Shown here in pieces: positions 1 to 62,129 of a stretch of 62,129 bases of DNA; position 1 is the first letter of the stretch; each line of letters begins with the position of its first letter. The notes beneath the pieces were generated by a model. It saw nothing but the letters and a program-made list of their open reading frames with translations. It searched no databases and was not told the origin of the DNA. A program made the position numbers and the translations under genes. Source of the DNA: Jiella sonneratiae (GTDB lineage: Bacteria > Pseudomonadota > Alphaproteobacteria > Rhizobiales > Rhizobiaceae). The DNA lies in NCBI RefSeq assembly GCF_017353515.1, contig NZ_JAFMPY010000027.1:1-62129 (forward strand). The letters are read 5' to 3'.

Positions 1-115
1 GCACCATCGCCAGAGCCAGCATCCGCCGCGCCGCCTTCACGTTCGGCGCCTTCGCCGAAGCCGCCCGAAGCTCGGACGAACTCATCTCCAAACGCGTGAT
101 CTCGATCCCTGCCAT
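1..115 (-). CDS. IS630-type transposase, N-terminal fragment (cut by window edge)
   Basis: The open frame begins at an ATG with a clear GGGAGG Shine-Dalgarno six bases upstream and runs off the left edge after 38 codons. The visible residues (SSSELRAASAKAP, then VKAARRMLALAMV) match the helix-turn-helix start of IS630/Tc1-mariner-type transposases as I remember them. It differs from the IS630-type transposase near 59 kb, so it belongs to another subgroup. Just upstream (about 140 to 185) an AGAGTCAGA motif occurs twice, which may be part of the element's end. Whether the element is intact cannot be judged from this window. Confidence 0.72.
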   Translation of the reverse strand, partial: MAGIEITRLEMSSSELRAASAKAPNVKAARRMLALAMV

Positions 116-309
116 CGACGCCTCCCTGTCGCAAATCACAGAGAGTCAGACTTTCAGCGCCGTGGGAATCCACCCAGAGTCAGAATCCGGTGCGGTTGGT
201 ATTATGTGACGTCTGATGGGCCGGGCTATGGATCGGGCGCGTCCGGGACGCTATTGCTCGGCCCTGCCTGCTTCGCCGACCGATCGCAACAGCTCCAGGT
301 GACCGACCC

Positions 310-1743
310 ATGACGCGACCCACGACCCCGTCGCCCACCATCATCCCGATCATCATGGCCGGTGGCGCCGGCTCGCGGCTGTGGCCGGTGTCGCGCGACA
401 CCATGCCGAAGCAGTTCATCGAACTCCTCGACGACGGGCTGTCGGCCTTCCAGGCGACCCTGCGCCGGGTGGTCGGGGAGGGCTTCGGCAAGCCGATCGT
501 CGTCACCAACAACGACTTCCGCTTCACCGCCGCCGAGCAGCTCGCGCGCCTCGGCATCGAGGCCGAGATCGTGCTCGAGCCGGAGCGCCGCGACAGCGCC
601 CCGGCGGTGGCGATCGGGGCGCTGCTCGCCGAACGTCAGGGCGCCGGCGGCATCTGCCTGCTGCTCGCCTCCGACCACGTCATCCGCGACGAGGCAGGGT
701 TCCTCGACGCGGTGCGCAAGGCCGCCGTGGTCGCCGCCAGCGGCCGGATCATGACCCTCGGCATCACCCCGGACCATCCCTCGACGGCCTATGGCTACAT
801 CCATCCGGGCTCGAAGGAGCTCGGGGAGGGCGCCCGCTCGATCGAGCGCTTCGTCGAAAAGCCCGACCGGCCGACGGCCGAGGGCTACATCGCCGAGGGC
901 TATGTCTGGAACTCGGGCAACTTCGCCTTTTCCACGGACGTGATGCTGCGCGAGCTCGAGAGCTTCGCCCCGAACGTCCTCGCCGCCGCCCGCGAGGCGC
1001 TTGACAAGGCGGTGCTCGATCTCGACTTCGTGCGCCTCGACGCGGCCGCCTTTGCCGCCTCGCCGACGATCTCGATCGACTATGCGGTGATGGAGCGGAC
1101 GCGGGCGGGCGGCGTGCTCGCCGCCGAATTCGGCTGGTCGGACATCGGGTCCTGGGATTCGCTCCACGACGTCAAGGACAAGGACGCCGACGGCAACTGC
1201 CTCGAGGGCGACGTCGTCGCCATCGACACGAAGAACAGCTTCGTGCGGTCGGAGGAGACGCTGACCACCGTCCTCGGCCTTCAGGACGTCGTCGTCGTCA
1301 CCACCCACGACGCGGTGCTGGTCGCCTCGATGCAGGCGGCCCCGAAGGTCAAGACCCTCGTCGCCGAACTGAAGAAGACCGGCCGCCGCGAGGCCAGCGA
1401 GCACATGCGCATCCACCGGCCCTGGGGCTGGTACCAGCGCATCGACATCGGCGACCGCTTCCAGGTCAAGCACATCTGCGTCAAGCCGGGCGGCCGGCTG
1501 TCGCTGCAGCGCCACCATCACCGCGCCGAGCATTGGGTGGTCGTGCACGGCACGGCGGAAGTGACGATCGACGGGACGACGAAGTTCTACCACGAGAACG
1601 AGGCGGCTTATCTGCCGATCGGCTGCGTCCACCGGCTGCACAATCCCGGCAAGATCGACCTGAAGCTCATCGAGGTGCAGGTCGGCAGCTATACCGGCGA
1701 GGACGACATCGTGCGGATCGAGGACGTCTATGCCCGTGCCTGA
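310..1743 (+). CDS. manC: Mannose-1-phosphate guanylyltransferase / mannose-6-phosphate isomerase
   Basis: This cytoplasmic bifunctional enzyme makes GDP-mannose from mannose-1-phosphate and GTP, and usually also interconverts fructose-6-P and mannose-6-P. The 477-residue length is typical of the two-domain ManC/CpsB/AlgA type. The nucleotidyltransferase signature MAGGAGSRLWPVSRD lies at about residues 16 to 30. The C-terminal cupin (type II phosphomannose isomerase) shows RPWGWYQRID, KPGGRLSLQRHHHRAEHW and PIGCVHRLHNPG. The ATG at 310 is used because the nucleotidyltransferase domain begins directly after it. A phosphomannomutase follows in the same direction, so the pair supplies GDP-mannose for polysaccharide or lipopolysaccharide. 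The 194 bases upstream are shared with the end of the left-hand insertion sequence and must hold the promoter. Confidence 0.95.
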   Translation: MTRPTTPSPTIIPIIMAGGAGSRLWPVSRDTMPKQFIELLDDGLSAFQATLRRVVGEGFGKPIVVTNNDFRFTAAEQLARLGIEAEIVLEPERRDSAPAVAIGALLAERQGAGGICLLLASDHVIRDEAGFLDAVRKAAVVAASGRIMTLGITPDHPSTAYGYIHPGSKELGEGARSIERFVEKPDRPTAEGYIAEGYVWNSGNFAFSTDVMLRELESFAPNVLAAAREALDKAVLDLDFVRLDAAAFAASPTISIDYAVMERTRAGGVLAAEFGWSDIGSWDSLHDVKDKDADGNCLEGDVVAIDTKNSFVRSEETLTTVLGLQDVVVVTTHDAVLVASMQAAPKVKTLVAELKKTGRREASEHMRIHRPWGWYQRIDIGDRFQVKHICVKPGGRLSLQRHHHRAEHWVVVHGTAEVTIDGTTKFYHENEAAYLPIGCVHRLHNPGKIDLKLIEVQVGSYTGEDDIVRIEDVYARA

Positions 1744-1805
1744 CGGGAGGCGCCAGCCGCCTCGGCGGTTTCGGCGGGCGACGCGAAGACCCACGGGATG
1801 ACGGA

Positions 1806-3266
1806 ATGAGCAGTCTGAAATTCGGCACCAGCGGCCTGCGCGGCCTCGTCACCGACCTTCGCGGCTGGCCGAGCTACGGCTACAGCCTCGCCTTCCTGCG
1901 CCATCTCGACGTCGCGGGCCTCGCCCGGGCCTCGCGGCAGGTGCTGGTCGGCCGAGACCTCAGATCGAGCAGTCCGGAGATCGCCGGCCTCGTCGTCGCG
2001 GCGGCTCAGACGGCCGGCTTCGAGCCGATCGACTGCGGCGCGGTCCCGACGCCGGCATTGGCTCTCGCAGCGCTGGAGCGCAAAGCCGCGGCGATCATGG
2101 TCACCGGCAGCCACATTCCCGACGACCGCAACGGCCTGAAATTCTATTCGCCGGCCGGCGAGATCGGCAAAGCGGACGAGGCCGGCATCCTCGAAGCCTT
2201 CGCGGCCCTCGGCGAGCGGGACCTTCTCGAATTCGAGGCGCGCGAGGAGTGGCAGCGACCGGCCGAGACACTCGACGCGGCGAGCCCCTATGTCGAGCGC
2301 TATGCGGCGTTCTTCGGACCCGCGGCCCTTTCGGGCCTCACCGTCGGAATCTACGAGCACTCCTCGGTCGCCCGCGACATCCTCGGCGACGTGCTGGCGC
2401 GGCTCGGGGCAGAGGCCGTCGTCTACGGCCGTTCGGAGCGCTTCATCCCGGTCGATACCGAGGCGCACCGGCCGGAGGATCTGGCGCTGCTTCGGGAATG
2501 GGCCGGGGAGGGCCGCTGCGATGCGTTCGTCTCGACCGACGGCGACGCCGACCGGCCGCTTCTCGCCGATGCCGCCGGCAAGGTGCTGCGCGGCGACGTC
2601 GTCGGGATGCTGACGGCAAGGCATCTCAATCTTTCGACCATCGTCACGCCGGTGACGTCGAGCTCGGCCATCGAGCGCTCGGGCGTCGCCGGCGCCGTCC
2701 GGCGCACCAAGGTCGGCAGCCCCTTCGTCATTGCCGGGATGGCGGAAGCGGCGGAGGCCGGCGAGCCGGGCATCGTCGGCTTCGAGGCGAATGGCGGCCT
2801 GCTTCTCGGCTCGAAGGCGGAGCGCGCCGGCCGGGCGCTGGATGCCCTGCCGACGCGGGATGCCGTCCTGCCGATCGTCGCGGTCCTCGCCGAGATGGTC
2901 GAACGGGCCATGCCGCTCGCCGCGCTCGTTGACGGGCTCGACGCGGGCTTTGCCGCCGCGCATCGGCTGAAGGAGGTCCCCGCCATCGAAAGTGGGCCGC
3001 TGCTCGCGCGGCTTTCGGACGACGAGAGGTTCCGCAGCGAATTCTTCGCCGGGGCGGGCGAGGTCGGTGCGATCGACCGTCTCGACGGTCTGCGGGTCAC
3101 GCTGGGCTCGGGCGAAACGGTGCATTACCGTGCGTCGGGCAACGCGCCGGAACTCAGGTGCTATGTCGAGGCGGCGGATGCCGAGGCGGCCGAGAGGCTT
3201 CTCGCCTGGGGACTGCGGGCCGCCGAAGCGGCGCTCGGGCGTTCCGGCGCCATCGCTGGCGGCTGA
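1806..3266 (+). CDS. manB: Phosphomannomutase / phosphoglucomutase family
   Basis: The enzyme interconverts mannose-6-P and mannose-1-P, feeding the guanylyltransferase upstream. All four signatures of alpha-D-phosphohexomutases are present: FGTSGLRG at residues 6 to 13, the phosphoserine loop VTGSHIPDDRNG with Ser102, the metal-binding STDGDADRP, and the sugar loop GFEANGGLLLGS. The C-terminal phosphate site reads RASGNAPELRCYVEA. The ATG at 1806 is chosen because the conserved N-terminus starts four residues later, although the frame is open further upstream. It is 486 residues long and lies 62 bases after manC, most likely co-transcribed. Substrate preference (mannose versus glucose) cannot be told from motifs alone; the neighbour favours mannose. 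Confidence 0.92.
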   Translation: MSSLKFGTSGLRGLVTDLRGWPSYGYSLAFLRHLDVAGLARASRQVLVGRDLRSSSPEIAGLVVAAAQTAGFEPIDCGAVPTPALALAALERKAAAIMVTGSHIPDDRNGLKFYSPAGEIGKADEAGILEAFAALGERDLLEFEAREEWQRPAETLDAASPYVERYAAFFGPAALSGLTVGIYEHSSVARDILGDVLARLGAEAVVYGRSERFIPVDTEAHRPEDLALLREWAGEGRCDAFVSTDGDADRPLLADAAGKVLRGDVVGMLTARHLNLSTIVTPVTSSSAIERSGVAGAVRRTKVGSPFVIAGMAEAAEAGEPGIVGFEANGGLLLGSKAERAGRALDALPTRDAVLPIVAVLAEMVERAMPLAALVDGLDAGFAAAHRLKEVPAIESGPLLARLSDDERFRSEFFAGAGEVGAIDRLDGLRVTLGSGETVHYRASGNAPELRCYVEAADAEAAERLLAWGLRAAEAALGRSGAIAGG

Positions 3267-3274
3267 ACCAAAGA

Positions 3275-3301
3275 CGCCCCGCCGGCGATGCCGACGGGGC
3301 G
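3275..3301 (+). terminator. Hairpin terminator after manCB
   Basis: Two 12-base arms (CGCCCCGCCGGC and GCCGACGGGGCG) pair with one mismatch around a GAT loop, eight bases after the phosphomannomutase stop. There is no good T-run, as is usual in GC-rich alphaproteobacteria. It separates manCB from the convergent dps gene. Confidence 0.6.
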
Positions 3302-3408
3302 CGTATTCTCACTTCAAAGCATTCCGTGCCGCGTCGCAGCGGCAGGGGAGCGGCAGGCCTGTCGGCGCTGCCGGCCGTCGGGGCATCTTCAAGCCCCGGA
3401 GAAAGGCG

Positions 3409-3891
3409 TCAGGCCGCGGAGCCGCGCAGATGGGCGCGCAGCATCCAGGCGAACTTGTCATGCGCCTCGATCCGCGCCGTCGCCATGTCGTTGGTCGCCC
3501 AGTCGCCGTGCTGGTCCGCCACTTCGCAGAGCGCCGAGAGCGTCGAGGACAGCGTCTCCTGATCCTTGAGCAGGATCTCGATCATCGTCTTGGCGTCGGT
3601 CTTGCCGTCGTGCTCGGTGATGGCGCTGCGCGCCAGGAAGGCGCTGAGGCGGCCCTCGGCATGGGCGTCCATCGCCTTGATGCGCTCGGCGAGGAAGTCC
3701 TGGCCCTCGAAATGATCCTCGTAGATCTTCTGGAACAGCTCGTGCAGCGGGCCGAAGGCCATGCCGGTGACGTTCCAGTGGAAGTTCTGCGCCTTCATGG
3801 TCTCGACCGCGGTCTCGGCAAGCGCCTGGGTCAGGCCCTCGACGATCTCCTCCTTGGCGGTCGGTTCCATCTTCGCGGCGACGAGAGCCAT
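3409..3891 (-). CDS. dps: Dps-family DNA protection / ferroxidase protein
   Basis: Dps proteins form dodecameric ferritin-like cages that oxidise and store iron and protect DNA. The 160-residue length fits. The inter-subunit ferroxidase ligands are present: NFHWNVTG with His38, His50, and the GQDFLAERI segment with Asp65 and Glu69. The C-terminal helices (DWATNDMATARIEAHDKFAWMLRAHL) are also typical. An Irr-like operator lies about 62 bases upstream of the start codon, suggesting iron control. The gene is convergent with manCB. A second ferritin-like protein (DUF892) is encoded near 19 kb. Confidence 0.95.
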   Translation of the reverse strand: MALVAAKMEPTAKEEIVEGLTQALAETAVETMKAQNFHWNVTGMAFGPLHELFQKIYEDHFEGQDFLAERIKAMDAHAEGRLSAFLARSAITEHDGKTDAKTMIEILLKDQETLSSTLSALCEVADQHGDWATNDMATARIEAHDKFAWMLRAHLRGSAA

Positions 3892-3952
3892 GAGAATCTC
3901 CTTCTAATAATGCTCGATGCGCTCGGACCCATAAACGGGCTGCTGAACCTTT

Positions 3953-3969
3953 CTTAGAACAGCTCTAAA
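3953..3969 (-). promoter_or_regulatory. Irr-type iron control element (ICE) upstream of dps
   Basis: The 17-mer CTTAGAACAGCTCTAAA matches 12 of the 14 defined positions of the Irr box as I know it (TTTAGAA-N3-TTCTAAA). It is an imperfect palindrome with TTAGA/TCTAA arms. It lies about 62 bases before the dps start codon, where a promoter is expected. Irr normally links iron-storage gene expression to heme/iron status in Rhizobiales. Regulation is inferred from the site alone. Confidence 0.55.
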
Positions 3970-4155
3970 GAAGATGGAAGAGGCTCGGAACGCCTTTTCG
4001 AGTGGTGGCCGCAGGGCCGACCCTCCGACGCAAGGACGCGGCGCGGCTGCGCGTCTGCGACGAGGTACGGTCTGCGCGCGCCCGGGCGGGCGAACAGTCG
4101 TGGCTTCCGGAGGGCGCTTTCGGACCGGCGATCGCCATCGGCACCCCTTCGCGGC

Positions 4156-4635
4156 TCAGAGGCGGGCGGAAACGGCTTCGGCGAGGAAGCGCAGCCAGCG
4201 GCGTCCGGCCGGCTTGACCCGCCAGGCGACAAGCGCCGACCCGGCCTTGCGCTCCCTCGAGCGCCAGGCGCCCAGCATGCGCAGCAGCCAGACCTCGTCC
4301 TCGGAAGGGTGGCGCGCACCGGGGCGATAGATCGCGAGTTCGCGCGTCGCATGCTCGCCGAGCGCGCGGAAGAAGATCGTCGCCAGATGCTCGACGCTCG
4401 GCTCGGCCTGGGCCGACAGAACGAGGCAGGCCCGCTCGACGTCCGGCTGCGGCGCAAGCCGGCTCTTCAGCGCGAGCCAGCGCAGGCGGTTCAGCCGGTC
4501 GCGATCCTCTTCCGAGAGATTCGGCACGCGCTGCGCCACCGTCGGACACTGCAAGGTGCCGTCCCGGTGGGGAAAACGGAGAACCACGCCGCTTGTCGGG
4601 AGAAGATCACTATAGGCGAATGCTGCGCTCATCAT
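4156..4635 (-). CDS. Conserved-looking hypothetical protein
   Basis: I do not recognise the family. The 159-residue product is soluble and has no signal peptide. Its middle (about residues 35 to 110) is rich in charged helical sequence, such as SEEDRDRLNRLRWLAL and EPSVEHLATIFFRALGEHATREL. The C-terminus is basic (WRSRERKAGSALVAWRVKPAGRRW). The start at the MMSAAFAYSD methionines is a choice; the frame stays open to an ATG at 4704, but that would overlap the TTGACA of the divergent promoter. Codon use resembles the core genes around it. The segment between this gene and dps (about 265 bases) holds only the Irr-like box. Confidence 0.55.
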   Translation of the reverse strand: MMSAAFAYSDLLPTSGVVLRFPHRDGTLQCPTVAQRVPNLSEEDRDRLNRLRWLALKSRLAPQPDVERACLVLSAQAEPSVEHLATIFFRALGEHATRELAIYRPGARHPSEDEVWLLRMLGAWRSRERKAGSALVAWRVKPAGRRWLRFLAEAVSARL

Positions 4636-4697
4636 GCCGTCCGTCAGGGTTCCACACCGGCGACGACTCGCGTGCCAGTTTGGATCCATTCTAAAAC

Positions 4698-4724
4698 TTG
4701 ACAATTGCCGTCAGCCTTTATAGC
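4698..4724 (+). promoter_or_regulatory. Sigma70-like promoter upstream of the DUF1289 gene
   Basis: A perfect TTGACA is followed by TATAGC after 15 bases (ATAGCA after 16). It sits about 100 bases before the DUF1289 start in an otherwise AT-poor region. The spacing is short, so this is only a candidate. Confidence 0.4.
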
Positions 4725-4828
4725 AGGCCGGGCCCGCCGGTCAAAGACGCCCATGGTGCGATTTTCGACGGCGGGTTGCTTTTCCGGGACAATGCGTTCC
4801 GATGGCCTGTCCATGTCGGGAGTGGTTC

Positions 4829-5092
4829 GTGGCGAAGAGATGGGCCAAGGCGCCGTCGCCCTGCATCGGCGTCTGCAAGTTTCGCGGCGAAGCCGGATCC
4901 TGCATCGGCTGCTCCATGACGCGGCCGGAAAAGAAGCGGTTCAAGCGGCTGGAAAAGAAGCGCAAGAAGAAGGACTTCCTGCGCATGCTCGTCGCCCGCC
5001 TGACCGAACGCGGGCGGCTGTCGCGCTGGGAACGGGTCTATCGGCGCAAATGCGACCGCAAGGCTGTGCCCTGTCCGCTGGATCGCCTCTGA
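4829..5092 (+). CDS. DUF1289-family small cysteine-rich protein
   Basis: This is an 87-residue basic protein. The DUF1289 signature SPCIGVCKFRGEAGSCIGC lies near the N-terminus: four closely spaced cysteines that look like a metal or Fe-S site. A lysine/arginine-rich stretch follows (about residues 38 to 54). The family is widespread in Proteobacteria with no settled function. The GTG at 4829 is preferred because GGGAG stands six bases upstream and the signature follows soon after; an in-frame ATG at 4802 is the alternative. A possible promoter lies at 4698 to 4724. Confidence 0.75.
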   Translation: MAKRWAKAPSPCIGVCKFRGEAGSCIGCSMTRPEKKRFKRLEKKRKKKDFLRMLVARLTERGRLSRWERVYRRKCDRKAVPCPLDRL

Positions 5093-5362
5093 GCCGCGAG
5101 GCGGGGCCGGGAAGCCACCCGGCGCCTTTCTTGGAGCGGCGGCGATTCGCGCGCGAGGGCCGGCTCCGTCGCCTGGCTTGCGGCCGCGGCGGCGCCCTGT
5201 CGAAGGCGGTGCCGACGGCGGAAAAATTTCGGCAAGTCCGCGGCCGGTCTTAACCAGACTTCAAGGCTTCGATTGCACCGCTTGTCGCAAGGGGCGAGAA
5301 AAGGCGACCGGGAAACTCACGGAAGCGGCACCGCAGTCTGCGACGGACGAGGGAGGCCCGCC

Positions 5363-6448
5363 TTGCATTTCAGGATCTTCGACTGCTGGCGTTTCGTCGC
5401 GGCGGTCCTGATCATGGCCTATCACTTCCTGTTCTGGGCGCCCTACGGCGTCGAGACCGGCACGGGCGTCCTCTATCGCCTGCTGCCGCTGCTCGACATG
5501 TTCTTCATGATCTCGGGCTTCTTCATCACCATCCGCTATCGCGAGCGGATCGGGGACCTGCGGGACTACCTCCGCTTCATGCGCTCGCGGGCGGCGCGGC
5601 TTCTGCCGCTGCACTATGCGATCACGCTGTTCTTCGCTGCCGTGGCGCTGCTCGCCTGGGCGAAGGGCGCGCCGAACTATCCCTGGCGCCACGATCTCCA
5701 GGCCCTGCCGTTCCACCTTCTTCTCCTGCATGCGCTGGGGGCGACGGACGGCCTCGCGCTGAACTATCCGTCCTGGTCGATCAGCGCCGAGTTCTTCTCC
5801 TATGCGTTGTTTCCGCTGATCCTCATCGTCCTGCGCCATGGCGGGCTGCGCGGGCTTTGCGTCGCCATTGCCGCCTGGATCGTCCTCCTCGAACTTGCTT
5901 CGGCACGCGGCTGGTTTCCCTCCGGCCACTGGACGACGGCCGATTCGGCCGGCGCCTACCGGGCCTTCGCCGACTTCATGATCGGCGCCGCGGTGGCGGT
6001 CGTGGTCGAGCGCCGCGCCCTGTCGGTCGGCAGCCACTGGCCGGGCCTCGCCGCCACCGCCCTGGTGGTCGCGGCGATGTTCCTCGGCTACCACTATGTC
6101 CTGGTCATGCCGCTGATGGTGGTGGCGCTGACCTTCACCGCGCTCGCCGAGGCCGCGGATCCGCGGTCGACCGCCTTCCTCGCGCCGCTAGCGCCTTTGA
6201 CCGGAGTCGCCTTCGGCATCTACCTCATCCACCCGGTCATGGAGTTCTTCTTTCTCGAGGTCGTCTGGTTTCACGGCCTGCGCGATACCGGCCTCGTCGA
6301 CTTCTACGTTTTCTGGACGCTGCCGATGCTCGCGACGATCGTCGTCGCCCTCGTCTCGGCGCGCAGTTTCGAGCCGTTCTGCGCGCGCGTCCTTTCGCCG
6401 GCGAGGGCTCGGCGCGAAGCCGCCGGCGGGCGCCTCGCCTCGGTCTGA
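5363..6448 (+). CDS. Acyltransferase 3 family membrane protein
   Basis: This is an integral membrane O-acyltransferase of the OafA/NodX/WecH type, which transfers acetyl or similar groups to extracytoplasmic sugars. At 361 residues it has about ten hydrophobic segments. The family start FRIFDCWRFVAAVLIMAYHF carries the catalytic-type His, and the conserved RSRAARLLPLHY arginine motif follows. The TTG start is chosen because a strong GGGAGG stands six bases upstream and the family N-terminus begins at the next residue. The mannose-precursor genes nearby fit surface polysaccharide decoration, but the substrate is not determined. Confidence 0.82.
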   Translation: MHFRIFDCWRFVAAVLIMAYHFLFWAPYGVETGTGVLYRLLPLLDMFFMISGFFITIRYRERIGDLRDYLRFMRSRAARLLPLHYAITLFFAAVALLAWAKGAPNYPWRHDLQALPFHLLLLHALGATDGLALNYPSWSISAEFFSYALFPLILIVLRHGGLRGLCVAIAAWIVLLELASARGWFPSGHWTTADSAGAYRAFADFMIGAAVAVVVERRALSVGSHWPGLAATALVVAAMFLGYHYVLVMPLMVVALTFTALAEAADPRSTAFLAPLAPLTGVAFGIYLIHPVMEFFFLEVVWFHGLRDTGLVDFYVFWTLPMLATIVVALVSARSFEPFCARVLSPARARREAAGGRLASV

Positions 6449-6452
6449 GCGC

Positions 6453-6480
6453 GGCGCCGCCTGCGGCCAGCGGCGCCCTT
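6453..6480 (+). terminator. Terminator after the acyltransferase gene
   Basis: Perfect eight-base arms GGCGCCGC and GCGGCGCC enclose a nine-base loop and are followed by CTTT, five bases after the stop codon. The remaining 340 bases to dnaJ hold no gene I can support. They presumably carry the dnaJ promoter, but I saw no clear heat-shock consensus. Confidence 0.6.
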
Positions 6481-6823
6481 TGCCGTGGGAAACGACGTTG
6501 CGGCTGCCCCTATGCCTCTTCTGCGGCCTATGGTATCGGCCAACCAGCGTTCCTAGATGAACGATCAGTCATCGGCGGGTTCTTCCGGCACGTGCGGTCC
6601 AGCGACCGGCGTGCGTGGCGGATCGGCTGCCGGCATGAGATTGGGGCGGCAAATTCGATCCTTCCGAGGTGCTTCGCCTCCGCTGCAGGCGACGGCGCGC
6701 TCCGCGCGACGTCGGGACCTCGCGGATGCGGCTGCGCAGGCGGGGCCGTCGCCCGACGCAAGTGGATTCCGGGCCTGCCGGCAGCGCCGTGGCGCCCCTG
6801 ACACGAAACCGATGGAAGCGTGA

Positions 6824-7963
6824 ATGAAGGCCGATTACTACGAAATGCTCGGCGTCGCCCGCGACGTGGACGACAAGGGTCTGAAGAGCGCATTTCGCAA
6901 GCTCGCCATGAAATACCACCCGGACCGCAATCCCGGCGACTCCGAGGCCGAGGTCCGGTTCAAGGAACTCGGCGAGGCCTACGAGGTGCTGAAGGACCCC
7001 CAGAAGCGCGCCGCCTACGACCGGTTCGGCCATGCCGCCTTCCAGAACGGCGGGGCGGGTGCGGCGGGCTTCCGGGGCGATTTCGCCTCGTCGATGGCCG
7101 ACATCTTCGACGACATCTTCGGCGAGATGATGGGTGGGCGGGCCCGCGGCCGGCAGGGGACGGGCGGCCGCGAGCGCGGCTCCGACCTTCGCTACAACAT
7201 GGAGATCAGCCTCGAGGAGGCCTATGCCGGCAAGACCGCCGAGATCGGCGTGCCGACCACCGTCCAGTGCGACGAATGCTCGGGATCCGGCGCGCGGCCG
7301 GGATCCTCGCCCAAGGCGTGCCCGACCTGCGGCGGCGTCGGCCGCGTGCGGGCGGCCCAGGGCTTCTTCTCGATCGAACGCACCTGTCCGACCTGCCAGG
7401 GGCGCGGCCAGGTGATCACCGATCCGTGCGGCAAGTGCGCGGGCGAGGGCAGGCTTCCGGAGGAGCGCTCGCTTTCGGTCAACATCCCGGCCGGCATCGA
7501 GGATGGCACCCGCATCCGGCTCGCGGGCGAAGGCGAGGCGGGGCTTCGCGGCGGTCCGTCCGGCGACCTCTACATCTTTCTGTCGATCCGGCCGCACGAA
7601 TTCTTCCAGCGCGACGGCTCCGACCTCTTCTGCAAGGTGCCGGTCTCGATGACCACCGCCGCGCTCGGCGGCAACATCGACGTCCAGACGCTCGACGCGA
7701 ACACCAGCCGCGTGAAGATCCCCGAAGGCACCCAGAGCGGCACGCAGTTCCGCCTGCGCGGCAAGGGCATGCCGGTGCTGCGCTCCGCCCAGACCGGCGA
7801 TCTGTTCATCCAGGTGGCGATCGAGACCCCGCAGAATCTCTCCCGCCGCCAGCGGGAACTTCTCGAGGAATTCGAAAAGATCTCCTCCACCGACAATTCT
7901 CCCCAGTCGAGCGGCTTCTTTGCCCGCATGAAGGAATTCTTCGAAGGGTTGAGCGAGACCTGA
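6824..7963 (+). CDS. dnaJ: DnaJ chaperone (Hsp40, type I)
   Basis: DnaJ stimulates the DnaK ATPase and delivers unfolded clients. The J domain has HPD at residues 32 to 34. A Gly/Phe region (residues 74 to 95) follows, then the zinc domain with four CxxCxGxG repeats ([36 protein letters not shown]) and the C-terminal substrate-binding domains. At 379 residues it is a normal length. GGAAG lies just before the ATG. dnaK is not adjacent upstream, where it often is in this group, so this may be a second DnaJ copy or a split operon. Two pmtA genes follow. Confidence 0.93.
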
Positions 7964-8086
7964 TCCGCTCCATTTTCCGAGGAAATACCGGGACATGTCG
8001 GTCGACCGCCCTCGTCGCCGCCGATGCCCGCGGCAGACCGCCCGCGGTCGATCCGGTCAGTACACCCGAGGGACGGAGGCAGACGC

Positions 8087-8743
8087 GTGCTGGAACTGAG
8101 GCAGCGGCAGGCAAGAACGGCTACCCGCCCGCGCATCGAGGACCCTTGCGAGAAGAAGGGGCCGCGCATCAAGGTGAGCGACGAGGCCCGGTTCTTCCGC
8201 GGCTGGCTGCAGCGCCCGCTGATCACCGGCGCGGTGTCGCCTTCTTCCCGGGCTCTCGGCCGCGCCATGGCCGCCTACGTGCCCGATCCCGCGACGTTCA
8301 CGCCGGAATCGAAGGTGCTCGAACTCGGCCCCGGCACCGGCGTCGTCACCCAGATGCTGATCGCCCGCGGCGTGCCGGAGCGCTCGCTCGTCCTCGTCGA
8401 ATATTCGCGCGAGTTCGCCCGGCTCCTGAGGGTGCGCTTTCCGCACGCCACGATCATCCAGGGCGACGCCTATGACATCGCCCGCTCGATGCCCAGCTGG
8501 GTGGGCGCCGCGAAGCTCGAGGCGGTGGTGTCCAGCCTGCCGCTGTTCACGCGGCCGGACGAGATGCGCGAGGCGGTGGTGGCGCATTCGCTCGAACGCA
8601 TGCAGCCGGGCGCGCCGTTCATCCAGTTCTCCTATGCGCTCACCCAGCCGGTGAAGCCGGAGCGGGTCGGCGCGAGGCTCGAGGTCAGCCCGTGGATCAA
8701 GCGCAACCTGCCGCCGGCGCGCGTTCTCGTCTATCGCTCTTGA
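8087..8743 (+). CDS. pmtA: Phospholipid N-methyltransferase, PmtA family (copy 1)
   Basis: Sinorhizobium-type PmtA enzymes methylate phosphatidylethanolamine stepwise to phosphatidylcholine at the membrane, using S-adenosylmethionine. Family marks are EARFFRGWLQRPLITGAVSPSS, the SAM motif LELGPGTGVVTQ near residue 79, and the C-terminal IKRNLPPARVLVYRS. The GTG start has GGAGG seven bases upstream; length is 218 residues. The start contains about 35 extra basic residues compared with the next paralogue. Which of the two copies makes phosphatidylcholine is unknown. Confidence 0.82.
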   Translation: MLELRQRQARTATRPRIEDPCEKKGPRIKVSDEARFFRGWLQRPLITGAVSPSSRALGRAMAAYVPDPATFTPESKVLELGPGTGVVTQMLIARGVPERSLVLVEYSREFARLLRVRFPHATIIQGDAYDIARSMPSWVGAAKLEAVVSSLPLFTRPDEMREAVVAHSLERMQPGAPFIQFSYALTQPVKPERVGARLEVSPWIKRNLPPARVLVYRS

Positions 8744-8797
8744 GTGACGCCGATCGGTGCGGCACGAAGGCCCGTCTTGTTCCCAGGAGTTGAAGCG

Positions 8798-9415
8798 ATG
8801 AGCCGATCGAAGACCGAGACGAGGCAGGGCGACTGGCTGCCGTTTCTGGCGACCTGGGTCCGCAGCCCGCTGAAGATGGGGGCGGTGGCGCCGTCGAGCC
8901 GGGCCTATTGCCGGATGATGGTGCGCCACGCGACCACGAAGCTCGACGGCCCGATCCTCGAACTCGGCCCCGGCCTCGGCGTCGTCACCCGCACGCTGCT
9001 CGAACAGGGAGTTGCCCCGGAGCGCATCACCTCGATCGAATACGACCGCGACTTCGCCCGCAAGCTGCAGCAGCGCTTCCCGGGGGTGAACGTCATCCAG
9101 GGCGACGGGCTCGATCTCGACAAGACGCTGGGTCCCGCCGCGACGAGCCCGCATTTCGCCGCCATCCTCTTCGCCATCCCGATCGTCAACATGCCGCAGG
9201 CCAAGCGCCAGGCGCTGTTCTCGCACTATTTCGAGCGGCTGAAGCCGGGCGGCAACCTGACCCAGCTCTCCTATATGGTGACGCCGCCGGTGCGGCCTGT
9301 GCCGGGGGTCTTTTCTGTCGGCTCCTCGCGCCGCGTCTGGTCAAACATCCCGCCGGCGCGGGTCTGGATCTACAGCCGCGACGAGGCCGGAAAGCCAGAG
9401 GCGAGGGCCGCTTGA
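8798..9415 (+). CDS. pmtA: Phospholipid N-methyltransferase, PmtA family (copy 2)
   Basis: This is a 205-residue paralogue of the preceding gene with the same order of motifs: LPFLATWVRSPLKMGAVAPSSRAY, ILELGPGLGVVTRTLL, VIQGDGLDLD, and VWSNIPPARVWIYSR at the end. AGGAG stands eight bases before the ATG. Its stop overlaps the TTG start of the flavin reductase gene (TTGA), so the two are translationally coupled. Two adjacent PmtA-like enzymes could divide the methylation steps, as separate enzymes do in some bradyrhizobia. Confidence 0.82.
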   Translation: MSRSKTETRQGDWLPFLATWVRSPLKMGAVAPSSRAYCRMMVRHATTKLDGPILELGPGLGVVTRTLLEQGVAPERITSIEYDRDFARKLQQRFPGVNVIQGDGLDLDKTLGPAATSPHFAAILFAIPIVNMPQAKRQALFSHYFERLKPGGNLTQLSYMVTPPVRPVPGVFSVGSSRRVWSNIPPARVWIYSRDEAGKPEARAA

Positions 9416-9996
9416 GCCGCAACATCCTGATCCTGCCGGGGTCGGCGCGTCTCGGCTCCTACAATCGCAAGCTCGCCTCGGAGGCGATGCGGATCCTCTC
9501 GGTGAGCGACGCGGTGGTGAGCCGCATCGACCTCGCCGACTATCCCCTGCCGATCTACGACGGCGACTTCGAGGCCGACACAGGCGTGCCGCAGAACGCC
9601 CAGCTGATGGCGCAGCGCATCGCCGCCCAGGACGGTCTCCTGATCGTCTCGCCGGAATACAACGCCTCGATCCCGCCGCTCCTGAAGAACGCCATCGACT
9701 GGACGAGCCGGGTGCGCAAGGTGCACGAGCGCCCGGTCCAGCCGTTCAAGGGGCTGGTCGTCGGGCTCGCCTCGGCCTCGCCCGGCCGCTTCGGCGGCAT
9801 GCGCGGCCTCGAAGCGATCCGCCTCGTCATGCGGGCACTCGGCGCCGAGGTGATGACCCAGCAATGTCTGGTGCCGAGGGCGGCCGAGGGCTTCGACGAG
9901 GACGGGCGGCTGCGCGACGACGTCGCGCGTACGAGCCTCGAAGCCCTGTGCGACAAGCTCCTCGACACGGCGCGCAGCCTCAGCCGCAACGCCTGA
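9412..9996 (+). CDS. NADPH-dependent FMN reductase-like flavoprotein
   Basis: Flavodoxin-fold reductases of this family bind FMN and reduce flavins, quinones or dyes with NAD(P)H. The 194-residue product begins with ILILPGSARLGSYNRKLA (phosphate-binding loop for FMN), then carries the family motif SPEYNASIPPLLKNAIDW at about residue 80. The TTG start overlaps the stop of the second pmtA gene and has a purine-rich GAGGCGAGGG upstream. The natural substrate is not evident, and coupling to lipid methylation is only positional. Confidence 0.85.
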   Translation: MSRNILILPGSARLGSYNRKLASEAMRILSVSDAVVSRIDLADYPLPIYDGDFEADTGVPQNAQLMAQRIAAQDGLLIVSPEYNASIPPLLKNAIDWTSRVRKVHERPVQPFKGLVVGLASASPGRFGGMRGLEAIRLVMRALGAEVMTQQCLVPRAAEGFDEDGRLRDDVARTSLEALCDKLLDTARSLSRNA

Positions 9997-10149
9997 CACG
10001 TCACGTCGGAGGGCTCGCGGCGCAGTCGTCGCCGGTGCAGGTCTGCGGCCGGCCGGGCGGGAACGATCGGCGGCGCCGGCGACGTGCCGGAATGTGAAGG
10101 CGGCCCCGACCCCGGGACCGCCCGAAGGGCGAAGCAGGAGGGACCGAGC

Positions 10150-10755
10150 ATGGTGATCGAACCCGGCGCAAACGACCCGGCGCAGCGCCGCGAGGCGGTG
10201 CGGGCGGTGCAGCGCTATCTCCACGACCACTGGAAATACTATGCCTTCCAGGGGGCGGTGATGATCGTCGTCGGCATTCTCGCGGTGCTCGTGCCCTTCG
10301 CGGCGACGCTCGCGACGACGCTGTTCTTCGGCTGGCTGCTGATTTTCGGCGGCATCGTCGGCTGCGTCGCCGCCTTCCGGTCGCGCGAGGCGCCGGGCTT
10401 CTGGTCCAACCTCCTGCTCGCCGCGCTCTGCGCCGTCCTCGGCGCGATCATCCTCTACGATCCGCTCGCCGGCACCGTGACACTCACCTGGCTGCTCGCG
10501 GCGTTTCTCCTGCTTTCCGGCGTCATCAATTTCTCGATCGCGCGGGCCGTGCGGCTGTCGACCAGCCGCTTCTGGCTGGTCGTCCTGTCCGGGGTGATCG
10601 ACGTCCTTCTCGCCGTCGTCCTGATCCTCGGCCTGCCGGGCACGGCGGTCTGGGCGGTCGGCGTCTTCCTCGGCATCTCCTTCGTGACCTCCGGATTCGG
10701 ACTGCTGATCTCGGCGCTCGACGCGCGCAGGAACCCTCCGGCATCGCGGCTGTGA
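10150..10755 (+). CDS. HdeD-family (DUF308) membrane protein
   Basis: This 201-residue protein has a short charged cytoplasmic N-terminus followed by six hydrophobic segments in the pairwise arrangement of HdeD/DUF308 proteins (for example FQGAVMIVVGILAVLVPF and LTWLLAAFLLLSGVINF). HdeD helps acid resistance in E. coli; elsewhere the role is unclear. An AGGAGG lies eight bases before the ATG, and an upstream in-frame GTG is less likely. The stop overlaps a GTG of the next gene. Confidence 0.8.
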   Translation: MVIEPGANDPAQRREAVRAVQRYLHDHWKYYAFQGAVMIVVGILAVLVPFAATLATTLFFGWLLIFGGIVGCVAAFRSREAPGFWSNLLLAALCAVLGAIILYDPLAGTVTLTWLLAAFLLLSGVINFSIARAVRLSTSRFWLVVLSGVIDVLLAVVLILGLPGTAVWAVGVFLGISFVTSGFGLLISALDARRNPPASRL

Positions 10756-11408
10756 CCATGGCGGGATCGGCCGAAAGGGCAGGGATCGTCGAGGCGCTCA
10801 TGAAGCGCACACCCCAGACATTCGCCGAGCAGATGGGCCTCGACCTCACGAAGAACACGCCGATGCCGCTGTTCCTGTGGCTGGTTGCGGCGAATCTCTT
10901 TTCCGCGCGGATTTCCGCGGATCAGGCCCTGCGGGCCGCAAAGGCGCTGAAAGAGGCGGGGCTGACGACCGCCGACCACATGGCCGAGGCCACCTGGAAG
11001 GAGCGGGTCGTCATCCTCAACCGCAACGGCTATGCGCGCTTCGACGAGAAGACGTCGCGTTTCCTGCAGGACATGGCGGATCACTGCCGCGCCGAATATG
11101 GCGGAGACCTTCGCCGGCTGCGCGAGGCGGCCGGGCGAGATCCCGGCTCGGAGCGGCGGCTCCTCAAGGAATTCAAGGGAATCGGCGAGACCGGCGTCGA
11201 CATCTTCTTCCGCGAGGCGCAGGTCGCCTGGGACGAACTCCATCCCTTCGCCGACGCGCGCTCGCTCGATGCGGCGAGGGCGCTCGGCCTCGGCGACAGC
11301 GCCGAGGCGGTGGCGGACCTCGTTCCCCGGGAGAAGCTTCCGACGCTCCTGACGGCGCTGCTTCGCGCCGACCTCGACGGTGCGCTGGACGAGATCCGGA
11401 AGAGCTGA
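10752..11408 (+). CDS. HhH-GPD-like DNA glycosylase homologue, probably without AP-lyase lysine
   Basis: The helix-hairpin-helix in the middle (LLKEFKGIGETGVDIFFREA) resembles endonuclease III/AlkA-type glycosylases. In endonuclease III the hairpin reads GxGxKT; here the lysine position is Thr (GIGETG), and no C-terminal Fe-S cysteines are present. It may therefore be a monofunctional glycosylase, or a fold relative without repair activity. The product has 218 residues. The GTG at 10752 overlaps the preceding stop; an ATG two codons later is equally possible. The N-terminal SAERAGIVEALMKRTPQTFAEQ region is unlike standard glycosylases. Confidence 0.6.
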   Translation: MTMAGSAERAGIVEALMKRTPQTFAEQMGLDLTKNTPMPLFLWLVAANLFSARISADQALRAAKALKEAGLTTADHMAEATWKERVVILNRNGYARFDEKTSRFLQDMADHCRAEYGGDLRRLREAAGRDPGSERRLLKEFKGIGETGVDIFFREAQVAWDELHPFADARSLDAARALGLGDSAEAVADLVPREKLPTLLTALLRADLDGALDEIRKS

Positions 11409-11443
11409 CGATCCTGCATCGGGACCGGTCGGCCCCGTAAGGC

Positions 11444-12193
11444 TCACACGTGCTGGCCGCCGTTGATGTGCAGTTCCGAGCCGCTCACATAGCTCGACTG
11501 GGTCGAGCAGAGAAAATAGATGACGTCGGCGACTTCCGCCGTCTGGCCGAGCCGGCGCAGCGGGATGTCGTCGATCAGCTTCTCGGTCCCCGGCGACAGG
11601 ATCGCCGTCTCGATCTCTCCCGGCGCGATGGCATTCACCCGAATCCCGGCGGGGCCGAAGTCGTGGGCCATTTCCCGCGTCAGCGAGTTGAGCGCCGCCT
11701 TGGACGTCGCATAGGCGGTGCCGGCGAACGGGTGGACGCGGCTGCCGGCGATCGAGGTGACGTTGACGATCGACCCCTTGGCCTTCGACAGTTCCCGCGA
11801 CAGCCCGCGCGCCAGCATGATCGGCGCGAAGAAGTTCACCTGGAAGACGTCGCGCCACATGTGCATCGGCGTCTGGATCGAATCGAGCCGCGAGCCGCCC
11901 TGGCCCTTGGGCGAGATCGCCGCGTTGTTGACGAGGGCGTGCAGCTGCGAATCGTTTGCCTCCAGCCTGCGGCGGATCTCCGAGACGGCATAGCCGACGT
12001 CCTCCTGGTCGGAGAGGTCGACGCGGATGTGGTCCTCGGGCCCGGCCGGCCAGGGACAGTTCTCCGCGAAATCCTGGCGCGAGCAGGTGATCACCCGCCA
12101 GCCCTCGCGGGAAAATCGCTTGACCGTGGCGTGGCCGATGCCGCGGGAGGCTCCCGTCAGCACCAGGGTCTTGCGCTCGTCGCGATCGGTCAT
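11444..12193 (-). CDS. Short-chain dehydrogenase/reductase
   Basis: A 249-residue classical SDR with NAD(P) binding at LTGASRGIGHA, the NNAA motif (ALVNNAAISPKG), catalytic Ser in NVTSIAGS and YATSK. The ending (SYVSGSELHINGGQHV) is that of FabG-like enzymes. The ATG at 12193 has GGAG upstream; a longer open frame continues upstream without conservation. It is convergent with the HhH gene and divergent from the ynjB-like gene. The 205 bases between 12193 and 12398 must hold both promoters. Substrate unknown. Confidence 0.85.
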   Translation of the reverse strand: MTDRDERKTLVLTGASRGIGHATVKRFSREGWRVITCSRQDFAENCPWPAGPEDHIRVDLSDQEDVGYAVSEIRRRLEANDSQLHALVNNAAISPKGQGGSRLDSIQTPMHMWRDVFQVNFFAPIMLARGLSRELSKAKGSIVNVTSIAGSRVHPFAGTAYATSKAALNSLTREMAHDFGPAGIRVNAIAPGEIETAILSPGTEKLIDDIPLRRLGQTAEVADVIYFLCSTQSSYVSGSELHINGGQHV

Positions 12194-12397
12194 CTGGCGT
12201 CTCCGGCCGCAGGTCCCCGGCGGGGCCGCGGCGTTCGTGTGGTACTCCTGCCATCCCATAGCGGAAGCCGAAGCCGTTGGCACCGGCCCGCTCTGCCTGT
12301 TTAGGGGGCATTGCGGAGCGAAACAATTTGCCTCCGCGCGCGAAGCTATGAACACTCGGTTTCATCGGCCGAGAGGATCGACAGCCCGGGAGAGGAT

Positions 12398-13636
12398 ATG
12401 GTTCGTTTTCGCAGTGTCGCCATGGCCGTCATGTCTTGCCTCGCTCTCGCGGGCGCCGGCCGGCCGGCCGAGGCCGCCGGATCCGCAGGAGCTGCCGCGC
12501 AGGGCTGGGATGCGGTGCTCGCCGAGGCGCGGGGCGAGACCGTCTATTTCGACGCCTGGGGCGGCTCGCAGAACATCAACGACTACATCGCCTGGGTCGG
12601 CAGCGAGGTCTCGGATCGCTTCGACATCACCCTGAAGCACGTCAAGCTCGACGACACCGCCAGTGCCGTCGCCACGGTGCTCGCCGAAAAGGCCGCCGGC
12701 AAGGGCGAGAACGGCTCCATCGATCTCATCTGGATCAACGGCGAGAATTTCGCGTCGATGCAGGAGAACGGCCTCCTCGCGGAGGGCTTTGCCACCGCGC
12801 TTCCGAACTGGCGCTACGTCGACACGAGAAATCCCACCGTCACGGTCGACTTCACGCTACCGACCCGGGGCCAGGAATCGCCCTGGGGCGGGGCGAAGCT
12901 GGTGTTCTTCTCCGATACCGCCCGGTCCGGCCCGGTCGACGCGATGCCGAAGAACGCGGACGAACTCCTCGCCTGGGCCAAGGCCCATCCGGGACGTTTC
13001 TCCTATCCCGCGCCGCCCGACTTCATCGGATCGAGCTTCCTGAAACAGGTGCTCATCGAAAAGGTCGCCGATCCCGCAGTGCTGCAACGGCCGGTCGACG
13101 ACGCGAATTTTGCGGCGGTGACGCAGCCGCTCTGGGACTGGCTCGACGCCATCCGGCCGGTGCTCTGGCGGTCCGGCCGCGATCATCCGCAGAACTATCC
13201 GGCGATGAAGCAGCTTCTCGCCGACGGCGAACTCGACATCATCTTCGCCTTCAATCCGGCCGAGGCGTCGTCGGCGATCGCGGCCGGCGAACTGCCGGAT
13301 ACGGTGCGCTCCTTCACGTTTCCGGGTGGTACGCTCGGCAACACGCATTTCGTCGCGATCCCCTACAACTCTTCGGCAAAGGCGGCGGCACAGGTCGTTG
13401 CCGACTTCCTGATCTCGCCCGAGGCGCAGCTTCGCAAGGAGGATCCGCGCTATTGGGGCGATCCGACCGTGCTCGCCATGGACAGGCTGCCGCCGGCCGA
13501 TCGCGACGCCTTCGCCGAGATCGACCGCGGCGTCGCTACGCTGCCGCCATCGAAGCTCGGCCCGGTTCTCGCCGAGCCGCACCCTTCCTGGATGACGCGT
13601 ATCGAGGAGGAGTGGAAGAGACGCTACGGCGGCTGA
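12398..13636 (+). CDS. YnjB-type ABC transporter solute-binding protein
   Basis: This 412-residue periplasmic binding protein has a cleavable signal (residues 1 to about 30, ending PAEAAG). The mature protein contains YFDAWGGSQNINDYIAWV and DLIWINGENFASMQENGLL, which are typical of YnjB/thiamine-like binding proteins. AGAGGAT precedes the ATG. It opens a three-gene importer with a fused permease and an ATPase. The ligand in E. coli is not firmly established; a small cofactor or metabolite is likely. No TPP riboswitch was recognised upstream. Confidence 0.82.
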   Translation: MVRFRSVAMAVMSCLALAGAGRPAEAAGSAGAAAQGWDAVLAEARGETVYFDAWGGSQNINDYIAWVGSEVSDRFDITLKHVKLDDTASAVATVLAEKAAGKGENGSIDLIWINGENFASMQENGLLAEGFATALPNWRYVDTRNPTVTVDFTLPTRGQESPWGGAKLVFFSDTARSGPVDAMPKNADELLAWAKAHPGRFSYPAPPDFIGSSFLKQVLIEKVADPAVLQRPVDDANFAAVTQPLWDWLDAIRPVLWRSGRDHPQNYPAMKQLLADGELDIIFAFNPAEASSAIAAGELPDTVRSFTFPGGTLGNTHFVAIPYNSSAKAAAQVVADFLISPEAQLRKEDPRYWGDPTVLAMDRLPPADRDAFAEIDRGVATLPPSKLGPVLAEPHPSWMTRIEEEWKRRYGG

Positions 13637-13728
13637 GGCGAAAGGGGTGACGCAAGCGGAGCCTGCGCCATCGGCCCGTCGCGGTGCCGCCTGCCGATGC
13701 CTGTGAGGTCGACGACGGTGGTGGCCGG

Positions 13729-15426
13729 GTGACGAAGGCTTTCAACTGGCTGGTGCCGGCGCTTCTCGCCTTGCCGGTCGCGATCGGGCTCGTCGGCGTC
13801 GTGCTGCCGGCCTTCGGCTATCTGCCGGCCCTCGGCGGCGCGGAGTTCTCTCTCGATGCCTTCCGGCGGCTTCTCGCCATGCCCGGCCTTTCCACCTCCG
13901 TCTTCCTGTCGCTTGCCGGCGGTCTCGTCACGACGGCGATCTCGACCCTCGGCGTCGCGCTGTTTCTCGCCGCCTTCCACGGCACGGCGGCCGAGCGCTT
14001 CGCCCGCAGGGCGCTGGCGCCCCTCCTTGCCGTTCCGCATGCCGCGGCGGCCTTCGGCCTCGCATTCCTGATCGCCCCGTCCGGCATGCTTGCCCGTCTG
14101 GTCGCCGCACCGCTCGGGATCGCGCGGCCGCCGGATCTCCTGATCGTCGGCGATCCGCTGGGCCTTGCGATGATGGCGGGGCTGATCGCCAAGGAGATGC
14201 CGTTCCTGCTTCTCGTCGCCTTCGCGGCACTGCCGCAGGCCGATCCGGTGCGGCGCATGCGGCTCGCGGCCTCCCTCGGCTACGGCCGGATGGCGGCTTT
14301 TCTCCTCACCGTCTGGCCCGGCGTCTACCGCCAGATCCGGCTGCCGGTGCTGGCGGTCGCCGCCTATGCGTCCGGCGTCGTCGACGTCGCGCTGATCCTC
14401 GGACCGTCGCTGCCGGCGCCGCTCGCCGTCCGCATCGTCGGCTGGATGAACGATGCGGATCTGTCGCTGCGTTTCGTCGCCTCGGCCGGCGCGCTGCTGC
14501 AGCTCGGCGTCACCGCTGCGGTCCTCCTCGCCTTCGTCCTCGGCGAGCGCCTCGCCGGCGCGCTGCGGCGCCGCCAGACGGTGACGGGAAACCGCATGCC
14601 GCGCGACGGCTGCGCGCGGCTTTTCGCCATGCTGCCGGTCGGGCTCGCCGCGGGGGCGGTGTTTCTCGGCCTCGTCGCGCTGGCTCTCTGGTCGTTCGCC
14701 GGCTTCTGGGGCTTTCCCGATCTCCTGCCGCGCCAGCTCGGCCTCGCCACCTGGATGCGGAGCCTGCCGGCGGCCGCCGGCCCGCTCGCGACGACCTTCG
14801 TGGTGGCGATCGTCTCGGCCGGCGCGGCACTCCTCCTCGTCGTCTGGCTGCTCGAGAGCCGGCGGAAAGCGGTCCGCGCCACCGTCGGAAGGCCCGCCCG
14901 GCTGCCGCCGGCCGTGGCAGGCCTCGTCTATCTGCCGCTGATCGTGCCGCAGATCGCCTTCCTCTTCGGCCTGCAGGTGGCGATCATCTCGCTCGGGCTG
15001 ACCCCGTCGCTGCTTCTGCTTTCGGCGGTCCATCTGGTCTTCGTCGCGCCCTATGTCGCCCTGGCGCTCGCCGATCCGTGGTTCGCGCTCGACCCGCGTT
15101 ACGAGCAGATCGCCGCGAGCCTCGGGCACGGCACCGCCGCGACGCTGGTCCGGGTCCGGCTGCCGATCCTGACGAGAGCGGTGCTGACGGCGCTCGCCAT
15201 CGGCTTTGCCACCTCGGTCGGCCAGTATCTGCCGACGCTCCTGATCGGCGCCGGCCGGCTTCCGACTATCACCACCGAGGCGGTGGCGCTCGCCGCCGGC
15301 GGCAACCGCCGGGTCATCGGCGCCTATGCGCTGTTGCAGACGCTGCTGCCGCTTCTCGCCTTCACCCTGTCGGGAGGCCTGCCGCGCTTGCTCTCCGGCG
15401 GTCGAGCCGGCATGAAGCGGCCATGA
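13729..15426 (+). CDS. YnjC-type fused ABC permease
   Basis: Two permease domains in one chain of about 565 residues, each with an EAA-type loop (AASLGYGRMAAFLLTVWPGV and AASLGHGTAATLVRVRLPIL). About a dozen transmembrane segments are visible. This is the YnjC arrangement. The GTG at 13729 is preferred because the first membrane segment follows soon after; an in-frame GTG lies at 13684. The stop overlaps the ATPase start (ATGA), consistent with fixed stoichiometry. Confidence 0.82.
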   Translation: MTKAFNWLVPALLALPVAIGLVGVVLPAFGYLPALGGAEFSLDAFRRLLAMPGLSTSVFLSLAGGLVTTAISTLGVALFLAAFHGTAAERFARRALAPLLAVPHAAAAFGLAFLIAPSGMLARLVAAPLGIARPPDLLIVGDPLGLAMMAGLIAKEMPFLLLVAFAALPQADPVRRMRLAASLGYGRMAAFLLTVWPGVYRQIRLPVLAVAAYASGVVDVALILGPSLPAPLAVRIVGWMNDADLSLRFVASAGALLQLGVTAAVLLAFVLGERLAGALRRRQTVTGNRMPRDGCARLFAMLPVGLAAGAVFLGLVALALWSFAGFWGFPDLLPRQLGLATWMRSLPAAAGPLATTFVVAIVSAGAALLLVVWLLESRRKAVRATVGRPARLPPAVAGLVYLPLIVPQIAFLFGLQVAIISLGLTPSLLLLSAVHLVFVAPYVALALADPWFALDPRYEQIAASLGHGTAATLVRVRLPILTRAVLTALAIGFATSVGQYLPTLLIGAGRLPTITTEAVALAAGGNRRVIGAYALLQTLLPLLAFTLSGGLPRLLSGGRAGMKRP

Positions 15427-16202
15427 ACCGTCTCGCACCCATCGGCGCCGCGGCGCGCCCGGCGACGATGCGCTCCACGCCCGGTAAGGCGGAGGCCGGC
15501 GCGACGCCGGCGGGCCTCGTGCTCGACGGCGTCGAGATCCGGCTCGAAGGGCGCAGCCTGCTGGCGCTCGACCGCACCGTCCTGCCCGGCGAGACGCTGA
15601 CCGTCATGGGCCCCTCCGGCTCCGGCAAGTCGACGCTCTTCGCCTTCCTCGCCGGTTTCCTCGATCCCGCCTTCACGGCGCGGGGCAGGGTGCTCCTCGA
15701 CGGGCGCGACCTCACCGGTCTGTCGCCGCAGGCGCGGCGCGTCGGCCTGATGTTCCAGGATGCGCTGCTGTTTCCCCACATGTCGGTCGGCGGAAACCTG
15801 CTCTTTGCCGTGCCGGGGCGGGTGAAGGGCCGGAAGCTGCGCCACGCCGCCGTCGAAGCGATGCTTTCCGACGTCGGGCTCGACGGTTTCTTCGCCCGCG
15901 ATCCCGCGACGCTCTCCGGCGGCCAGGCGGCCCGGGTGGCGCTGGCGCGCACGCTCATCGCCGAACCCCGGGCGCTGCTCCTCGACGAGCCGTTCTCGCC
16001 TCTCGACCAGGCGCTCCGGGCCGCGACGCGCGACCTCGTCTTCGACCGTATCGAGGCCCGCAACATCCCGGCGATCCTCGTCACCCACGACCCGGCAGAT
16101 GCGAAGGCCGCCCGCGGCGCGATCGTCGAGATCGGCGGTGCGCAGGCCGAGCTGCAGGCGACGCCCGCCGCGGCCGCCGCCGGATCGCGGGCCGCCCGAT
16201 GA
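15423..16202 (+). CDS. YnjD-type ABC transporter ATPase
   Basis: 259 residues with Walker A GPSGSGKST, Q-loop LMFQDALLFPHMSV, ABC signature LSGGQAARVALARTL, Walker B ALLLDEPFSPLDQ, and switch histidine in ILVTHDPADA. The N-terminal 40 residues are Ala/Pro-rich and not conserved. It shares ATGA overlaps with the permease before it and with hrpB after it, so all four genes probably lie on one transcript. Confidence 0.85.
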   Translation: MNRLAPIGAAARPATMRSTPGKAEAGATPAGLVLDGVEIRLEGRSLLALDRTVLPGETLTVMGPSGSGKSTLFAFLAGFLDPAFTARGRVLLDGRDLTGLSPQARRVGLMFQDALLFPHMSVGGNLLFAVPGRVKGRKLRHAAVEAMLSDVGLDGFFARDPATLSGGQAARVALARTLIAEPRALLLDEPFSPLDQALRAATRDLVFDRIEARNIPAILVTHDPADAKAARGAIVEIGGAQAELQATPAAAAAGSRAAR

Positions 16203-18697
16203 GCCGAGATCCGCTGCCTGATCTTCCCGCCGAAGCGCTGGGCCTTCCCGTCGTCGAGGCGCTGCCGGCGCTCGCCGCGGCGCTCGGCCGAAAGCGCAGC
16301 GCCGTCCTCGTCGCGCCGCCCGGCGCAGGCAAGACCACGCTGGTGCCGATCCACCTCCTCAGATCGGGCATGGCCGGCAAGATCCTGCTCGTCGAACCGC
16401 GCCGTCTCACGGCGCGCGCCGCCGCCCGCCGGATGGCGGCGCTGCTATGCGAGGAAGTCGGCGCGACGGTCGGCTGGCGGATGCGGCTCGACACGAAGGT
16501 CTCGGCGAGAACCCGCATCGAGGTGGTGACCGAAGGCGTCTTCACCCGCCAGATCCTCGACGATCCGGGGCTTTCGGGCATCGGCGCGGTGATCTTCGAC
16601 GAGTTTCACGAGCGCTCGCTCGACGCCGACTTCGGCCTTGCTTTGGCGATCGACGTCGCGACGGTGCTGCGCGACGACCTGAAGCTCGTCGTCATGTCGG
16701 CGACGCTGGACGGCGCCCGCGTGGCGGCGCTGCTGGGCGATGCGGAGGTGATCGAGAGCGCGGGCAGGGCCTTTCCGGTGCGGATCGAATATCGCGACCG
16801 GCCGGGCACCGTCGCTTTGGAGGACGCCGTGGCCGCGACGGTCCGCGATGTGCTCGCCGCCGAGAAGGGCAGCGTCCTCGTCTTTCTGCCGGGGCAGAAG
16901 GAGATTGCCCGCGTCGCCGAACGGCTTGCCGGCGTCCTGCCGGACGATGCGACGCTCGCTCCGCTCTATGGCGCTCTCGACGCCGCCGAGCAGGACCGGG
17001 CGGTGCGGCCGGCGCCCGGCGGCGCCCGCAAGGTCGTGCTTGCGACCGACATCGCCGAGACGTCGCTGACCATCGAGGGCGTCCGCATCGTCGTCGACGC
17101 CGGGCTGAAGCGGCGCCCGGCCTTCGAACCCGCCACCGGCCTGACGCGGCTGGAGACGGTGCGCGTCTCGCGGGCCTCGGCCGACCAGCGGGCCGGGCGC
17201 GCCGGGCGGACGGAGCCGGGCCTTGCCATCCGTCTCTGGCGGGCTGAACAGACCGCCGGGCTCGAAGCCTTCGACCGGCCGGAGATCCTGGCGACCGACC
17301 TTTCGGGCCTGATGCTCGACTGCGCGGCCTGGGGCGTCGCCGATCCCTCACAGCTCGCGCTGCTCGACGAGCCGCCGGCGGCGGCCGTCGCCGAGGCGGT
17401 GGCGCTGCTCGGCGATCTCGGCGCGCTCGACGGGGCGGGCCGCCTGACGCAGGCCGGCGAGGCGATGCGCCGGCTGCCCTTGCCGCCGCGCCTCGCCCAC
17501 ATGGTGGCGACGGCCGATCCGGCCGACCGGCTGAGTGCCGCGGACCTTGCCGTCCTTCTGACCGAACGCGGCCTCGGCTCGAACGACGTCGATCTCGACG
17601 AGCGGCTGCGCCGGCTTCGCGGCGGCCGCGATCCGCGATCGAAGGATGCGATGGCGCTCGCCCGGCGGATCGCGGCGACGGGCGGCAAAAGCACCGAAGC
17701 CCGTCCGGCGGAAACCGGTGGCTGGGCGACCGCCGGCTCGACCGGCCTCCTCGTGGCGCTGGCCTTTCCCGACCGGGTGGCCTTTGCGCAGGGCGCGCCC
17801 GGGCACTTCACTCTCGCGAACGGCCGCGGCGGAAGCCTTGATCCCGCCCATCCGCTGGCGCGGGCAAGAGCGTTGGCCGTCGCGGAAATCCAGGGGCCGG
17901 CCGCCGGCGGCAGGATCGTTGCTGCGGCCGAACTCGATCCGGAGGCCGTCGACCGCCTGCTTGCCGCCCGTGGCGCGGTCGAGGAGGCGGTCGTCTTCGT
18001 CGACGCCGCGCGGGCGGTGCGGGCCTTCCGGGCGACGCGTTTCGGCAAGGCGGTGGTGAGCCGCGTTCCGATCCCCGTGCCGAACGACGCTCGGACGGAA
18101 CTGGCGCTCGCCGACGGCATCCGCCGCCTCGGCCTCGCACGGCTCGATTTCGGCAAGGAGAACGAGCGGCTGCTGGCGAGGATCAGGTTCGTCGCCGGCG
18201 CCTGCGGCCCGCCCTGGCCGGACTGTTCGGAGAGAGCGCTCGCCGAGGGTGTACGCGACTGGCTGCTGCCTTACGTGCCGGGCGCTGCCGCCTTCGACCA
18301 GATCACGCCGGAGCGGCTGCGCGCGGCGCTGGAGGGGCTCGTGCCGGGCGAATTCAGGGGCCGCCTCGACGAACTCGCGCCCAGCCACTTCGACGCACCC
18401 TCGGGATCGAGGGTGCCGATCCGCTACGAAAGCGACCAGCCGGTGCTGTCGATCAGGGTGCAGGAGCTCTTCGGCCTGAGGCACCACCCCGCCGTCGCGG
18501 GCGGGCGCCTGCCGCTGACGCTCGAACTGCTCTCGCCGGCGCATCGGCCGATCCAGATCACCCGTGACCTGCCGGGGTTCTGGAACGGATCCTGGGCGGA
18601 CGTGCGATCGGATCTGCGCGGTCGCTATCCGAAGCACGAATGGCCGGAGGAGCCGGCCGCGGCAACCGCCACGGCGCGGGCGAAGCCGCGCCGCTGA
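16199..18697 (+). CDS. hrpB: ATP-dependent RNA helicase HrpB
   Basis: DEAH/RHA-family helicase of 832 residues, the usual HrpB length. Motif I APPGAGKTT is at about residues 39 to 47. Motif II reads DEFH instead of DEAH, which is common in HrpB, and is followed by MSATLDG (III), VLATDIAETSLTIEG (V) and DQRAGRAGRTEPG (VI). The C-terminal HrpB domain ends in a YPKHEWPE motif, then a basic tail. Its RNA target in the cell is not known. Translational coupling to an ABC importer is unexpected functionally and may simply reflect gene packing. Confidence 0.93.
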   Translation: MSRDPLPDLPAEALGLPVVEALPALAAALGRKRSAVLVAPPGAGKTTLVPIHLLRSGMAGKILLVEPRRLTARAAARRMAALLCEEVGATVGWRMRLDTKVSARTRIEVVTEGVFTRQILDDPGLSGIGAVIFDEFHERSLDADFGLALAIDVATVLRDDLKLVVMSATLDGARVAALLGDAEVIESAGRAFPVRIEYRDRPGTVALEDAVAATVRDVLAAEKGSVLVFLPGQKEIARVAERLAGVLPDDATLAPLYGALDAAEQDRAVRPAPGGARKVVLATDIAETSLTIEGVRIVVDAGLKRRPAFEPATGLTRLETVRVSRASADQRAGRAGRTEPGLAIRLWRAEQTAGLEAFDRPEILATDLSGLMLDCAAWGVADPSQLALLDEPPAAAVAEAVALLGDLGALDGAGRLTQAGEAMRRLPLPPRLAHMVATADPADRLSAADLAVLLTERGLGSNDVDLDERLRRLRGGRDPRSKDAMALARRIAATGGKSTEARPAETGGWATAGSTGLLVALAFPDRVAFAQGAPGHFTLANGRGGSLDPAHPLARARALAVAEIQGPAAGGRIVAAAELDPEAVDRLLAARGAVEEAVVFVDAARAVRAFRATRFGKAVVSRVPIPVPNDARTELALADGIRRLGLARLDFGKENERLLARIRFVAGACGPPWPDCSERALAEGVRDWLLPYVPGAAAFDQITPERLRAALEGLVPGEFRGRLDELAPSHFDAPSGSRVPIRYESDQPVLSIRVQELFGLRHHPAVAGGRLPLTLELLSPAHRPIQITRDLPGFWNGSWADVRSDLRGRYPKHEWPEEPAAATATARAKPRR

Positions 18698-18709
18698 ACG
18701 ACGAAGAAA

Positions 18710-18739
18710 GGCCCCCGCCGCGAACGCGCGGCGAGGGCC
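18710..18739 (-). terminator. Hairpin between hrpB and the DUF892 gene
   Basis: Thirteen-base arms (GGCCCCCGCCGCG and CGCGGCGAGGGCC) pair with one mismatch over a four-base loop. On the minus strand it is followed by CTTTCTTC, so it can end the convergent DUF892 transcript; on the plus strand it follows hrpB by 12 bases. Confidence 0.55.
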
Positions 18740-18840
18740 CCTCGTGATGCCCGAAAGGCGCCGGCCCGGAAGACGCCGCGTCCGCGGGGAGCGGGCGACG
18801 GACCGGCCGGTGTTGAACGGCTATCCCGGTGCCTGCGGCG

Positions 18841-19335
18841 TCAGGCGGCCGCCTCGTTGATGCCGAACTCGGCGAGTTCCGACATCGTCTGGTCGCCATG
18901 CGCCGTGGCATCGAGGCACTTCTGCAGCTTGACGGCATCCTCGGTCAGATCGAGACGCTTGGCGAAGGCGACGAGGCAGCCGTAGCCCGCGATGCCGTAA
19001 TGCGCCATGCGCTGATACTGGGTGATGATCATCGCGTCCCGCACGTCGGCGTCCGAGATTTCCTCTTCCAGAGCGTGGGAACGGGCCTCCTTCACGAGGC
19101 CCTCCATGCCCTTGCAGAACTCCCCGCTCGGGTCGGCGCCATGGGCTCCGATGATTTCGGCGAGGGTGCGACGGCCTTCCTCGATACCCTCGACGCCGGC
19201 CTGGAGCGCCTTCTTCAGCTTCGGATTGTGCGCAGCCTCGGCCAGTTCGCGCGTCACCTTGGCAGCCTGGCCGTCGGCGCTGTAGATGTCCTGCATCTGG
19301 TCGATGTAGATGTCTTTCAGGCTGTTGAGAGCCAT
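18841..19335 (-). CDS. DUF892 (YciE/YciF-like) ferritin-like protein
   Basis: 164 residues in a four-helix bundle pattern starting SLKDIYIDQMQDIYSADGQ, which is the typical DUF892 entry. Metal-ligand-type acidic and His residues recur (EGIEEGRRTLAEIIGAHGADP, YQRMAHYGIAGYG). These proteins are linked to stress responses and are structurally related to rubrerythrin-type ferritins; the reaction is not established. A second ferritin-like gene (dps) lies 15 kb upstream. The 285-base gap to actS holds both promoters. Confidence 0.85.
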   Translation of the reverse strand: MALNSLKDIYIDQMQDIYSADGQAAKVTRELAEAAHNPKLKKALQAGVEGIEEGRRTLAEIIGAHGADPSGEFCKGMEGLVKEARSHALEEEISDADVRDAMIITQYQRMAHYGIAGYGCLVAFAKRLDLTEDAVKLQKCLDATAHGDQTMSELAEFGINEAAA

Positions 19336-19620
19336 CGTCGTCTCCTTCCGATTGGTGCCGGTGCGGCGCGCGCTCGGATCGCCCGGCTGCCGGCCCGGCG
19401 CCCGCGCGCGTCCCGGCGGTTTCGATGGCTAAAAGAGCCGCGGAGCGGCTGCCGTTCCGCGCGGCGCGGCCGCGCTTTTTTGGCTGGCTAACGATCGCTC
19501 GGCGGCCGCTGTGCGTCATTGGGGCCGGGGGATGCGACATGGCACCCTGCGGTCGGCGGGGCAGGACGCGCTATTCTCGCTCACGGATGCAACTGGAAAT
19601 CGGGACTGACGGACCTCGCA

Positions 19621-20979
19621 ATGGATCAGGCAAGTCTGCACGGGGAGGGGCACGGTCCCTTCGACGTCATCTCCGGCATGCGCGAGAGCCAGCGGCTGCG
19701 TCTCGCGACGCTGGTCAGGCTCCGCTGGCTGTCGGTGGCGGGGCAGGCCATCGCCTGCGTCAGCGTGGCCTGGGTGCTGTGGTGGCCGTTTCCCGTGGTT
19801 CCGTGCTTTGCCCTCATCGCCCTGTCGGCAGGCCTCAACGTCTATCTCGCCGGTCGTTATTCCGGCAGCTACCGCCTGTCCTCGAACGCTGCTTTGACCG
19901 TTCTCACCTTCGACATCATGCAGCCGGCGGGCCTTCTGATGCTGACCGGCGGCATCCAGAATCCCTTCACCGTCTTCCTGATGGTGCCGGCGGTCATCGC
20001 CTCGGCGACCCAGCCGCCGCTCACCGTCTTTGCGATCACGGGTTTTGCCGTCGTCGCCACGACGGCGATCGCGGCGGTGCACATGCCGCTTCCCTGGCCG
20101 GTGGAGGGCGGGCTGCTGCTGCCGCCCGGCTATGTCGGGGGGCTGTGGTTCGCGATCGTCGCCACCCTCGTCTTCGCCTCCGTCTACATCTACCGCGTGG
20201 CGGCGGAGTCCCGCGTGCTTGCCGACGCGCTGGCCGCCACCGAACTCGTCCTGCAGCGCGAGCAGCATCTTTCCGCCCTCGACGGCCTCGCCGCCGCCGC
20301 CGCGCACGAACTCGGCACGCCGCTGTCGACCATCGCCCTCGTCGCCAAGGAGATGAAGCGTTCGGTGCCGAAGGACCAGCCGATTTCGGACGACGTGACG
20401 CTGCTGGTCGAGCAGACCGAGCGCTGCCGCCTTATCCTCGGACGGCTGACCTCGCTGTCATCGTCGAGCGAGAGCCATCTCGCCAACCTCTCGCTGCTCG
20501 CTTTGATCGACGAGGTGGCCGAGCCGCACCGCAACTTCGGCGTCGACCTGCAGGTCGAGGTGGTCGAACGTCTCGGCTCCGAACCCGTCGCGCGCCGCAA
20601 CGCCGCGGTTCTGTCGGGCGTCGGAAACCTCGTCGAGAACGCCGTCGACTTCGCCCAGTCGGTGGTGCTGATCCGGGCGGGCTGGAACCATGCATCGGTC
20701 TGGATCGAGGTGCTCGACGACGGGCCGGGCTTCCCGGCCGCGATGCTCGACCGCGTCGGCGATCCCTACATGTCGCGCCGCGAAGCCCGCGACCAGCGCC
20801 ATGGCGGCGGCCTCGGGCTCGGACTGTTCATCGCGGTGACCCTGCTGCAGCGCTCGGGCGCGACCGTGACCATCGACAATCGGCCCAGAAAAGGGGCAAT
20901 CGCCTCGGTCGTCTGGCCGCGCGCTGCGTATTCCGCGAGCACCGCGGCTCCGGTCGACCGCGCTCTGGTCGCCGGGTAG
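19621..20979 (+). CDS. actS: Redox-sensing histidine kinase ActS/RegB/PrrB
   Basis: 452-residue membrane kinase. About six transmembrane segments fill residues 30 to 195, with the quinone-binding motif GGIQNPFT at residues 110 to 117. The H-box is AAAAHELGTPLSTIAL with phospho-acceptor His229. Cys269 in QTERCRLIL matches the redox-active cysteine of RegB. The catalytic domain shows NLVENAVDFA, DDGPGFP and GGGLGLGLFIA. The ATG at 19621 is preferred; the frame is open upstream. It should phosphorylate ActR, encoded 563 bases downstream, and control redox-dependent energy metabolism. Confidence 0.93.
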   Translation: MDQASLHGEGHGPFDVISGMRESQRLRLATLVRLRWLSVAGQAIACVSVAWVLWWPFPVVPCFALIALSAGLNVYLAGRYSGSYRLSSNAALTVLTFDIMQPAGLLMLTGGIQNPFTVFLMVPAVIASATQPPLTVFAITGFAVVATTAIAAVHMPLPWPVEGGLLLPPGYVGGLWFAIVATLVFASVYIYRVAAESRVLADALAATELVLQREQHLSALDGLAAAAAHELGTPLSTIALVAKEMKRSVPKDQPISDDVTLLVEQTERCRLILGRLTSLSSSSESHLANLSLLALIDEVAEPHRNFGVDLQVEVVERLGSEPVARRNAAVLSGVGNLVENAVDFAQSVVLIRAGWNHASVWIEVLDDGPGFPAAMLDRVGDPYMSRREARDQRHGGGLGLGLFIAVTLLQRSGATVTIDNRPRKGAIASVVWPRAAYSASTAAPVDRALVAG

Positions 20980-21542
20980 CGCCTTTGATTCGGCGAGGCG
21001 TGAACCGACGATCGCTCACTCGTCCGGCCATGCGCCATCGTGTCGCACACCCTCGCGCTTGCAACATCGCTTTTCCATCAAAAGTGGTCATGGCGTGCGA
21101 ACGTCAGAAGAATCAGCGATTTATCGAAACGTTGCCGGAGTTGTGCTCCGGCGGTTCGGCGGCCGGTCCATGACGGCGGGCCGCAAGCTGCTGTTTTGTT
21201 GCGGTTTTGCGCGCCGGCCCGTGGCCCGGACCTTTCGCCTGCCGGCGGCCGCCACATGCGGCCACCGTCAAGTCGATGATGCGACAGACATGCGAGCTTA
21301 CGGTTTCCGACGGCGATTGACCGCGACGTCGGCACGCTGCGCGGGAATTCGGCAGATCAAAATAAATTTAGTTCATGCTTGCGGCATCTGCGCGATTAGT
21401 CGCAGCGTATCTCCGGCGTCGATAAGTCGCATGCCCCGTCCTGGGAGTGGCCGGAGTGAAACGCAGCTCGACGGACGCGCGGACCGGGCAACCCATCGCT
21501 CAGGGCGGGAAGTGGTGTGAGAAGAGTGAACCGAGGCAGAGA
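20980..21542 (+). promoter_or_regulatory. Long actS-actR intergenic region with a palindrome
   Basis: This stretch of 563 bases holds no gene I can support. Its second half is AT-richer, with AATAAATTTAGTT at about 21361. A TGCG-N8-CGCA palindrome follows at 21389 to 21404. Inverted GC-rich half-sites with a variable spacer are the kind of target RegA/PrrA proteins use, so autoregulation of actR is possible. In several relatives a senC/prrC gene sits in this interval; none is seen here. Confidence 0.3.
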
Positions 21543-22112
21543 ATGCTAGATCACACGATATTGTCCTTCGAAGTGCCGCTGCCGGTCAGCGATCCGACGC
21601 TCCTGCTCGTCGATGACGACAAGCCGTTCCTGCAGCGCATGAGCCGCGCGCTCGACCAGCGCGGCTTTATCGTCACGACGGCCGACAGCATCGCCGGGGG
21701 CCTGAGCGCGCTCGAGGACAGTGCGCCCGCCCATGCGGTCGTCGACATGCGCCTCGCGGACGGGAACGGCCTCGACGTCGTCGCCGCGCTGCAGCGCAAG
21801 CGCCCGGACGCCCGCGCCATCGTCCTGACCGGCTACGGCAACATCGCGACGGCGGTGACGGCGGTGAAGCTCGGCGCGATCGACTATCTGGCAAAGCCTG
21901 CCGATGCCGACGACGTGACCGCGGCGCTGCTGCGCTCCTCAGGCTTCAACGTCGAGGTGCCCGAAAATCCGATGTCGGCCGACCGCGTCCGCTGGGAACA
22001 CATCCAGCGGGTCTACGAGCTGTGCGACCGCAACGTCTCGGAAACCGCCCGGCGCCTCTCCATGCACCGCCGCACGCTGCAGCGCATCCTCGCGAAGCGC
22101 GCGCCCCGCTGA
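21543..22112 (+). CDS. actR: Response regulator ActR/RegA/PrrA
   Basis: 189 residues. The receiver domain has the acidic pair in LLLVDDDKPFLQRM, the phospho-acceptor Asp68 in VVDMRLADGNGLD, Thr in VLTGYGNIATAV and Lys in YLAKPAD. A proline hinge (residues 138 to 142) leads to the short Fis-type helix-turn-helix (SETARRLSMHRRTLQRILAKRAP) that is almost invariant in this family. GAGGCAGAGA precedes the ATG. It acts on photosynthesis, respiration, nitrogen and carbon fixation genes in relatives. Confidence 0.94.
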   Translation: MLDHTILSFEVPLPVSDPTLLLVDDDKPFLQRMSRALDQRGFIVTTADSIAGGLSALEDSAPAHAVVDMRLADGNGLDVVAALQRKRPDARAIVLTGYGNIATAVTAVKLGAIDYLAKPADADDVTAALLRSSGFNVEVPENPMSADRVRWEHIQRVYELCDRNVSETARRLSMHRRTLQRILAKRAPR

Positions 22113-22761
22113 AAAGTCTCCGCCCGTCGCACGAAGCGGGCGGGCGACCCGCTCACATTTTCCCGGCGGCGCGTGGCGGGTCGATGTGACGTGGCATGCC
22201 GCAACCTCGGCAGCGACCGGAGCGGGACGAACGGAGACGCGCCGGGACGGGGTCGCTGATTTTTTTCCGCCTGCGTCGAACTGCCCGCGCAGCGACCCGC
22301 GCAGCGGCTGCGATGGACCGCGTTCTTCGCCTTGGCCGCCGCCCCGTTTTGGCGCAATCCGCCCGGGAGAAAGGCGCCGTCGATGCGCTCCGGCCGGCCG
22401 CCTTTGCCCGGGCGGTGTGTGGGAAACCGCCAAAGCCTGCCGCGCCGACGGACTGCTGCGCCTGACGCTTGCCGTGGACATGGCCGCCGATCCGCGGGTC
22501 AGGCCGATCTTTCACGGGACGGCGGGCCGGGTCTGGGCGTACAGAAGTCCGTCTGTCTCAAACTGAAAATCGGCTGTCGCAAGATGATACATCAATAGTC
22601 GCGACGGCGGCGTAGAAAATCCTGTCACGTTGCCCGTTCCTGGCGGCTTTGGATCGGTCGTCCCTGGTCGTCTTCGCTGTTTGCAACAGATTCGATCTGG
22701 ATAAGCGCGACAATTCCGATATTTATGCTTAATGAAGTGTAAAAATCGGAGTTAAAATGCG
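22113..22761. other. Intergenic region after actR, no supported gene
   Basis: About 650 bases. A seven-base hairpin (CCGCCCG/CGGGCGG, 22120 to 22143) directly follows actR and may end its transcript. The last 220 bases become AT-rich (for example TATTTATGCTTAATGAAGTGTAAAAATCGGAG) and presumably carry the promoter of the methyltransferase gene. I saw no RNA gene or protein-like reading frame in between. Confidence 0.4.
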
Positions 22762-23469
22762 ATGAGTGTCGCGCATCTCGATACCGGCCGGTGGGTCAAG
22801 CCAGACCCGATGAGCAATCCGCACAGCATCGAAAGGCGCTTCCGGGCGAACCGCTTCCGGCACGTCCGGCGCCTCCTCGAGGCGGCGCTCGAAGAAAGGG
22901 AGCGGATCGAGGTTCTCGATCTCGGCGGCACCGAGGCCTACTGGGCGATCGCCGAGGATTTCCTGTCTGAGCATCGCGGCCGGATCGGCATCACGCTGGT
23001 CAACAACGAACCGATCGAGGCGCCGAAGGATCCGGTCTTTCGCCCGGTCTTCGGCGATGCCTGCGACGGCAACCTCTTCGGCGGCAAGCGCTTCGACCTC
23101 GTCCATTCGAATTCGGTGATCGAGCATGTCGGCGAGGAGCACCGCATGCGGGCGTTCGCCGACAATGTAAGGCGCCTTTCCGACCGTTATTTCATCCAGA
23201 CACCGAATTACTGGTTCCCGCTCGAGCCGCATTTCCGCGTCGTCGGTTTCCAGTGGATGCCGCTTCGCCTGCGCGCCGCCCTGATGCGGCGCGCCAATCT
23301 GGGCTTCTTCCCGCGGGCGAAGACCGCCGAGGAAGCCTGGAACAACGTCGCGGAGATCCGTCTCCTCGACAAGAAGCTGATGCGCCGGCTGTTTCCCGAG
23401 GCGGATCTCAGGGAAGAGCGGGTCGCCGGCCTGACAAAGTCGCTCATGGCCGTGCGCGACGCCGGCTGA
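22762..23469 (+). CDS. SAM-dependent methyltransferase (class I, unassigned substrate)
   Basis: 235 residues. Motif I is present as IEVLDLGGTEAYWAIA (about residues 50 to 65), and a later DLVHSNSVIEHVGEE segment resembles motif IV of methyltransferase type 11 domains. The C-terminal half is basic with aromatic patches (PNYWFPLEPHFRVVGFQWMPLRL), as in enzymes modifying surface glycans or lipids. CGGAG lies about ten bases before the ATG. It appears to be a single-gene unit with an AT-rich upstream region. Confidence 0.7.
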   Translation: MSVAHLDTGRWVKPDPMSNPHSIERRFRANRFRHVRRLLEAALEERERIEVLDLGGTEAYWAIAEDFLSEHRGRIGITLVNNEPIEAPKDPVFRPVFGDACDGNLFGGKRFDLVHSNSVIEHVGEEHRMRAFADNVRRLSDRYFIQTPNYWFPLEPHFRVVGFQWMPLRLRAALMRRANLGFFPRAKTAEEAWNNVAEIRLLDKKLMRRLFPEADLREERVAGLTKSLMAVRDAG

Positions 23470-23603
23470 GCCGGCAGGAGCCGAAGGGGCGGGGCACGGC
23501 GGGTCGATGCCGTGCCGCGCCGCTCGCTTTCATGCGCCGGCCTGCGGTCCTTCAACCCCGGCAGCCGGTCGCTTTCGGCCGGGTGCCGCGGTCCGGGCGG
23601 GGA

Positions 23604-23870
23604 TCACGCCGAGGGCGTGTCGGCCGCCTCTTCCGGCGCCTTGCGCCAGACTTCGACCGGGCCCTTCAGCTTGATGGTCAGCGGCTTGCCCTTGCGATCG
23701 CGGGCCTTGCCGGCCTGGACGCGGATCCAGCCTTCGCTGACGCAATATTCCTCGACATTGGTCTTCTCCGCGCCCTTGAAGCGGACGCCGACGCCTTCGC
23801 CGATGGCGGTCTCGTCGTAATAGGGGCTGTCGGGATCGATGCTGAGCCGGTCCGGCAGGGCGTTGGTCAT
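23604..23870 (-). CDS. DUF3297-family small protein
   Basis: 88 residues beginning TNALPDRLSIDPDSPYYDE, with the invariant-looking core GVRFKGAEKTNVEEYCVSEGWIRV. This is the DUF3297 pattern, a conserved small protein of unknown function (a glutathione peroxidase-related note appears on some entries, unproven). GGAGAG precedes the ATG. The open frame continues upstream but conservation begins at this start. Confidence 0.8.
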   Translation of the reverse strand: MTNALPDRLSIDPDSPYYDETAIGEGVGVRFKGAEKTNVEEYCVSEGWIRVQAGKARDRKGKPLTIKLKGPVEVWRKAPEEAADTPSA

Positions 23871-24173
23871 GTCGTGCTCTCCGTCTGTGATGGCGCCCCC
23901 ATACCACCGCCCGGCGGCGGACGCACGATCGGCGACGACGGGAAGTCGTCTCGGCTTTCCACTTGTCGCCGTGCCGCACCGCGTTCGTTCCGTCGCCAAT
24001 GCCCGGCGGCGACGTCGCGGTCGCTGCCGCCGGCCATCTTCATGTCCGGTTCACATGGCAAGCTTCAGGTTCGAAAAGGGGTATTTCCTTAAGGCTGGGC
24101 GACGAATCACCTGCGCCGGTGCGGCGAAGCGACGCTCGCGGCCGAAGCGCGACGACTTGGAAGGACGATCGAG
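23871..24173. promoter_or_regulatory. Divergent promoter region, DUF3297 / L,D-transpeptidase
   Basis: About 300 bases between divergent starts. The half near the transpeptidase is AT-richer (GGTATTTCCTTAAGG at about 24080). No defined operator was recognised. Confidence 0.35.
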
Positions 24174-25688
24174 TTGACCACGAGACTGAAGCGGGCGGGT
24201 CTGGCGGGACTGTATCTTCTGGCGCTTCCGGCCGGAACGACCGTCGCCGCCGAAACCGATGCCGCGCCGGTGCGGGTGGCGCAGGCTTTCGACTTCAACG
24301 TCCCCGACGGGGCGGTCGAGGTCTATGTCGATCAGTACGGCCAGCGCGTCTATCTCGACGGGCGCGGCCGGGTGGTCGGCGTCGACCGGCCGCGGCGCGG
24401 CTTCCAGGGCCGCCGCGACCGCTTCAGGGATCGTCGTGACGCGATCATCGACGCGCCGCCGCCGCCGGGCGTGACGGTGGAGGGCCGCGTCGACGTCGCG
24501 CCGGGCCGGGATTTCGGCCGGGTGCCGGATCGCCGCCGGCCGGCGACGATCGATCCCTATGACGATCCGGGCTTCGGCCCCGACGACGGCTATACCGAGC
24601 CGCGCTACGAAGACCGGGGGCCGGTGGAGGCCTCGCCGCTGCCCGCCCCGGGTGGGGCCGACGGGACCGACACCGTGCGCGAGGCGGGGCTGCCGCAAGA
24701 CGGCGCCGATCGCGGCCTGCCGGCGGCGGGATCCGACGGCCCGGCACAGGATACCCTCGGCTCGGAGCCGCTGTCCGGCGACGACGGACAGACCATCGAG
24801 GAGAGCAATCCGGCCCCGGCCGTCGCCTCCCCGGGCAACCAGAACGACCGGACGCAGGTCGCCGCGCTCCAGATCCTGCTCGATCGGGCCGGCATGTCGC
24901 CCGGCGTCATCGACGGCCGCATGGGCGGCAACGTCAACAAGGCCGTCGCCGCCTATCGCGAGAAGTTCGGCAAGACGCTGCAGACCGGCGACGCGCAGGT
25001 CCTCGCGGAGGACCTCGACGCCACCGGCGGGCCGCCGATCATCGAATACGAGATCACCAACGAGGACGTCGCCGGGCCCTATGTCGCGTCTATTCCGAGC
25101 GACTACGGCGAGAAGGCAAAACTGCCCGAGATGAGCTTCGAGCGGGTCTCGGAGCGGCTCGCCGAGCGCTTCCACATGGACGAGAGCTACCTCACCTCGA
25201 TCAATCCGGGCGCCGACTTCAGCCGCGCCGGAACGAAGATCAAGGTGGCGAATGTCGGCAGCAACGTCTCCGGCGAGGTGGCGAAGATCATCGCCGACAA
25301 GGGCCGCGAGCAGGTTCGCGCCTATGCGGCGGACGGCACGTTGATCGCCGCCTATCCGGCGACGATCGGCTCGACCGACACGCCGTCTCCCTCCGGCACG
25401 GTGCAGGTGAACCGGATCGCCTTCAATCCGAACTACACCTACAATCCGAAGGTGAACTTCAAGCAGGGGTCGAACGACAAGGTACTGACCATTCCGCCGG
25501 GCCCGAACGGCCCCGTCGGCACCGTCTGGATCGCGCTGTCGAAGCCCACCTACGGCATCCACGGGACGCCGGAACCCTCGAAGATCGGCAAGACCAACAG
25601 CCATGGCTGCGTGCGCCTGACCAACTGGGACGCGATGGAACTCGCCAAGCTGGTGAAGCCCGGCGTCACCGTCGAATTCACAGAATAG
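24174..25688 (+). CDS. L,D-transpeptidase (YkuD) with peptidoglycan-binding domain
   Basis: 504 residues, secreted (signal about residues 1 to 26, LAGLYLLALPAGTTVAAE). A long Asp/Pro/Arg-rich linker leads to a PG_binding_1 module (QVAALQILLDRAGMSPGVIDGRMGGNVNKA, about residues 220 to 275). The C-terminal YkuD domain has His463 in GIHGTPEP and the catalytic SHGCVRLTNWD with Cys479. It should form 3-3 cross-links or attach proteins to peptidoglycan, which is prominent in Rhizobiales. TTG start with AAGGA upstream. A strong terminator follows. Confidence 0.92.
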   Translation: MTTRLKRAGLAGLYLLALPAGTTVAAETDAAPVRVAQAFDFNVPDGAVEVYVDQYGQRVYLDGRGRVVGVDRPRRGFQGRRDRFRDRRDAIIDAPPPPGVTVEGRVDVAPGRDFGRVPDRRRPATIDPYDDPGFGPDDGYTEPRYEDRGPVEASPLPAPGGADGTDTVREAGLPQDGADRGLPAAGSDGPAQDTLGSEPLSGDDGQTIEESNPAPAVASPGNQNDRTQVAALQILLDRAGMSPGVIDGRMGGNVNKAVAAYREKFGKTLQTGDAQVLAEDLDATGGPPIIEYEITNEDVAGPYVASIPSDYGEKAKLPEMSFERVSERLAERFHMDESYLTSINPGADFSRAGTKIKVANVGSNVSGEVAKIIADKGREQVRAYAADGTLIAAYPATIGSTDTPSPSGTVQVNRIAFNPNYTYNPKVNFKQGSNDKVLTIPPGPNGPVGTVWIALSKPTYGIHGTPEPSKIGKTNSHGCVRLTNWDAMELAKLVKPGVTVEFTE

Positions 25689-25738
25689 CGGCGTTTCGCG
25701 GCCGGCGGGCCGGCGGGCCGCCGTGCGGCCCTCAGACC

Positions 25739-25770
25739 GGCCCCGGCGGGTTCATCCCGCCGGGGCCTTT
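25739..25770 (+). terminator. Terminator of the L,D-transpeptidase gene, overlapping the fhuB end
   Basis: Perfect 12-base arms GGCCCCGGCGGG and CCCGCCGGGGCC enclose a five-base loop and are followed by TTT on the plus strand. The right arm also encodes the last residues of the convergent fhuB-type gene. Confidence 0.7.
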
Positions 25771-27731
25771 CGGCGCACCAGCGCGACGAGATAGGCCCCC
25801 CCGACCAGCGCGGCGACGAGGCCGGTCGGCAGCTGGTAGGGGAAGGCGAGGCTGCGGGCCGCCGTATCCGTCACGATCATCAGCAGGGCTCCGACGAGCG
25901 CCGATGCGGCGAGCTGGTCGCGCGGCCTCGAGAAACCGACCGTGCGGGCGAGATGCGGCGCCATCAGCCCGACGAAGGAGAGCGGCCCCACGGCAAGCGT
26001 CGCGGCGGCGGTCGCGACGGCCGCAAGTGCGACCAGCAATCCTCCGGCCCGTTGCGGCGAGATGCCGAGACCGATGGCCGTCGCCTCGCCGAGCTGCAGG
26101 ATCGCGAGCCACCGGTGGCCGAAAAGCGCCAGCGGGACGAGGACGATGGCGAGAAGCGCCTCGGCGACAGCGACGCCGGGCGTCACGCGCAGGGTCGAGC
26201 CGCTCATCCAGTCAAGAAGCCGCGTCGCTTCCGGGCCGCCGCGGGAAAGGACGAGCGTCACGCCGGCACCCGCGAGCGAGGCGACGGCGATCCCGCCGAG
26301 GATCAGCCGTTCGGGGCCGAGTCGTGCGGCGTGGGCGAAGGCGAGGATCGCGGCGAGGGCGGCCAGTGAGCCGCCGGCCGCGGCGGCGAAGGTCGGACCG
26401 CTTCCGGCAAGGGGATCGATGACCAGCAGGGCGGCGAGGCCGAGGCCGGCGCCGGTGCTGATGCCGAGAACCTCCGGGCTGGCGATCGGATTGGCGGTGA
26501 CGCGCTGCAGGATGGTGCCGGCGGCTCCGAGCAGGGCTCCCGCGGCCGCGCCGGAGACGAGGCGTGGCCAGCGAAGCGGCATCAGGGTTTCGGCAAGGTC
26601 TGCCGAGGAGAGGAACGCCCGGCCGTCGGGGGCGAGGTAAAGCGAGACGAGCGTTGCGGCGGCGGTGGCGGCGGCGAGAGCCGCAAGGCCGAGGGAAACG
26701 GCGCGGATCCGCCGGGCCGGGGCGGGAAGCGTGGAGACCGACCGGTGCGGCAGGCGCGGCAGCAGCCAGAGGAGCACCGGCCCGCCGAGCAGCGCCGTCA
26801 CTGCGCCGGTGGGGATGGTCGTGCCGGCGAGCTGCTGCAGCGCGAGGACGGCCGCGTCGGTCGCAAACAACAGGACGGCGCCGATCAGCGGCGCCGCGAC
26901 GAGCCGGGCGGAGGCGCTGCGGGCGCCGGAGAGCCGCGCCAGATTGGCCGCGGCCAGGCCGACGAAGCCGACGATGCCGACGGAAGCGATGACGCCCGTC
27001 GCGAGCACCGTCGCAAGGACGGCCGCCGCCAGCCGGATCGCCCCCGTCGCGACGCCGACGCCCCTGGCGCTCTCGTCCGAAAGGGAGAGGATCGCAAGCG
27101 GCCGGCGCATGAGGAAGACCGCGGGAGCGGCGACGCCGAGCATGAGGCCGATGGCCGCGTCGCTGCGCCAGCCGCTCTGGTCGAGCGCCCCGCCGCCCCA
27201 GAGATAGAGCGACATCATGTAGTCGCCGCCGGCAAGGATCAGCGTCGCCGAGAGGGACGAGGCGACGAGCGAGACGACGAGACCGCAGAGGATCATCGTC
27301 ACGGGGTCGTAGTTGCGGCGCCGCGACAGGATGAGGACGAGGGCCAGCGCGGCCGCTCCGCCGGCGAAGGCGACGAGGACCTTCGCCCCGGCGAGAAGCG
27401 CCGGCGCGAGAAGCGTCGCTATACCGAGCGCGAGCTGCGCCCCGGCGCCGATGCCGAGGGTCGACGGGTCGGCGGCAGGGTTGCGCAGCGCCTGCTGCAG
27501 GAGCGCGCCGGCAAGCCCGAGGGCGGCGCCGCCGAGGAGGGCGAAAACGCCGCGCGGCAACAGGCCGGCGATCAGGAATGTCTCGGAAAAACCCGGAGCG
27601 AGGCCGACGGTGGCGCTCTTCGCGGCGAGCGCGAAGACGGCGAGGGACGCCGCGAAAAGCGCGAGCCAGCCCGCCGCCGCGACGCCCCGCCCGCGCATCC
27701 GGGCGGCGGCGGATTTCAGATCCTGTCTCAT
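25752..27731 (-). CDS. fhuB: Fused ferric-siderophore ABC permease (FhuB-like)
   Basis: 659 residues made of two FecCD-type halves (about 1 to 325 and 335 to 659), the architecture of FhuB. Each half has the family core: RGVFALLGGAALGLAGALLQQ and NPAADPSTLGIGAGAQL in the first, RLVSGAAAGALLGAAGTILQR and NPIASPEVLGISTGAGL in the second. About twenty transmembrane segments are visible. The ATG overlaps the stop of the binding-protein gene (ATGA). Together they import a ferric hydroxamate or related siderophore. Confidence 0.92.
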   Translation of the reverse strand: MRQDLKSAAARMRGRGVAAAGWLALFAASLAVFALAAKSATVGLAPGFSETFLIAGLLPRGVFALLGGAALGLAGALLQQALRNPAADPSTLGIGAGAQLALGIATLLAPALLAGAKVLVAFAGGAAALALVLILSRRRNYDPVTMILCGLVVSLVASSLSATLILAGGDYMMSLYLWGGGALDQSGWRSDAAIGLMLGVAAPAVFLMRRPLAILSLSDESARGVGVATGAIRLAAAVLATVLATGVIASVGIVGFVGLAAANLARLSGARSASARLVAAPLIGAVLLFATDAAVLALQQLAGTTIPTGAVTALLGGPVLLWLLPRLPHRSVSTLPAPARRIRAVSLGLAALAAATAAATLVSLYLAPDGRAFLSSADLAETLMPLRWPRLVSGAAAGALLGAAGTILQRVTANPIASPEVLGISTGAGLGLAALLVIDPLAGSGPTFAAAAGGSLAALAAILAFAHAARLGPERLILGGIAVASLAGAGVTLVLSRGGPEATRLLDWMSGSTLRVTPGVAVAEALLAIVLVPLALFGHRWLAILQLGEATAIGLGISPQRAGGLLVALAAVATAAATLAVGPLSFVGLMAPHLARTVGFSRPRDQLAASALVGALLMIVTDTAARSLAFPYQLPTGLVAALVGGAYLVALVRRKAPAG

Positions 27732-28642
27732 CCGGCCGACCGGCCGCTTCGGTGAAGCAGGGCGTCGGTCAGGAAGCCGGCGAACCGCGTCGCCGCGGGC
27801 AGCGCGCCGAAGGCGTCGCAGGGCGGCAGAAGCGCGAAGCGGCCGGCCGCGACGGCGGGCAGCGCCCGCCAGAGGGCGCCGGTCTCGATGGCGCGCCGGG
27901 CGTCCGGCGGCACGGGGCCCACGCCGACGAGGAAGGCGTCGGGGAAGGCCGCGAGCCGCTCGATCCCGACCGGCGCGTTGGCGCTGTAGCGTGTGCCGCC
28001 CCGCCAGGCGTTCTCGAGGCCGAGGCGCGACAGCGTGTCGCCGAACAGCGAGTCGGCGCCGAAGACCCTGACGTGGCCGGCATCGCCGACGTCGACGAGG
28101 AGCACCGGCGGGGCCGATGCCGTGCGAAGCGCCTCGCGCGCTTCGGCAAATCGGCGCGCGCCATCGGCGACGAGGCCTCGCCCCCGCCCGGCGATCCCGC
28201 ACTCCGCCGCGACGGCGACCGTCATCGCCTCGATCCTTGCGAGCGGCGGCTCGCCCGGCAGGAACAGGTCGAAAATCCGGAAACGGGCGATCCGCTCGAT
28301 CTGGGGCGCGGCCCAGGCGCTGTAGTTGCTGCCGTAGACGACGTCCGGGCGGATCATTGCAAGGCGCTCGAAGGAAAGCGCCCCGCGCAGGCCGAGGTCG
28401 GCGACCGTTTCCGGCACCGCGGGCTCGACGACCAGGCGGCGATAGAGGATCAGTTCTGGCGCCGCGGCAGGGGGGAGGCCGAGCGCGAGGAAGGTTTCGA
28501 GAAGCGCCCAGTCGACGACGGCGACGCGGCCCGCCCCCGCGACGCCCGCGGCGTCCGCCCGAGGGACCCGGCCGGCGAAGGCGCTCGCGCCAAGCCCGGC
28601 AAGCGCCGCCCGGCGCGTGATCTGCGAAACCTGTGCCGTCAC
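27728..28642 (-). CDS. fhuD: Ferric-siderophore binding protein (FhuD-like)
   Basis: 304 residues. The N-terminus TRRAALAGLGASAFAG has a twin arginine before a hydrophobic core and ends PRADAAG, so Tat export is likely, as for other FhuD-type proteins. The mature part carries the helical-backbone periplasmic fold pattern (SFERLAMIRPDVVYGSNY; SANAPVGIERLAAFPDAFL). The GTG start overlaps the stop of the ATPase gene (GTGA), and its own stop overlaps fhuB. Confidence 0.88.
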   Translation of the reverse strand: MTAQVSQITRRAALAGLGASAFAGRVPRADAAGVAGAGRVAVVDWALLETFLALGLPPAAAPELILYRRLVVEPAVPETVADLGLRGALSFERLAMIRPDVVYGSNYSAWAAPQIERIARFRIFDLFLPGEPPLARIEAMTVAVAAECGIAGRGRGLVADGARRFAEAREALRTASAPPVLLVDVGDAGHVRVFGADSLFGDTLSRLGLENAWRGGTRYSANAPVGIERLAAFPDAFLVGVGPVPPDARRAIETGALWRALPAVAAGRFALLPPCDAFGALPAATRFAGFLTDALLHRSGRSAG

Positions 28643-29466
28643 TTGACGTAGCCGATCGGCGGGCCGGCGTCCGGCCGCTTCAGAATGCCCATCCTGACGC
28701 CGTAGATCGCCTCGAGCACCTCGGGGCGCATGATCGCCGCCGGGCCGCCGTCGGCGACGATGCGTCCCTCGCGCAGCGCGACGAGGCGGTCGCAGATCTG
28801 CGCCGCCATGTTGATGTCGTGGAGGACGATGACGACGGAAAGTCGGCGGTCCTGCGAGAGCCTTCGCACGAGGCCGAGCATCTCCGCCTGGTGGGCGACG
28901 TCGAGGGCCGAGGTCGGTTCGTCGAGGACGAGGCACCCGGTCTCCTGGGCGAGCAGCATGGCCAGCCAGACGCGCTGGCGTTCGCCGCCGGAAAGCTCCG
29001 AGACCTGGCGGTCGGCGAAGCCCTCGGTGTCGGTGCGCGCCATCGCCGCCTCGATCGCGTCCCGGTCGCCTCGGCCGAGCCGACCGAGCGGGCCGTGCCA
29101 GGGATAGCGTCCGAGGGCGACGAGTTCGCGGCCGGTCATGCCGTCGGTCGCCGGCGGCGTCTGCGGCAGATAGGCGAGCCGCCGCGCGAAGTCGCGTCGT
29201 CCGAAGCCTTCGATCGGGCGCCCGGCGAAGCATATCGTGCCCCGGCTCGGCACGGTCTGGCGGGCGAGCAGCCTGACGAGGGTCGACTTGCCGGAACCGT
29301 TCGGGCCGATCAGCCCGTGGACGAGACCCGGCTCGAGACGAAGCGAGAGGTCTCTGAGGATCGGCCGGCCACCTGCCGCAAAGCCGACGTCCTCGACGCG
29401 GAAGAGCGGCACGTCTGCGGTGTCTTCCCGACTGTCCGGGGGGCTTTCGGCAAGCTGCATCGTCAT
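28639..29466 (-). CDS. fhuC: Ferric-siderophore ABC ATPase (FhuC-like)
   Basis: 275 residues with Walker A GPNGSGKST, Q-loop AYLPQTPPATDGMT, signature LSGGERQRVWLAMLL, Walker B CLVLDEPTSALD and the switch region VVIVLHDINMAAQ, the pattern of siderophore/heme/B12 ATPases. It lies 72 bases behind the receptor gene and is coupled to fhuD by overlap. Confidence 0.92.
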   Translation of the reverse strand: MTMQLAESPPDSREDTADVPLFRVEDVGFAAGGRPILRDLSLRLEPGLVHGLIGPNGSGKSTLVRLLARQTVPSRGTICFAGRPIEGFGRRDFARRLAYLPQTPPATDGMTGRELVALGRYPWHGPLGRLGRGDRDAIEAAMARTDTEGFADRQVSELSGGERQRVWLAMLLAQETGCLVLDEPTSALDVAHQAEMLGLVRRLSQDRRLSVVIVLHDINMAAQICDRLVALREGRIVADGGPAAIMRPEVLEAIYGVRMGILKRPDAGPPIGYVK

Positions 29467-29538
29467 GCCGGCGGACGCGGACGCCGAGGCGTCCGCTCGC
29501 CCGATGCGGAACCGAGGATCATGCGACGCCTCTCGGTG

Positions 29539-31746
29539 TCAGAAGCTGAAATGCGTCTTCAGGAGCGCCGTGCGTCCTTCGCCATAGGCGCAGCTGTAGG
29601 CGCTCTGGCAGCCGGACACGTATTCCTTGTCGAAGACGTTGTTGACGTTGAGCGACACGCCCCAGTCGTCCTGTTCGTAGCCGAGCTTGACGTCGAAGAC
29701 CGTCGCGTCCGGAACCTTCAGCGTGTTCTCGTTGTCGGCGTAGCTGTCGCCCTGATAGCGGATGCCGGCGCCGGCCGTCACCCCCTTCAGGCGGCCGCTC
29801 GGCACGGTGTAGTTCAGCCAGGCCGAGGCGAGGATCTCCGGGATGAGATAGGGGCGATTGCCGACGATCGCCGCGTTGGCGTCCTCGGTGATTTCGAGGT
29901 CGTAGGCGGTGAAGGCGCCCTTGACGTTCCACGCCTCGTCGAGATTGACGTTCGCCTCCACCTCGACGCCGCGCGAGCGGACCTCGCCGAGCGCCGCCGT
30001 CACGTACTGGCCGTTGAGGACGCGCGTCTGCAGTGTGTTGCGGCGGGTCAGGTCGAACAGCGAGGCGGTCAGCGTCGCATCGAGGAAGGTCGGCGAATAT
30101 TTCAGGCCGACCTCGTACTGTTCGCCGGTCTGCGGACCGACGGGCTCGCCGGCCGTGTCGGTGCCGATCTGCGGCTCGAAGAAGCGCGCCACGCTGACAT
30201 AGGGGGTGAGGCCGCCGGCAAACTCGTAGGCGAGGCCGGCGCGGCCGGAGACCGAGCCGTCTTCGCGGTCGTAGTCGTTGTTCGTCGCCGTCTGGTCGTC
30301 GCGGTCGATCCAGACCTCGTCGTAGCGGCCGTTCAGGGTGAGGACCCATCCGTCGCCGAACTTCGCCTGCTCCTGGGCGTAGAAGCCGAGCTGGTTCATG
30401 TCGAGCGTCTCGTCGACATAGGGATCGTAGAGCGCGCCGAGATTGTCGGTGTAGACCGGATCGATCGGGTCGAGCTGGTCGGCAGGGCCGGTCGCCTGCC
30501 ACTGGTCGATCCGATAGTATTTGTAGTCGACGCCGGCGAGGAGCTGGTGGTGCACCGCGCCGATCTGATCCTCGAACACCAGCTGGTTGTCGGTCTCGAC
30601 GAGATCGGCCTTGGTGTCGTGGGCGAAGTTCAGCCGGTAGAGCGTGTTGTCGGTGGTGTCGAAGTCGTAGGGGTAGGGGCCGTACTCGCTGCGCTCGACA
30701 TGGATCAGCCGCGTGTTTGAGCGGAAGGTCAGCTCGTCGGTCAGCGCCTGCTGGAGGTCGTAGCCGATGCTCGCCTGTTTCGACCTGAAGGAATCGAGCC
30801 CCGGTTCGCTGTAGTAGAGGTCGCGCGGCACGAAGCCGTAGGGGGCCGCCGTCACCGTGCCGACATAGGGCCAGAAGCCGCCGGTGTGGCGCTGGTCGTC
30901 GTACTGGTAGGTGGCATAGACCGCGAGCCGCGTGTCGGCATCCGGCTCGTAGAGCAGGCTCGGCGCCACGACGCCGCGGAAGTTGTCGGCATAGTCGGTC
31001 TGGGTGTCGCCGCCCTTGACGCGGCCGACGATCCGGTAGCTCCAGGGGCTCGCCTCGAAGAACGCGTCGCCGACGTCGAAGCCGACATAGCCGTTGGGAT
31101 CGTCGGTGACGCCGGCCTCGACATAGCCGTGATGGTCGCCGTCGGCGCGCTTCGACACCTCGTTGACGATGCCGCCGGCGCTGGAGCCGCCGTAGAGGAC
31201 CGAGGCCGGACCCCGCAGCACCTCGATCCGGTCGAGCAGGAAGGGATCGACGGTGATGCCGGCGAAGGCGTACTGGTAGAGCTGCAGCCCGTCGAGGAAC
31301 ATGCCGGACTGGGTGGCGTCGAAGCCGCGGATGTAGACCCAGTCGGTGTCGCTGTCGTAGCCGAAGGGCTGGGCGAAGACGCCCGGGGTGTAGCGCAGGG
31401 CCTCGTCGACCTTCTGGGCGCCGCGGTCCTTCAGTTCTTCCTGGCCGATCACCGAGACGGCCTGGGGAATTTCGGCGAGCGGCGTCGCGACCTTCGAACC
31501 CGCGGTGGCCTTCTTGGCGACGTAGCCGTCGACCTCGCCGGGATCGGCGAGACCGCCCGCGTCGCCGCCGGAAGATGCCTCGTCCCCGGCATTGCCGATC
31601 ACCACTTCGTCGAGCCTGACCACTGACTGGGCCTGCGCCGGGCTTTCCGCGAGGGGGCCGAAATATCCGGCCGCCGCGAGCACGCCGGCGAGCGCCCCGA
31701 GGGTTGATGGATGGCTGGAGGGACCTCTCCGGGACGACCGACGCAT
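29539..31746 (-). CDS. TonB-dependent siderophore receptor (FhuA/FoxA-like)
   Basis: 735-residue outer-membrane receptor. The signal peptide is followed by the mature start AQSVVRLDEVVIGNAG, in which LDEVVI is a plausible TonB box. The plug domain contains AEIPQAVSVIGQEELKDRGAQKVDEALRY and RGFDATQSGMFLDGLQLYQ, and the beta-barrel ends in an aromatic residue (LLKTHFSF). Plug features place it with hydroxamate-type siderophore receptors. ATG at 31746 chosen; an upstream TTG is possible. It is the first gene of the iron operon, directly behind an IRO-like palindrome. Confidence 0.92.
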   Translation of the reverse strand: MRRSSRRGPSSHPSTLGALAGVLAAAGYFGPLAESPAQAQSVVRLDEVVIGNAGDEASSGGDAGGLADPGEVDGYVAKKATAGSKVATPLAEIPQAVSVIGQEELKDRGAQKVDEALRYTPGVFAQPFGYDSDTDWVYIRGFDATQSGMFLDGLQLYQYAFAGITVDPFLLDRIEVLRGPASVLYGGSSAGGIVNEVSKRADGDHHGYVEAGVTDDPNGYVGFDVGDAFFEASPWSYRIVGRVKGGDTQTDYADNFRGVVAPSLLYEPDADTRLAVYATYQYDDQRHTGGFWPYVGTVTAAPYGFVPRDLYYSEPGLDSFRSKQASIGYDLQQALTDELTFRSNTRLIHVERSEYGPYPYDFDTTDNTLYRLNFAHDTKADLVETDNQLVFEDQIGAVHHQLLAGVDYKYYRIDQWQATGPADQLDPIDPVYTDNLGALYDPYVDETLDMNQLGFYAQEQAKFGDGWVLTLNGRYDEVWIDRDDQTATNNDYDREDGSVSGRAGLAYEFAGGLTPYVSVARFFEPQIGTDTAGEPVGPQTGEQYEVGLKYSPTFLDATLTASLFDLTRRNTLQTRVLNGQYVTAALGEVRSRGVEVEANVNLDEAWNVKGAFTAYDLEITEDANAAIVGNRPYLIPEILASAWLNYTVPSGRLKGVTAGAGIRYQGDSYADNENTLKVPDATVFDVKLGYEQDDWGVSLNVNNVFDKEYVSGCQSAYSCAYGEGRTALLKTHFSF

Positions 31747-31797
31747 GAAACACCCGCTACGCAAGAAATGACTGACGTAACGGCTATGCGAGATATT

Positions 31798-31814
31798 ATG
31801 ACTAATCTAGTCAT
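31798..31814 (-). promoter_or_regulatory. RirA-type iron-responsive operator (TGA-N9-TCA)
   Basis: Perfect seven-base arms ATGACTA and TAGTCAT around ATC. Inside is TGA, nine bases, TCA, the spacing of the iron-responsive operator bound by RirA in rhizobia. It lies 52 bases before the receptor start codon, where it would cover the promoter. Regulator identity is inferred. Confidence 0.6.
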
Positions 31815-31901
31815 GATTTCGGAGTCGGTGCGGCCGGGCCACGGCTGTTGCCCAATTGTCGCAGCTTCGGCACGTCGGCACGGCGGCGGCGGTGCCGCGG
31901 A

Positions 31902-32648
31902 TCACCCTCCCGTCGGAGCGAAGCGCGCGACCATTTCGTGGCCGTCCCCGGGATAGACGAGGCGGACATGGGTGATCGGCCGGTCCTGGTCGAAGGTGCG
32001 CCGCTCGACGACGAGGCAGGGCGAGCCGGGCGCGACGAGAAGCACCTCCGCCGCGGCAGCGTCCGCCGCCGATGCCCGGATGCGGTGTTCGGCCGTCGAC
32101 CAGGGGATCCTCGACACCAGGAAGGCGCCGGGCGAGAGCGTCGCAAAGCCCTCGTCCGCGACCTCCGGCACGGCGGAAAGATTGATCAGCCGGTCTTCGA
32201 GGCAGAACGGCCGGCGGGCGGCGAAATGCCGGCAGGTGATGTCGAGGACGGGCGTTCCGGCCGAAACGGCGAGCAGCGGCTGGTCGGCCTTGATGGCGGG
32301 CCGCACGGCGCGCCGCAGGATCTCGAAGTGATAGGGCAGGCCGAGGGCCTCGACCTCGCGCCTGACGTCGACGATCTTAAGCACCGCCGATTGCGAACTC
32401 GGCCGGCGCACGAAGCTGCCGGCCTTGCGCCGCCGCTCGATGAGGCCGGCGCGGGAGAGTTCGGTCAGCACCTTGTTGACGGTCATGCGCGAGCAGCCGT
32501 AGCGGGCCGCGAGATCCTGCTCGAAGGGGATCTGGCTGCCCGGCTGCCAGGCGCCGGAGACGATGCTGCCCTCGATGTCGGAGCGGATGGTCTCGTGCAG
32601 CGAGCGCTTCCTGTCGCCGGAGGCCTCGGATGGCATCCGCGCGGTCAT
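31902..32648 (-). CDS. hutC: Histidine utilization repressor, GntR/HutC family
   Basis: 248 residues. The N-terminal winged helix (SLHETIRSDIEGSIVSGAWQPGSQIPFEQDLAARYGCSRMTVNKVLTEL split around residues 15 to 60) is of GntR type. The C-terminal UTRA domain shows DITCRHFAARRPFCLEDRLINL and a final VYPGDGHEMVARF, typical for HutC. It is expected to release DNA on binding urocanate. It closes the minus-strand unit that begins with the ABC binding-protein gene. Two HutC-like sites lie in the locus. Confidence 0.9.
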   Translation of the reverse strand: MTARMPSEASGDRKRSLHETIRSDIEGSIVSGAWQPGSQIPFEQDLAARYGCSRMTVNKVLTELSRAGLIERRRKAGSFVRRPSSQSAVLKIVDVRREVEALGLPYHFEILRRAVRPAIKADQPLLAVSAGTPVLDITCRHFAARRPFCLEDRLINLSAVPEVADEGFATLSPGAFLVSRIPWSTAEHRIRASAADAAAAEVLLVAPGSPCLVVERRTFDQDRPITHVRLVYPGDGHEMVARFAPTGG

Positions 32649-32791
32649 GCCGGTCCCGTCCCCGCAATGGTACGGCCGTCGCGGCACGGCCTCGCCGCGA
32701 ACGGGCGGCCCGGGCGCGGGCGGTCCCGCCCCGCATCCGATTCGGCCTTCGATGGCACCGGCCGGCCGCCGGCGGTCTTCCGGGTCATCGT

Positions 32792-33634
32792 CTAGACCAG
32801 CGCTGCGGCGCCGCGGTCGAGATAGGTCTCGAGGAACTGGGCGAGGCGCGGATGCCGCGGCTCCCCGAAGACCTCCCGCGGCGTTCCGTCGAGGAGCAGG
32901 CGCCCGTGGTCGAGGAAGGCGATCCGCTGGCCGACGGTCGCCGCGAAGCCGATCTCGTGGGTGACGACGAGCAGCGTCATGCCGGAGCCGGCGAGGTCGC
33001 GCATGACGTTCAGCACCTCGCCGGTGAGCTCGGGATCGAGCGAGGCGGTCGGCTCGTCGAAGAGCATGACCTCGGGATCGAGGGCCAGCGCCCTTGCGAT
33101 GGCGACGCGCTGCTGCTGGCCGCCCGAGAGTTCGGAGGGGTAGTGTTTCGCGCGGTTGGCGAGGCCGACGCGGGAAAGTTGCGCCATGCCGTGCTCCTCC
33201 GCCTCGCTGCGCCGCATCCTGCGGACGGTGACGAGCGCCTCGCAGACATTGCCGAGCGCGGTCATGTGCGGCCAGAGATTGAACTGCTGGAAGACCATGC
33301 CGATCCGCGAGCGCACCGCCCGGATGCTTTGCGGCGACAGGCGGGTGCGGCCGCCGTCCGGCGCTTCGGCGAAGCCGAGCGGGTCGCCGTGGATCTCGAT
33401 CGTGCCGGTGGTCGCCTCTTCGAGGAAGGCGATGCAGCGCAGAAGCGTCGACTTGCCCGAGCCCGAAGGCCCGATCAGGCAGGTGGTGGCGCCGGTCGGG
33501 ACCTTGAGGTCGATGCCGGCCAGCACCTCGGTGTCGCCGAATCTCTTGGTCACGCCCCGCACGAGGACGGCGGCGTCGGCCTCTGGCGTCTCGGCGGTGC
33601 TGGCGCGCGGGGCGAGGGGGGCGGTGTCGCTCAT
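32792..33634 (-). CDS. Polar amino-acid ABC ATPase (hut-linked)
   Basis: 280 residues, HisP/GlnQ type: GPSGSGKSTLLRCI, VFQQFNLWPHMTALGN, LSGGQQQRVAIARAL, VMLFDEPTASLDPE, VVTHEIGF. The non-conserved N-terminal 22 residues are Ala/Pro-rich. Its ATG overlaps the stop of the preceding permease gene by one base (TGATG). The position in a hut cluster suggests histidine or urocanate uptake. Confidence 0.9.
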   Translation of the reverse strand: MSDTAPLAPRASTAETPEADAAVLVRGVTKRFGDTEVLAGIDLKVPTGATTCLIGPSGSGKSTLLRCIAFLEEATTGTIEIHGDPLGFAEAPDGGRTRLSPQSIRAVRSRIGMVFQQFNLWPHMTALGNVCEALVTVRRMRRSEAEEHGMAQLSRVGLANRAKHYPSELSGGQQQRVAIARALALDPEVMLFDEPTASLDPELTGEVLNVMRDLAGSGMTLLVVTHEIGFAATVGQRIAFLDHGRLLLDGTPREVFGEPRHPRLAQFLETYLDRGAAALV

Positions 33635-34299
33635 CACGCGGCAAACCTGAATTTCGAGAGCCGGGCCTCGGCGATCCGGCCGAGAAGGCCGCAGATCTCG
33701 ACGAGCACCCAGTAGAAGAGCGCGAGCAGGAACATCGCGTCGGCGAAGGCATATTGCTGCGAGCCGATGGCGCCGATGACCATGGTCATCTCCGGTACGG
33801 TGATGATCGACAGGATCGCCGTCTCCTTGATCAGGAGGATCGCCATGTTCACGCATTGCGGCAGGACCAGCATGGTCATCTCCGGCAGCAGGATGCGCCG
33901 CAGGATCTGCGAGCGCGACAGGCCGACGCACTGGGCGGCCTCGACGTGGCCGCGGGGCACGGCGTCGAAGCCCGCCCGGAAGATCTCGGAGAAATAGGCG
34001 CCGGCATAGACGGTCAGGCCGATGAGGCCGGCCGGGATCGGCTCCAGCCGCAGCCCGACGAAGGGGCCGCCGAAATAGAGCAGGAAGAGCTGCACCAGGA
34101 AGGGCGTGCCGCGCAGGATCTCGACGAGAAGCCGCAGCAGCCAGTCGACCGGCGGAGGGCCGTAGCGCCGCGCCGCGGCGACGAGGAAGCCGAGCGCCGC
34201 ACCCAACGCCGTCGCGACCACCCAGACCCAGATCGTCACCCAGAGGCCGGCAAGGATCTCCGGCAGCTTCTCGAGCATGAGGCCGAAGTCGAGGCTCAT
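33634..34299 (-). CDS. Polar amino-acid ABC permease (hut-linked, second)
   Basis: 221 residues with HisM/HisQ-type features: an N-terminal membrane segment GLWVTIWVWVVATALG, RGTPFLVQLFLLYFGGP, and the EAA loop GHVEAAQCVGLSRSQILRRILLPE. The start overlaps the stop of the first permease gene (ATGA). Confidence 0.9.
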   Translation of the reverse strand: MSLDFGLMLEKLPEILAGLWVTIWVWVVATALGAALGFLVAAARRYGPPPVDWLLRLLVEILRGTPFLVQLFLLYFGGPFVGLRLEPIPAGLIGLTVYAGAYFSEIFRAGFDAVPRGHVEAAQCVGLSRSQILRRILLPEMTMLVLPQCVNMAILLIKETAILSIITVPEMTMVIGAIGSQQYAFADAMFLLALFYWVLVEICGLLGRIAEARLSKFRFAA

Positions 34300-34937
34300 G
34301 CGCGGCCCACCCGGGCCATGCGCTCGGCCAGCGCGCCGCCGCCGGCCACGGTCCAGCAGATGACGAGGTAGAGGGCGCCGGCGACGGAATAGAACAAGAG
34401 CGGCTTGTAGGTGCTCGCGGCGAGGTTCTGGGCCATGCGGGTCAGCTCGATGACGCCGACGACGGAGATCAGCGAGGAGGCCTTGAGGATGAGGATCGCC
34501 TCGTTGACGAGGGCCGGCAGGGTCAGCCGGAAGGCGATCGGCGCCCGGATGCGCTTCAGCTGCTGCCACGGGGTGAGGCCGACCATGTCGGCGGCTTCGA
34601 GCAGCCCCTTCGGCACCGAGTTGAAGCCGCCGCGCAGGTTTTCGGCCTGATAGGCGGCGGTGCACAGCGACAGGCCGACGACGGCGGCGACGACGCTCGG
34701 CACGGAGATCCCGACCGCCGGCAGCAGATTGTAGATGAGCAGCAGCTGGACGAGCAGCGGCACGCCGCGGAAGAAGCTGATGAACAGCGTCGCCGGCAGC
34801 GAGAGGAGCCGGTTCGGCGACAGCTTGGCGGCGCAGACGAGGAGGCCGATGCCAAGGCCGATCACGATCGAGATGGCACTGATGACGACGGTGTAGCCCG
34901 CCGCCCAGAGCATCAGCTCGAAGAGTCTGAGGGACAT
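34296..34937 (-). CDS. Polar amino-acid ABC permease (hut-linked, first)
   Basis: 213 residues. Features are RGVPLLVQLLLIYNLLP and the EAA loop KGLLEAADMVGLTPWQQLKRIRAP, both standard for the histidine/glutamine permease family. It follows the binding-protein gene after 84 bases and forms a heterodimeric channel with the next permease. Confidence 0.9.
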   Translation of the reverse strand: MSLRLFELMLWAAGYTVVISAISIVIGLGIGLLVCAAKLSPNRLLSLPATLFISFFRGVPLLVQLLLIYNLLPAVGISVPSVVAAVVGLSLCTAAYQAENLRGGFNSVPKGLLEAADMVGLTPWQQLKRIRAPIAFRLTLPALVNEAILILKASSLISVVGVIELTRMAQNLAASTYKPLLFYSVAGALYLVICWTVAGGGALAERMARVGRA

Positions 34938-35021
34938 TGGCGGCTCGTCTCGTCCTTCATCGGCGGATGGTCCGCCGCGGGCGGCGAGGGCCTGCGGCGG
35001 ACGCGGCTGTGGCCGGCGGCG

Positions 35022-35852
35022 TCAGACCTTCGGCTCGGGCACCGTGTCCGGCGTGTCGAAGGTCGTGCCGAACCACTTTTCCTGCATCTTGCCGAGCCGT
35101 CCGTCCTGCTTCATCTTGAGGATCGCGGCGTCGACGGCGTCGAGCAGCGACTGATCCTCGGGCTTCTTGGTGCCGATGAAGCCGAAATAGCTCGGCTGGC
35201 CGAAGGCGGGCTTGACCACCGCGAAGGTGTCCGACTGTTGCTGCGCCACATAGGCGATGTTCGGCAGCGAGTTGGCGACAGCGACGATGCGGCCGGCGGC
35301 GAGATCGGCATAGGCCTCGTTGAAGCTGACATATTCGCGGGTCTCGACGCCGCCCTTCAGCGACTTGCCGAATTCCTGCAGCTGGGCGAGCTGGGCCGTC
35401 GCCTTGCCGGAGCCGACCAGCTTGCCGGCGATGTCCTCCGGCTTGGACAGGCTGTCGTCGCCGGCCTGCTTCAGCAGCGCCACCGTCGCCTCGGCGATCG
35501 GAATCGTGAAGCGGTAGCGCTCGAGCCGTGCCTTGGTGATCGTCGCCGGACCCGCCACCATGTCGAACTTGCCGGCCTCGAGGGCAGGCAGGACGCCGTC
35601 CCAGGGCAGCGTCACCCATTCGATCTTGACGCCGAGTTCCTTGCCGATCTCGTCGAACATGTCGACGTTGAGGCCTGCGTGCTCGCCGCTCTCGTTGATG
35701 AAGTCGAAGGGCGCGAACGCCGTTTCCGTGCCGACCTTGAGGACGCCGGCCGACTTCACCTTCGCCAGCGTATCCTCCGCATGGGCGGCCAGCGGCAGGC
35801 CGAGCGCCAGCGACAGGCCGAGCATCGCCTTCATCAGGAAACGTTTGTTCAT
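35022..35852 (-). CDS. Polar amino-acid ABC binding protein (hut-linked)
   Basis: 276 residues. Signal peptide NKRFLMKAMLGLSLALGLPLAAHA precedes a family 3 solute-binding protein: VKSAGVLKVGTETAFAPFDF, the NVDMFDEIGKELGVKIEW segment and the WDGVLPALEAGKFDM loop. Two further ATGs lie just upstream, but GGAGAG is correctly spaced only for the third one used here. A HutC-like site about 55 bases upstream suggests induction by histidine degradation. Histidine or urocanate is the likely ligand. Confidence 0.88.
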   Translation of the reverse strand: MNKRFLMKAMLGLSLALGLPLAAHAEDTLAKVKSAGVLKVGTETAFAPFDFINESGEHAGLNVDMFDEIGKELGVKIEWVTLPWDGVLPALEAGKFDMVAGPATITKARLERYRFTIPIAEATVALLKQAGDDSLSKPEDIAGKLVGSGKATAQLAQLQEFGKSLKGGVETREYVSFNEAYADLAAGRIVAVANSLPNIAYVAQQQSDTFAVVKPAFGQPSYFGFIGTKKPEDQSLLDAVDAAILKMKQDGRLGKMQEKWFGTTFDTPDTVPEPKV

Positions 35853-35904
35853 TGCCATCATCTCTCCATCGGGACGGGCCGCCGCCTGCGGGCGCCGGTG
35901 CGGA

Positions 35905-35919
35905 TAAATCTAGACATAA
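35905..35919 (-). promoter_or_regulatory. HutC-like operator before the hut ABC genes
   Basis: ATAAATCTAGACATA, on the minus strand TATGTCTAGATTTAT, shares its half-site TCTAKACAT (K is G or T) with the operator between hutF and hutI. It lies about 55 bases before the binding-protein start codon. Confidence 0.45.
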
Positions 35920-36035
35920 GCAAGCCTGCCCCGCCCGGCTTGTCAACGATTGAGCAGATGCGAAAGCGCGAAATTTTTGATCACGGCCGACGCCCCATGA
36001 CGCTTCCGGCTTTCTCCGAACGATCGAGCAATTTC

Positions 36036-37394
36036 TCAAAGCTTCCCCGCAAGAGCCTCTGCGACCTTGCGGAAACGCCCGTAGACGGCCTCCCGATCAT
36101 GGTGCCGGCCGTCGCTGACCCGCCGCCTGCCGCGCACCCAGACGCCGTCCACCGCGGGGCGGGAGGCGGCGAAGATCCACGAATCGAGAATGGCGTCGCC
36201 GTTGCGCCCGATCAGCGCCGGATGGTCGGCGTCGAGCGAGACGAGGTCGGCCGGCGCGCCGGCGGCGATCGCCGGGACGGGACGGCCGAGCGCCTGCGCT
36301 CCCCCTGAAAGCGCGGCGTCGAACACCGCCCGCCCGGTCGATGCGCCGGGCTCGGCCATGACGTTGCGGCTGCGGCGGGCGAGCCGCTGCGCGGTTTCGA
36401 GCTGGCGCAGTTCCTCGGCGACCCCGGTCAGGACGTTGGAGTCGGAGCCGACGCCGAACCGGCCGTCGTGATCGCGGAACTCGCGAGCGGGGAAGAAGCC
36501 GTCGCCGAGGCTCGCCTCGGTGATCGGGCAGAGGCCGGCGACCGCGCCGCTTCTCGCCAGACGCGCCGTCTCCTCGCCCGTCATGTGCGTCGCATGGATC
36601 AGGCACCAGCGCTCCGACAGGTCGGCATTGTCGAGCAGCCATTCCACCGGCCGCCGGCCGGACCAGGCGAGGCAGTCCTCGACTTCCCGGACCTGCTCGG
36701 CGGCATGGATGTGCATCGGCGCGTCCGGCCGCAGCGAGGCCGCGAAGGCGAGTTCCTCAGGCGTCACCGCCCGCAGGCTGTGGCCGGCGACGCCGAGTAC
36801 GCCGCCGGGAAGCGCCGCGACGGCGGCCCCGGCCGCCTCGACGAGCCGCGCGAAGCCGTCGCGGTCCGAGACGAAGCGGCGCTGGCCGGGATTGGGCGCG
36901 GCTCCGCCGAAGGTCGAATGGGCGTAGAGCACGGGAATGAGCGTCAGGCCGATGCCGGTCTCGCCGGCGGCCGCGGCGATCGCCTCGGCCATGGCGCCGA
37001 CCTGGCCGTAGGGGCGGCCGTCATGGTCGTGGTGGAGATAGTGGAACTCGCCGACGGCGCCGAAGCCCGCCTCCAGCATCTCGACATGAAGCTGTGCCGC
37101 CACCGCCGCGACGTCGTCGGGGGTCATGGCGAGGGCGAAGCGATACATCGTCTCGCGCCAGACCCAGAAGGTGTCGACGCCCGGGCCGCGGATCTCGGCG
37201 AGCCCCGCCATCGCCCGCTGGAAGGCGTGGCTGTGGAGGTTCGGCATCGCCGGGACGAGGATCGCCGCGCGCTCGTCGCCGGCTCTAGCCGTTCCGTCCG
37301 CGACCGCCGCGATGCTGCCGCCCTCGATCGCGATCCTGACATTCTGCCGCCAGCCCTCCGGTGTCAGCGCCTGTTCGGCGTGGATGGTCGTCAT
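36036..37394 (-). CDS. hutF: Formimidoylglutamate deiminase HutF
   Basis: 452-residue amidohydrolase that converts N-formimino-L-glutamate to N-formyl-L-glutamate and ammonia. The metal motif is PNLHSHAFQRAMAGL, followed by HIHAAEQVREVEDC, HATHMTGEE and the diagnostic LCPITEASLGDGFFP. AAAGGAG lies six bases before the ATG. This commits the strain to the five-step branch, which needs an N-formylglutamate deformylase (hutG); none is encoded here. Divergent from hutI across a HutC-like operator. Confidence 0.95.
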   Translation of the reverse strand: MTTIHAEQALTPEGWRQNVRIAIEGGSIAAVADGTARAGDERAAILVPAMPNLHSHAFQRAMAGLAEIRGPGVDTFWVWRETMYRFALAMTPDDVAAVAAQLHVEMLEAGFGAVGEFHYLHHDHDGRPYGQVGAMAEAIAAAAGETGIGLTLIPVLYAHSTFGGAAPNPGQRRFVSDRDGFARLVEAAGAAVAALPGGVLGVAGHSLRAVTPEELAFAASLRPDAPMHIHAAEQVREVEDCLAWSGRRPVEWLLDNADLSERWCLIHATHMTGEETARLARSGAVAGLCPITEASLGDGFFPAREFRDHDGRFGVGSDSNVLTGVAEELRQLETAQRLARRSRNVMAEPGASTGRAVFDAALSGGAQALGRPVPAIAAGAPADLVSLDADHPALIGRNGDAILDSWIFAASRPAVDGVWVRGRRRVSDGRHHDREAVYGRFRKVAEALAGKL

Positions 37395-37436
37395 GAAGAT
37401 CTCCTTTGGCGGCGACGCGGCTTGCGAGGCCGCCTA

Positions 37437-37450
37437 ATATGTCTATACAT
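37437..37450. promoter_or_regulatory. HutC-like operator between hutF and hutI
   Basis: ATATGTCTATACAT contains the palindrome ATGT-CTAT-ACAT, a GTxTAxAC-type core used by GntR/HutC regulators. It stands in the 91-base divergent promoter, 43 bases from hutF and 36 from hutI, so it can serve both directions. Confidence 0.6.
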
Positions 37451-37485
37451 GATCCGGAGCGAAAGCCCGGCGACGAAGGTGCATC

Positions 37486-38736
37486 ATGGCTCCGACGGAT
37501 GAAACAGAGCGGCCGACCCTCTGGCGCAACGCGCGTCTCGCCACGATGAGCGCGGGGCTTTCCGGCCTCGGCGTCGTCGAGAAGGGGGCAGTCGCAGCGG
37601 CGGGCGGGCGCATCCTCTTCGCCGGTCCGGAAGCCGAGGTGCCGCAGGCCCTCGCCGCCGGGGCCGAGACCGTCGACTGCGGGGGGCGCTGGATCACGCC
37701 GGGGCTGATCGACTGCCACACCCATCTGGTCTGGGCCGGCAACCGCGCCAAAGAGTTCGAACTGCGGCTCGCTGGGGCGAGCTACGAGGAGGTCGCGCGG
37801 GCCGGTGGCGGCATCGTCTCGTCGGTGAACGCGCTGCGCGCGGCGGGCGAGGACCGGCTTCTCGCCGAGACGCTGCCGCGGCTCGACGCGCTGATTGCCG
37901 AGGGCGTCACCACCGTCGAAGTGAAATCCGGCTACGGGCTCGACGCCGGCAACGAGGCGAAGGCGCTGAAGGTCGCGCGCCGGCTGGGCCGCGAGCGGCC
38001 CGTCTCGGTACGCACGACCTTTCTCGGCGCACACGCACTGCCGCCGGAGTTTTCCGGGGACAAGGCAGGCTTCATCGCGCGGGTGGTGGAGGAAATGCTG
38101 CCGGCGATCGCCGCCGAGGGCCTCGCCGATGCCGTCGACGGCTTCTGCGAGAAGATCGCCTTCTCGCCGGAGGAGATCGCCCGCGTCTTCGATGCCGCAA
38201 AGGCAGCGGGCCTGCCGGTGAAGCTTCATGCCGACCAGCTCTCGGACCTCTCCGGTGCGGCGCTCGCCGCACGCTACGGCGCGCTTTCGGCCGACCATCT
38301 CGAATATACCAGCGAGGCCGGCGCGGAAGCGATGGGGAAGGCCGGCACGGTCGCGGTCATGCTGCCCGGCGCCTTCTATTTCATTCGGGAGACCAAGGTC
38401 CCGCCGGTCGATGCCTTCCGCCGGCACGGCGTCGCGATGGCCGTCGCCACCGACTGCAACCCGGGAACCTCGCCGCTGACCTCGCTGCTCCTGACGATGA
38501 ACATGGCGGCGACGCTGTTCCGCCTGACCGTCGATGAATGCCTTCTCGGCGTCACCCGCAACGCCGCGCGCGCCCTCGGCCTTGCCGCCGAGACCGGGAC
38601 GCTCGAGGCCGGCAAATCCGCCGACCTCGCGATCTGGGACATCGAGAGCCCGGCCGAACTCGTCTACCGGATCGGCTTCAACCCGCTTCATGCACGCATC
38701 TGGAAGGGCCGCATCTGGAAAGGGACGGGACGATGA
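37486..38736 (+). CDS. hutI: Imidazolonepropionase HutI
   Basis: 416 residues. Hydrolyses 4-imidazolone-5-propionate to formiminoglutamate. Metal ligands and family marks: [39 protein letters not shown], and [23 protein letters not shown] precedes the ATG. The stop overlaps the hutH start (ATGA). Confidence 0.96.
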
Positions 38737-40271
38737 GCCGGATGCTGGTTCTTCAGCCGGGAAAGGTTTGCCTCGCCGACTGGCGCGCGGTCTATCGCGG
38801 CGCGGTGCCTTCGCTCGCTCCTGCGGCCTATCCGTCGATCGAGGCCTCCGCCGCCGCCGTCCGCCGGATCCTGTCCCGCGGCGAGCCGGTCTACGGCATC
38901 AACACCGGCTTCGGAAAGCTCGCCAGCGTCCGGATCGGCGCGGCGGATCTCGAAACGCTGCAGCGCAACATCGTTCTCTCCCATGCCGCGGGCGTCGGCG
39001 AGCCGATGCCGGTCGCGGTGGCGCGGCTGATGATGGCGCTGAAGCTCGCCTCGCTCGCGCAGGGTGCCTCGGGCGTCGAGCCGAAGACCGTGCGGCTCCT
39101 CGAAGCGATGCTGAAGGGCGGCCTGACGCCGGTCGTGCCCTGTCAGGGCTCGGTCGGCGCCTCCGGCGATCTGGCGCCGCTCGCCCACATGACCGCGGCG
39201 ATGATCGGCGTCGGCGAGATCGTCGCTGGAAACGAGCGCAAGCCCGCCGAGGCGGCGCTCCGCGCGGCCGGGCTCGAACCGCTGACGCTCGGGCCGAAGG
39301 AGGGGCTGGCGCTGCTCAACGGCACGCAGTTCTCGACCGCCAACGCGCTGGCCGGCCTGTTCGAGGCCGAGCGTCTGCACCAGTCCGCCCTCGTCACCGG
39401 CGCGCTGTCGACCGATGCGGGACGCGGCTCCGACACGCCCTTCGATCCGCGCATCCATGCGCTGCGCCGCCATGCCGGCCAGATCGAGACGGCGGCGGCG
39501 CTGCGCGCGCTGATGGAGGGCTCGGCGATCCGTGCCTCGCACCGGGTCGGCGACGAGCGGGTGCAGGATCCCTACTGCCTGCGCTGCCAGCCGCAGGTGA
39601 TGGGCGCGGCGCTGGATCTCCTGCGCCAGGCGGCGGCGACCCTCCAGACCGAGGCGAACGGCGTTTCCGACAATCCGCTGATCTTCGCCGACTCCGACGA
39701 GGCGCTGTCTGGCGGCAACTTTCACGCCGAGCCGGTGGCGTTTGCCGCCGACATGATCGCGCTGGCGCTCTGCGAGATCGGCTCGATCGCCGAGCGCCGC
39801 ATCTCCCTTCTGGTCGATCCCGTCCTGTCGCTGCTGCCGGCCTTCCTCACGCCGAGGCCCGGCCTCAACTCCGGCTTCATGATCCCGCAGGTGACCGCCG
39901 CGGCGCTGGTCTCGGAGAACCGGCAGCGGGCCTATCCTGCGAGCGTCGACTCGATCCCGACCTCGGCCAACCAGGAAGACCACGTCTCGATGGCCGCGCA
40001 CGGTGCGCGGCGCCTTTCGGCGATGGCCGACAACCTGTCGAACGTCGTCGCGATCGAACTTCTCGCCGCCGCGCAGGGCTGCGACCTGATCGGTGGCGGT
40101 CTCGCTTCCAGCGGCCCGCTCGAAGCCGTCCGGCGCCTCGTGCGGTCGAAGGTGCCGACGCTTCAGGACGACCGGCACTTCTCGCCCGACATCGAAGCCG
40201 CCGCCGGCCTCGTGCGCTCCGGCGCCGTCGTCGACGCCGTCGCCCCGCTGACCCTCCCGACGCTCGCCTGA
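38733..40271 (+). CDS. hutH: Histidine ammonia-lyase HutH
   Basis: 512 residues. Deaminates L-histidine to trans-urocanate. The self-forming MIO cofactor comes from the Ala-Ser-Gly in [16 protein letters not shown]. Further marks are [27 protein letters not shown] and [15 protein letters not shown]. It is translationally coupled to hutI and lies 13 bases before hutU. Confidence 0.97.
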
Positions 40272-40284
40272 GGAGCCGCTCACG

Positions 40285-41964
<1,680 letters not shown>

Positions 41965-42090
41965 TCCTCACAAGGCTCCCACCCCGCTCTTTCGGACACG
42001 AGCGGCCCGCCGCCTGTCCGTTGCCTCGACGCCAAAGACCCATCGCGGTCGCGTCGACGCGTCGAAGGCAAGCGCCATCGGCGACGCTTC

Positions 42091-42225
42091 GATCTCCCGC
42101 CTTGCGGGGGAGATGCCGTCCTTCGACCGGCTCGGGAGGCAGAGGGGGGCTCGGTGCCGGATTCTTGAACGTCGCGCGGTACCCCCCTCTGGGTTGCCAC
42201 CCATCTCGCCCGCAAGGGGGGAGAT
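42091..42225. repeat. Palindromic intergenic repeat of rhizobial type
   Basis: Two hairpins flank a larger inverted repeat. The left has ATCTCCC/GGGAGAT arms around GCCTTGCGG; the right reads ATCTCGCCCGCAAGGGGGGAGAT. Between them CAGAGGGGGG (42140) pairs with CCCCCCTCTG (42182). The layout is that of the mosaic palindromes often found between genes in Rhizobiales and Brucella. It occupies the 410-base gap after hutU; the rest of that gap shows no gene. Confidence 0.65.
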
Positions 42226-42374
42226 CAGGCCAATCCCCGTGCTCCGCCCGGCTTCGAGCGATGGCCCTGGGCGCCGGGCGCAAACTTGCATGTCCTTCCA
42301 AGATGGAATAACGTTCCAGAATTGATCGCCGTTTCTCGATGGAGGAGTCGGTTCGGCGATGGGAGGATGCGATC

Positions 42375-43226
42375 ATGACTTCAGGTGTTTCGACGGCGCC
42401 CGCCGCCGCACGCCCTCGCGCGGCTCCGGCCCCTGATCCGGCGGCGCGCAGACGCAGGGCGTTGCGGACCTTGCGGCTCGTCTGCTGGAACCTGATTCCG
42501 GCGCTCACCTTCGTCATCATCATCGGCATCTGGGCAGCCGCGGTCCAGATCTTCGCGATCCCCGCCTATCTCCTGCCGGGCCCCGCCAGCGTCTTCGAGC
42601 TGTTGATCAGGGAATCCGGCATGTTGTGGCGCAACGCCCAGGTGACGCTTGCCGAGATCCTGCTCGGCTTCGGCCTGACGCTGGTCACGGCGATCCCGCT
42701 CGGCCTCGTCATCGCCCTTTCGCCGATCGCCAAGCAGGTGCTCTATCCGCCGGCAATGCTGCTGCAACTGGTGCCGAAGATCGCCATGGCGCCGCTGTTT
42801 CTCGTCTGGTTCGGCTTCGGCATGGAGTCGAAGGTCGTCTTGACCCTGCTGATGACCTTCTTCCCGCTGCTGATCGCCAGCATCAGCGGTTTCCAGATCC
42901 TCGATCAGCGGCTTCTCTACCTGACCCGCTCGATGGGCGCGTCGAAGTGGCAGACCTTCCGCTACCTCCGCGTTCCGGCCGCGCTTCCGGTGATCTTTTC
43001 CGGCGTCAAGACGTCGGCGACGATCGCCGCGACGGCCGCCATCGTGGCGGAGTTCGTCGGGGCGAACCAGGGCCTCGGCTACGTGCTTCTGAAGGGCACG
43101 AGCACGATGAACCTCGACCTGACCTTCGCGGTGCTCGTCGTCCTCACGGTGATCGGCCTCGCCATCAACTACCTGGTCGAATTCAGCGAATGGCTTCTCG
43201 CTCCCTGGCAGCGCGACGGCAAGTGA
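42375..43226 (+). CDS. NitT/TauT-type ABC permease of a catabolic cluster
   Basis: 283 residues with an Ala/Pro/Arg-rich cytoplasmic start and about six transmembrane segments. The EAA loop is LLYLTRSMGASKWQTFRYLRVPAALP, and the family ending GLGYVLLKGTSTMN follows. GGGAGG is eight bases before this ATG; an upstream ATG at 42339 is less well placed. First gene of the transport-catabolism cluster that runs to 52.6 kb. Confidence 0.88.
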   Translation: MTSGVSTAPAAARPRAAPAPDPAARRRRALRTLRLVCWNLIPALTFVIIIGIWAAAVQIFAIPAYLLPGPASVFELLIRESGMLWRNAQVTLAEILLGFGLTLVTAIPLGLVIALSPIAKQVLYPPAMLLQLVPKIAMAPLFLVWFGFGMESKVVLTLLMTFFPLLIASISGFQILDQRLLYLTRSMGASKWQTFRYLRVPAALPVIFSGVKTSATIAATAAIVAEFVGANQGLGYVLLKGTSTMNLDLTFAVLVVLTVIGLAINYLVEFSEWLLAPWQRDGK

Positions 43227-43273
43227 CGCAGCCGGGCAAAACGCTTCGTGCAAGAACAATGTGGAGGAAACGC

Positions 43274-44278
43274 ATGAGACACATCACCAAGACCCTGCTC
43301 GGGATCGGGCTCGCCGGCGCCTCGCTGCTGGCGGCGACGTCCGCCTATGCCGACACCGACGTGAAATTCCAGCTCAACTGGTATGCCGGCGGCGCCAATG
43401 CCGGCTTCGCCGCGGCTCTGCAGGAGGGCTACTACAAGGACGCCGGGCTGAACGTCACCATCATCCAGGGCAACGGTTCGGCCAATACGGCGCAGCTCGT
43501 CGCGAGCGGCCAGGCCGACCTCGCCTATGCCGACGCCGTCGCGGTCAGCCAGCTGATCGCCAAGGGCGCGCCGATGAAGGTCGTCGCCACGGTCTACCAG
43601 TCGAACCCCAACGAGGTCGAAGCTCTGAAGAGCAGCGGCATCACCTCGATCGCCGACCTGAAGGGCAAGAAGATCGGCGTCCCGGCGGGCAGCTCGCAGG
43701 TGACCATGCTGCCGCTCTTCCTCGATGCCAACAACCTCAAGGAATCCGACGTCAATCTCCTCAACATGCCGACGGCCTCGATGGTCCCGGCACTGCTGCA
43801 GAAGCAGGTGGATGCGATCCTCGGATCGGTCGACGACTACCACATCCAGCTCGACTCCCAGGGAGCGGACGTCACCGGCTTCATGTTCGCCGATCACGGC
43901 GTTCCGACGGTCAGCACCTCGATCTTCGCCAGCGAGGAGTTCATCAAGGACAATCCGGACGTTTTGAAGAAATTCATCTCCGCGAGCCTCAAGGGATGGG
44001 GCTTCGCGCTGAAGAATTCCGACCAGGCGGTCGCCGACCTGAAGAAGACCTTCCCGGATGTCGACACGAAGCTCGCCGCCCAGCAGCTCGCGGCGATCCC
44101 GCCGCTCTTCTGCAGCGGCGGCACCAAGTATATCGGCAAGGCGACCGACGCCCACTGGAGCCAGACGCAGGACCTTCTCTCGAAGGTCGGCCTTCTGCCC
44201 GAAGGCAAGGATCCGACGATGTACTACACCAACGACTACCTGCCGCCCGAGTCCGAACTCGAGCCCTGCAATCAGTGA
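43274..44278 (+). CDS. NMT1/SsuA-like ABC binding protein
   Basis: 334 residues with signal peptide (ending SAYADTDV). Mature start VKFQLNWYAGGANAGFAAALQEGYYKDAGL and QLVASGQADLAYADAVAV are typical of the NMT1/THI5/SsuA group. GGAGGA lies just before the ATG. Related proteins bind sulfonates, pyrimidine precursors, phthalate-like acids or nitrate; the catabolic genes around it suggest an organic acid. Confidence 0.87.
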   Translation: MRHITKTLLGIGLAGASLLAATSAYADTDVKFQLNWYAGGANAGFAAALQEGYYKDAGLNVTIIQGNGSANTAQLVASGQADLAYADAVAVSQLIAKGAPMKVVATVYQSNPNEVEALKSSGITSIADLKGKKIGVPAGSSQVTMLPLFLDANNLKESDVNLLNMPTASMVPALLQKQVDAILGSVDDYHIQLDSQGADVTGFMFADHGVPTVSTSIFASEEFIKDNPDVLKKFISASLKGWGFALKNSDQAVADLKKTFPDVDTKLAAQQLAAIPPLFCSGGTKYIGKATDAHWSQTQDLLSKVGLLPEGKDPTMYYTNDYLPPESELEPCNQ

Positions 44279-44346
44279 CGTTTGGTGAAACGAGGCCGGT
44301 CCCCGCCACGGCGGGGCCGGCAGCAGAGAGTGAGAGGCGGACGAAG

Positions 44347-44868
44347 TTGAGCGTCAGAACCTCATACCGCTACGAAGACCTTTACGAGGGGCTTCGCTTT
44401 CGCAGCCCGGGCCGGACGATCACCGACGCCGATCTCGTCGGCTTCGCCGGCCTCACCGGCGACTTTTCGGAGCTGCATACGAGCGACGTCTATGCAGAGA
44501 GCAGCCAGTTCGGCCGGCGGGTCGCCCACGGGATGCTCGGTCTCGCCTATGCCCACGGCCTGATGTGGGCCCGCACCGGCGAGTTGCGGGAGACGGCGAT
44601 CGCCTTTCTCGGCATCGCCGACTGGCGCTTCGTCGGACCGATCTTCGTCGGCGACACGATCTTCGTGAACTACACCCTCGCCGAGCTTCGCGACAGCCGC
44701 TCGAAGCCGACGCAGGCGATCGCGACCTTCGACGTGGAGCTCGTCAAACAGGACGGCTCTCTGGTGCAGAAGGGGCGCAAGGCCCTGCTGGTCTCGAAGG
44801 TCCCGCTGCAGGCGATGTCCGCGTCCTCGGCAAGGAGCGGCTCGCAGAATGAGACGAGGAACACATGA
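44347..44868 (+). CDS. MaoC-type (R)-hydratase / dehydratase
   Basis: 173 residues, hot-dog fold. The catalytic pattern is GLTGDFSELHTSDVYA, with the Asp-x5-His pair of MaoC hydratases, followed by GRRVAHGMLGLA. They hydrate trans-2-enoyl-CoA compounds or dehydrate hydroxyacyl-CoA esters. TTG start with GAGAGGCGG seven bases upstream. Its stop overlaps the ATPase start (ATGA): a catabolic enzyme is thus inserted inside the importer operon. Confidence 0.85.
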   Translation: MSVRTSYRYEDLYEGLRFRSPGRTITDADLVGFAGLTGDFSELHTSDVYAESSQFGRRVAHGMLGLAYAHGLMWARTGELRETAIAFLGIADWRFVGPIFVGDTIFVNYTLAELRDSRSKPTQAIATFDVELVKQDGSLVQKGRKALLVSKVPLQAMSASSARSGSQNETRNT

Positions 44869-45695
44869 CGGCCAGCGCACACGATGCCGCAGTCCCCGGT
44901 GTGCCGATCGCGATCGACAACGTCTCGAAGGTCTTCGGCGAGGGCACCGAAAAGCCGTTCCAGGCGCTGAAGCCGATCACCACCGACATCGCGCCCGGCG
45001 AGTTCGTCTCGGTCGTCGGCGCGTCGGGCTGCGGCAAGAGCACCCTGATGCTCATGGTGGCCGGCCTCCTTGCCAGGTCGAGCGGGACGATCACCGTCGC
45101 CGGCCGGACCGTAACGAAGCCGATCACCGACATCGGCATCGCCTTTCAGGACCACCTGCTCCTCGACTTCCGCACCGCCCTGCAGAACGTCATGCTGCAT
45201 GCCGACATCCGCAAGCTGCCGCACAAGGACATCGAGGCGCGGGCGCGCGAGCTCTTCGGCCAGCTCAATCTCGAGCACGCGATGAACAAGTATCCGCGGC
45301 AGCTCTCCGGCGGCATGCGCCAGCGGGTGTCGCTGATCCGCAGCCTCGTCCACGACCCGTCGCTGCTCCTGATGGACGAGCCGTTCGGCGCCCTCGACGC
45401 GCTGACCCGGCTGCAGGTCCGCACCGATCTCGAATCGCTCTGGATGCGCCGCAGGCCGACGGTCCTCTTCATCACCCACAGCGTCGAGGAGGCGGTCGGC
45501 CTGTCGGACCGGATCCTCGTCATGAGCCCCAGTCCCGGCGAGGTGATCGAGGACATCCGGGTGGAACTGCCGCGCCCGCGCCCGATCGTGCTCGGCGATG
45601 CGCCGGAGTTCTCCGCCTATGTCGATCGCATCCACCGCCACTTCGAGCGTCTCGGCATCCTGCACGGGCTCGGAACCCTGCCGAAGGCCGGGTGA
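44865..45695 (+). CDS. NitT/TauT-type ABC ATPase
   Basis: 276 residues: GASGCGKSTLMLMVAGL, AFQDHLLLDFRTAL, LSGGMRQRVSLIRSLV, LLLMDEPFGALDALT, FITHSVEEAV. Completes the importer with the permease and binding protein encoded upstream. Translationally coupled to the MaoC gene. Confidence 0.9.
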   Translation: MTASAHDAAVPGVPIAIDNVSKVFGEGTEKPFQALKPITTDIAPGEFVSVVGASGCGKSTLMLMVAGLLARSSGTITVAGRTVTKPITDIGIAFQDHLLLDFRTALQNVMLHADIRKLPHKDIEARARELFGQLNLEHAMNKYPRQLSGGMRQRVSLIRSLVHDPSLLLMDEPFGALDALTRLQVRTDLESLWMRRRPTVLFITHSVEEAVGLSDRILVMSPSPGEVIEDIRVELPRPRPIVLGDAPEFSAYVDRIHRHFERLGILHGLGTLPKAG

Positions 45696-45707
45696 GGAGC
45701 GCGGAGG

Positions 45708-46517
45708 ATGAGTGACGAATCCGAGGATCGCGGCGAAGAAGGCGATCGGCTCTGCACGCTGTCGCTGCGTGGGGCGATCGCCGAAATCACGCTTTGCAGC
45801 GGCCCGCTGAATCTGGTGACGCGGCCGTTCCTGCGGCAGCTGAACGCCCATTTGCGGACGCTCGCCGACCGCACCGACATTCGCTGCGTCATCCTCCACG
45901 GCGGCGCGGGGCGGGCCTTCTGCGCCGGCAGCGACATCCGCGAGTTCGAGGCTCTGCGGGATGGGACTGCGAGCGAACGCAAGATCCTCTTCGAGGACAT
46001 GGTGCTGCGCTCGCTGGCGTTGCTGCCGGTGCCGACGATCGCGGCGATCGACGCGCCGGCCTTCGGGGGCGGCCTCGAACTGGCGCTGGCCTGCGACATC
46101 CGGGTGCTGAAGGCGGGGATCGGGATCGGCCTCACGGAATCGCGGCTCGGCGGGCTTGCCGGCAACGGGGCGGTGCGCCTCGCAAGGCTCGTCGGCCCGG
46201 CACGGGCGAAGGAGATGCTGTTCACCGGCATGGTCGTCGACGCCGCGACCGCGCTCGACTGGGGCATCGTCAACAGCCTCGCCGAGACCGGATCGGCGCT
46301 GGATCGAGCCCGCACGATGGCTGCGACGATCGCCGGGCGCGGTCCGGTCTCAAATCGGCTCGCCAAGCGGCTCGTCGACGCCGCGCTCGACGAGCCGCTG
46401 GACGCGGCCCTGGCACGCTCCACTCGGGCGCAGCAGCAGATTTTCGATTCGGCCGATCTCCACGAGGGAGCCGCCGCCTTCTTCGCCAAGCGCGAGCCGG
46501 AGTTCACGAACGGATGA
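45708..46517 (+). CDS. Enoyl-CoA hydratase/isomerase family protein
   Basis: 269 residues, crotonase fold. The oxyanion-hole region is present (FCAGSDIREFEAL) and the second glycine motif reads APAFGGGLELALACDIRV. At the usual catalytic Glu positions it has ITESRLGGLAGNGAVRLARLVG-like sequence (GIGLTESRLGGLAGNGA), with Glu retained in the second position. Lies 12 bases after the ATPase gene. Acts on a CoA thioester; the specific reaction is open. Confidence 0.87.
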   Translation: MSDESEDRGEEGDRLCTLSLRGAIAEITLCSGPLNLVTRPFLRQLNAHLRTLADRTDIRCVILHGGAGRAFCAGSDIREFEALRDGTASERKILFEDMVLRSLALLPVPTIAAIDAPAFGGGLELALACDIRVLKAGIGIGLTESRLGGLAGNGAVRLARLVGPARAKEMLFTGMVVDAATALDWGIVNSLAETGSALDRARTMAATIAGRGPVSNRLAKRLVDAALDEPLDAALARSTRAQQQIFDSADLHEGAAAFFAKREPEFTNG

Positions 46518-46638
46518 GGACGCACGAGACGGCGGACCGCCCGCAGCCCGGCGCCGACCGGCGACGCTGCATCGAAGCGCAGGCCGAGATCGGCCGGAGC
46601 CTGCGCATTGCCGGCGCCCTCGACCATGGAGTGGTGAG

Positions 46639-47514
46639 ATGACACATGTTCCCGCCGAGCGCTGCCTTTCGATCATCCAGCTCCTCGCCGACAGCGCCGC
46701 CGACATGCCGCTCGGGGAGATCGCGGAGCGGCTGAACCTTCCCAAGAGCGGAGCCCACCGCCTTCTAACGACTCTCGTCGAGGAGGGTTGGGCGAAGAAG
46801 GATGCGCAGACCGGCTTCTACGGTCTGACCATGCGGCTGGTCATCCTCGGGCAGCGCTTCTACGTCGCCTCCGGCATTCCGGACATCTGCCAGCCGCTGC
46901 TCGACCAGCTTGCGGCGGCGTCGCGGGAATTCGTGCGGCTGGCGGTGGTGGATTCCAACGCGCTGGTCTGGGTGGCCCAGGCGCAGGGGGCGCGGGCCGG
47001 GCTGATGTACCAGCCCTCGACAGCCGCCGCGACGGTGCCGCTTCATGCGACGGCGAGCGGCAAAGCGTGGCTGTCGACGCTGCCGCTCGACCGGGCGATC
47101 GAGATCGTGCTCGCCACCGGCGGGTTCGAGAACGCCGAAGCCTACGGGCCGAACGTCATGCGTTCCGTCGCCGAGCTCATCGAGGAACTCGCGGCGACGG
47201 CCGCACGCGGCTACGGGCGGGTCATGAACGAGGCGGAGCCCGGCGTGACCGCTCTCGCCGCGGTGATCCGCTCGGGCAGCACCGGCCCGGTCGCCGCGAC
47301 GGTCAGCATCGCCGGACCGAGCGTGCGGATGACGGACGCGCGGGTGCAGGATCTCGCCCCGCTCGTCACCGCCTGTGCCGCCGAACTCTCCGACCTCTGG
47401 CCGCTGCGCCTTGGAACCGACTACCCGCCCAATGCCGAGCGGACGCGGGGGAGGGCGCCGCAGCCCGGCCGGGAAGAGGGCGAGGACGGCCGGCAACGCC
47501 TGCGTGCCGGGTAG
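46639..47514 (+). CDS. IclR-family transcriptional regulator
   Basis: 291 residues. N-terminal helix-turn-helix MPLGEIAERLNLPKSGAHRLLTTL, C-terminal effector domain with HATASGKAWLSTLP and AEPGVTALAAVIRSG. IclR proteins usually control nearby aromatic-acid, glyoxylate or sugar-acid pathways. Encoded inside the cluster in the same direction, so it may be autoregulated. The last 40 residues are Arg/Gly-rich and not conserved. Confidence 0.9.
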   Translation: MTHVPAERCLSIIQLLADSAADMPLGEIAERLNLPKSGAHRLLTTLVEEGWAKKDAQTGFYGLTMRLVILGQRFYVASGIPDICQPLLDQLAAASREFVRLAVVDSNALVWVAQAQGARAGLMYQPSTAAATVPLHATASGKAWLSTLPLDRAIEIVLATGGFENAEAYGPNVMRSVAELIEELAATAARGYGRVMNEAEPGVTALAAVIRSGSTGPVAATVSIAGPSVRMTDARVQDLAPLVTACAAELSDLWPLRLGTDYPPNAERTRGRAPQPGREEGEDGRQRLRAG

Positions 47515-47596
47515 CAAAGACGATCGTCGACACCAGCGCCGAGGACACGGCGCCGTCGCCGCCGTCGCGGGACAGTTCGGGAAGGACATCGGGAAA

Positions 47597-49204
47597 ATGC
47601 AGGTCATCGATTCGGCACAGGCTGCAAGCCTCATCCGGAATGGCGACAATCTCCTCGTCAGCGGATCGGGCGGCGGCCACTGCGTGCCGCAGGCGCTTCT
47701 CGACGCGGTCGAGAAACGCTTCCTCGATACGGGCGAGCCGAAGGACCTCTGTCTCGTCCATGCCGTCGGGATCGGCGATCGCAAGTTGAAGGGCGCCGCC
47801 TGCTTCCGTCACCCCGGCATGCTGAGACGCAGCGTGACGAGCGCGCTGATCGACTCGCCGCCGCTGATCGAGCTCGCCCGCCGCAACGAGATCGAGTCCT
47901 ACACCCTGCCGCAGGGCGTCATCGCCCAGCTCGTCCGCGAGATGGCGGCCGGGCGCCCCGGCCTGATCACCAAGACCGGCCTTCACACCTTCGTCGATCC
48001 GCGCCAGCTCGGCGCCCGGCAGAGCGAGAGCGCCCGCGAGGATCTGGTGGAACTGCTCGAGGTCGCCGGCGAGGAATGGCTCCGCTTCAAGCCGCTGCCG
48101 CTCGACGTCGTCTTCCTGCGCGGCACGACCGCCGACGAGGACGGCAACGTCTCGATGGAGCAGGAGGCGATTCCCGGCGAGATGCTGTCCTGCGCCCAGG
48201 CGGCCCGGCGCCAGGGCGCCGCGGTCGTGGTTCAGGTCAAGCGTCTGGCCGAGCGGCGCGGCCTGAAGGCGCGCGAGGTCAAGATCCCCGGCATCCTCGT
48301 CGACTACGTGGTGGTCGACCCCGGGCAGCGGCAGACCTATGCCAGCGACTACGATCCGAGCTATTCGGGCGAACTGCGGGTGCCGCTTGCCTCGATGGCG
48401 AAGCTTCCCTTCTCGGTCCGCAAGATCGTGGCGCGCCGCGCGGCGTTCGAACTGCGCAAGGGCGCCGTCTGCAACCTCGGAGCCGGCATCTCGACCGGCG
48501 TCTCCTCCGTGGCGGCGGAGGAGGGCGTCCTCGGCGACATCGTGCTGACCAACGAGCAGGGCTATATCGGCGGTGCGCCGCTGACCGGCGTCGATTCCGG
48601 CGCGGCCCAGAACTTTTCGGCCGTCGTCGACCAGCCCTACCAGTTCGACTTCTACGACGGCGGCGGCCTTGACATCGCCTTCCTCTCGTTTGCCGAGGTC
48701 GATCCGGCGGGCAACGTCAATGTCAGCCGGTTCGGCGACAAGATCGTCGGCATCGGCGGCTTCGTGAACATCAGCCAGAACGCCCGCAAGGTGGTGTTCA
48801 GCGGCACCTTCACCTCCGGCGGGCTGGAGGTCGAATGCGCCGGCGGCAGGCTCGCCATCCGTCAGGAGGGGCGGCACCGCAAGTTCGTCTCCGGCATCGA
48901 GCAGATCTGCTACAACTCGCAATTCGCCCTTCGCCAGGGGCGCGGCGCCGCCTTCGTCACCGAGCGGGCGGTCTTCGACGTCTCGCCGGACGGCCTGAGG
49001 CTGATCGAGATCGCCCCGGGCATCGATCTCGAACGCGACGTCGTCGGCCAGATGGCCTTCCGCCCGGCGATCGCCGGCGACCTTAAGATCATGGATGCTC
49101 GGCTGTTTTCGCCGGAGCCGATGCGACTCGGTCCGGACCTCGACGCGGCCCCGTCGGGCCATCGCAGGCCGCGCCGGACGCTGGACGGGCAGGGCACCGG
49201 CTGA
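47597..49204 (+). CDS. CoA-transferase (propionate/acetate CoA-transferase type)
   Basis: 535 residues, the fused alpha-beta class I CoA-transferase form. The N-terminal half has NGDNLLVSGSGGGHCVPQALLDAVE. The C-terminal half carries the active-site Glu in VLTNEQGYIGGAPLTG, where the thioester intermediate forms. It moves CoA from acetyl-CoA or another acyl-CoA to the pathway acid and is the likely activating step of the cluster. ATG chosen because the family N-terminus starts there. Confidence 0.87.
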   Translation: MQVIDSAQAASLIRNGDNLLVSGSGGGHCVPQALLDAVEKRFLDTGEPKDLCLVHAVGIGDRKLKGAACFRHPGMLRRSVTSALIDSPPLIELARRNEIESYTLPQGVIAQLVREMAAGRPGLITKTGLHTFVDPRQLGARQSESAREDLVELLEVAGEEWLRFKPLPLDVVFLRGTTADEDGNVSMEQEAIPGEMLSCAQAARRQGAAVVVQVKRLAERRGLKAREVKIPGILVDYVVVDPGQRQTYASDYDPSYSGELRVPLASMAKLPFSVRKIVARRAAFELRKGAVCNLGAGISTGVSSVAAEEGVLGDIVLTNEQGYIGGAPLTGVDSGAAQNFSAVVDQPYQFDFYDGGGLDIAFLSFAEVDPAGNVNVSRFGDKIVGIGGFVNISQNARKVVFSGTFTSGGLEVECAGGRLAIRQEGRHRKFVSGIEQICYNSQFALRQGRGAAFVTERAVFDVSPDGLRLIEIAPGIDLERDVVGQMAFRPAIAGDLKIMDARLFSPEPMRLGPDLDAAPSGHRRPRRTLDGQGTG

Positions 49205-49277
49205 GCGGGGCCGTCCGCGACGAGAACCGAAGGTCAGCCGCTTCCGGCTGTGATCCCAAGACGAGGAAAGTCCGACA

Positions 49278-50162
49278 ATGAAGCTCTTCCGCCATGGCCC
49301 GCAGGGGCAGGAACGTCCCGGCATCGTCGACGGCGAGGGGAACCCCAGGGATCTTTCGGGGGTGGTCCGCGACATCGACGCGTCCGTCCTGGGCGCTTCC
49401 GGCCTCGACGCGTTGCGGGCCCTCGATCTCGCCGCGCTGCCGGTTCTGGACGCCGGCATCCGTTACGGCGTTCCGGTCGCGACCGTCCCGAACCTCGTCT
49501 GCATCGGCCTCAACTACACCGACCACGCCGAGGAGACGAACGCACCGATCCCCTCGCAGCCGATCATCTTCAACAAGCATACCGGGGCGCTCTGCGGCGC
49601 CAACGACCCGGTGATCCTGCCGGCCGGCTCCACCAAGCTCGACTGGGAGGTGGAACTCGCCTTCGTCGTCGGAACCCCCTGCTGGGACGTGCCGGAAGAC
49701 CGCGCGCTCGATTATGTCGCCGGCTTCTGCGTGTTGAACGATCTCTCCGAGCGCGAATTCCAGCTGGAACGCGAAGGGCAGTGGACGAAGGGCAAGAGTT
49801 TCCCGACCTTCGCGCCCTGCGGCCCGTGGCTGGTGACGCGCGACGAGATCGCCGACGTGCAGGATCTCGACCTGTGGCTCGACCTCAACGGCAACAGGGT
49901 GCAGACCGGCACGACGCGGCGGATGATCTTCACCTGCGCGCACATCGTCTCCTATGTCAGCCGCTACATGGCGCTGCAGCCGGGCGACATCATCACCACC
50001 GGAACCCCGCCGGGCGTCGGCCTCGGCGCCGTCCCGCCGGTCTTCATGAAGGCCGGCGACGTGATGCGGCTCGGCATCACCGGGCTCGGGGAACAGGAAC
50101 AGCGCCTCGTTCCCTATGCGCCGCAGATGGCGCGCCGCTGGGAAGCGCGCGGCGCGGCCTGA
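49278..50162 (+). CDS. Fumarylacetoacetate hydrolase family protein
   Basis: 294 residues. FAH fold: IGLNYTDHAEETNAPIP, the metal-binding LDWEVELAFVVGTPC (Glu, Glu) and DYVAGFCVLNDLSEREFQ (Asp), then TGTPPGVGLG. These enzymes cleave C-C bonds of 1,3-dicarbonyl acids or decarboxylate and isomerise oxo-acids. GAGGAAAG precedes the ATG. Follows the CoA-transferase by 73 bases in the same direction. Confidence 0.9.
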   Translation: MKLFRHGPQGQERPGIVDGEGNPRDLSGVVRDIDASVLGASGLDALRALDLAALPVLDAGIRYGVPVATVPNLVCIGLNYTDHAEETNAPIPSQPIIFNKHTGALCGANDPVILPAGSTKLDWEVELAFVVGTPCWDVPEDRALDYVAGFCVLNDLSEREFQLEREGQWTKGKSFPTFAPCGPWLVTRDEIADVQDLDLWLDLNGNRVQTGTTRRMIFTCAHIVSYVSRYMALQPGDIITTGTPPGVGLGAVPPVFMKAGDVMRLGITGLGEQEQRLVPYAPQMARRWEARGAA

Positions 50163-50279
50163 CCGGTTTTGTCGGGGCCCGGCCCGGCCGGCGCCGGATC
50201 GACACATCGGGCGACGGATCGAGACCCGGGCGGCGGCCGCATCGAGCGGCGAGACCTATCGGATCGGATGGAGGGCGGC

Positions 50280-51008
50280 ATGGCGATGCTGGGAGACGGC
50301 GTTCTGGCCATTTGGAACGGCATCGAGCCGGACGCCGAGGTCGAGTTCCTGAACTGGCACGTGCGCGAGCACATTCCCGAGCGGGTGTCGATCGAGGGGT
50401 TCCTGCGCGGGCGGCGCTACGTCGCGCTCGACGGCGAGCCGAAATATTTCAACTTCTACGAGACGGCGCGGCCCGATGACCTCGCCTCGCCGGCCTATCA
50501 GGCGGAACTCGATCGTCCCTCGGAATGGACGTCCCGCGTCGTGCGCGCCTTCCGGGACACGTCGCGGACGGCCTGCCGCGTCGCGTGGACGGCGGGCATC
50601 GGCGAGGGGAGCGTCGTCGAGACGCTGCGGCTCGGCGCACAGGCGGAACCCGAAGGCTTTGCCCGGCGCCTCGAAGCTGCGCTGCTCGCGCCGCTCGCCG
50701 CACACCCGCGCGTCGTCGGCGTCCACCTTTTGCAGGGCGAGCGCGACAGCGGCGGCGAGACCGCCGAGATGCGCCTGCGCGGCGGCCGCGACGAGGTGGC
50801 GGCCTGGATCCTCCTCGTCGAGACGCTCACCCAGGACGCCGTTGCCGCCCTGCGCGCCGATCTCCTCGGCGAGGAGCATCTCGCCCGCTGCGGCATTGCG
50901 GGCGCCATCCGACGCGGCAGCTACGTCCTGCAATACGGCCTGTCGCGCGCCGAACTCGACCGCCGCGGGCTGCGGCCGATCGACGAGCGCCGGCGGCGCC
51001 GGCCGTGA
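50280..51008 (+). CDS. Unrecognised protein with WHxREHIPER motif
   Basis: 242 residues, soluble. The N-terminus reads LAIWNGIEPDAEVEFLNWHVREHIPERVSIEGF then RGRRYVALDGEPKYFNFYE. This resembles dimeric alpha-beta barrel (EthD/DUF4286-like) proteins found beside catabolic enzymes. The C-terminal half (about 130 to 230) repeats a similar alpha/beta pattern, so it may be a two-module protein. No catalytic role can be stated. Its stop overlaps the GTG of the SDR gene. Starts at 50265 or 50286 are also possible. Confidence 0.75.
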   Translation: MAMLGDGVLAIWNGIEPDAEVEFLNWHVREHIPERVSIEGFLRGRRYVALDGEPKYFNFYETARPDDLASPAYQAELDRPSEWTSRVVRAFRDTSRTACRVAWTAGIGEGSVVETLRLGAQAEPEGFARRLEAALLAPLAAHPRVVGVHLLQGERDSGGETAEMRLRGGRDEVAAWILLVETLTQDAVAALRADLLGEEHLARCGIAGAIRRGSYVLQYGLSRAELDRRGLRPIDERRRRRP

Positions 51009-51790
51009 GCGCGGCTCTCCCGAAGAAGAGCTCATCCAGGGGCACGGTGCTGGTCACCGGCGGTGGCTCGGGAATCGGCCATGCGACGGCGCAGCTTCTG
51101 CGCGCCTCGGGGTTCGACGTCGCGACCGCCGGCCCGAACGAGGCGCCGGCCGGCTGGCTCGACCCGGCTCCGCCGGGCGCCGGCCGCGCCGGCCACTTCC
51201 TCTTCGACCTCGCGGAGACCGCGGCGCACGGGCCGCTGCTCGACCGGATCGAGCAAGAGTTCGGCCCGATCACCTGTCTCGTCAACAATGCCGGCGTCAC
51301 GTCGCTCGTGCGCGGCGACCTGCTCGACCTTTCCCCCGAGAGCTTCGACCGGTCGGTCGCGGTCAATCTGCGCGGCACCTTCTTCCTGACCCAGGCGCTC
51401 GCCCGCCGTTTCCTCGCGCGGCCCGAGGACCGGGCGCGGAGCATCGTGACGATCACCTCGGTCAATGCCCAGATCGTCGGCGAGAATCGCGGCGACTTCT
51501 GCATGACCAAGGCCGGCCTTTCGATGATGGTCGCGCTCTTCGCCTCGCGCCTCGCCGATGCGGGAATTCCGGTCTTCGAGATCCGCCCCGGGATCATCGC
51601 CACGGCCATGACCGAACCCGCGCGCGAGTGCTACACGGCCTTCATCGGGAGCGGCGGGGTGCCGGCCGGCCGCTGGGGTACGGCGGAGGACGTCGCGAGG
51701 GCCGTGCTGACGCTGGTCGCGGGCGGGCTGCCCTATGCGACCGGTATCCGGCTCGAGATCGCCGGCGGAATGCAGATTCACCGGGTCTGA
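51005..51790 (+). CDS. SDR-fold protein with Phe in place of the catalytic Tyr
   Basis: 261 residues. NAD(P) motif VLVTGGGSGIGHATA, CLVNNAGVTS and the structural NLRGTFF are normal. The active-site line is TSVNAQIVGENRGDFCMTKAGL: Ser152 and Lys169 are in place, but the Tyr expected at position 165 is Phe (codon TTC at 51497). The spacing is exact, so this looks like a true substitution. It may be inactive as a classical dehydrogenase or use another residue. GTG start overlapping the previous stop. Confidence 0.85.
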   Translation: MSAALPKKSSSRGTVLVTGGGSGIGHATAQLLRASGFDVATAGPNEAPAGWLDPAPPGAGRAGHFLFDLAETAAHGPLLDRIEQEFGPITCLVNNAGVTSLVRGDLLDLSPESFDRSVAVNLRGTFFLTQALARRFLARPEDRARSIVTITSVNAQIVGENRGDFCMTKAGLSMMVALFASRLADAGIPVFEIRPGIIATAMTEPARECYTAFIGSGGVPAGRWGTAEDVARAVLTLVAGGLPYATGIRLEIAGGMQIHRV

Positions 51791-51835
51791 CCCTCGGTTC
51801 AAGGTTTTCGGTTCTCGGCTCGAAGGAGAAACGGC

Positions 51836-52645
51836 ATGACCATCAGCGGAAAGACCAGGATTTTTGCGATCGTCGGCGATCCGATCGTCCAGGCGCGCAC
51901 GCCGGCATTGCTGAATCCGATGCTCGCCGCGGCGGGCATCGACGCCGTCCTGCTGCCGTTCCACGTTCCGGCCGCCTCTTTCGCCATGATGATGCCGGCG
52001 CTCAAGGCGATGGCCAATCTGGACGGGCTGGTGGTGACCTATCCGTTCAAGGAGCGGGCGCTCGCCCACGTCGACGTGGCCAGCGACCGCGCCCGCATGC
52101 TGGGTGTCGTCAACGCGATGCGCCGGCGCGCGGACGGGGGCTGGGAGGGCGACATGTTCGACGGCATCGGGCTCCTTGCTCCCGTCGAGGCCCGGCGCCC
52201 CGTCGCCGGCGCCAAGGTGCTGCTGATCGGCGCCGGCGGGGCGGGGCGCGCCATCGCGGTCGCCTTCGCCGCGGCCGGCGCGGCGTCGATCGCCGTATCC
52301 GACCTCGACGCGGCGCGGGAAGCCTCCCTCGCCGCCCTGATCGAAGCGAATTTCCCGACGTGCGGGGCAAGGCGCGGCTGCGACGGCGTCGGTTCCTATG
52401 ACATCGTCGTCAACGCGACGACGCTCGGCATGAAGCCCGGCGATCCGCCGCCGATCGCTCTGACGGAGCTGCAGCCGTCGACGCTCGTCGCGGACGTCGT
52501 GCCGTCGGATCGGCCGACGGCGTTCCTGACGGCGGCTTCGGAGAAGGGTGCCGCGACGGTGGCGGGCCACGAAATGACGAAGGGACAGGCGAAGGTGCTT
52601 ATGCAGTTTCTGACGGCGAACCTTCCAGCCGCTTCGGAACGATAG
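51836..52645 (+). CDS. Shikimate/quinate dehydrogenase-like protein
   Basis: 269 residues with the AroE layout: N-terminal substrate domain, then NAD(P) domain (VLLIGAGGAGRAIAVAF). The catalytic pair is kept, Lys72 in VTYPFKERAL and Asp109 in DMFDGIG. The substrate motif, normally HSxSP, reads QARTP: Ala20 and Thr22 replace the two serines that hold the shikimate carboxylate. Thr at the second position is known in quinate-type enzymes, but Ala at the first is unusual. A catabolic substrate other than shikimate is likely. AAGGAGA precedes the ATG. Confidence 0.85.
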   Translation: MTISGKTRIFAIVGDPIVQARTPALLNPMLAAAGIDAVLLPFHVPAASFAMMMPALKAMANLDGLVVTYPFKERALAHVDVASDRARMLGVVNAMRRRADGGWEGDMFDGIGLLAPVEARRPVAGAKVLLIGAGGAGRAIAVAFAAAGAASIAVSDLDAAREASLAALIEANFPTCGARRGCDGVGSYDIVVNATTLGMKPGDPPPIALTELQPSTLVADVVPSDRPTAFLTAASEKGAATVAGHEMTKGQAKVLMQFLTANLPAASER

Positions 52646-52759
52646 ACGCGCTCGCCGCGCGCTCGCGCCGCACGCGCTCTTCACTGCCTGGTTCGGAAAA
52701 GAAGTCTCATGGCGGAGGCGAACCAACCCCGCTTGCTTCCCGCCGCCCGCCGGTCCACT

Positions 52760-52775
52760 TTGACGTAAACGTCAA
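52760..52775 (+). promoter_or_regulatory. TTGACGT-AA-ACGTCAA palindrome (MerR/LiuR-like operator)
   Basis: Perfect seven-base arms with a two-base centre, 24 bases before the SDR start and directly after the AroE-like gene. The ACGT half-sites resemble targets of MerR-family regulators of branched-chain amino-acid and fatty-acid degradation (LiuR type). The assignment to a regulator is tentative; the palindrome is certain. Confidence 0.5.
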
Positions 52776-52798
52776 TCAAGGCGGAGGAGGAGACGGCC

Positions 52799-53674
52799 AT
52801 GGCCGCAACGCTTCAGGGTAAGACCATCTTCATGTCCGGCGGTTCGCGCGGCATCGGCCTCGCGATCGCGCTGCGGGCGGCGCGCGACGGCGCCAACGTC
52901 GTCGTCGCGGCAAAGACCGACCAGCCGCATCCCAAGCTTCCCGGCACGATCCACACCGCGGTGGAGGAGATCGAAAAGGCCGGCGGACGGGGCCTCGCCG
53001 TCCTCTGCGACATCCGCGACGACGCCCAGGTGGAGGCTGCGGTCGAAAAGACGGTCGAGCGTTTCGGCGGGATCGACGTGTGCATCAACAACGCCTCGGC
53101 GATCCAGCTCACCGACACGCTGTCGACCGACATGAAGCGCTACGACCTGATGAACGGCGTGAACGCCCGCGGCACCTTCCTCGTCTCCAAATGCTGCATT
53201 CCGCATCTGCAGAAGGCCGAGAACCCGCACATTCTGACGCTGTCGCCGCCGCTCGACATGCAGGCGAAGTGGTTTGCCGGCCACGTCGCCTATTCGATGG
53301 CGAAGTTCGGCATGTCGATGGTGACGCTGGGCCTTGCGGAGGAACTGAAGGCCGACGGAATCGCCGTCAACTCGCTCTGGCCGCTGACGGTGATCGACAC
53401 GGCTGCCGTGCGCAACGTCCTCGGCGGGGCGCCGCTGGCGGCGATGAGCCGCTCGGCCGACATCGTCGCCGACGCCGCCCATGCGATCCTCACCAAGCCG
53501 TCGCGCAGCTTCACCGGCCGCTTCCTGATCGACGAGCTGGTGCTGATGGAGGAGGGCGCCACCGACTTCGCCCCCTACGGCCCGGAGAACGGCGTGCCGA
53601 TGGCCGATTTCTTCGTGCCGGACGAAGCCTTCGAGAAGGCCGCGACCAAGGTGAGGCGCCAGCCGGCAGGCTGA
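52799..53674 (+). CDS. HSDL2-like SDR family oxidoreductase
   Basis: 291 residues. MSGGSRGIGLAIALRAARDGANVVVAAKTDQPHPKL is the marked N-terminus of the hydroxysteroid dehydrogenase-like 2 group, followed by VCINNASAIQLTDT and catalytic VAYSMAKFGMSM. The C-terminal part is longer than in FabG-type enzymes. Eukaryotic homologues act on fatty acyl metabolism. A palindromic operator stands just upstream, and an acyl-CoA ligase lies convergently downstream, both fitting lipid catabolism. Confidence 0.88.
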   Translation: MAATLQGKTIFMSGGSRGIGLAIALRAARDGANVVVAAKTDQPHPKLPGTIHTAVEEIEKAGGRGLAVLCDIRDDAQVEAAVEKTVERFGGIDVCINNASAIQLTDTLSTDMKRYDLMNGVNARGTFLVSKCCIPHLQKAENPHILTLSPPLDMQAKWFAGHVAYSMAKFGMSMVTLGLAEELKADGIAVNSLWPLTVIDTAAVRNVLGGAPLAAMSRSADIVADAAHAILTKPSRSFTGRFLIDELVLMEEGATDFAPYGPENGVPMADFFVPDEAFEKAATKVRRQPAG

Positions 53675-53685
53675 GCCTTGATGAG

Positions 53686-53718
53686 GTTTCCGGCAGATCA
53701 CCTCGTGATGCCGGAAAC
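53686..53718. terminator. Hairpin between convergent SDR and acyl-CoA ligase genes
   Basis: Perfect ten-base arms GTTTCCGGCA and TGCCGGAAAC enclose a 13-base loop, 12 bases after the SDR stop. No T-run is seen, so it may end either transcript. Confidence 0.45.
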
Positions 53719-53872
53719 AAGGACGCTCATTCGCCGCGCGGGCTTGATACGAGCCCCGCTCTGATCGAGCGGATCTCGTATGAGATGGCGGAGCCGCGTG
53801 GCGCCGCCATCGAAGCAAGCTCGATAAAGAGGCGGCGGCCTCGCGGCCTCGCGGCCCCTCGGCCGGGGCCGG

Positions 53873-55507
53873 TCAGTCGTCGATCATCTTGCGGAGGACG
53901 TATTTCTGGATCTTGCCGGTCGAGGTCTTCGGCACCTCGGCGAAGCGGATCTCCTTGGGGCATTTGAACCGGGCGAGCTTTGCGCGGCAGTGGGCGATCA
54001 GCTCCTCCTCGCTCGCCGCGCGGCCGGGCTTCAGCTCGACGAAGGCGAGCGGCGTCTCGCCCCATCTGTCGTCGGGCTTGGCGACGACGGCGGCGGTCTG
54101 CACCGCCGGGTGGAGGTAGAGGGCGTTCTCGACCTCGATCGAGGAGATGTTCTCGCCGCCGGAGATGATGATGTCCTTGGCCCGGTCCTTCAGCTCGATA
54201 TAGCCGTCCTCGTGCATGACGCCGAGATCGCCGGAATGGAACCAGCCGCCGCGAAACGCCTCGGCGCTCGCTTCCGGGTTTTTCAGGTAGCCGCGCATCA
54301 CGATGTTGCCGCGGAACATGACCTCGCCGATCGTCTCGCCGTCGGCCGGCACCTTCTCCATCTTCCGGCCGTCCATCACGGCAAGGTCCTCCAGCGCCGG
54401 ATAGCGGACGCCCTGGCGGGCCTTTCGGGCGGCCTGTCCCGGCCGGTCGAGCTCGTTCCACTCGGCCTTCCAGGCGTTGACCACCGCCGGACCGTAGGTC
54501 TCGGTCAGGCCGTAGAGATGCGTCACCTCGAAGCCGGCGTCCCGCATGCCGGCGAGCACCGCCTGCGGCGGCGGCGCCGCGGCGGTGTTGAATGTGACGG
54601 TCTGGGTGAACGGACGCTTGTCGTTTTCTTCGGCGTTGATCAGCGTCGCCATGACGATCGGCGCGCCGCAGAGATGCGTGACGCCGTGATCGGCGATGGC
54701 GTCGTACATCGCCCTTGCCCTGACCCAGCGCAGGCAGACATGGGTGCCGGCCTGGACGGCGAGCGTCCAGGGAAAGCACCAGCCGTTGCAGTGGAACATC
54801 GGCAGGGTCCACAGATAGACCGGATGGCCGGTCATCCCGGCCGCCACGATGTTGGCGTAGCCCATCAGCGCCGCGCCGCGATGATGGTAGACGACGCCCT
54901 TCGGATTGCCGGTCGTGCCCGAGGTGTAGTTCAGCGAGATCGCGTCCCATTCGTTCTGCGGCATCTGCCAGTCGAAGTCGGGGTCTCCCTCGGCGAGAAG
55001 CGCCTCGTATTCCAGGCTGCCGATCGGCTCGCCCTTCTTCGCCGGCGCGTCGGCGGGAAAGTCGGGATCGTCGTAGTCGACGACGAGGGGCGCCGCCTTC
55101 GCCTTGCCGAGCGCCTCCGCCATGACCTCGGAAAATTCGAGGTCGACGATGACGACTTTCGCTTCGGCATGGTCGAGCTGAAAGGCGATGATCTCCGCGT
55201 CGAGGCGGGTGTTGATCGACAGGAGCACCGCCCCGGCCATCGGCACGCCGTGATGGGCCTCGAGCATTGCGGGGGTGTTGGACAGCATGACGGCGACGGT
55301 CTCGCCGCGCCCGATCCCGCGCCGCGACAGGGCCGAGGCCAGCCTGCGGGAGCGGGCGTAGAAGTCGCGATAGCTGCGCTCCAGCGACCCGTGGACGATC
55401 GCCGTGCGGTCTGGATGGATCAGCGCCGCCCGCGACAGGAAGGTGAGCGGCGTCAGCGGTTGATAGTTCGCCGCGTTGCGGTCCAGATGCTCGTCGTAGA
55501 TGCCCAT
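53873..55507 (-). CDS. Medium/long-chain acyl-CoA ligase (AlkK-like)
   Basis: 544-residue AMP-forming ligase that activates a carboxylic acid to its CoA thioester. AMP-binding motif LNYTSGTTGNPKGVVYHHRG, then HLYGLTETYGP, FHSGDLGVMHEDGYIEL, KDIIISGGENISSIEVE and the catalytic Lys in TSTGKIQKYVLR. The start MGIYDEHLDRNAANYQPLTPLTFL is typical for AlkK-type ligases. Reads toward the HSDL2-like gene. A TauE-type permease gene lies behind its start, 87 bases upstream. Confidence 0.93.
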   Translation of the reverse strand: MGIYDEHLDRNAANYQPLTPLTFLSRAALIHPDRTAIVHGSLERSYRDFYARSRRLASALSRRGIGRGETVAVMLSNTPAMLEAHHGVPMAGAVLLSINTRLDAEIIAFQLDHAEAKVVIVDLEFSEVMAEALGKAKAAPLVVDYDDPDFPADAPAKKGEPIGSLEYEALLAEGDPDFDWQMPQNEWDAISLNYTSGTTGNPKGVVYHHRGAALMGYANIVAAGMTGHPVYLWTLPMFHCNGWCFPWTLAVQAGTHVCLRWVRARAMYDAIADHGVTHLCGAPIVMATLINAEENDKRPFTQTVTFNTAAAPPPQAVLAGMRDAGFEVTHLYGLTETYGPAVVNAWKAEWNELDRPGQAARKARQGVRYPALEDLAVMDGRKMEKVPADGETIGEVMFRGNIVMRGYLKNPEASAEAFRGGWFHSGDLGVMHEDGYIELKDRAKDIIISGGENISSIEVENALYLHPAVQTAAVVAKPDDRWGETPLAFVELKPGRAASEEELIAHCRAKLARFKCPKEIRFAEVPKTSTGKIQKYVLRKMIDD

Positions 55508-55593
55508 GCCCGTCCTCCCGTCGGCGTCGTTCTTCGTCCGTGCCGGGCGGCGCCCGCCTGGGCCCCTCCCGTGTCGGTGGCGGTGCCCCTCGT

Positions 55594-56349
55594 TCAGAAG
55601 AGCGCCGCCGCCCCGTCATAGACGAGTTTCAGCCCGATCGGCAGCAGTAGCCAGTAGATGATCCGGTAGAACAGCGTCGGATCGGTGCGCTTGACCAGCC
55701 AGATGCCGGCAAGCGTTGCGACCGGCGCGAGTGGCAGCAGCGCCGCGGAAGTCGACAGATTGTCGCGGGAGAACTGGCCGAGCAGGAAGTAGGGCAGGAG
55801 CTTCATGGCGTTGACGGAGGCAAAGAAGATCACCGAGGTGCCGGCGAAGACCGGCGGCGGGATCTTCAGCGGGACGACGTAGATCTGATAGGGCGGGCCG
55901 CCGGCATGGCTGACGAAGCTCGCAAATCCCGCGACGGCGCCCCAGAAGGCGCCCTTCGCCGGCTGCTGCGGCCGCGCCGCCCGGGCCCGCCGCGCGCCGG
56001 CCAGCCAGTTGCCGAAGAAGCTGAGCGCCAGAAGCCCGATGGTCAGGCGGAAGGCGTCCTCCGACACTGCCGCCGCGGTGAGGTAGCCGAGAAGCACGCC
56101 GAGGGCCGCCGCCGGCAGCATGGTGAAAACGATGCCGCGGTCGAAGCGTCCGCGCCAGGCGAAGAGGCCGACGACGTCCATGACGAGAAGGATCGGCAGG
56201 AGGATGCCGGCGGCCGTCACCGGCGGCACGGCGATCGCCATCAGCGGCACGCCGACCAGCGCCGCGGTGCCGCCGAAGCCGCCCTTGGACAAGCCGATCA
56301 GGATCACCGCCGGGATCGCGACGGCGTAGAACAGCGGATCGGTTATCAC
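55594..56349 (-). CDS. TauE/SafE-type membrane permease
   Basis: 251 residues, about eight transmembrane segments in two repeats. LIGLSKGGFGGTAALVGVPLMA and the repeat-two FVSHAGGPPYQIYVVPLKIPP are family marks. Homologues export or import sulfite, sulfoacetate or organic anions. Likely co-transcribed with the ligase. The start region faces a G-rich repeat tract. Confidence 0.88.
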   Translation of the reverse strand: MITDPLFYAVAIPAVILIGLSKGGFGGTAALVGVPLMAIAVPPVTAAGILLPILLVMDVVGLFAWRGRFDRGIVFTMLPAAALGVLLGYLTAAAVSEDAFRLTIGLLALSFFGNWLAGARRARAARPQQPAKGAFWGAVAGFASFVSHAGGPPYQIYVVPLKIPPPVFAGTSVIFFASVNAMKLLPYFLLGQFSRDNLSTSAALLPLAPVATLAGIWLVKRTDPTLFYRIIYWLLLPIGLKLVYDGAAALF

Positions 56350-56384
56350 GGTCTGTGCTCGTCCTCCGGTGTTTCAGCGGGATA

Positions 56385-56513
56385 GGCGAGGGGAAGCGGG
56401 CCGGCAAGGGGGGGCGGTTCGGCGAGGGGGGGCCGGCAAGAGGACGGGCGAGCAAGCGGGGTCGGGCCTGCAAGCGGGCTCGGCCGGCAAGGAGGCGGGC
56501 GGGCCGCCTTGCC
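56385..56513. repeat. Degenerate G-rich repeats with a terminal hairpin
   Basis: Six or more imperfect copies of a GGCRAGnGGG unit (at about 56403, 56421, 56435, 56447, 56469 and 56486) give strong purine/pyrimidine strand asymmetry. The last copy forms a hairpin: GGCAAGGAGGC with GCCGCCTTGCC, one mismatch, six-base loop. It lies between the divergent TauE and ThiE-like genes. Four or more G-runs make a quadruplex possible. Confidence 0.6.
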
Positions 56514-56625
56514 TCGCCCGCGTTGGCTGCTGCCGCGTTTCGCCTACACAGCGTTGACGGTTGGGACGAACCGCGGCGACGCGGGCGCTTCACACCCAGG
56601 CCGCTCTGGAGTATCGACGGGCATC

Positions 56626-57279
56626 ATGATCCTAGACCCGATCCGCCCGCGGCTGGTGCTCGTCACGACGCCGCTTTCAGACGACGAGGCCGCGGCGAAG
56701 CTCGGCGCCGCCATGGCCGGCGGCGACGTCGCCTCCGTGCTCATCGATCCCGCCGGGCGCGACGCCGCGGCGTTCCAGCGCCTTGCCGAGACCCTCGTTC
56801 CCCTCGTCCAGGCGGCGGGGGCGGCGGCGATCGTCGTCGACGACAGCCGCGCGGCCGGCCGGGCGAAGGCCGACGGGCTGCATCTGACCGGCGGTGATGT
56901 CGAGGCGCTCGGCGAGGCTGTCTCCCGCCACCAGCCGAAGATGATCGTCGGCTGCTCGGGCTTCGAGACCCGCCACGACGCGCTGGAGGCCGGCGAGCGG
57001 ATGCCGGACTACCTGCTGTTCGGCCGCTTCGGCGGCGACAGCGACGCCGGCCCTCATCACAAGAGCCTGGCGCTCGCGGAATGGTGGGCTCCGATCGTCG
57101 AGATCCCCTGCATTCTCCTCGGCGGGGCGGATCTTTCGACGCTGGAGACGGCCGCCGCGACCGGTGCCGAATTCATCGGGCTGGCGCGGGCGGTGTTTGC
57201 CGAAGGGAACGATCCGGCGGCCTGCGTCGCTGCGGCGAACCGCGTCCTCGACGCTTATTTCGAACGGATTTCCGAATGA
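56626..57279 (+). CDS. Divergent thiamine-phosphate synthase (ThiE/TenI) family protein
   Basis: 217 residues, TIM-barrel pattern. Retained: IVVDDSRAAGRAKADGLHLTGGDVEAL, DYLLFGRFGG, ILLGGADLSTLETAAATGAEFIGLARAVF. The Q-x-R-x-K pyrimidine/pyrophosphate motif of true ThiE is not visible; the equivalent segment reads VLIDPAGRDAAAF. It may be a paralogue with another role. ATG chosen where similarity begins. Its stop overlaps the SEL1 gene start (ATGA). Confidence 0.72.
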   Translation: MILDPIRPRLVLVTTPLSDDEAAAKLGAAMAGGDVASVLIDPAGRDAAAFQRLAETLVPLVQAAGAAAIVVDDSRAAGRAKADGLHLTGGDVEALGEAVSRHQPKMIVGCSGFETRHDALEAGERMPDYLLFGRFGGDSDAGPHHKSLALAEWWAPIVEIPCILLGGADLSTLETAAATGAEFIGLARAVFAEGNDPAACVAAANRVLDAYFERISE

Positions 57280-58391
57280 CCGCGGCGCCTGAGCAGGCCT
57301 GCCGCAGGGATGGCGGGCACCGCGTCCCGCGGCCGGCCCTCGCCGCGGCGATGCTCGCCGCCGCGATGTTCGCAGCCCCGCCGGCGCTCGTGCCCGCCCG
57401 GGCCCTCGCCGCGGAAAAGACCGCGGAGAAGACGGTCGCCGCCCCCACGAAGCGCCCGGACCGGGGCGCGGCGCATGGCGCCCGGGCTCCTTCGGACCGC
57501 ACCGCCGAGGCGAAACCGGCCGGCAAGGGCCGGAGCGATGGCGGGGGCGCCGCGTCGTCGCCCTCGAAGAGCGACATGGCCTACGGCGCCTTCCAGCGCG
57601 GCTACTATCTGACGGCGGTGCAGCTTGCCGAGCCGCTGGCCAATATCGGCGATCCCGCGGCGCAGACGCTGCTCGGCGAGATCTATTCCCGCGGCCTCGG
57701 CGTCAAGCGTGACATGAAGGAGGCGGCGCGCTGGTACGAGGCGGCGGCCAAGGCCGGCAATGCCGAGGCGCAGTTCCGCTATGCCATGATTCTTCTCGCC
57801 GGCACCGCCGTGAAACAGGACGAGGCGCAGGCACGCGACCTGATGAAGGCGGCGGCCGATGCCGGCCTGCCGCTGGCGGAATACAATTTCGGCCAGATGC
57901 TGATCGAGAGTTCGCCCGCCGGCGGCTTCGCCGACGCGGCCAGCTATTTCGAGAAGGCGGCGAATGCCGGCGTGCCCGAGGCGCAATACGCGATGTCGCA
58001 GCTCTATGCCAACGGCAAGGGTGTCGCGCAGAACCTCGATGCGGCCCGCAGCTTCCTTCACGCGGCAGCGCTCAACGGCTTCGACATCGCGCAGATCGAG
58101 TACGGCATCTGGCTGATCAACGGCAAGGGCGGACCGGCCAAGCCGGAGGAGGGGTTCCTCTTCCTCCGGCACGCCGCCGAACTCGGCAATCCGATCGCCG
58201 TCAACCGCGTCGCCCATCTCTACAAGGACGGGATCGGCACCGCCCCGGACGTCGCCCAGGCGGCGAAATGGGCAGTGCTCGCCAAGCGCATGAAGAATTC
58301 CGATGCGGTGCTCGACGACTTCTTCCGCGGCCTCGACGCCGATGCGCAGAAGTCCGCGCTCGAGGCGGCGAACCGTTTTCGCTCCGGTTGA
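57276..58391 (+). CDS. SEL1-repeat protein, probably exported
   Basis: 371 residues. A hydrophobic stretch at 20 to 45 (LAAAMLAAAMFAAPPALVPARALAAE) looks like a signal peptide or anchor; a low-complexity Lys/Arg/Ala segment follows. Five to six SEL1 units fill residues 120 to 345 (for example AQTLLGEIYSRGLGVKRDMKEAARWYEAAAKAGN). Such proteins are scaffolds for complexes, often in exopolysaccharide or envelope regulation in rhizobia. Coupled to the ThiE-like gene. Confidence 0.85.
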   Translation: MTAAPEQACRRDGGHRVPRPALAAAMLAAAMFAAPPALVPARALAAEKTAEKTVAAPTKRPDRGAAHGARAPSDRTAEAKPAGKGRSDGGGAASSPSKSDMAYGAFQRGYYLTAVQLAEPLANIGDPAAQTLLGEIYSRGLGVKRDMKEAARWYEAAAKAGNAEAQFRYAMILLAGTAVKQDEAQARDLMKAAADAGLPLAEYNFGQMLIESSPAGGFADAASYFEKAANAGVPEAQYAMSQLYANGKGVAQNLDAARSFLHAAALNGFDIAQIEYGIWLINGKGGPAKPEEGFLFLRHAAELGNPIAVNRVAHLYKDGIGTAPDVAQAAKWAVLAKRMKNSDAVLDDFFRGLDADAQKSALEAANRFRSG

Positions 58392-58609
58392 GCGGCTGAA
58401 ACCCGCAGGGGAATCGCATTTGAGATTTTGAAGTGGCATTTTGCTGGACTTGCCCCGGGAAAGTGGAGAGCGTTTCGTTCTTAGGCAGACCTGGAAATAA
58501 TTCCGGATGCGCTCTCCCACGATCTCGAACGACGAAACAGGCATCGTCTTCAGTTCCTCTAGATAGGCGTCGAGGGCGCTCGACAGCCTCCGGCCGCGTA
58601 TGCGTGCTA
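58392..58609 (-). pseudogene. Possible coding remnant interrupted by IS630 (left part)
   Basis: On the minus strand this flank reads ARIRGRRLSSALDAYLEELK, then TMPVSSFEIVGERIRNYFQ, which looks protein-like. After removing the IS and one TA copy, the frame continues across the junction from the right flank (KLSPRTSDPLLARIRG, from about 59700). It could be the remnant of a gene cut by the insertion. The family is not recognised, no start or stop is assigned, and chance cannot be excluded. GGAGAGCG and CGCTCTCC arms also occur in this flank. Confidence 0.3.
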
Positions 58610-58624
58610 GAGCGGGATGAGTTT
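58610..58624 (+). repeat. Left terminal inverted repeat of the IS630 element
   Basis: GAGCGGGATGAGTTT, preceded by the TA target duplication at 58608 to 58609; pairs with the right end except at position 12. Confidence 0.85.
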
Positions 58625-58703
58625 GCCCTGAATCGGGGCGGATTCCCTTGTCCGAGAAAAGCTGATATGATTCAACATGCTGGCTGGGAGGAGGCCAGCA
58701 TGG

Positions 58704-59114
58704 ATGGCAAAACCCTATTCGATGGACCTGCGTGCCAGGGTAGTGGCCGCGGTGACGCAGGAAGGGATGTCGCGGAACCAGGCTGCCCGCCGCTTCGGTG
58801 TCGCGGTCAGCACGGCGATCCGCTGGGTCGACCGGTTTGAAGAGACTGGGAGCTTCGCGCCCGGCCAGATGGGCGGGCACAAGCCGAAGAAGATTTCCGA
58901 CGGCCATGCCGAGTGGCTGCGCCAGCGCTGCGCCGAAGAGGCTTTCACGCTGCGCGGCCTGGTCAAGGAACTGGCCGCGGAGCGCGACCTGAACGTCGAC
59001 TATCGCTCGGTCTGGGAGTTCGTCCACGCGCAGAACCTGTCTTTCAAAAAAAGACGTTGCTCACCAGTGAGCAGGATCGCCCAGACGTCGCTCGCCGACG
59101 CGAACAATGGCTGA
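58704..59114 (+). CDS. IS630 transposase OrfA (DNA-binding part)
   Basis: 136 residues in the unshifted frame. MAKPYSMDLRARVVAAVTQ starts a Tc1-type helix-turn-helix (QEGMSRNQAARRFGVAVSTAIRWV), then a second winged-helix half (RQRCAEEAFTLRGLVKELAAERDLNVDYRSVWEFV). GGAGGAGG stands about nine bases before the ATG; another in-frame ATG lies at 58677. After seven A residues the frame runs into non-homologous sequence and a stop, as expected for a programmed-frameshift OrfA. Confidence 0.85.
   Translation: MAKPYSMDLRARVVAAVTQEGMSRNQAARRFGVAVSTAIRWVDRFEETGSFAPGQMGGHKPKKISDGHAEWLRQRCAEEAFTLRGLVKELAAERDLNVDYRSVWEFVHAQNLSFKKRRCSPVSRIAQTSLADANNG
59046..59052 (+). promoter_or_regulatory. A7 slippery site for -1 frameshifting
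   Basis: Seven A residues follow TTTC inside the transposase. OrfA reads them as AAA AAA AGA; slipping back one base gives AAA AAA AAG ACG and enters the OrfB frame, which encodes the catalytic domain. Slippage could be ribosomal or transcriptional. Confidence 0.7.
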
Positions 59115-59653
59115 AATATCGCGGGCGGATCGATCCTGCACGCCTCGTCTTCATCGACGAAACCTGGACCAAGACGAATATGGCCGCTCTGCGCGGCTGG
59201 GCGCCGCGGGGTCACAGACTGCGGGACAAGGCCCCGTTCGGGCACTGGAGAACCTCCACCTTCGTCGCCGCACTGCGAGAGGATGGCGTCGCCGCGCCCT
59301 GGCTGATCGACGGGCCGATCAACGGCGAGCGCTTCCTCCTCTATGTCGAGAAGGTGCTCGTCCCGACCCTGAGGCCTGGCGACATCGTCATCCTCGACAA
59401 CCTCGGGAGCCACAAGGGCAAAGCTGTGCGCCGCGCCATCCGAGAGGTCGGCGCAAAGCTCCTGTTCCTGCCGAAGTACTCGCCCGACCTCAACCCGATC
59501 GAGCAGCTCTTCGGAAAGCTCAAGCACTTCCTGCGCAAGGCTGCCGCGCGAACCCGCGACACTCTCTGCGACGCCGTCGGCGAAATCCTGCGGGACGTCA
59601 CCAGAGACGAATGCCGCAACTATCTCGTCAACTCAGGTTATGCACCAACCTAA
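59051..59653 (+). CDS. IS630 transposase OrfB (DDE catalytic part, reached by -1 shift)
   Basis: 200 residues after the shift. Catalytic acids: Asp in VFIDETWTKTNM, Asp in IVILDNLGSHKG, Glu in SPDLNPIEQLFGKLK, the DDE_3 pattern. The fused OrfA-OrfB product would be about 316 residues, normal for the family. The TAA stop overlaps the right terminal repeat. Confidence 0.88.
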   Translation, partial: KTLLTSEQDRPDVARRREQWLKYRGRIDPARLVFIDETWTKTNMAALRGWAPRGHRLRDKAPFGHWRTSTFVAALREDGVAAPWLIDGPINGERFLLYVEKVLVPTLRPGDIVILDNLGSHKGKAVRRAIREVGAKLLFLPKYSPDLNPIEQLFGKLKHFLRKAAARTRDTLCDAVGEILRDVTRDECRNYLVNSGYAPT

Positions 59654-59666
59654 AATCATCCCGCTC
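59652..59666 (-). repeat. Right terminal inverted repeat of the IS630 element
   Basis: AAAATCATCCCGCTC, followed by the TA duplication at 59667 to 59668; the first two bases also belong to the OrfB stop codon. Confidence 0.85.
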
Positions 59667-59668
59667 TA

Positions 59669-60350
59669 GCAGAGGATCTGATGTTCGCGGGGAGAGCTTA
59701 ATCTCCCCTTTACACAGAACAGGCCGAAGTCGGATCGGCACCGCCATACGATAGTGGAAGATGTCGCCGCGTCTCGCGACACGCGGTATGGATCGGGACA
59801 TCGCAGACCGGTGCTGACCAGGTTTCTGTACCAGGGCCTGCGTCTGTCAGCTTCGATACTTGAAAAATTATCAGCCGCGCCAGTCACTTACGCGGATCGT
59901 GGCGGAGAGGAAGGGAGAAGAACACCAACTCCTTTCGGTGCTCCCAAACCGCCGTTTTCCCAGCATCGTGCTGTCTGCCTCCCACCTAGATTGTACCGAA
60001 TTGCTGGCCACCGCAATCGTAGCGATTTGCGGCGCAACTGCGCTTGATGTCAGCGGGGGATTTGGCTCCTCGAAGGCGCTAATTTTCGGCGGAGAGGAAG
60101 TCAGGTAGGTCTAGAGGCCCCACGCCCTCCAGCGGGCAATGGCGCTCCGTTGAGCTCTCATTTCGCGAGAGGGAGAGGGTTGGGCAGGAATGGCGGGCGA
60201 TTTCGCCAGCTGCCGGGCGCGCAGGTGGCGGAATTTGAAGACACGAAGTCGTCTAGGGACCAAGTCCCGCCACTCCGAGAAGCAACTTCAGCACACTGTA
60301 ACCACCTCTGCGCAAAACTGGCTGGATCGCTTTCTTGAAGGACGCACCCC
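59669..60350. other. Lower-GC accessory spacer, no firm gene
   Basis: About 680 bases with lower GC than the core. The first part may be the right half of a coding remnant split by the IS. A TTG-initiated frame at 59860 to 60108 (82 residues, LPNRRFPSIVLSASHLDCTELLATAIVAICG) is conceivable but has no Shine-Dalgarno. The end presumably carries the promoter of the nuclease-like gene. Confidence 0.35.
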
Positions 60351-61550
60351 ATGCCCAGTTTCTCTCGCCACGCTGCCCCTGTCATGGTTCGAGATGGCAT
60401 GGGCGTTGTCAGGCTGGAGCGCGTCCATCTCGGAGGCGGCGATGATGGACGGCGGCGGGAAGCTTTCGTCCAGGAGCTGGTCCATTTCAATCCCGACGTC
60501 ATCCCCATGTCGGATATCGAACCCGCCTTCACGCCGCTGATTTCGATTTGTCGCGAACTCCCGACATCGGCGGGTTATCTCGATAATCTCTGGATGAGCC
60601 CCGAGGGCAGCATCGTGCTTGGCGAATGCAAGCTCATGCGCAATCCCCAGGCTCGCCGTGAGGTCGTCGCGCAGGCACTCGACTACGCCCGTGCGATCCA
60701 TCGGTGGCATTACTCGCAGCTTGAAGACGCCGTCAGGCGGGCAACGCAGCTGGACACCAGTCTTTGGGACAGGGTCCGCGATCAGTCTGATCTCGAGGAG
60801 GCCCAGTTCATCGATGCGGTGGAGCGGCGGTTGCGTTTTGGCCGCTTCATGATCCTCATCATCGGCGACGGCATTCAGGAAGGCGTCGAGGAACTCACCG
60901 ATTTCCTGCAGCTGCATGCCGGTCTGCACACCAGCGTCGCTCTGGTCGATCTTTCGATCTGGAAAGACAGTAACGGACGCCTGCTTGTCGTTCCGCGGAT
61001 ACCGGCCAAAACTGCTATCATCGAGCGCGGGGTTGTTACGGTCGAAGATGGCGCGATTGTCAACGTCAAGCCGCCCGCTTCGCTCTCGCCCGCAAGTCCA
61101 GCTGGCCCGCGTCAGATCACCGCGTCCGAACCGGAATTCTTCGATCAGATCGAACAGCGAGTGCCCGGCATCAGCGGCCCGTTGCGCGAGTTCGTTACGA
61201 AGGTCTCGAAAGTTGGGATCGAGCCCGAATACCGAAAATCGCTTGTTCTTCGTTTCCACGCCTCGCCGGATATCCGATCCTCGGCTGGGTACGTTGATGC
61301 CAATGGAGGATTGCACCTCAGTGACGCCTGGGGGGCCGCGGAAAAACTCGGTCGCAGGCAGGTTATCGAGGACTATCTCGCGACGACTGCCGCGCTAATC
61401 GGCGGTCGTGTGCAAACCTATGAGAAAACTTGGCCGAGAGTTGTCGGGCCTGATGGCCGAACTCCGCAATTTACCACCGTCATTGGACGCCTTGACGAAT
61501 GGGTAAATGCAATCTCAAATCTCGTGAGCGGCCTTCGGTCAGACGTTTGA
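60351..61550 (+). CDS. PD-(D/E)XK nuclease-like protein of an accessory island
   Basis: 399 residues. The N-terminal third has a RecB/lambda-exonuclease-type active-site order: Glu38 in REAFVQELVHFNP, Asp78 in GYLDNLWMSPEG, the E-x-K of VLGECKLMRNP (Glu92, Lys94) and the QxxxY motif QALDY (Gln108, Tyr112). The C-terminal two thirds match no domain I know. GAAGGA stands eight bases before the ATG. Base composition is lower in GC than the core, and mobile elements lie on both sides. Restriction of foreign DNA, repair, or an orphan role are all possible; similar ECKLxRNPEARR proteins occur in many bacteria without a defined job. Confidence 0.72.
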   Translation: MPSFSRHAAPVMVRDGMGVVRLERVHLGGGDDGRRREAFVQELVHFNPDVIPMSDIEPAFTPLISICRELPTSAGYLDNLWMSPEGSIVLGECKLMRNPQARREVVAQALDYARAIHRWHYSQLEDAVRRATQLDTSLWDRVRDQSDLEEAQFIDAVERRLRFGRFMILIIGDGIQEGVEELTDFLQLHAGLHTSVALVDLSIWKDSNGRLLVVPRIPAKTAIIERGVVTVEDGAIVNVKPPASLSPASPAGPRQITASEPEFFDQIEQRVPGISGPLREFVTKVSKVGIEPEYRKSLVLRFHASPDIRSSAGYVDANGGLHLSDAWGAAEKLGRRQVIEDYLATTAALIGGRVQTYEKTWPRVVGPDGRTPQFTTVIGRLDEWVNAISNLVSGLRSDV

Positions 61551-61573
61551 CGATAAGCAGTCGGCAACGGAGG

Positions 61574-61927
61574 CTAGCCCTCACCCGAAGCCGCGATGAG
61601 AGATGCACAGATCGCCGCGCTGGCCGGAAATTTAATCGTCCCTCGGTCTGCTATCATGCACCGCAGGATAGCCATTTCGTTCACTCCGGTAGTGCGTCGC
61701 ATCTCGACCAAGACAGAGCCCCAACGCGTGTACTCCTCTTCGCTTGGCCGAACGTCGTTCAAGCTCATCACCGTTTGCAGGAGTGCTTCGATCTCAGTTT
61801 GCGTGTGCCTGCCTTCAAAGACAGCCTCCATCTTTTCAAGAGCACCACTTTCTAAAACTTGGCTTTCTGAGGTGGTCGCGAGATGAGAAGAGCAATAGGT
61901 AAGTCCGACGCTGAAGAGCAAAATCAT
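61574..61927 (-). CDS. Small single-span membrane protein, possibly 5'-truncated by IS5
   Basis: 117 residues from the only usable start. MILLFSVGLTYCSSHL is a hydrophobic start, followed by a Glu-rich soluble part (ALEKMEAVFEGRHTQTEIEALLQTVMSLNDVRPSEEEYTRW with conserved look, about 30 to 75). The frame stays open upstream with coding-like residues (CDLDEQVWDAARKKRNEARAG, then SVLGGIV) but no start codon before a stop near 62025, just where the IS5-type element begins. The true N-terminus may therefore have been lost. Convergent with the nuclease-like gene, 23 bases apart. Confidence 0.5.
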   Translation of the reverse strand: MILLFSVGLTYCSSHLATTSESQVLESGALEKMEAVFEGRHTQTEIEALLQTVMSLNDVRPSEEEYTRWGSVLVEMRRTTGVNEMAILRCMIADRGTIKFPASAAICASLIAASGEG

Positions 61928-62050
61928 TACGATCCCGCCAAGTACGCTCCCCGCTCGCGCCTCGTTTCGCTTCTTGCGAGCGGCGTCCCATACCTGCTCG
62001 TCTAGGTCGCATCCCCATAACCGGGTTCACGTTCGGTGGTTGATTTGATT

Positions 62051-62073
62051 CAATCTCCTTTGAAAGGAGATTG
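62051..62073 (+). promoter_or_regulatory. Perfect hairpin hiding the IS5 transposase ribosome-binding site
   Basis: Arms CAATCTCCTTT and AAAGGAGATTG with a single G between them (11-1-11). The right arm contains the AAGGAG Shine-Dalgarno, and the transposase ATG follows three bases later. As a transcript from outside would fold and mask this site, it resembles the protective hairpins at the ends of IS10/IS50. Confidence 0.65.
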
Positions 62074-62075
62074 CC

Positions 62076-62129
62076 ATGCGCCGTCACGAACTGAGCGACC
62101 AGGAATGGGAGATCATCGAACCGCATCTG
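62076..62129 (+). CDS. IS5-family transposase, N-terminal fragment (cut by window edge)
   Basis: Eighteen codons read MRRHELSDQEWEIIEPHL, the standard opening of IS5/IS427-group transposases (DUF4096). Strong AAGGAG upstream. The element's left end should lie between about 62020 and 62050; its other end is outside the window. Confidence 0.85.
   Translation, partial: MRRHELSDQEWEIIEPHL

Follow-up and report, generated by a model that had tools for sequence, protein, structure and literature searches.

An eleven-gene transport and catabolism operon of Jiella sonneratiae, possibly for a polyhydroxy acid

Results

Layout of the locus

The window analysed here, a 62,129-nucleotide stretch of a Jiella sonneratiae contig (NZ_JAFMPY010000027.1), contains eleven co-directional genes at positions 42375-52645, all on the + strand (open reading frames, with families assigned by Pfam and NCBIfam; Table 1). 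All of the genes named in an initial annotation of this DNA were found, in the order and direction given there, including a MaoC gene inserted between those for the binding protein and the ATPase, with an ATGA overlap at the MaoC/ATPase junction (44865-44868). At 51005-51008, a GTGA overlap joins the gene for a protein with a WHxREHIPER motif, hereafter WHX, to that for SDR1. All 15 loci that carry this type of MaoC preserve the order permease, binding protein, MaoC, ATPase; the MaoC overlap is not general among orthologues. Similarity to orthologues begins near TTG 44347, which is therefore the more probable start codon of MaoC than the GTG overlapping the stop codon of the binding-protein gene.

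Pfam and NCBIfam searches of the eleven genes recognised no acid-sugar dehydratase, sugar 1-dehydrogenase or lactonase, none of the D-erythronate genes DenD, OtnI, OtnK and OtnC, and no acyl-CoA dehydrogenase, thiolase, CoA-lyase or oxygenase. The absence of the last three from the operon leaves the earlier suggestions of a decarboxylation and of a phthalate-like substrate without support.

Table 1. Features of the operon and its upstream region
Feature	Position	Strand	Matches and remarks
Palindrome TGGAATAACGTTCCA, proposed IclR operator	42304..42318	+	upstream of permease
NitT/TauT-type ABC permease	42375..43226	+	PF00528 E 6.9e-30
NMT1/SsuA-type substrate-binding protein	43274..44278	+	PF09084 E 1.1e-53; TIGR01728 108.7 bits, below cut-off 163.5
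MaoC-like hydratase/dehydratase	44347..44868 (annotatable from GTG 44275)	+	PF01575 E 1.1e-19
NitT-type ABC ATPase	44865..45695	+	Pfam
Enoyl-CoA hydratase (ECH)	45708..46517	+	PF00378 E 9.8e-41
IclR-family regulator	46639..47514	+	PF01614, PF09339; best NCBIfam BhcR, 126 of 350 bits
Family I CoA-transferase, YdiF/FadX type, fused alpha-beta	47597..49204	+	PF01144; FadX 422 of 750 bits; PDB 2ahu YdiF E 1.7e-131
FAH-family 2,4-diketo-3-deoxy acid hydrolase (predicted)	49278..50162	+	NF053535 398 of 500 bits; PDB 8gsr E 1.9e-92
WHX protein (WHxREHIPER / WHxxEHIPER motif)	50268 or 50286..51008	+	no Pfam/NCBIfam family; predicted tandem ferredoxin-like barrel
SDR dehydrogenase (SDR1)	51005..51790	+	NF009386 290 bits, cut-off 250 passed; PDB 4da9 E 4.6e-57
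AroE-like dehydrogenase	51836..52645	+	PDB 4k28 E 2.8e-39; 7cok E 4.6e-30; below listed AroE cut-offs

Conservation of the gene set

Reference loci were picked by their WHX protein (the best 80 of 148), which means that finding WHX in them carries no evidential weight. The 34 core loci are those in which the CoA-transferase and WHX are both present (33 of the best 80, plus L022); genes were called with hand-set identity thresholds, and several of the 34 loci end at contig ends. Apart from the SDR, the full complement of ten proteins co-occurs in L041, L043, L044, L076 and L157, the last of which was recovered with MaoC alone and not via WHX. Because they recur together in five other loci, the grouping is not a chance one. 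The set minus the SDR is found in Bradyrhizobium, Azospirillum, Rhizobium and one genome recovered through MaoC alone, and is partial in Bosea and Aureimonas; protein identities across the compared loci are as low as about 34% (some AroE) and as high as 87% (some MaoC). It is thus kept in relatives, although rare overall.

Among the core loci, AroE is present in 27 and FAH in 18, with both in 17; FAH is missing within the stretch in ten of the 27 loci with AroE. A DHDPS-type aldolase gene occurs in four of the 34, none of which has AroE (p 0.00075) or FAH (p 0.039), values that, like every co-occurrence p value given here, are too small because the loci are related by descent. These calls were rechecked with seven queries. 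Outside the 34, L116 carries a DHDPS-like gene together with AroE and L098 a weak DHDPS-like match (22% identity); the aldolase genes of L052 lie about 7 kb from WHX.

Genes of the D-erythronate pathway lie beside the core at a frequency above expectation. DenD is present in 11 of the 34 loci, ten of them with FAH (p 0.0026, likewise too small); six of these calls (L044, L056, L064, L074, L082 and L088) were tested and all scored above the cut-off, for one more, the record L140, which covers the plasmid stretch of L076, carries the DenD name in its annotation, and four were called by similarity alone. OtnK exceeds its curated cut-off in five of the 34 loci against 0.056 expected (24 such matches in 61 genomes), and similarity adds a sixth, the broken copy of L076 (244.5 of 350 bits). 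The OtnI of L057 scores 319.6 bits, just below the cut-off of 325. In L064, DenD, OtnC, OtnK and OtnI are all above their cut-offs and on the same strand as AroE and the CoA-transferase. This proximity in several loci could mean that the importer takes up a tetronate or another C4 acid as such, with the core enzymes dealing with an ester or stereoisomer inaccessible to the DenD-Otn route. We consider that very unlikely: on chemical grounds the chain of a C4 acid is too short for FAH to release both pyruvate and a hydroxy acid from it, and no DenD was found in 23 of the 34 loci and no OtnK in 28.

CoA-transferase and hydratases

In alignments, the CoA-transferase retains E320, MaoC conserves D63 and H68 (nine sequences; numbering from GTG 44275) and ECH conserves E124 and E144 (11 sequences). 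We take the first three to be catalytic positions and the last two to be a catalytic-type Glu pair. The operon accordingly has features of a beta-oxidation type, namely a CoA-activating gene and hydratases with catalytic-type residues. These residues would suit an ordinary CoA-thioester pathway, in which the CoA-transferase activates the acid, MaoC and ECH hydrate it, SDR1 yields a beta-keto thioester that is then cleaved, and FAH and AroE form a side branch. Such a pathway would also accommodate the match of SDR1 to a 3-ketoacyl-ACP reductase model (NF009386) above its cut-off and the joint occurrence of PanE and SDR1 in six loci without FAH. We nevertheless regard it as unlikely, given an operon with no thiolase, acyl-CoA dehydrogenase or CoA-lyase and an SDR1 that was not found in 25 of the 34 core loci, nor in L157, set against 27 with AroE and 18 with FAH.

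MaoC relatives were examined in 12 places out of many matches. In L128, L130 and L133 they sit in clusters with mutarotase, SDR and FAH or dehydratase-like genes; the family I CoA-transferase had no match in these clusters, and MaoC there need not therefore use CoA thioesters. The CoA-transferase and MaoC queries were unmatched in the plasmid WHX/FAH loci L141, L142, L158 and L160, all four of which carry a 2-keto-4-pentenoate hydratase gene and two of which (L141 and L160) carry an altronate-dehydratase-family gene. Like these plasmid loci, two further stretches of the window genome (L020 and L021), where a CoA-transferase gene is accompanied by MaoC and a DHDPS-family gene, speak for the Route III variant proposed below.

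The FAH-family hydrolase

The closest PDB match of the FAH protein is the L-2,4-diketo-3-deoxyrhamnonate hydrolase 8gsr (residues 2-277 of 294, E 1.9e-92), although the score of 398.4 bits against the model for that enzyme (NF053535) misses its curated cut-off of 500. Its H83 and E86 have aligned counterparts in 8gsr and are at least 90% conserved in 18 sequences; a His83/Glu86 pair is reported for a hydrolase of the non-phosphorylative Route III in PMC6336799. We predict on this basis that the protein is a 2,4-diketo-3-deoxy acid hydrolase. The C-C cleavage by FAH proposed earlier would then fit the Route III hydrolase step, and it agrees with that route for acid sugars as outlined in PMC6336799 and PMC11199699. 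A DHDPS-type aldolase would suit Route I of the same pathway fork, as sketched in PMC11199699.

The WHX protein

WHX has no Pfam or NCBIfam match below 1e-3. Its structure model (pLDDT 94.3) predicts a tandem ferredoxin-like barrel, for which Foldseek gives a match to 5f9p (TM 0.63), and when the WHX profile was run against PDB sequences, two matches came back, both at chance level. Several plasmid relatives appear in public records as DUF4286 family proteins and others as hypothetical proteins; the window protein scores 13.9 bits against DUF4286 (PF14114), short of the gathering cut-off of 25.8, and nine of 13 family members match PF14114 at E values up to 5 (best 0.0047). A RhaM/FucM-type sugar mutarotase (PF05336) was considered and rejected, with an hhalign probability of 0.2% against a profile of 14 PF05336 sequences; mutarotases presumably share only the general fold class with WHX. 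In L161, WHX is annotated among two thiamine-pyrophosphate-binding proteins, a Gfo/Idh protein, a sugar isomerase/epimerase and an aldehyde dehydrogenase, which we take to be an inositol-like set (iol genes).

The two dehydrogenases

The AroE-like protein belongs to the fold family of shikimate dehydrogenases (AroE; 4k28, 7cok) and shares their Lys and Asp positions, but its best AroE score is 146.5 bits against a curated cut-off of 252. T68, K72, N93, D109 and Q251 are at least 90% conserved in 21 sequences, K72 and D109 being, we assume, the catalytic Lys and Asp of shikimate dehydrogenase. Alignment with the E. coli enzyme shows four changes (Ser to Ala, Ser to Thr, Asn to Val and Thr to Phe), at what we believe to be the positions that bind the shikimate carboxylate. 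The retained Lys72, Asp109, Asn93 and Gln251, together with the WHX neighbourhood of L161, would be in keeping with a pathway for an alicyclic polyol acid (quinate- or cyclitol-like) in which the AroE-like enzyme oxidises a ring hydroxyl, the ring opens and FAH then cuts the chain. The altered carboxylate binders make this improbable in our judgement, as does the chemical consideration that retro-aldol ring opening of dehydroquinate would yield no tetronate; moreover, the second-best PDB match of the protein (7cok, E 4.6e-30) is a sugar enzyme, 5-ketofructose reductase.

We suggest instead that the AroE-like enzyme may be a 2-keto-3-deoxy acid 4-dehydrogenase. In the known cases of Route III that enzyme is an SDR, but SDR1 fits a different model, and AroE is the better candidate by co-occurrence in the 34 loci. 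SDR1, found in nine of these, lies outside the core of relatives and never accompanies FAH in them (none of 34), which rules it out as a general FAH partner. The window itself does pair SDR1 with FAH, with neither DenD nor Otn genes in the operon, and this speaks against a Route III variant.

Regulation and transport

The palindrome upstream of the permease is identical or changed by one or two bases in L041, L043, L044, L076 and L157. The pattern TGGAATANCNTTCCA, allowing at most one mismatch, occurs once in the 5.15-Mb genome, and a regulon search across that genome found no second operator copy. We propose that the palindrome is the IclR operator; the shuffles used for palindromes preserve base composition only. 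In LacI-type relatives, palindromes of the same type precede both the enzymes and the transporter; the LacI-type pattern was derived from part of the same loci in which it was later counted. This shared element and the conservation of the set bear out the initial reading of a combined transport and catabolism unit for an acid. A scan for consensus promoters gave no promoter-like sites, and terminator-like sites were fewer than in shuffles. The transporter type varies among relatives (NitT ABC, TctABC or MFS), and transporters are interchangeable around the core.

Discussion

We tentatively favour, at somewhat less than even chances, the view that the operon, under IclR control, serves to import a polyhydroxy (sugar-type) acid and degrade it by a variant of non-phosphorylative Route III. 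We infer every reaction of this scheme, from gene families and order, palindromes, FAH residues and co-occurrence, all of which can be read from the sequences. The NitT importer would take the acid into the cell, where the CoA-transferase would load CoA onto it and MaoC with ECH would dehydrate or re-hydrate the thioester; CoA would then pass to the next substrate molecule, releasing a 2-keto-3-deoxy acid. In this way the CoA-transferase and MaoC, perhaps with ECH, may replace the missing acid-sugar dehydratase. The AroE-like enzyme would oxidise the C4 hydroxyl of the 2-keto-3-deoxy acid in its ring (hemiketal) form, whose C2(OH,COOH)-C3H2-C4(OH) pattern would mimic C1-C2-C3 of quinate, and FAH would hydrolyse the resulting 2,4-diketo acid, releasing pyruvate and a shorter hydroxy acid that could be a tetronate. 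SDR1 in the window, or DenD in relatives, could with OtnI, OtnK and OtnC convert the shorter acid to dihydroxyacetone phosphate and CO2, and WHX, possibly an isomerase, might act close to the 2-keto-3-deoxy/2,4-diketo stage. A tetronate product would imply a C7 2-keto-3-deoxy acid precursor, for which we can name no common natural source.

The described Route III systems for L-rhamnose, L-fucose and pentoses (LRA5/LRA6, FucF/FucG, C785_RS13675/C785_RS20550) share with the operon an FAH-family hydrolase with a His/Glu pair and the clustering of dehydrogenases, transporter and regulator. The operon differs in having a CoA-transferase, MaoC, ECH, an AroE-like protein and WHX rather than a recognised dehydratase, 1-dehydrogenase or lactonase. 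A CoA-transferase paired with a water-removing or water-adding enzyme is familiar from the FldA-FldBC and CaiB-CaiD cycles; the operon departs from these in its MaoC fold, its family I transferase and the proposed polyhydroxy acid substrate. The initial annotation knew of no described pathway with this set, and that stands for the exact combination, which no paper appeared to describe in the literature searched for parts of the set. It does not hold throughout, since the FAH step fits Route III and the D-erythronate genes, which lie outside the eleven of the window, join the core in some relatives.

A bolder form of the scheme, which we think doubtful, has a catalytic CoA cycle in place of the metal-dependent acid-sugar dehydratase. 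The CoA-transferase would take CoA off the product thioester and load it onto the next sugar acid, and MaoC would strip the beta-hydroxyl of the aldonyl-CoA to give the 2-keto-3-deoxy acid; the 2,4-diketo acid would come from the AroE-like enzyme and not from an SDR, WHX would be a new barrel enzyme, and the same logic of CoA-transferase, MaoC and aldolase would run in the L020 and L021 clusters.

The analysis raises the question of whether CoA thioesters are used for sugar acid dehydration. It offers a testable role for WHX proteins labelled DUF4286 family or hypothetical in plasmid records, and marks the AroE-like enzymes as possible 2-keto-3-deoxy acid dehydrogenases. If the Route III variant is true, acid-sugar catabolism gains a branch in alphaproteobacteria and Burkholderiales. 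As a separate observation, a set of OtnI, OtnC and OtnK is present on another contig of the window genome.

Operon architecture and conservation

The operon consists of eleven genes arranged head to tail, and Pfam and NCBIfam searches bore out the families to which the initial annotation had assigned them. It is separated by a gap of ~0.4 kb from the genes hutI-hutH-hutU, and there is no indication that the two genes at 52799-55507 belong to it. The draft window genome totals 5.15 Mb over 76 contigs.

The operon and its neighbours in the window
Feature	Position	Strand	Remark
hutI-hutH-hutU	37486-41964		upstream of operon
Eleven-gene operon	42375-52645	+	permease to AroE-like gene
SDR1	51005-51790	+	SDR of the operon
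Separate SDR gene, PRK08278 subfamily	52799-53674		downstream of operon
Acyl-CoA synthetase gene, PRK08162	53873-55507	-	convergent, downstream

A profile scan of the species-genome collection with the WHxREHIPER-motif protein (WHX) returned 148 relatives, of which the best 80 were kept. These 80 and one further locus, L022, make up 81 loci, 34 of which (the core loci) have a CoA-transferase with 50% identity or more. Wherever the window-type MaoC is carried, it lies between the binding protein and the ATPase (15 of 15 loci). The initial annotation had named conservation of the gene set as a check: the ten genes without SDR1 do recur together, in L041, L043, L044 and L076 and, as a permease-to-AroE set running in one direction, in L157. 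FAH was not found within the stretch of the Bosea loci. A search with MaoC alone (E <=1e-45) matched two of the 347 genomes sampled from the order (the window genome and L157), and one each of the 385 from the class and the 398 from the phylum, in both cases the window genome itself. The operon is real; these results make it rare, with a patchy distribution, and place SDR1 outside its core. Transporter type varies among the relatives, being NitT ABC, TctABC (L022, L074, L077, L082 and L088) or an MFS carrier (L064, L069, L071, L072 and L080). One relative (L076/L140, NZ_CP087976.1) is plasmid-borne and continues into D-erythronate genes (DenD and Otn); in this copy of the operon many genes are split by frame changes reflecting decay or sequencing error.

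Proposed operator palindromes

The sequence TGGAATAACGTTCCA, 72 bp ahead of the permease start, is a perfect palindrome, and a whole-genome pattern search for TGGAATANCNTTCCA (<=1 mismatch) found no second occurrence in the window genome. Five of the 16 ABC-type loci (window, L041, L043, L044 and L076) have the TGGAANNNNNTTCCA palindrome ahead of the permease, compared with 0.064 on average and 2 at most when a slightly looser form was sought in shuffled sequences, and it appears again at this position in L157. Eight of the ABC-type loci, the window included, carry within the stretch an IclR gene with 36% identity or more; five of these eight have the TGGAANNNNNTTCCA site, as against none of the remaining eight. 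The IclR-bearing Bosea loci, three in number (L054, L065 and L073), are without it and have a different palindrome instead. This second pattern, of LacI type, occurs in 27 of the 30 core loci where a LacI-like gene is present versus none of the four where it is not, and it appeared 0 or 1 times overall in 20 shuffled sets. Since sites of this type lie both near the divergent start of CoA-transferase and MaoC and near the first transporter gene in L064, L074, L077, L082 and L088, they link transporter to enzymes independently of gene order.

A proposed variant of Route III

The best interpretation of the operon is that it encodes a new form of Route III, the non-phosphorylative acid-sugar route. 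The initial annotation had placed a C-C cleavage or a decarboxylation in the pathway, and the cleavage, predicted to be performed by FAH, is well supported by sequence. FAH residues 2-277 align with the L-2,4-diketo-3-deoxyrhamnonate hydrolase structure 8gsr (E 1.9e-92), and the nearest curated model is for the same activity (398 of 500 bits, below the cut-off). The window protein retains H83 and E86, counterparts of the His83/Glu86 pair named in PMC6336799 for the Route III hydrolase of Herbaspirillum; both residues are matched in 8gsr and reach at least 90% conservation among 18 sequences, the Herbaspirillum protein itself lying outside the alignment.

PMC6336799 and PMC11199699 describe a fork at the 2-keto-3-deoxy acid, where an aldolase defines Route I and a 4-dehydrogenase with an FAH hydrolase defines Route III. 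The gene distribution over the 34 core loci looks like this fork: AroE is present in 27, FAH in 18 and both in 17, and neither was found in the four core loci with a DHDPS-type aldolase (L047, L052, L058 and L080; the same four with seven queries), of which L047 and L058 look similar and are not independent, and L052 has its aldolase genes ~7 kb from WHX. Outside the core loci, L116 has a DHDPS-like gene together with AroE, and L098 weakly so. The fork-like split makes the AroE-like enzyme a candidate 2-keto-3-deoxy acid 4-dehydrogenase. Its second-best PDB match is 7cok, a 5-ketofructose reductase. As a chemical argument rather than a result, the hemiketal of a 2-keto-3-deoxy acid would copy quinate around the oxidised carbon.

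A tetronate as the second cleavage product is moderately supported. DenD occurs in 11 of the 34 core loci, ten of which have FAH; the stretch of the other, L056, ends at a contig end. OtnK exceeds its curated cut-off in five (L040, L057, L064, L082 and L088) where its density in 61 genomes predicts 0.056, the loci not being independent. In L064, DenD, OtnC, OtnK and OtnI all exceed their curated cut-offs and lie on one strand downstream of CoA-transferase and AroE, and in L076, with its many broken genes, the window gene order minus SDR1 runs on into DenD and Otn genes. A tetronate product would imply a seven-carbon 2-keto-3-deoxy acid.

CoA-transferase and MaoC

No acid-sugar dehydratase was recognised in the operon. 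Four examined plasmid loci (L141, L142, L158 and L160) have WHX and an FAH 58-63% identical to that of the window, with no match to CoA-transferase or MaoC; in all four a gene recorded as 2-keto-4-pentenoate hydratase adjoins FAH, and L141 and L160 additionally have one recorded as altronate-dehydratase family. Elsewhere in the window genome, the stretches L020 and L021 each combine a CoA-transferase with a MaoC and a DHDPS-family protein, the DHDPS gene of L021 being on the opposite strand. Together these gene sets suggest that the dehydration may be carried out jointly by CoA-transferase and MaoC. The MaoC substrate may nonetheless be something other than a CoA thioester, since no family I CoA-transferase was matched in three clusters (L128, L130 and L133) where MaoC-like genes accompany mutarotase (rhamnose/fucose), SDR, and FAH (LRA6-like) or dehydratase-like genes. 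The latter we take, from our own reading of the sequences, to be fuconate-dehydratase-like.

The L020 set (G000:C76:1-20000, ~8735-17535) includes a CUT1-type sugar ABC transporter, a LacI-like regulator and an SDR; its CoA-transferase is of family III and its MaoC is near the MaoCb type. In L021 (G000:C41:1-14000, ~397-12168) a family I CoA-transferase (49% identical) adjoins MaoC, among what we read as TRAP-like transporter, tautomerase-like and CoA-ligase-like genes.

The WHX protein

At 1e-3, WHX is matched by neither Pfam nor NCBIfam. Public plasmid records name its relatives DUF4286 family or hypothetical proteins, but for DUF4286 the Pfam score falls short of the cut-off. Among 55 sequences the invariant residues include Trp24, His25, His29, Arg33, Tyr58, Glu59, Tyr71 and Trp81, and Glu28 is nearly so. 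The AlphaFold model, which is of high confidence (pLDDT 94.3, pTM 0.90), reads as two putative ferredoxin-like halves. Its top fold match is the anthrone-oxidase-like protein 5f9p (TM 0.63, 17% identity), followed by putative monooxygenases, sulfur oxygenase reductases and a bacterial chalcone isomerase, and because these differ in chemistry the fold is not decisive for the reaction. A test for homology with sugar mutarotases showed none.

A second WHX branch, formed by L089 and comparable loci within L092-L100 and L107-L114, has no core-type CoA-transferase or FAH match nearby; in many of these loci IclR and a NitT ABC transporter run divergently to WHX, and an SDR is often present. In an Aminobacter plasmid (L161, 6162-16199) the WHX gene lies in a run with genes for two thiamine-pyrophosphate-binding proteins, Gfo/Idh, a sugar isomerase, an aldehyde dehydrogenase, a cupin and IclR, a set that resembles an inositol-type pathway.
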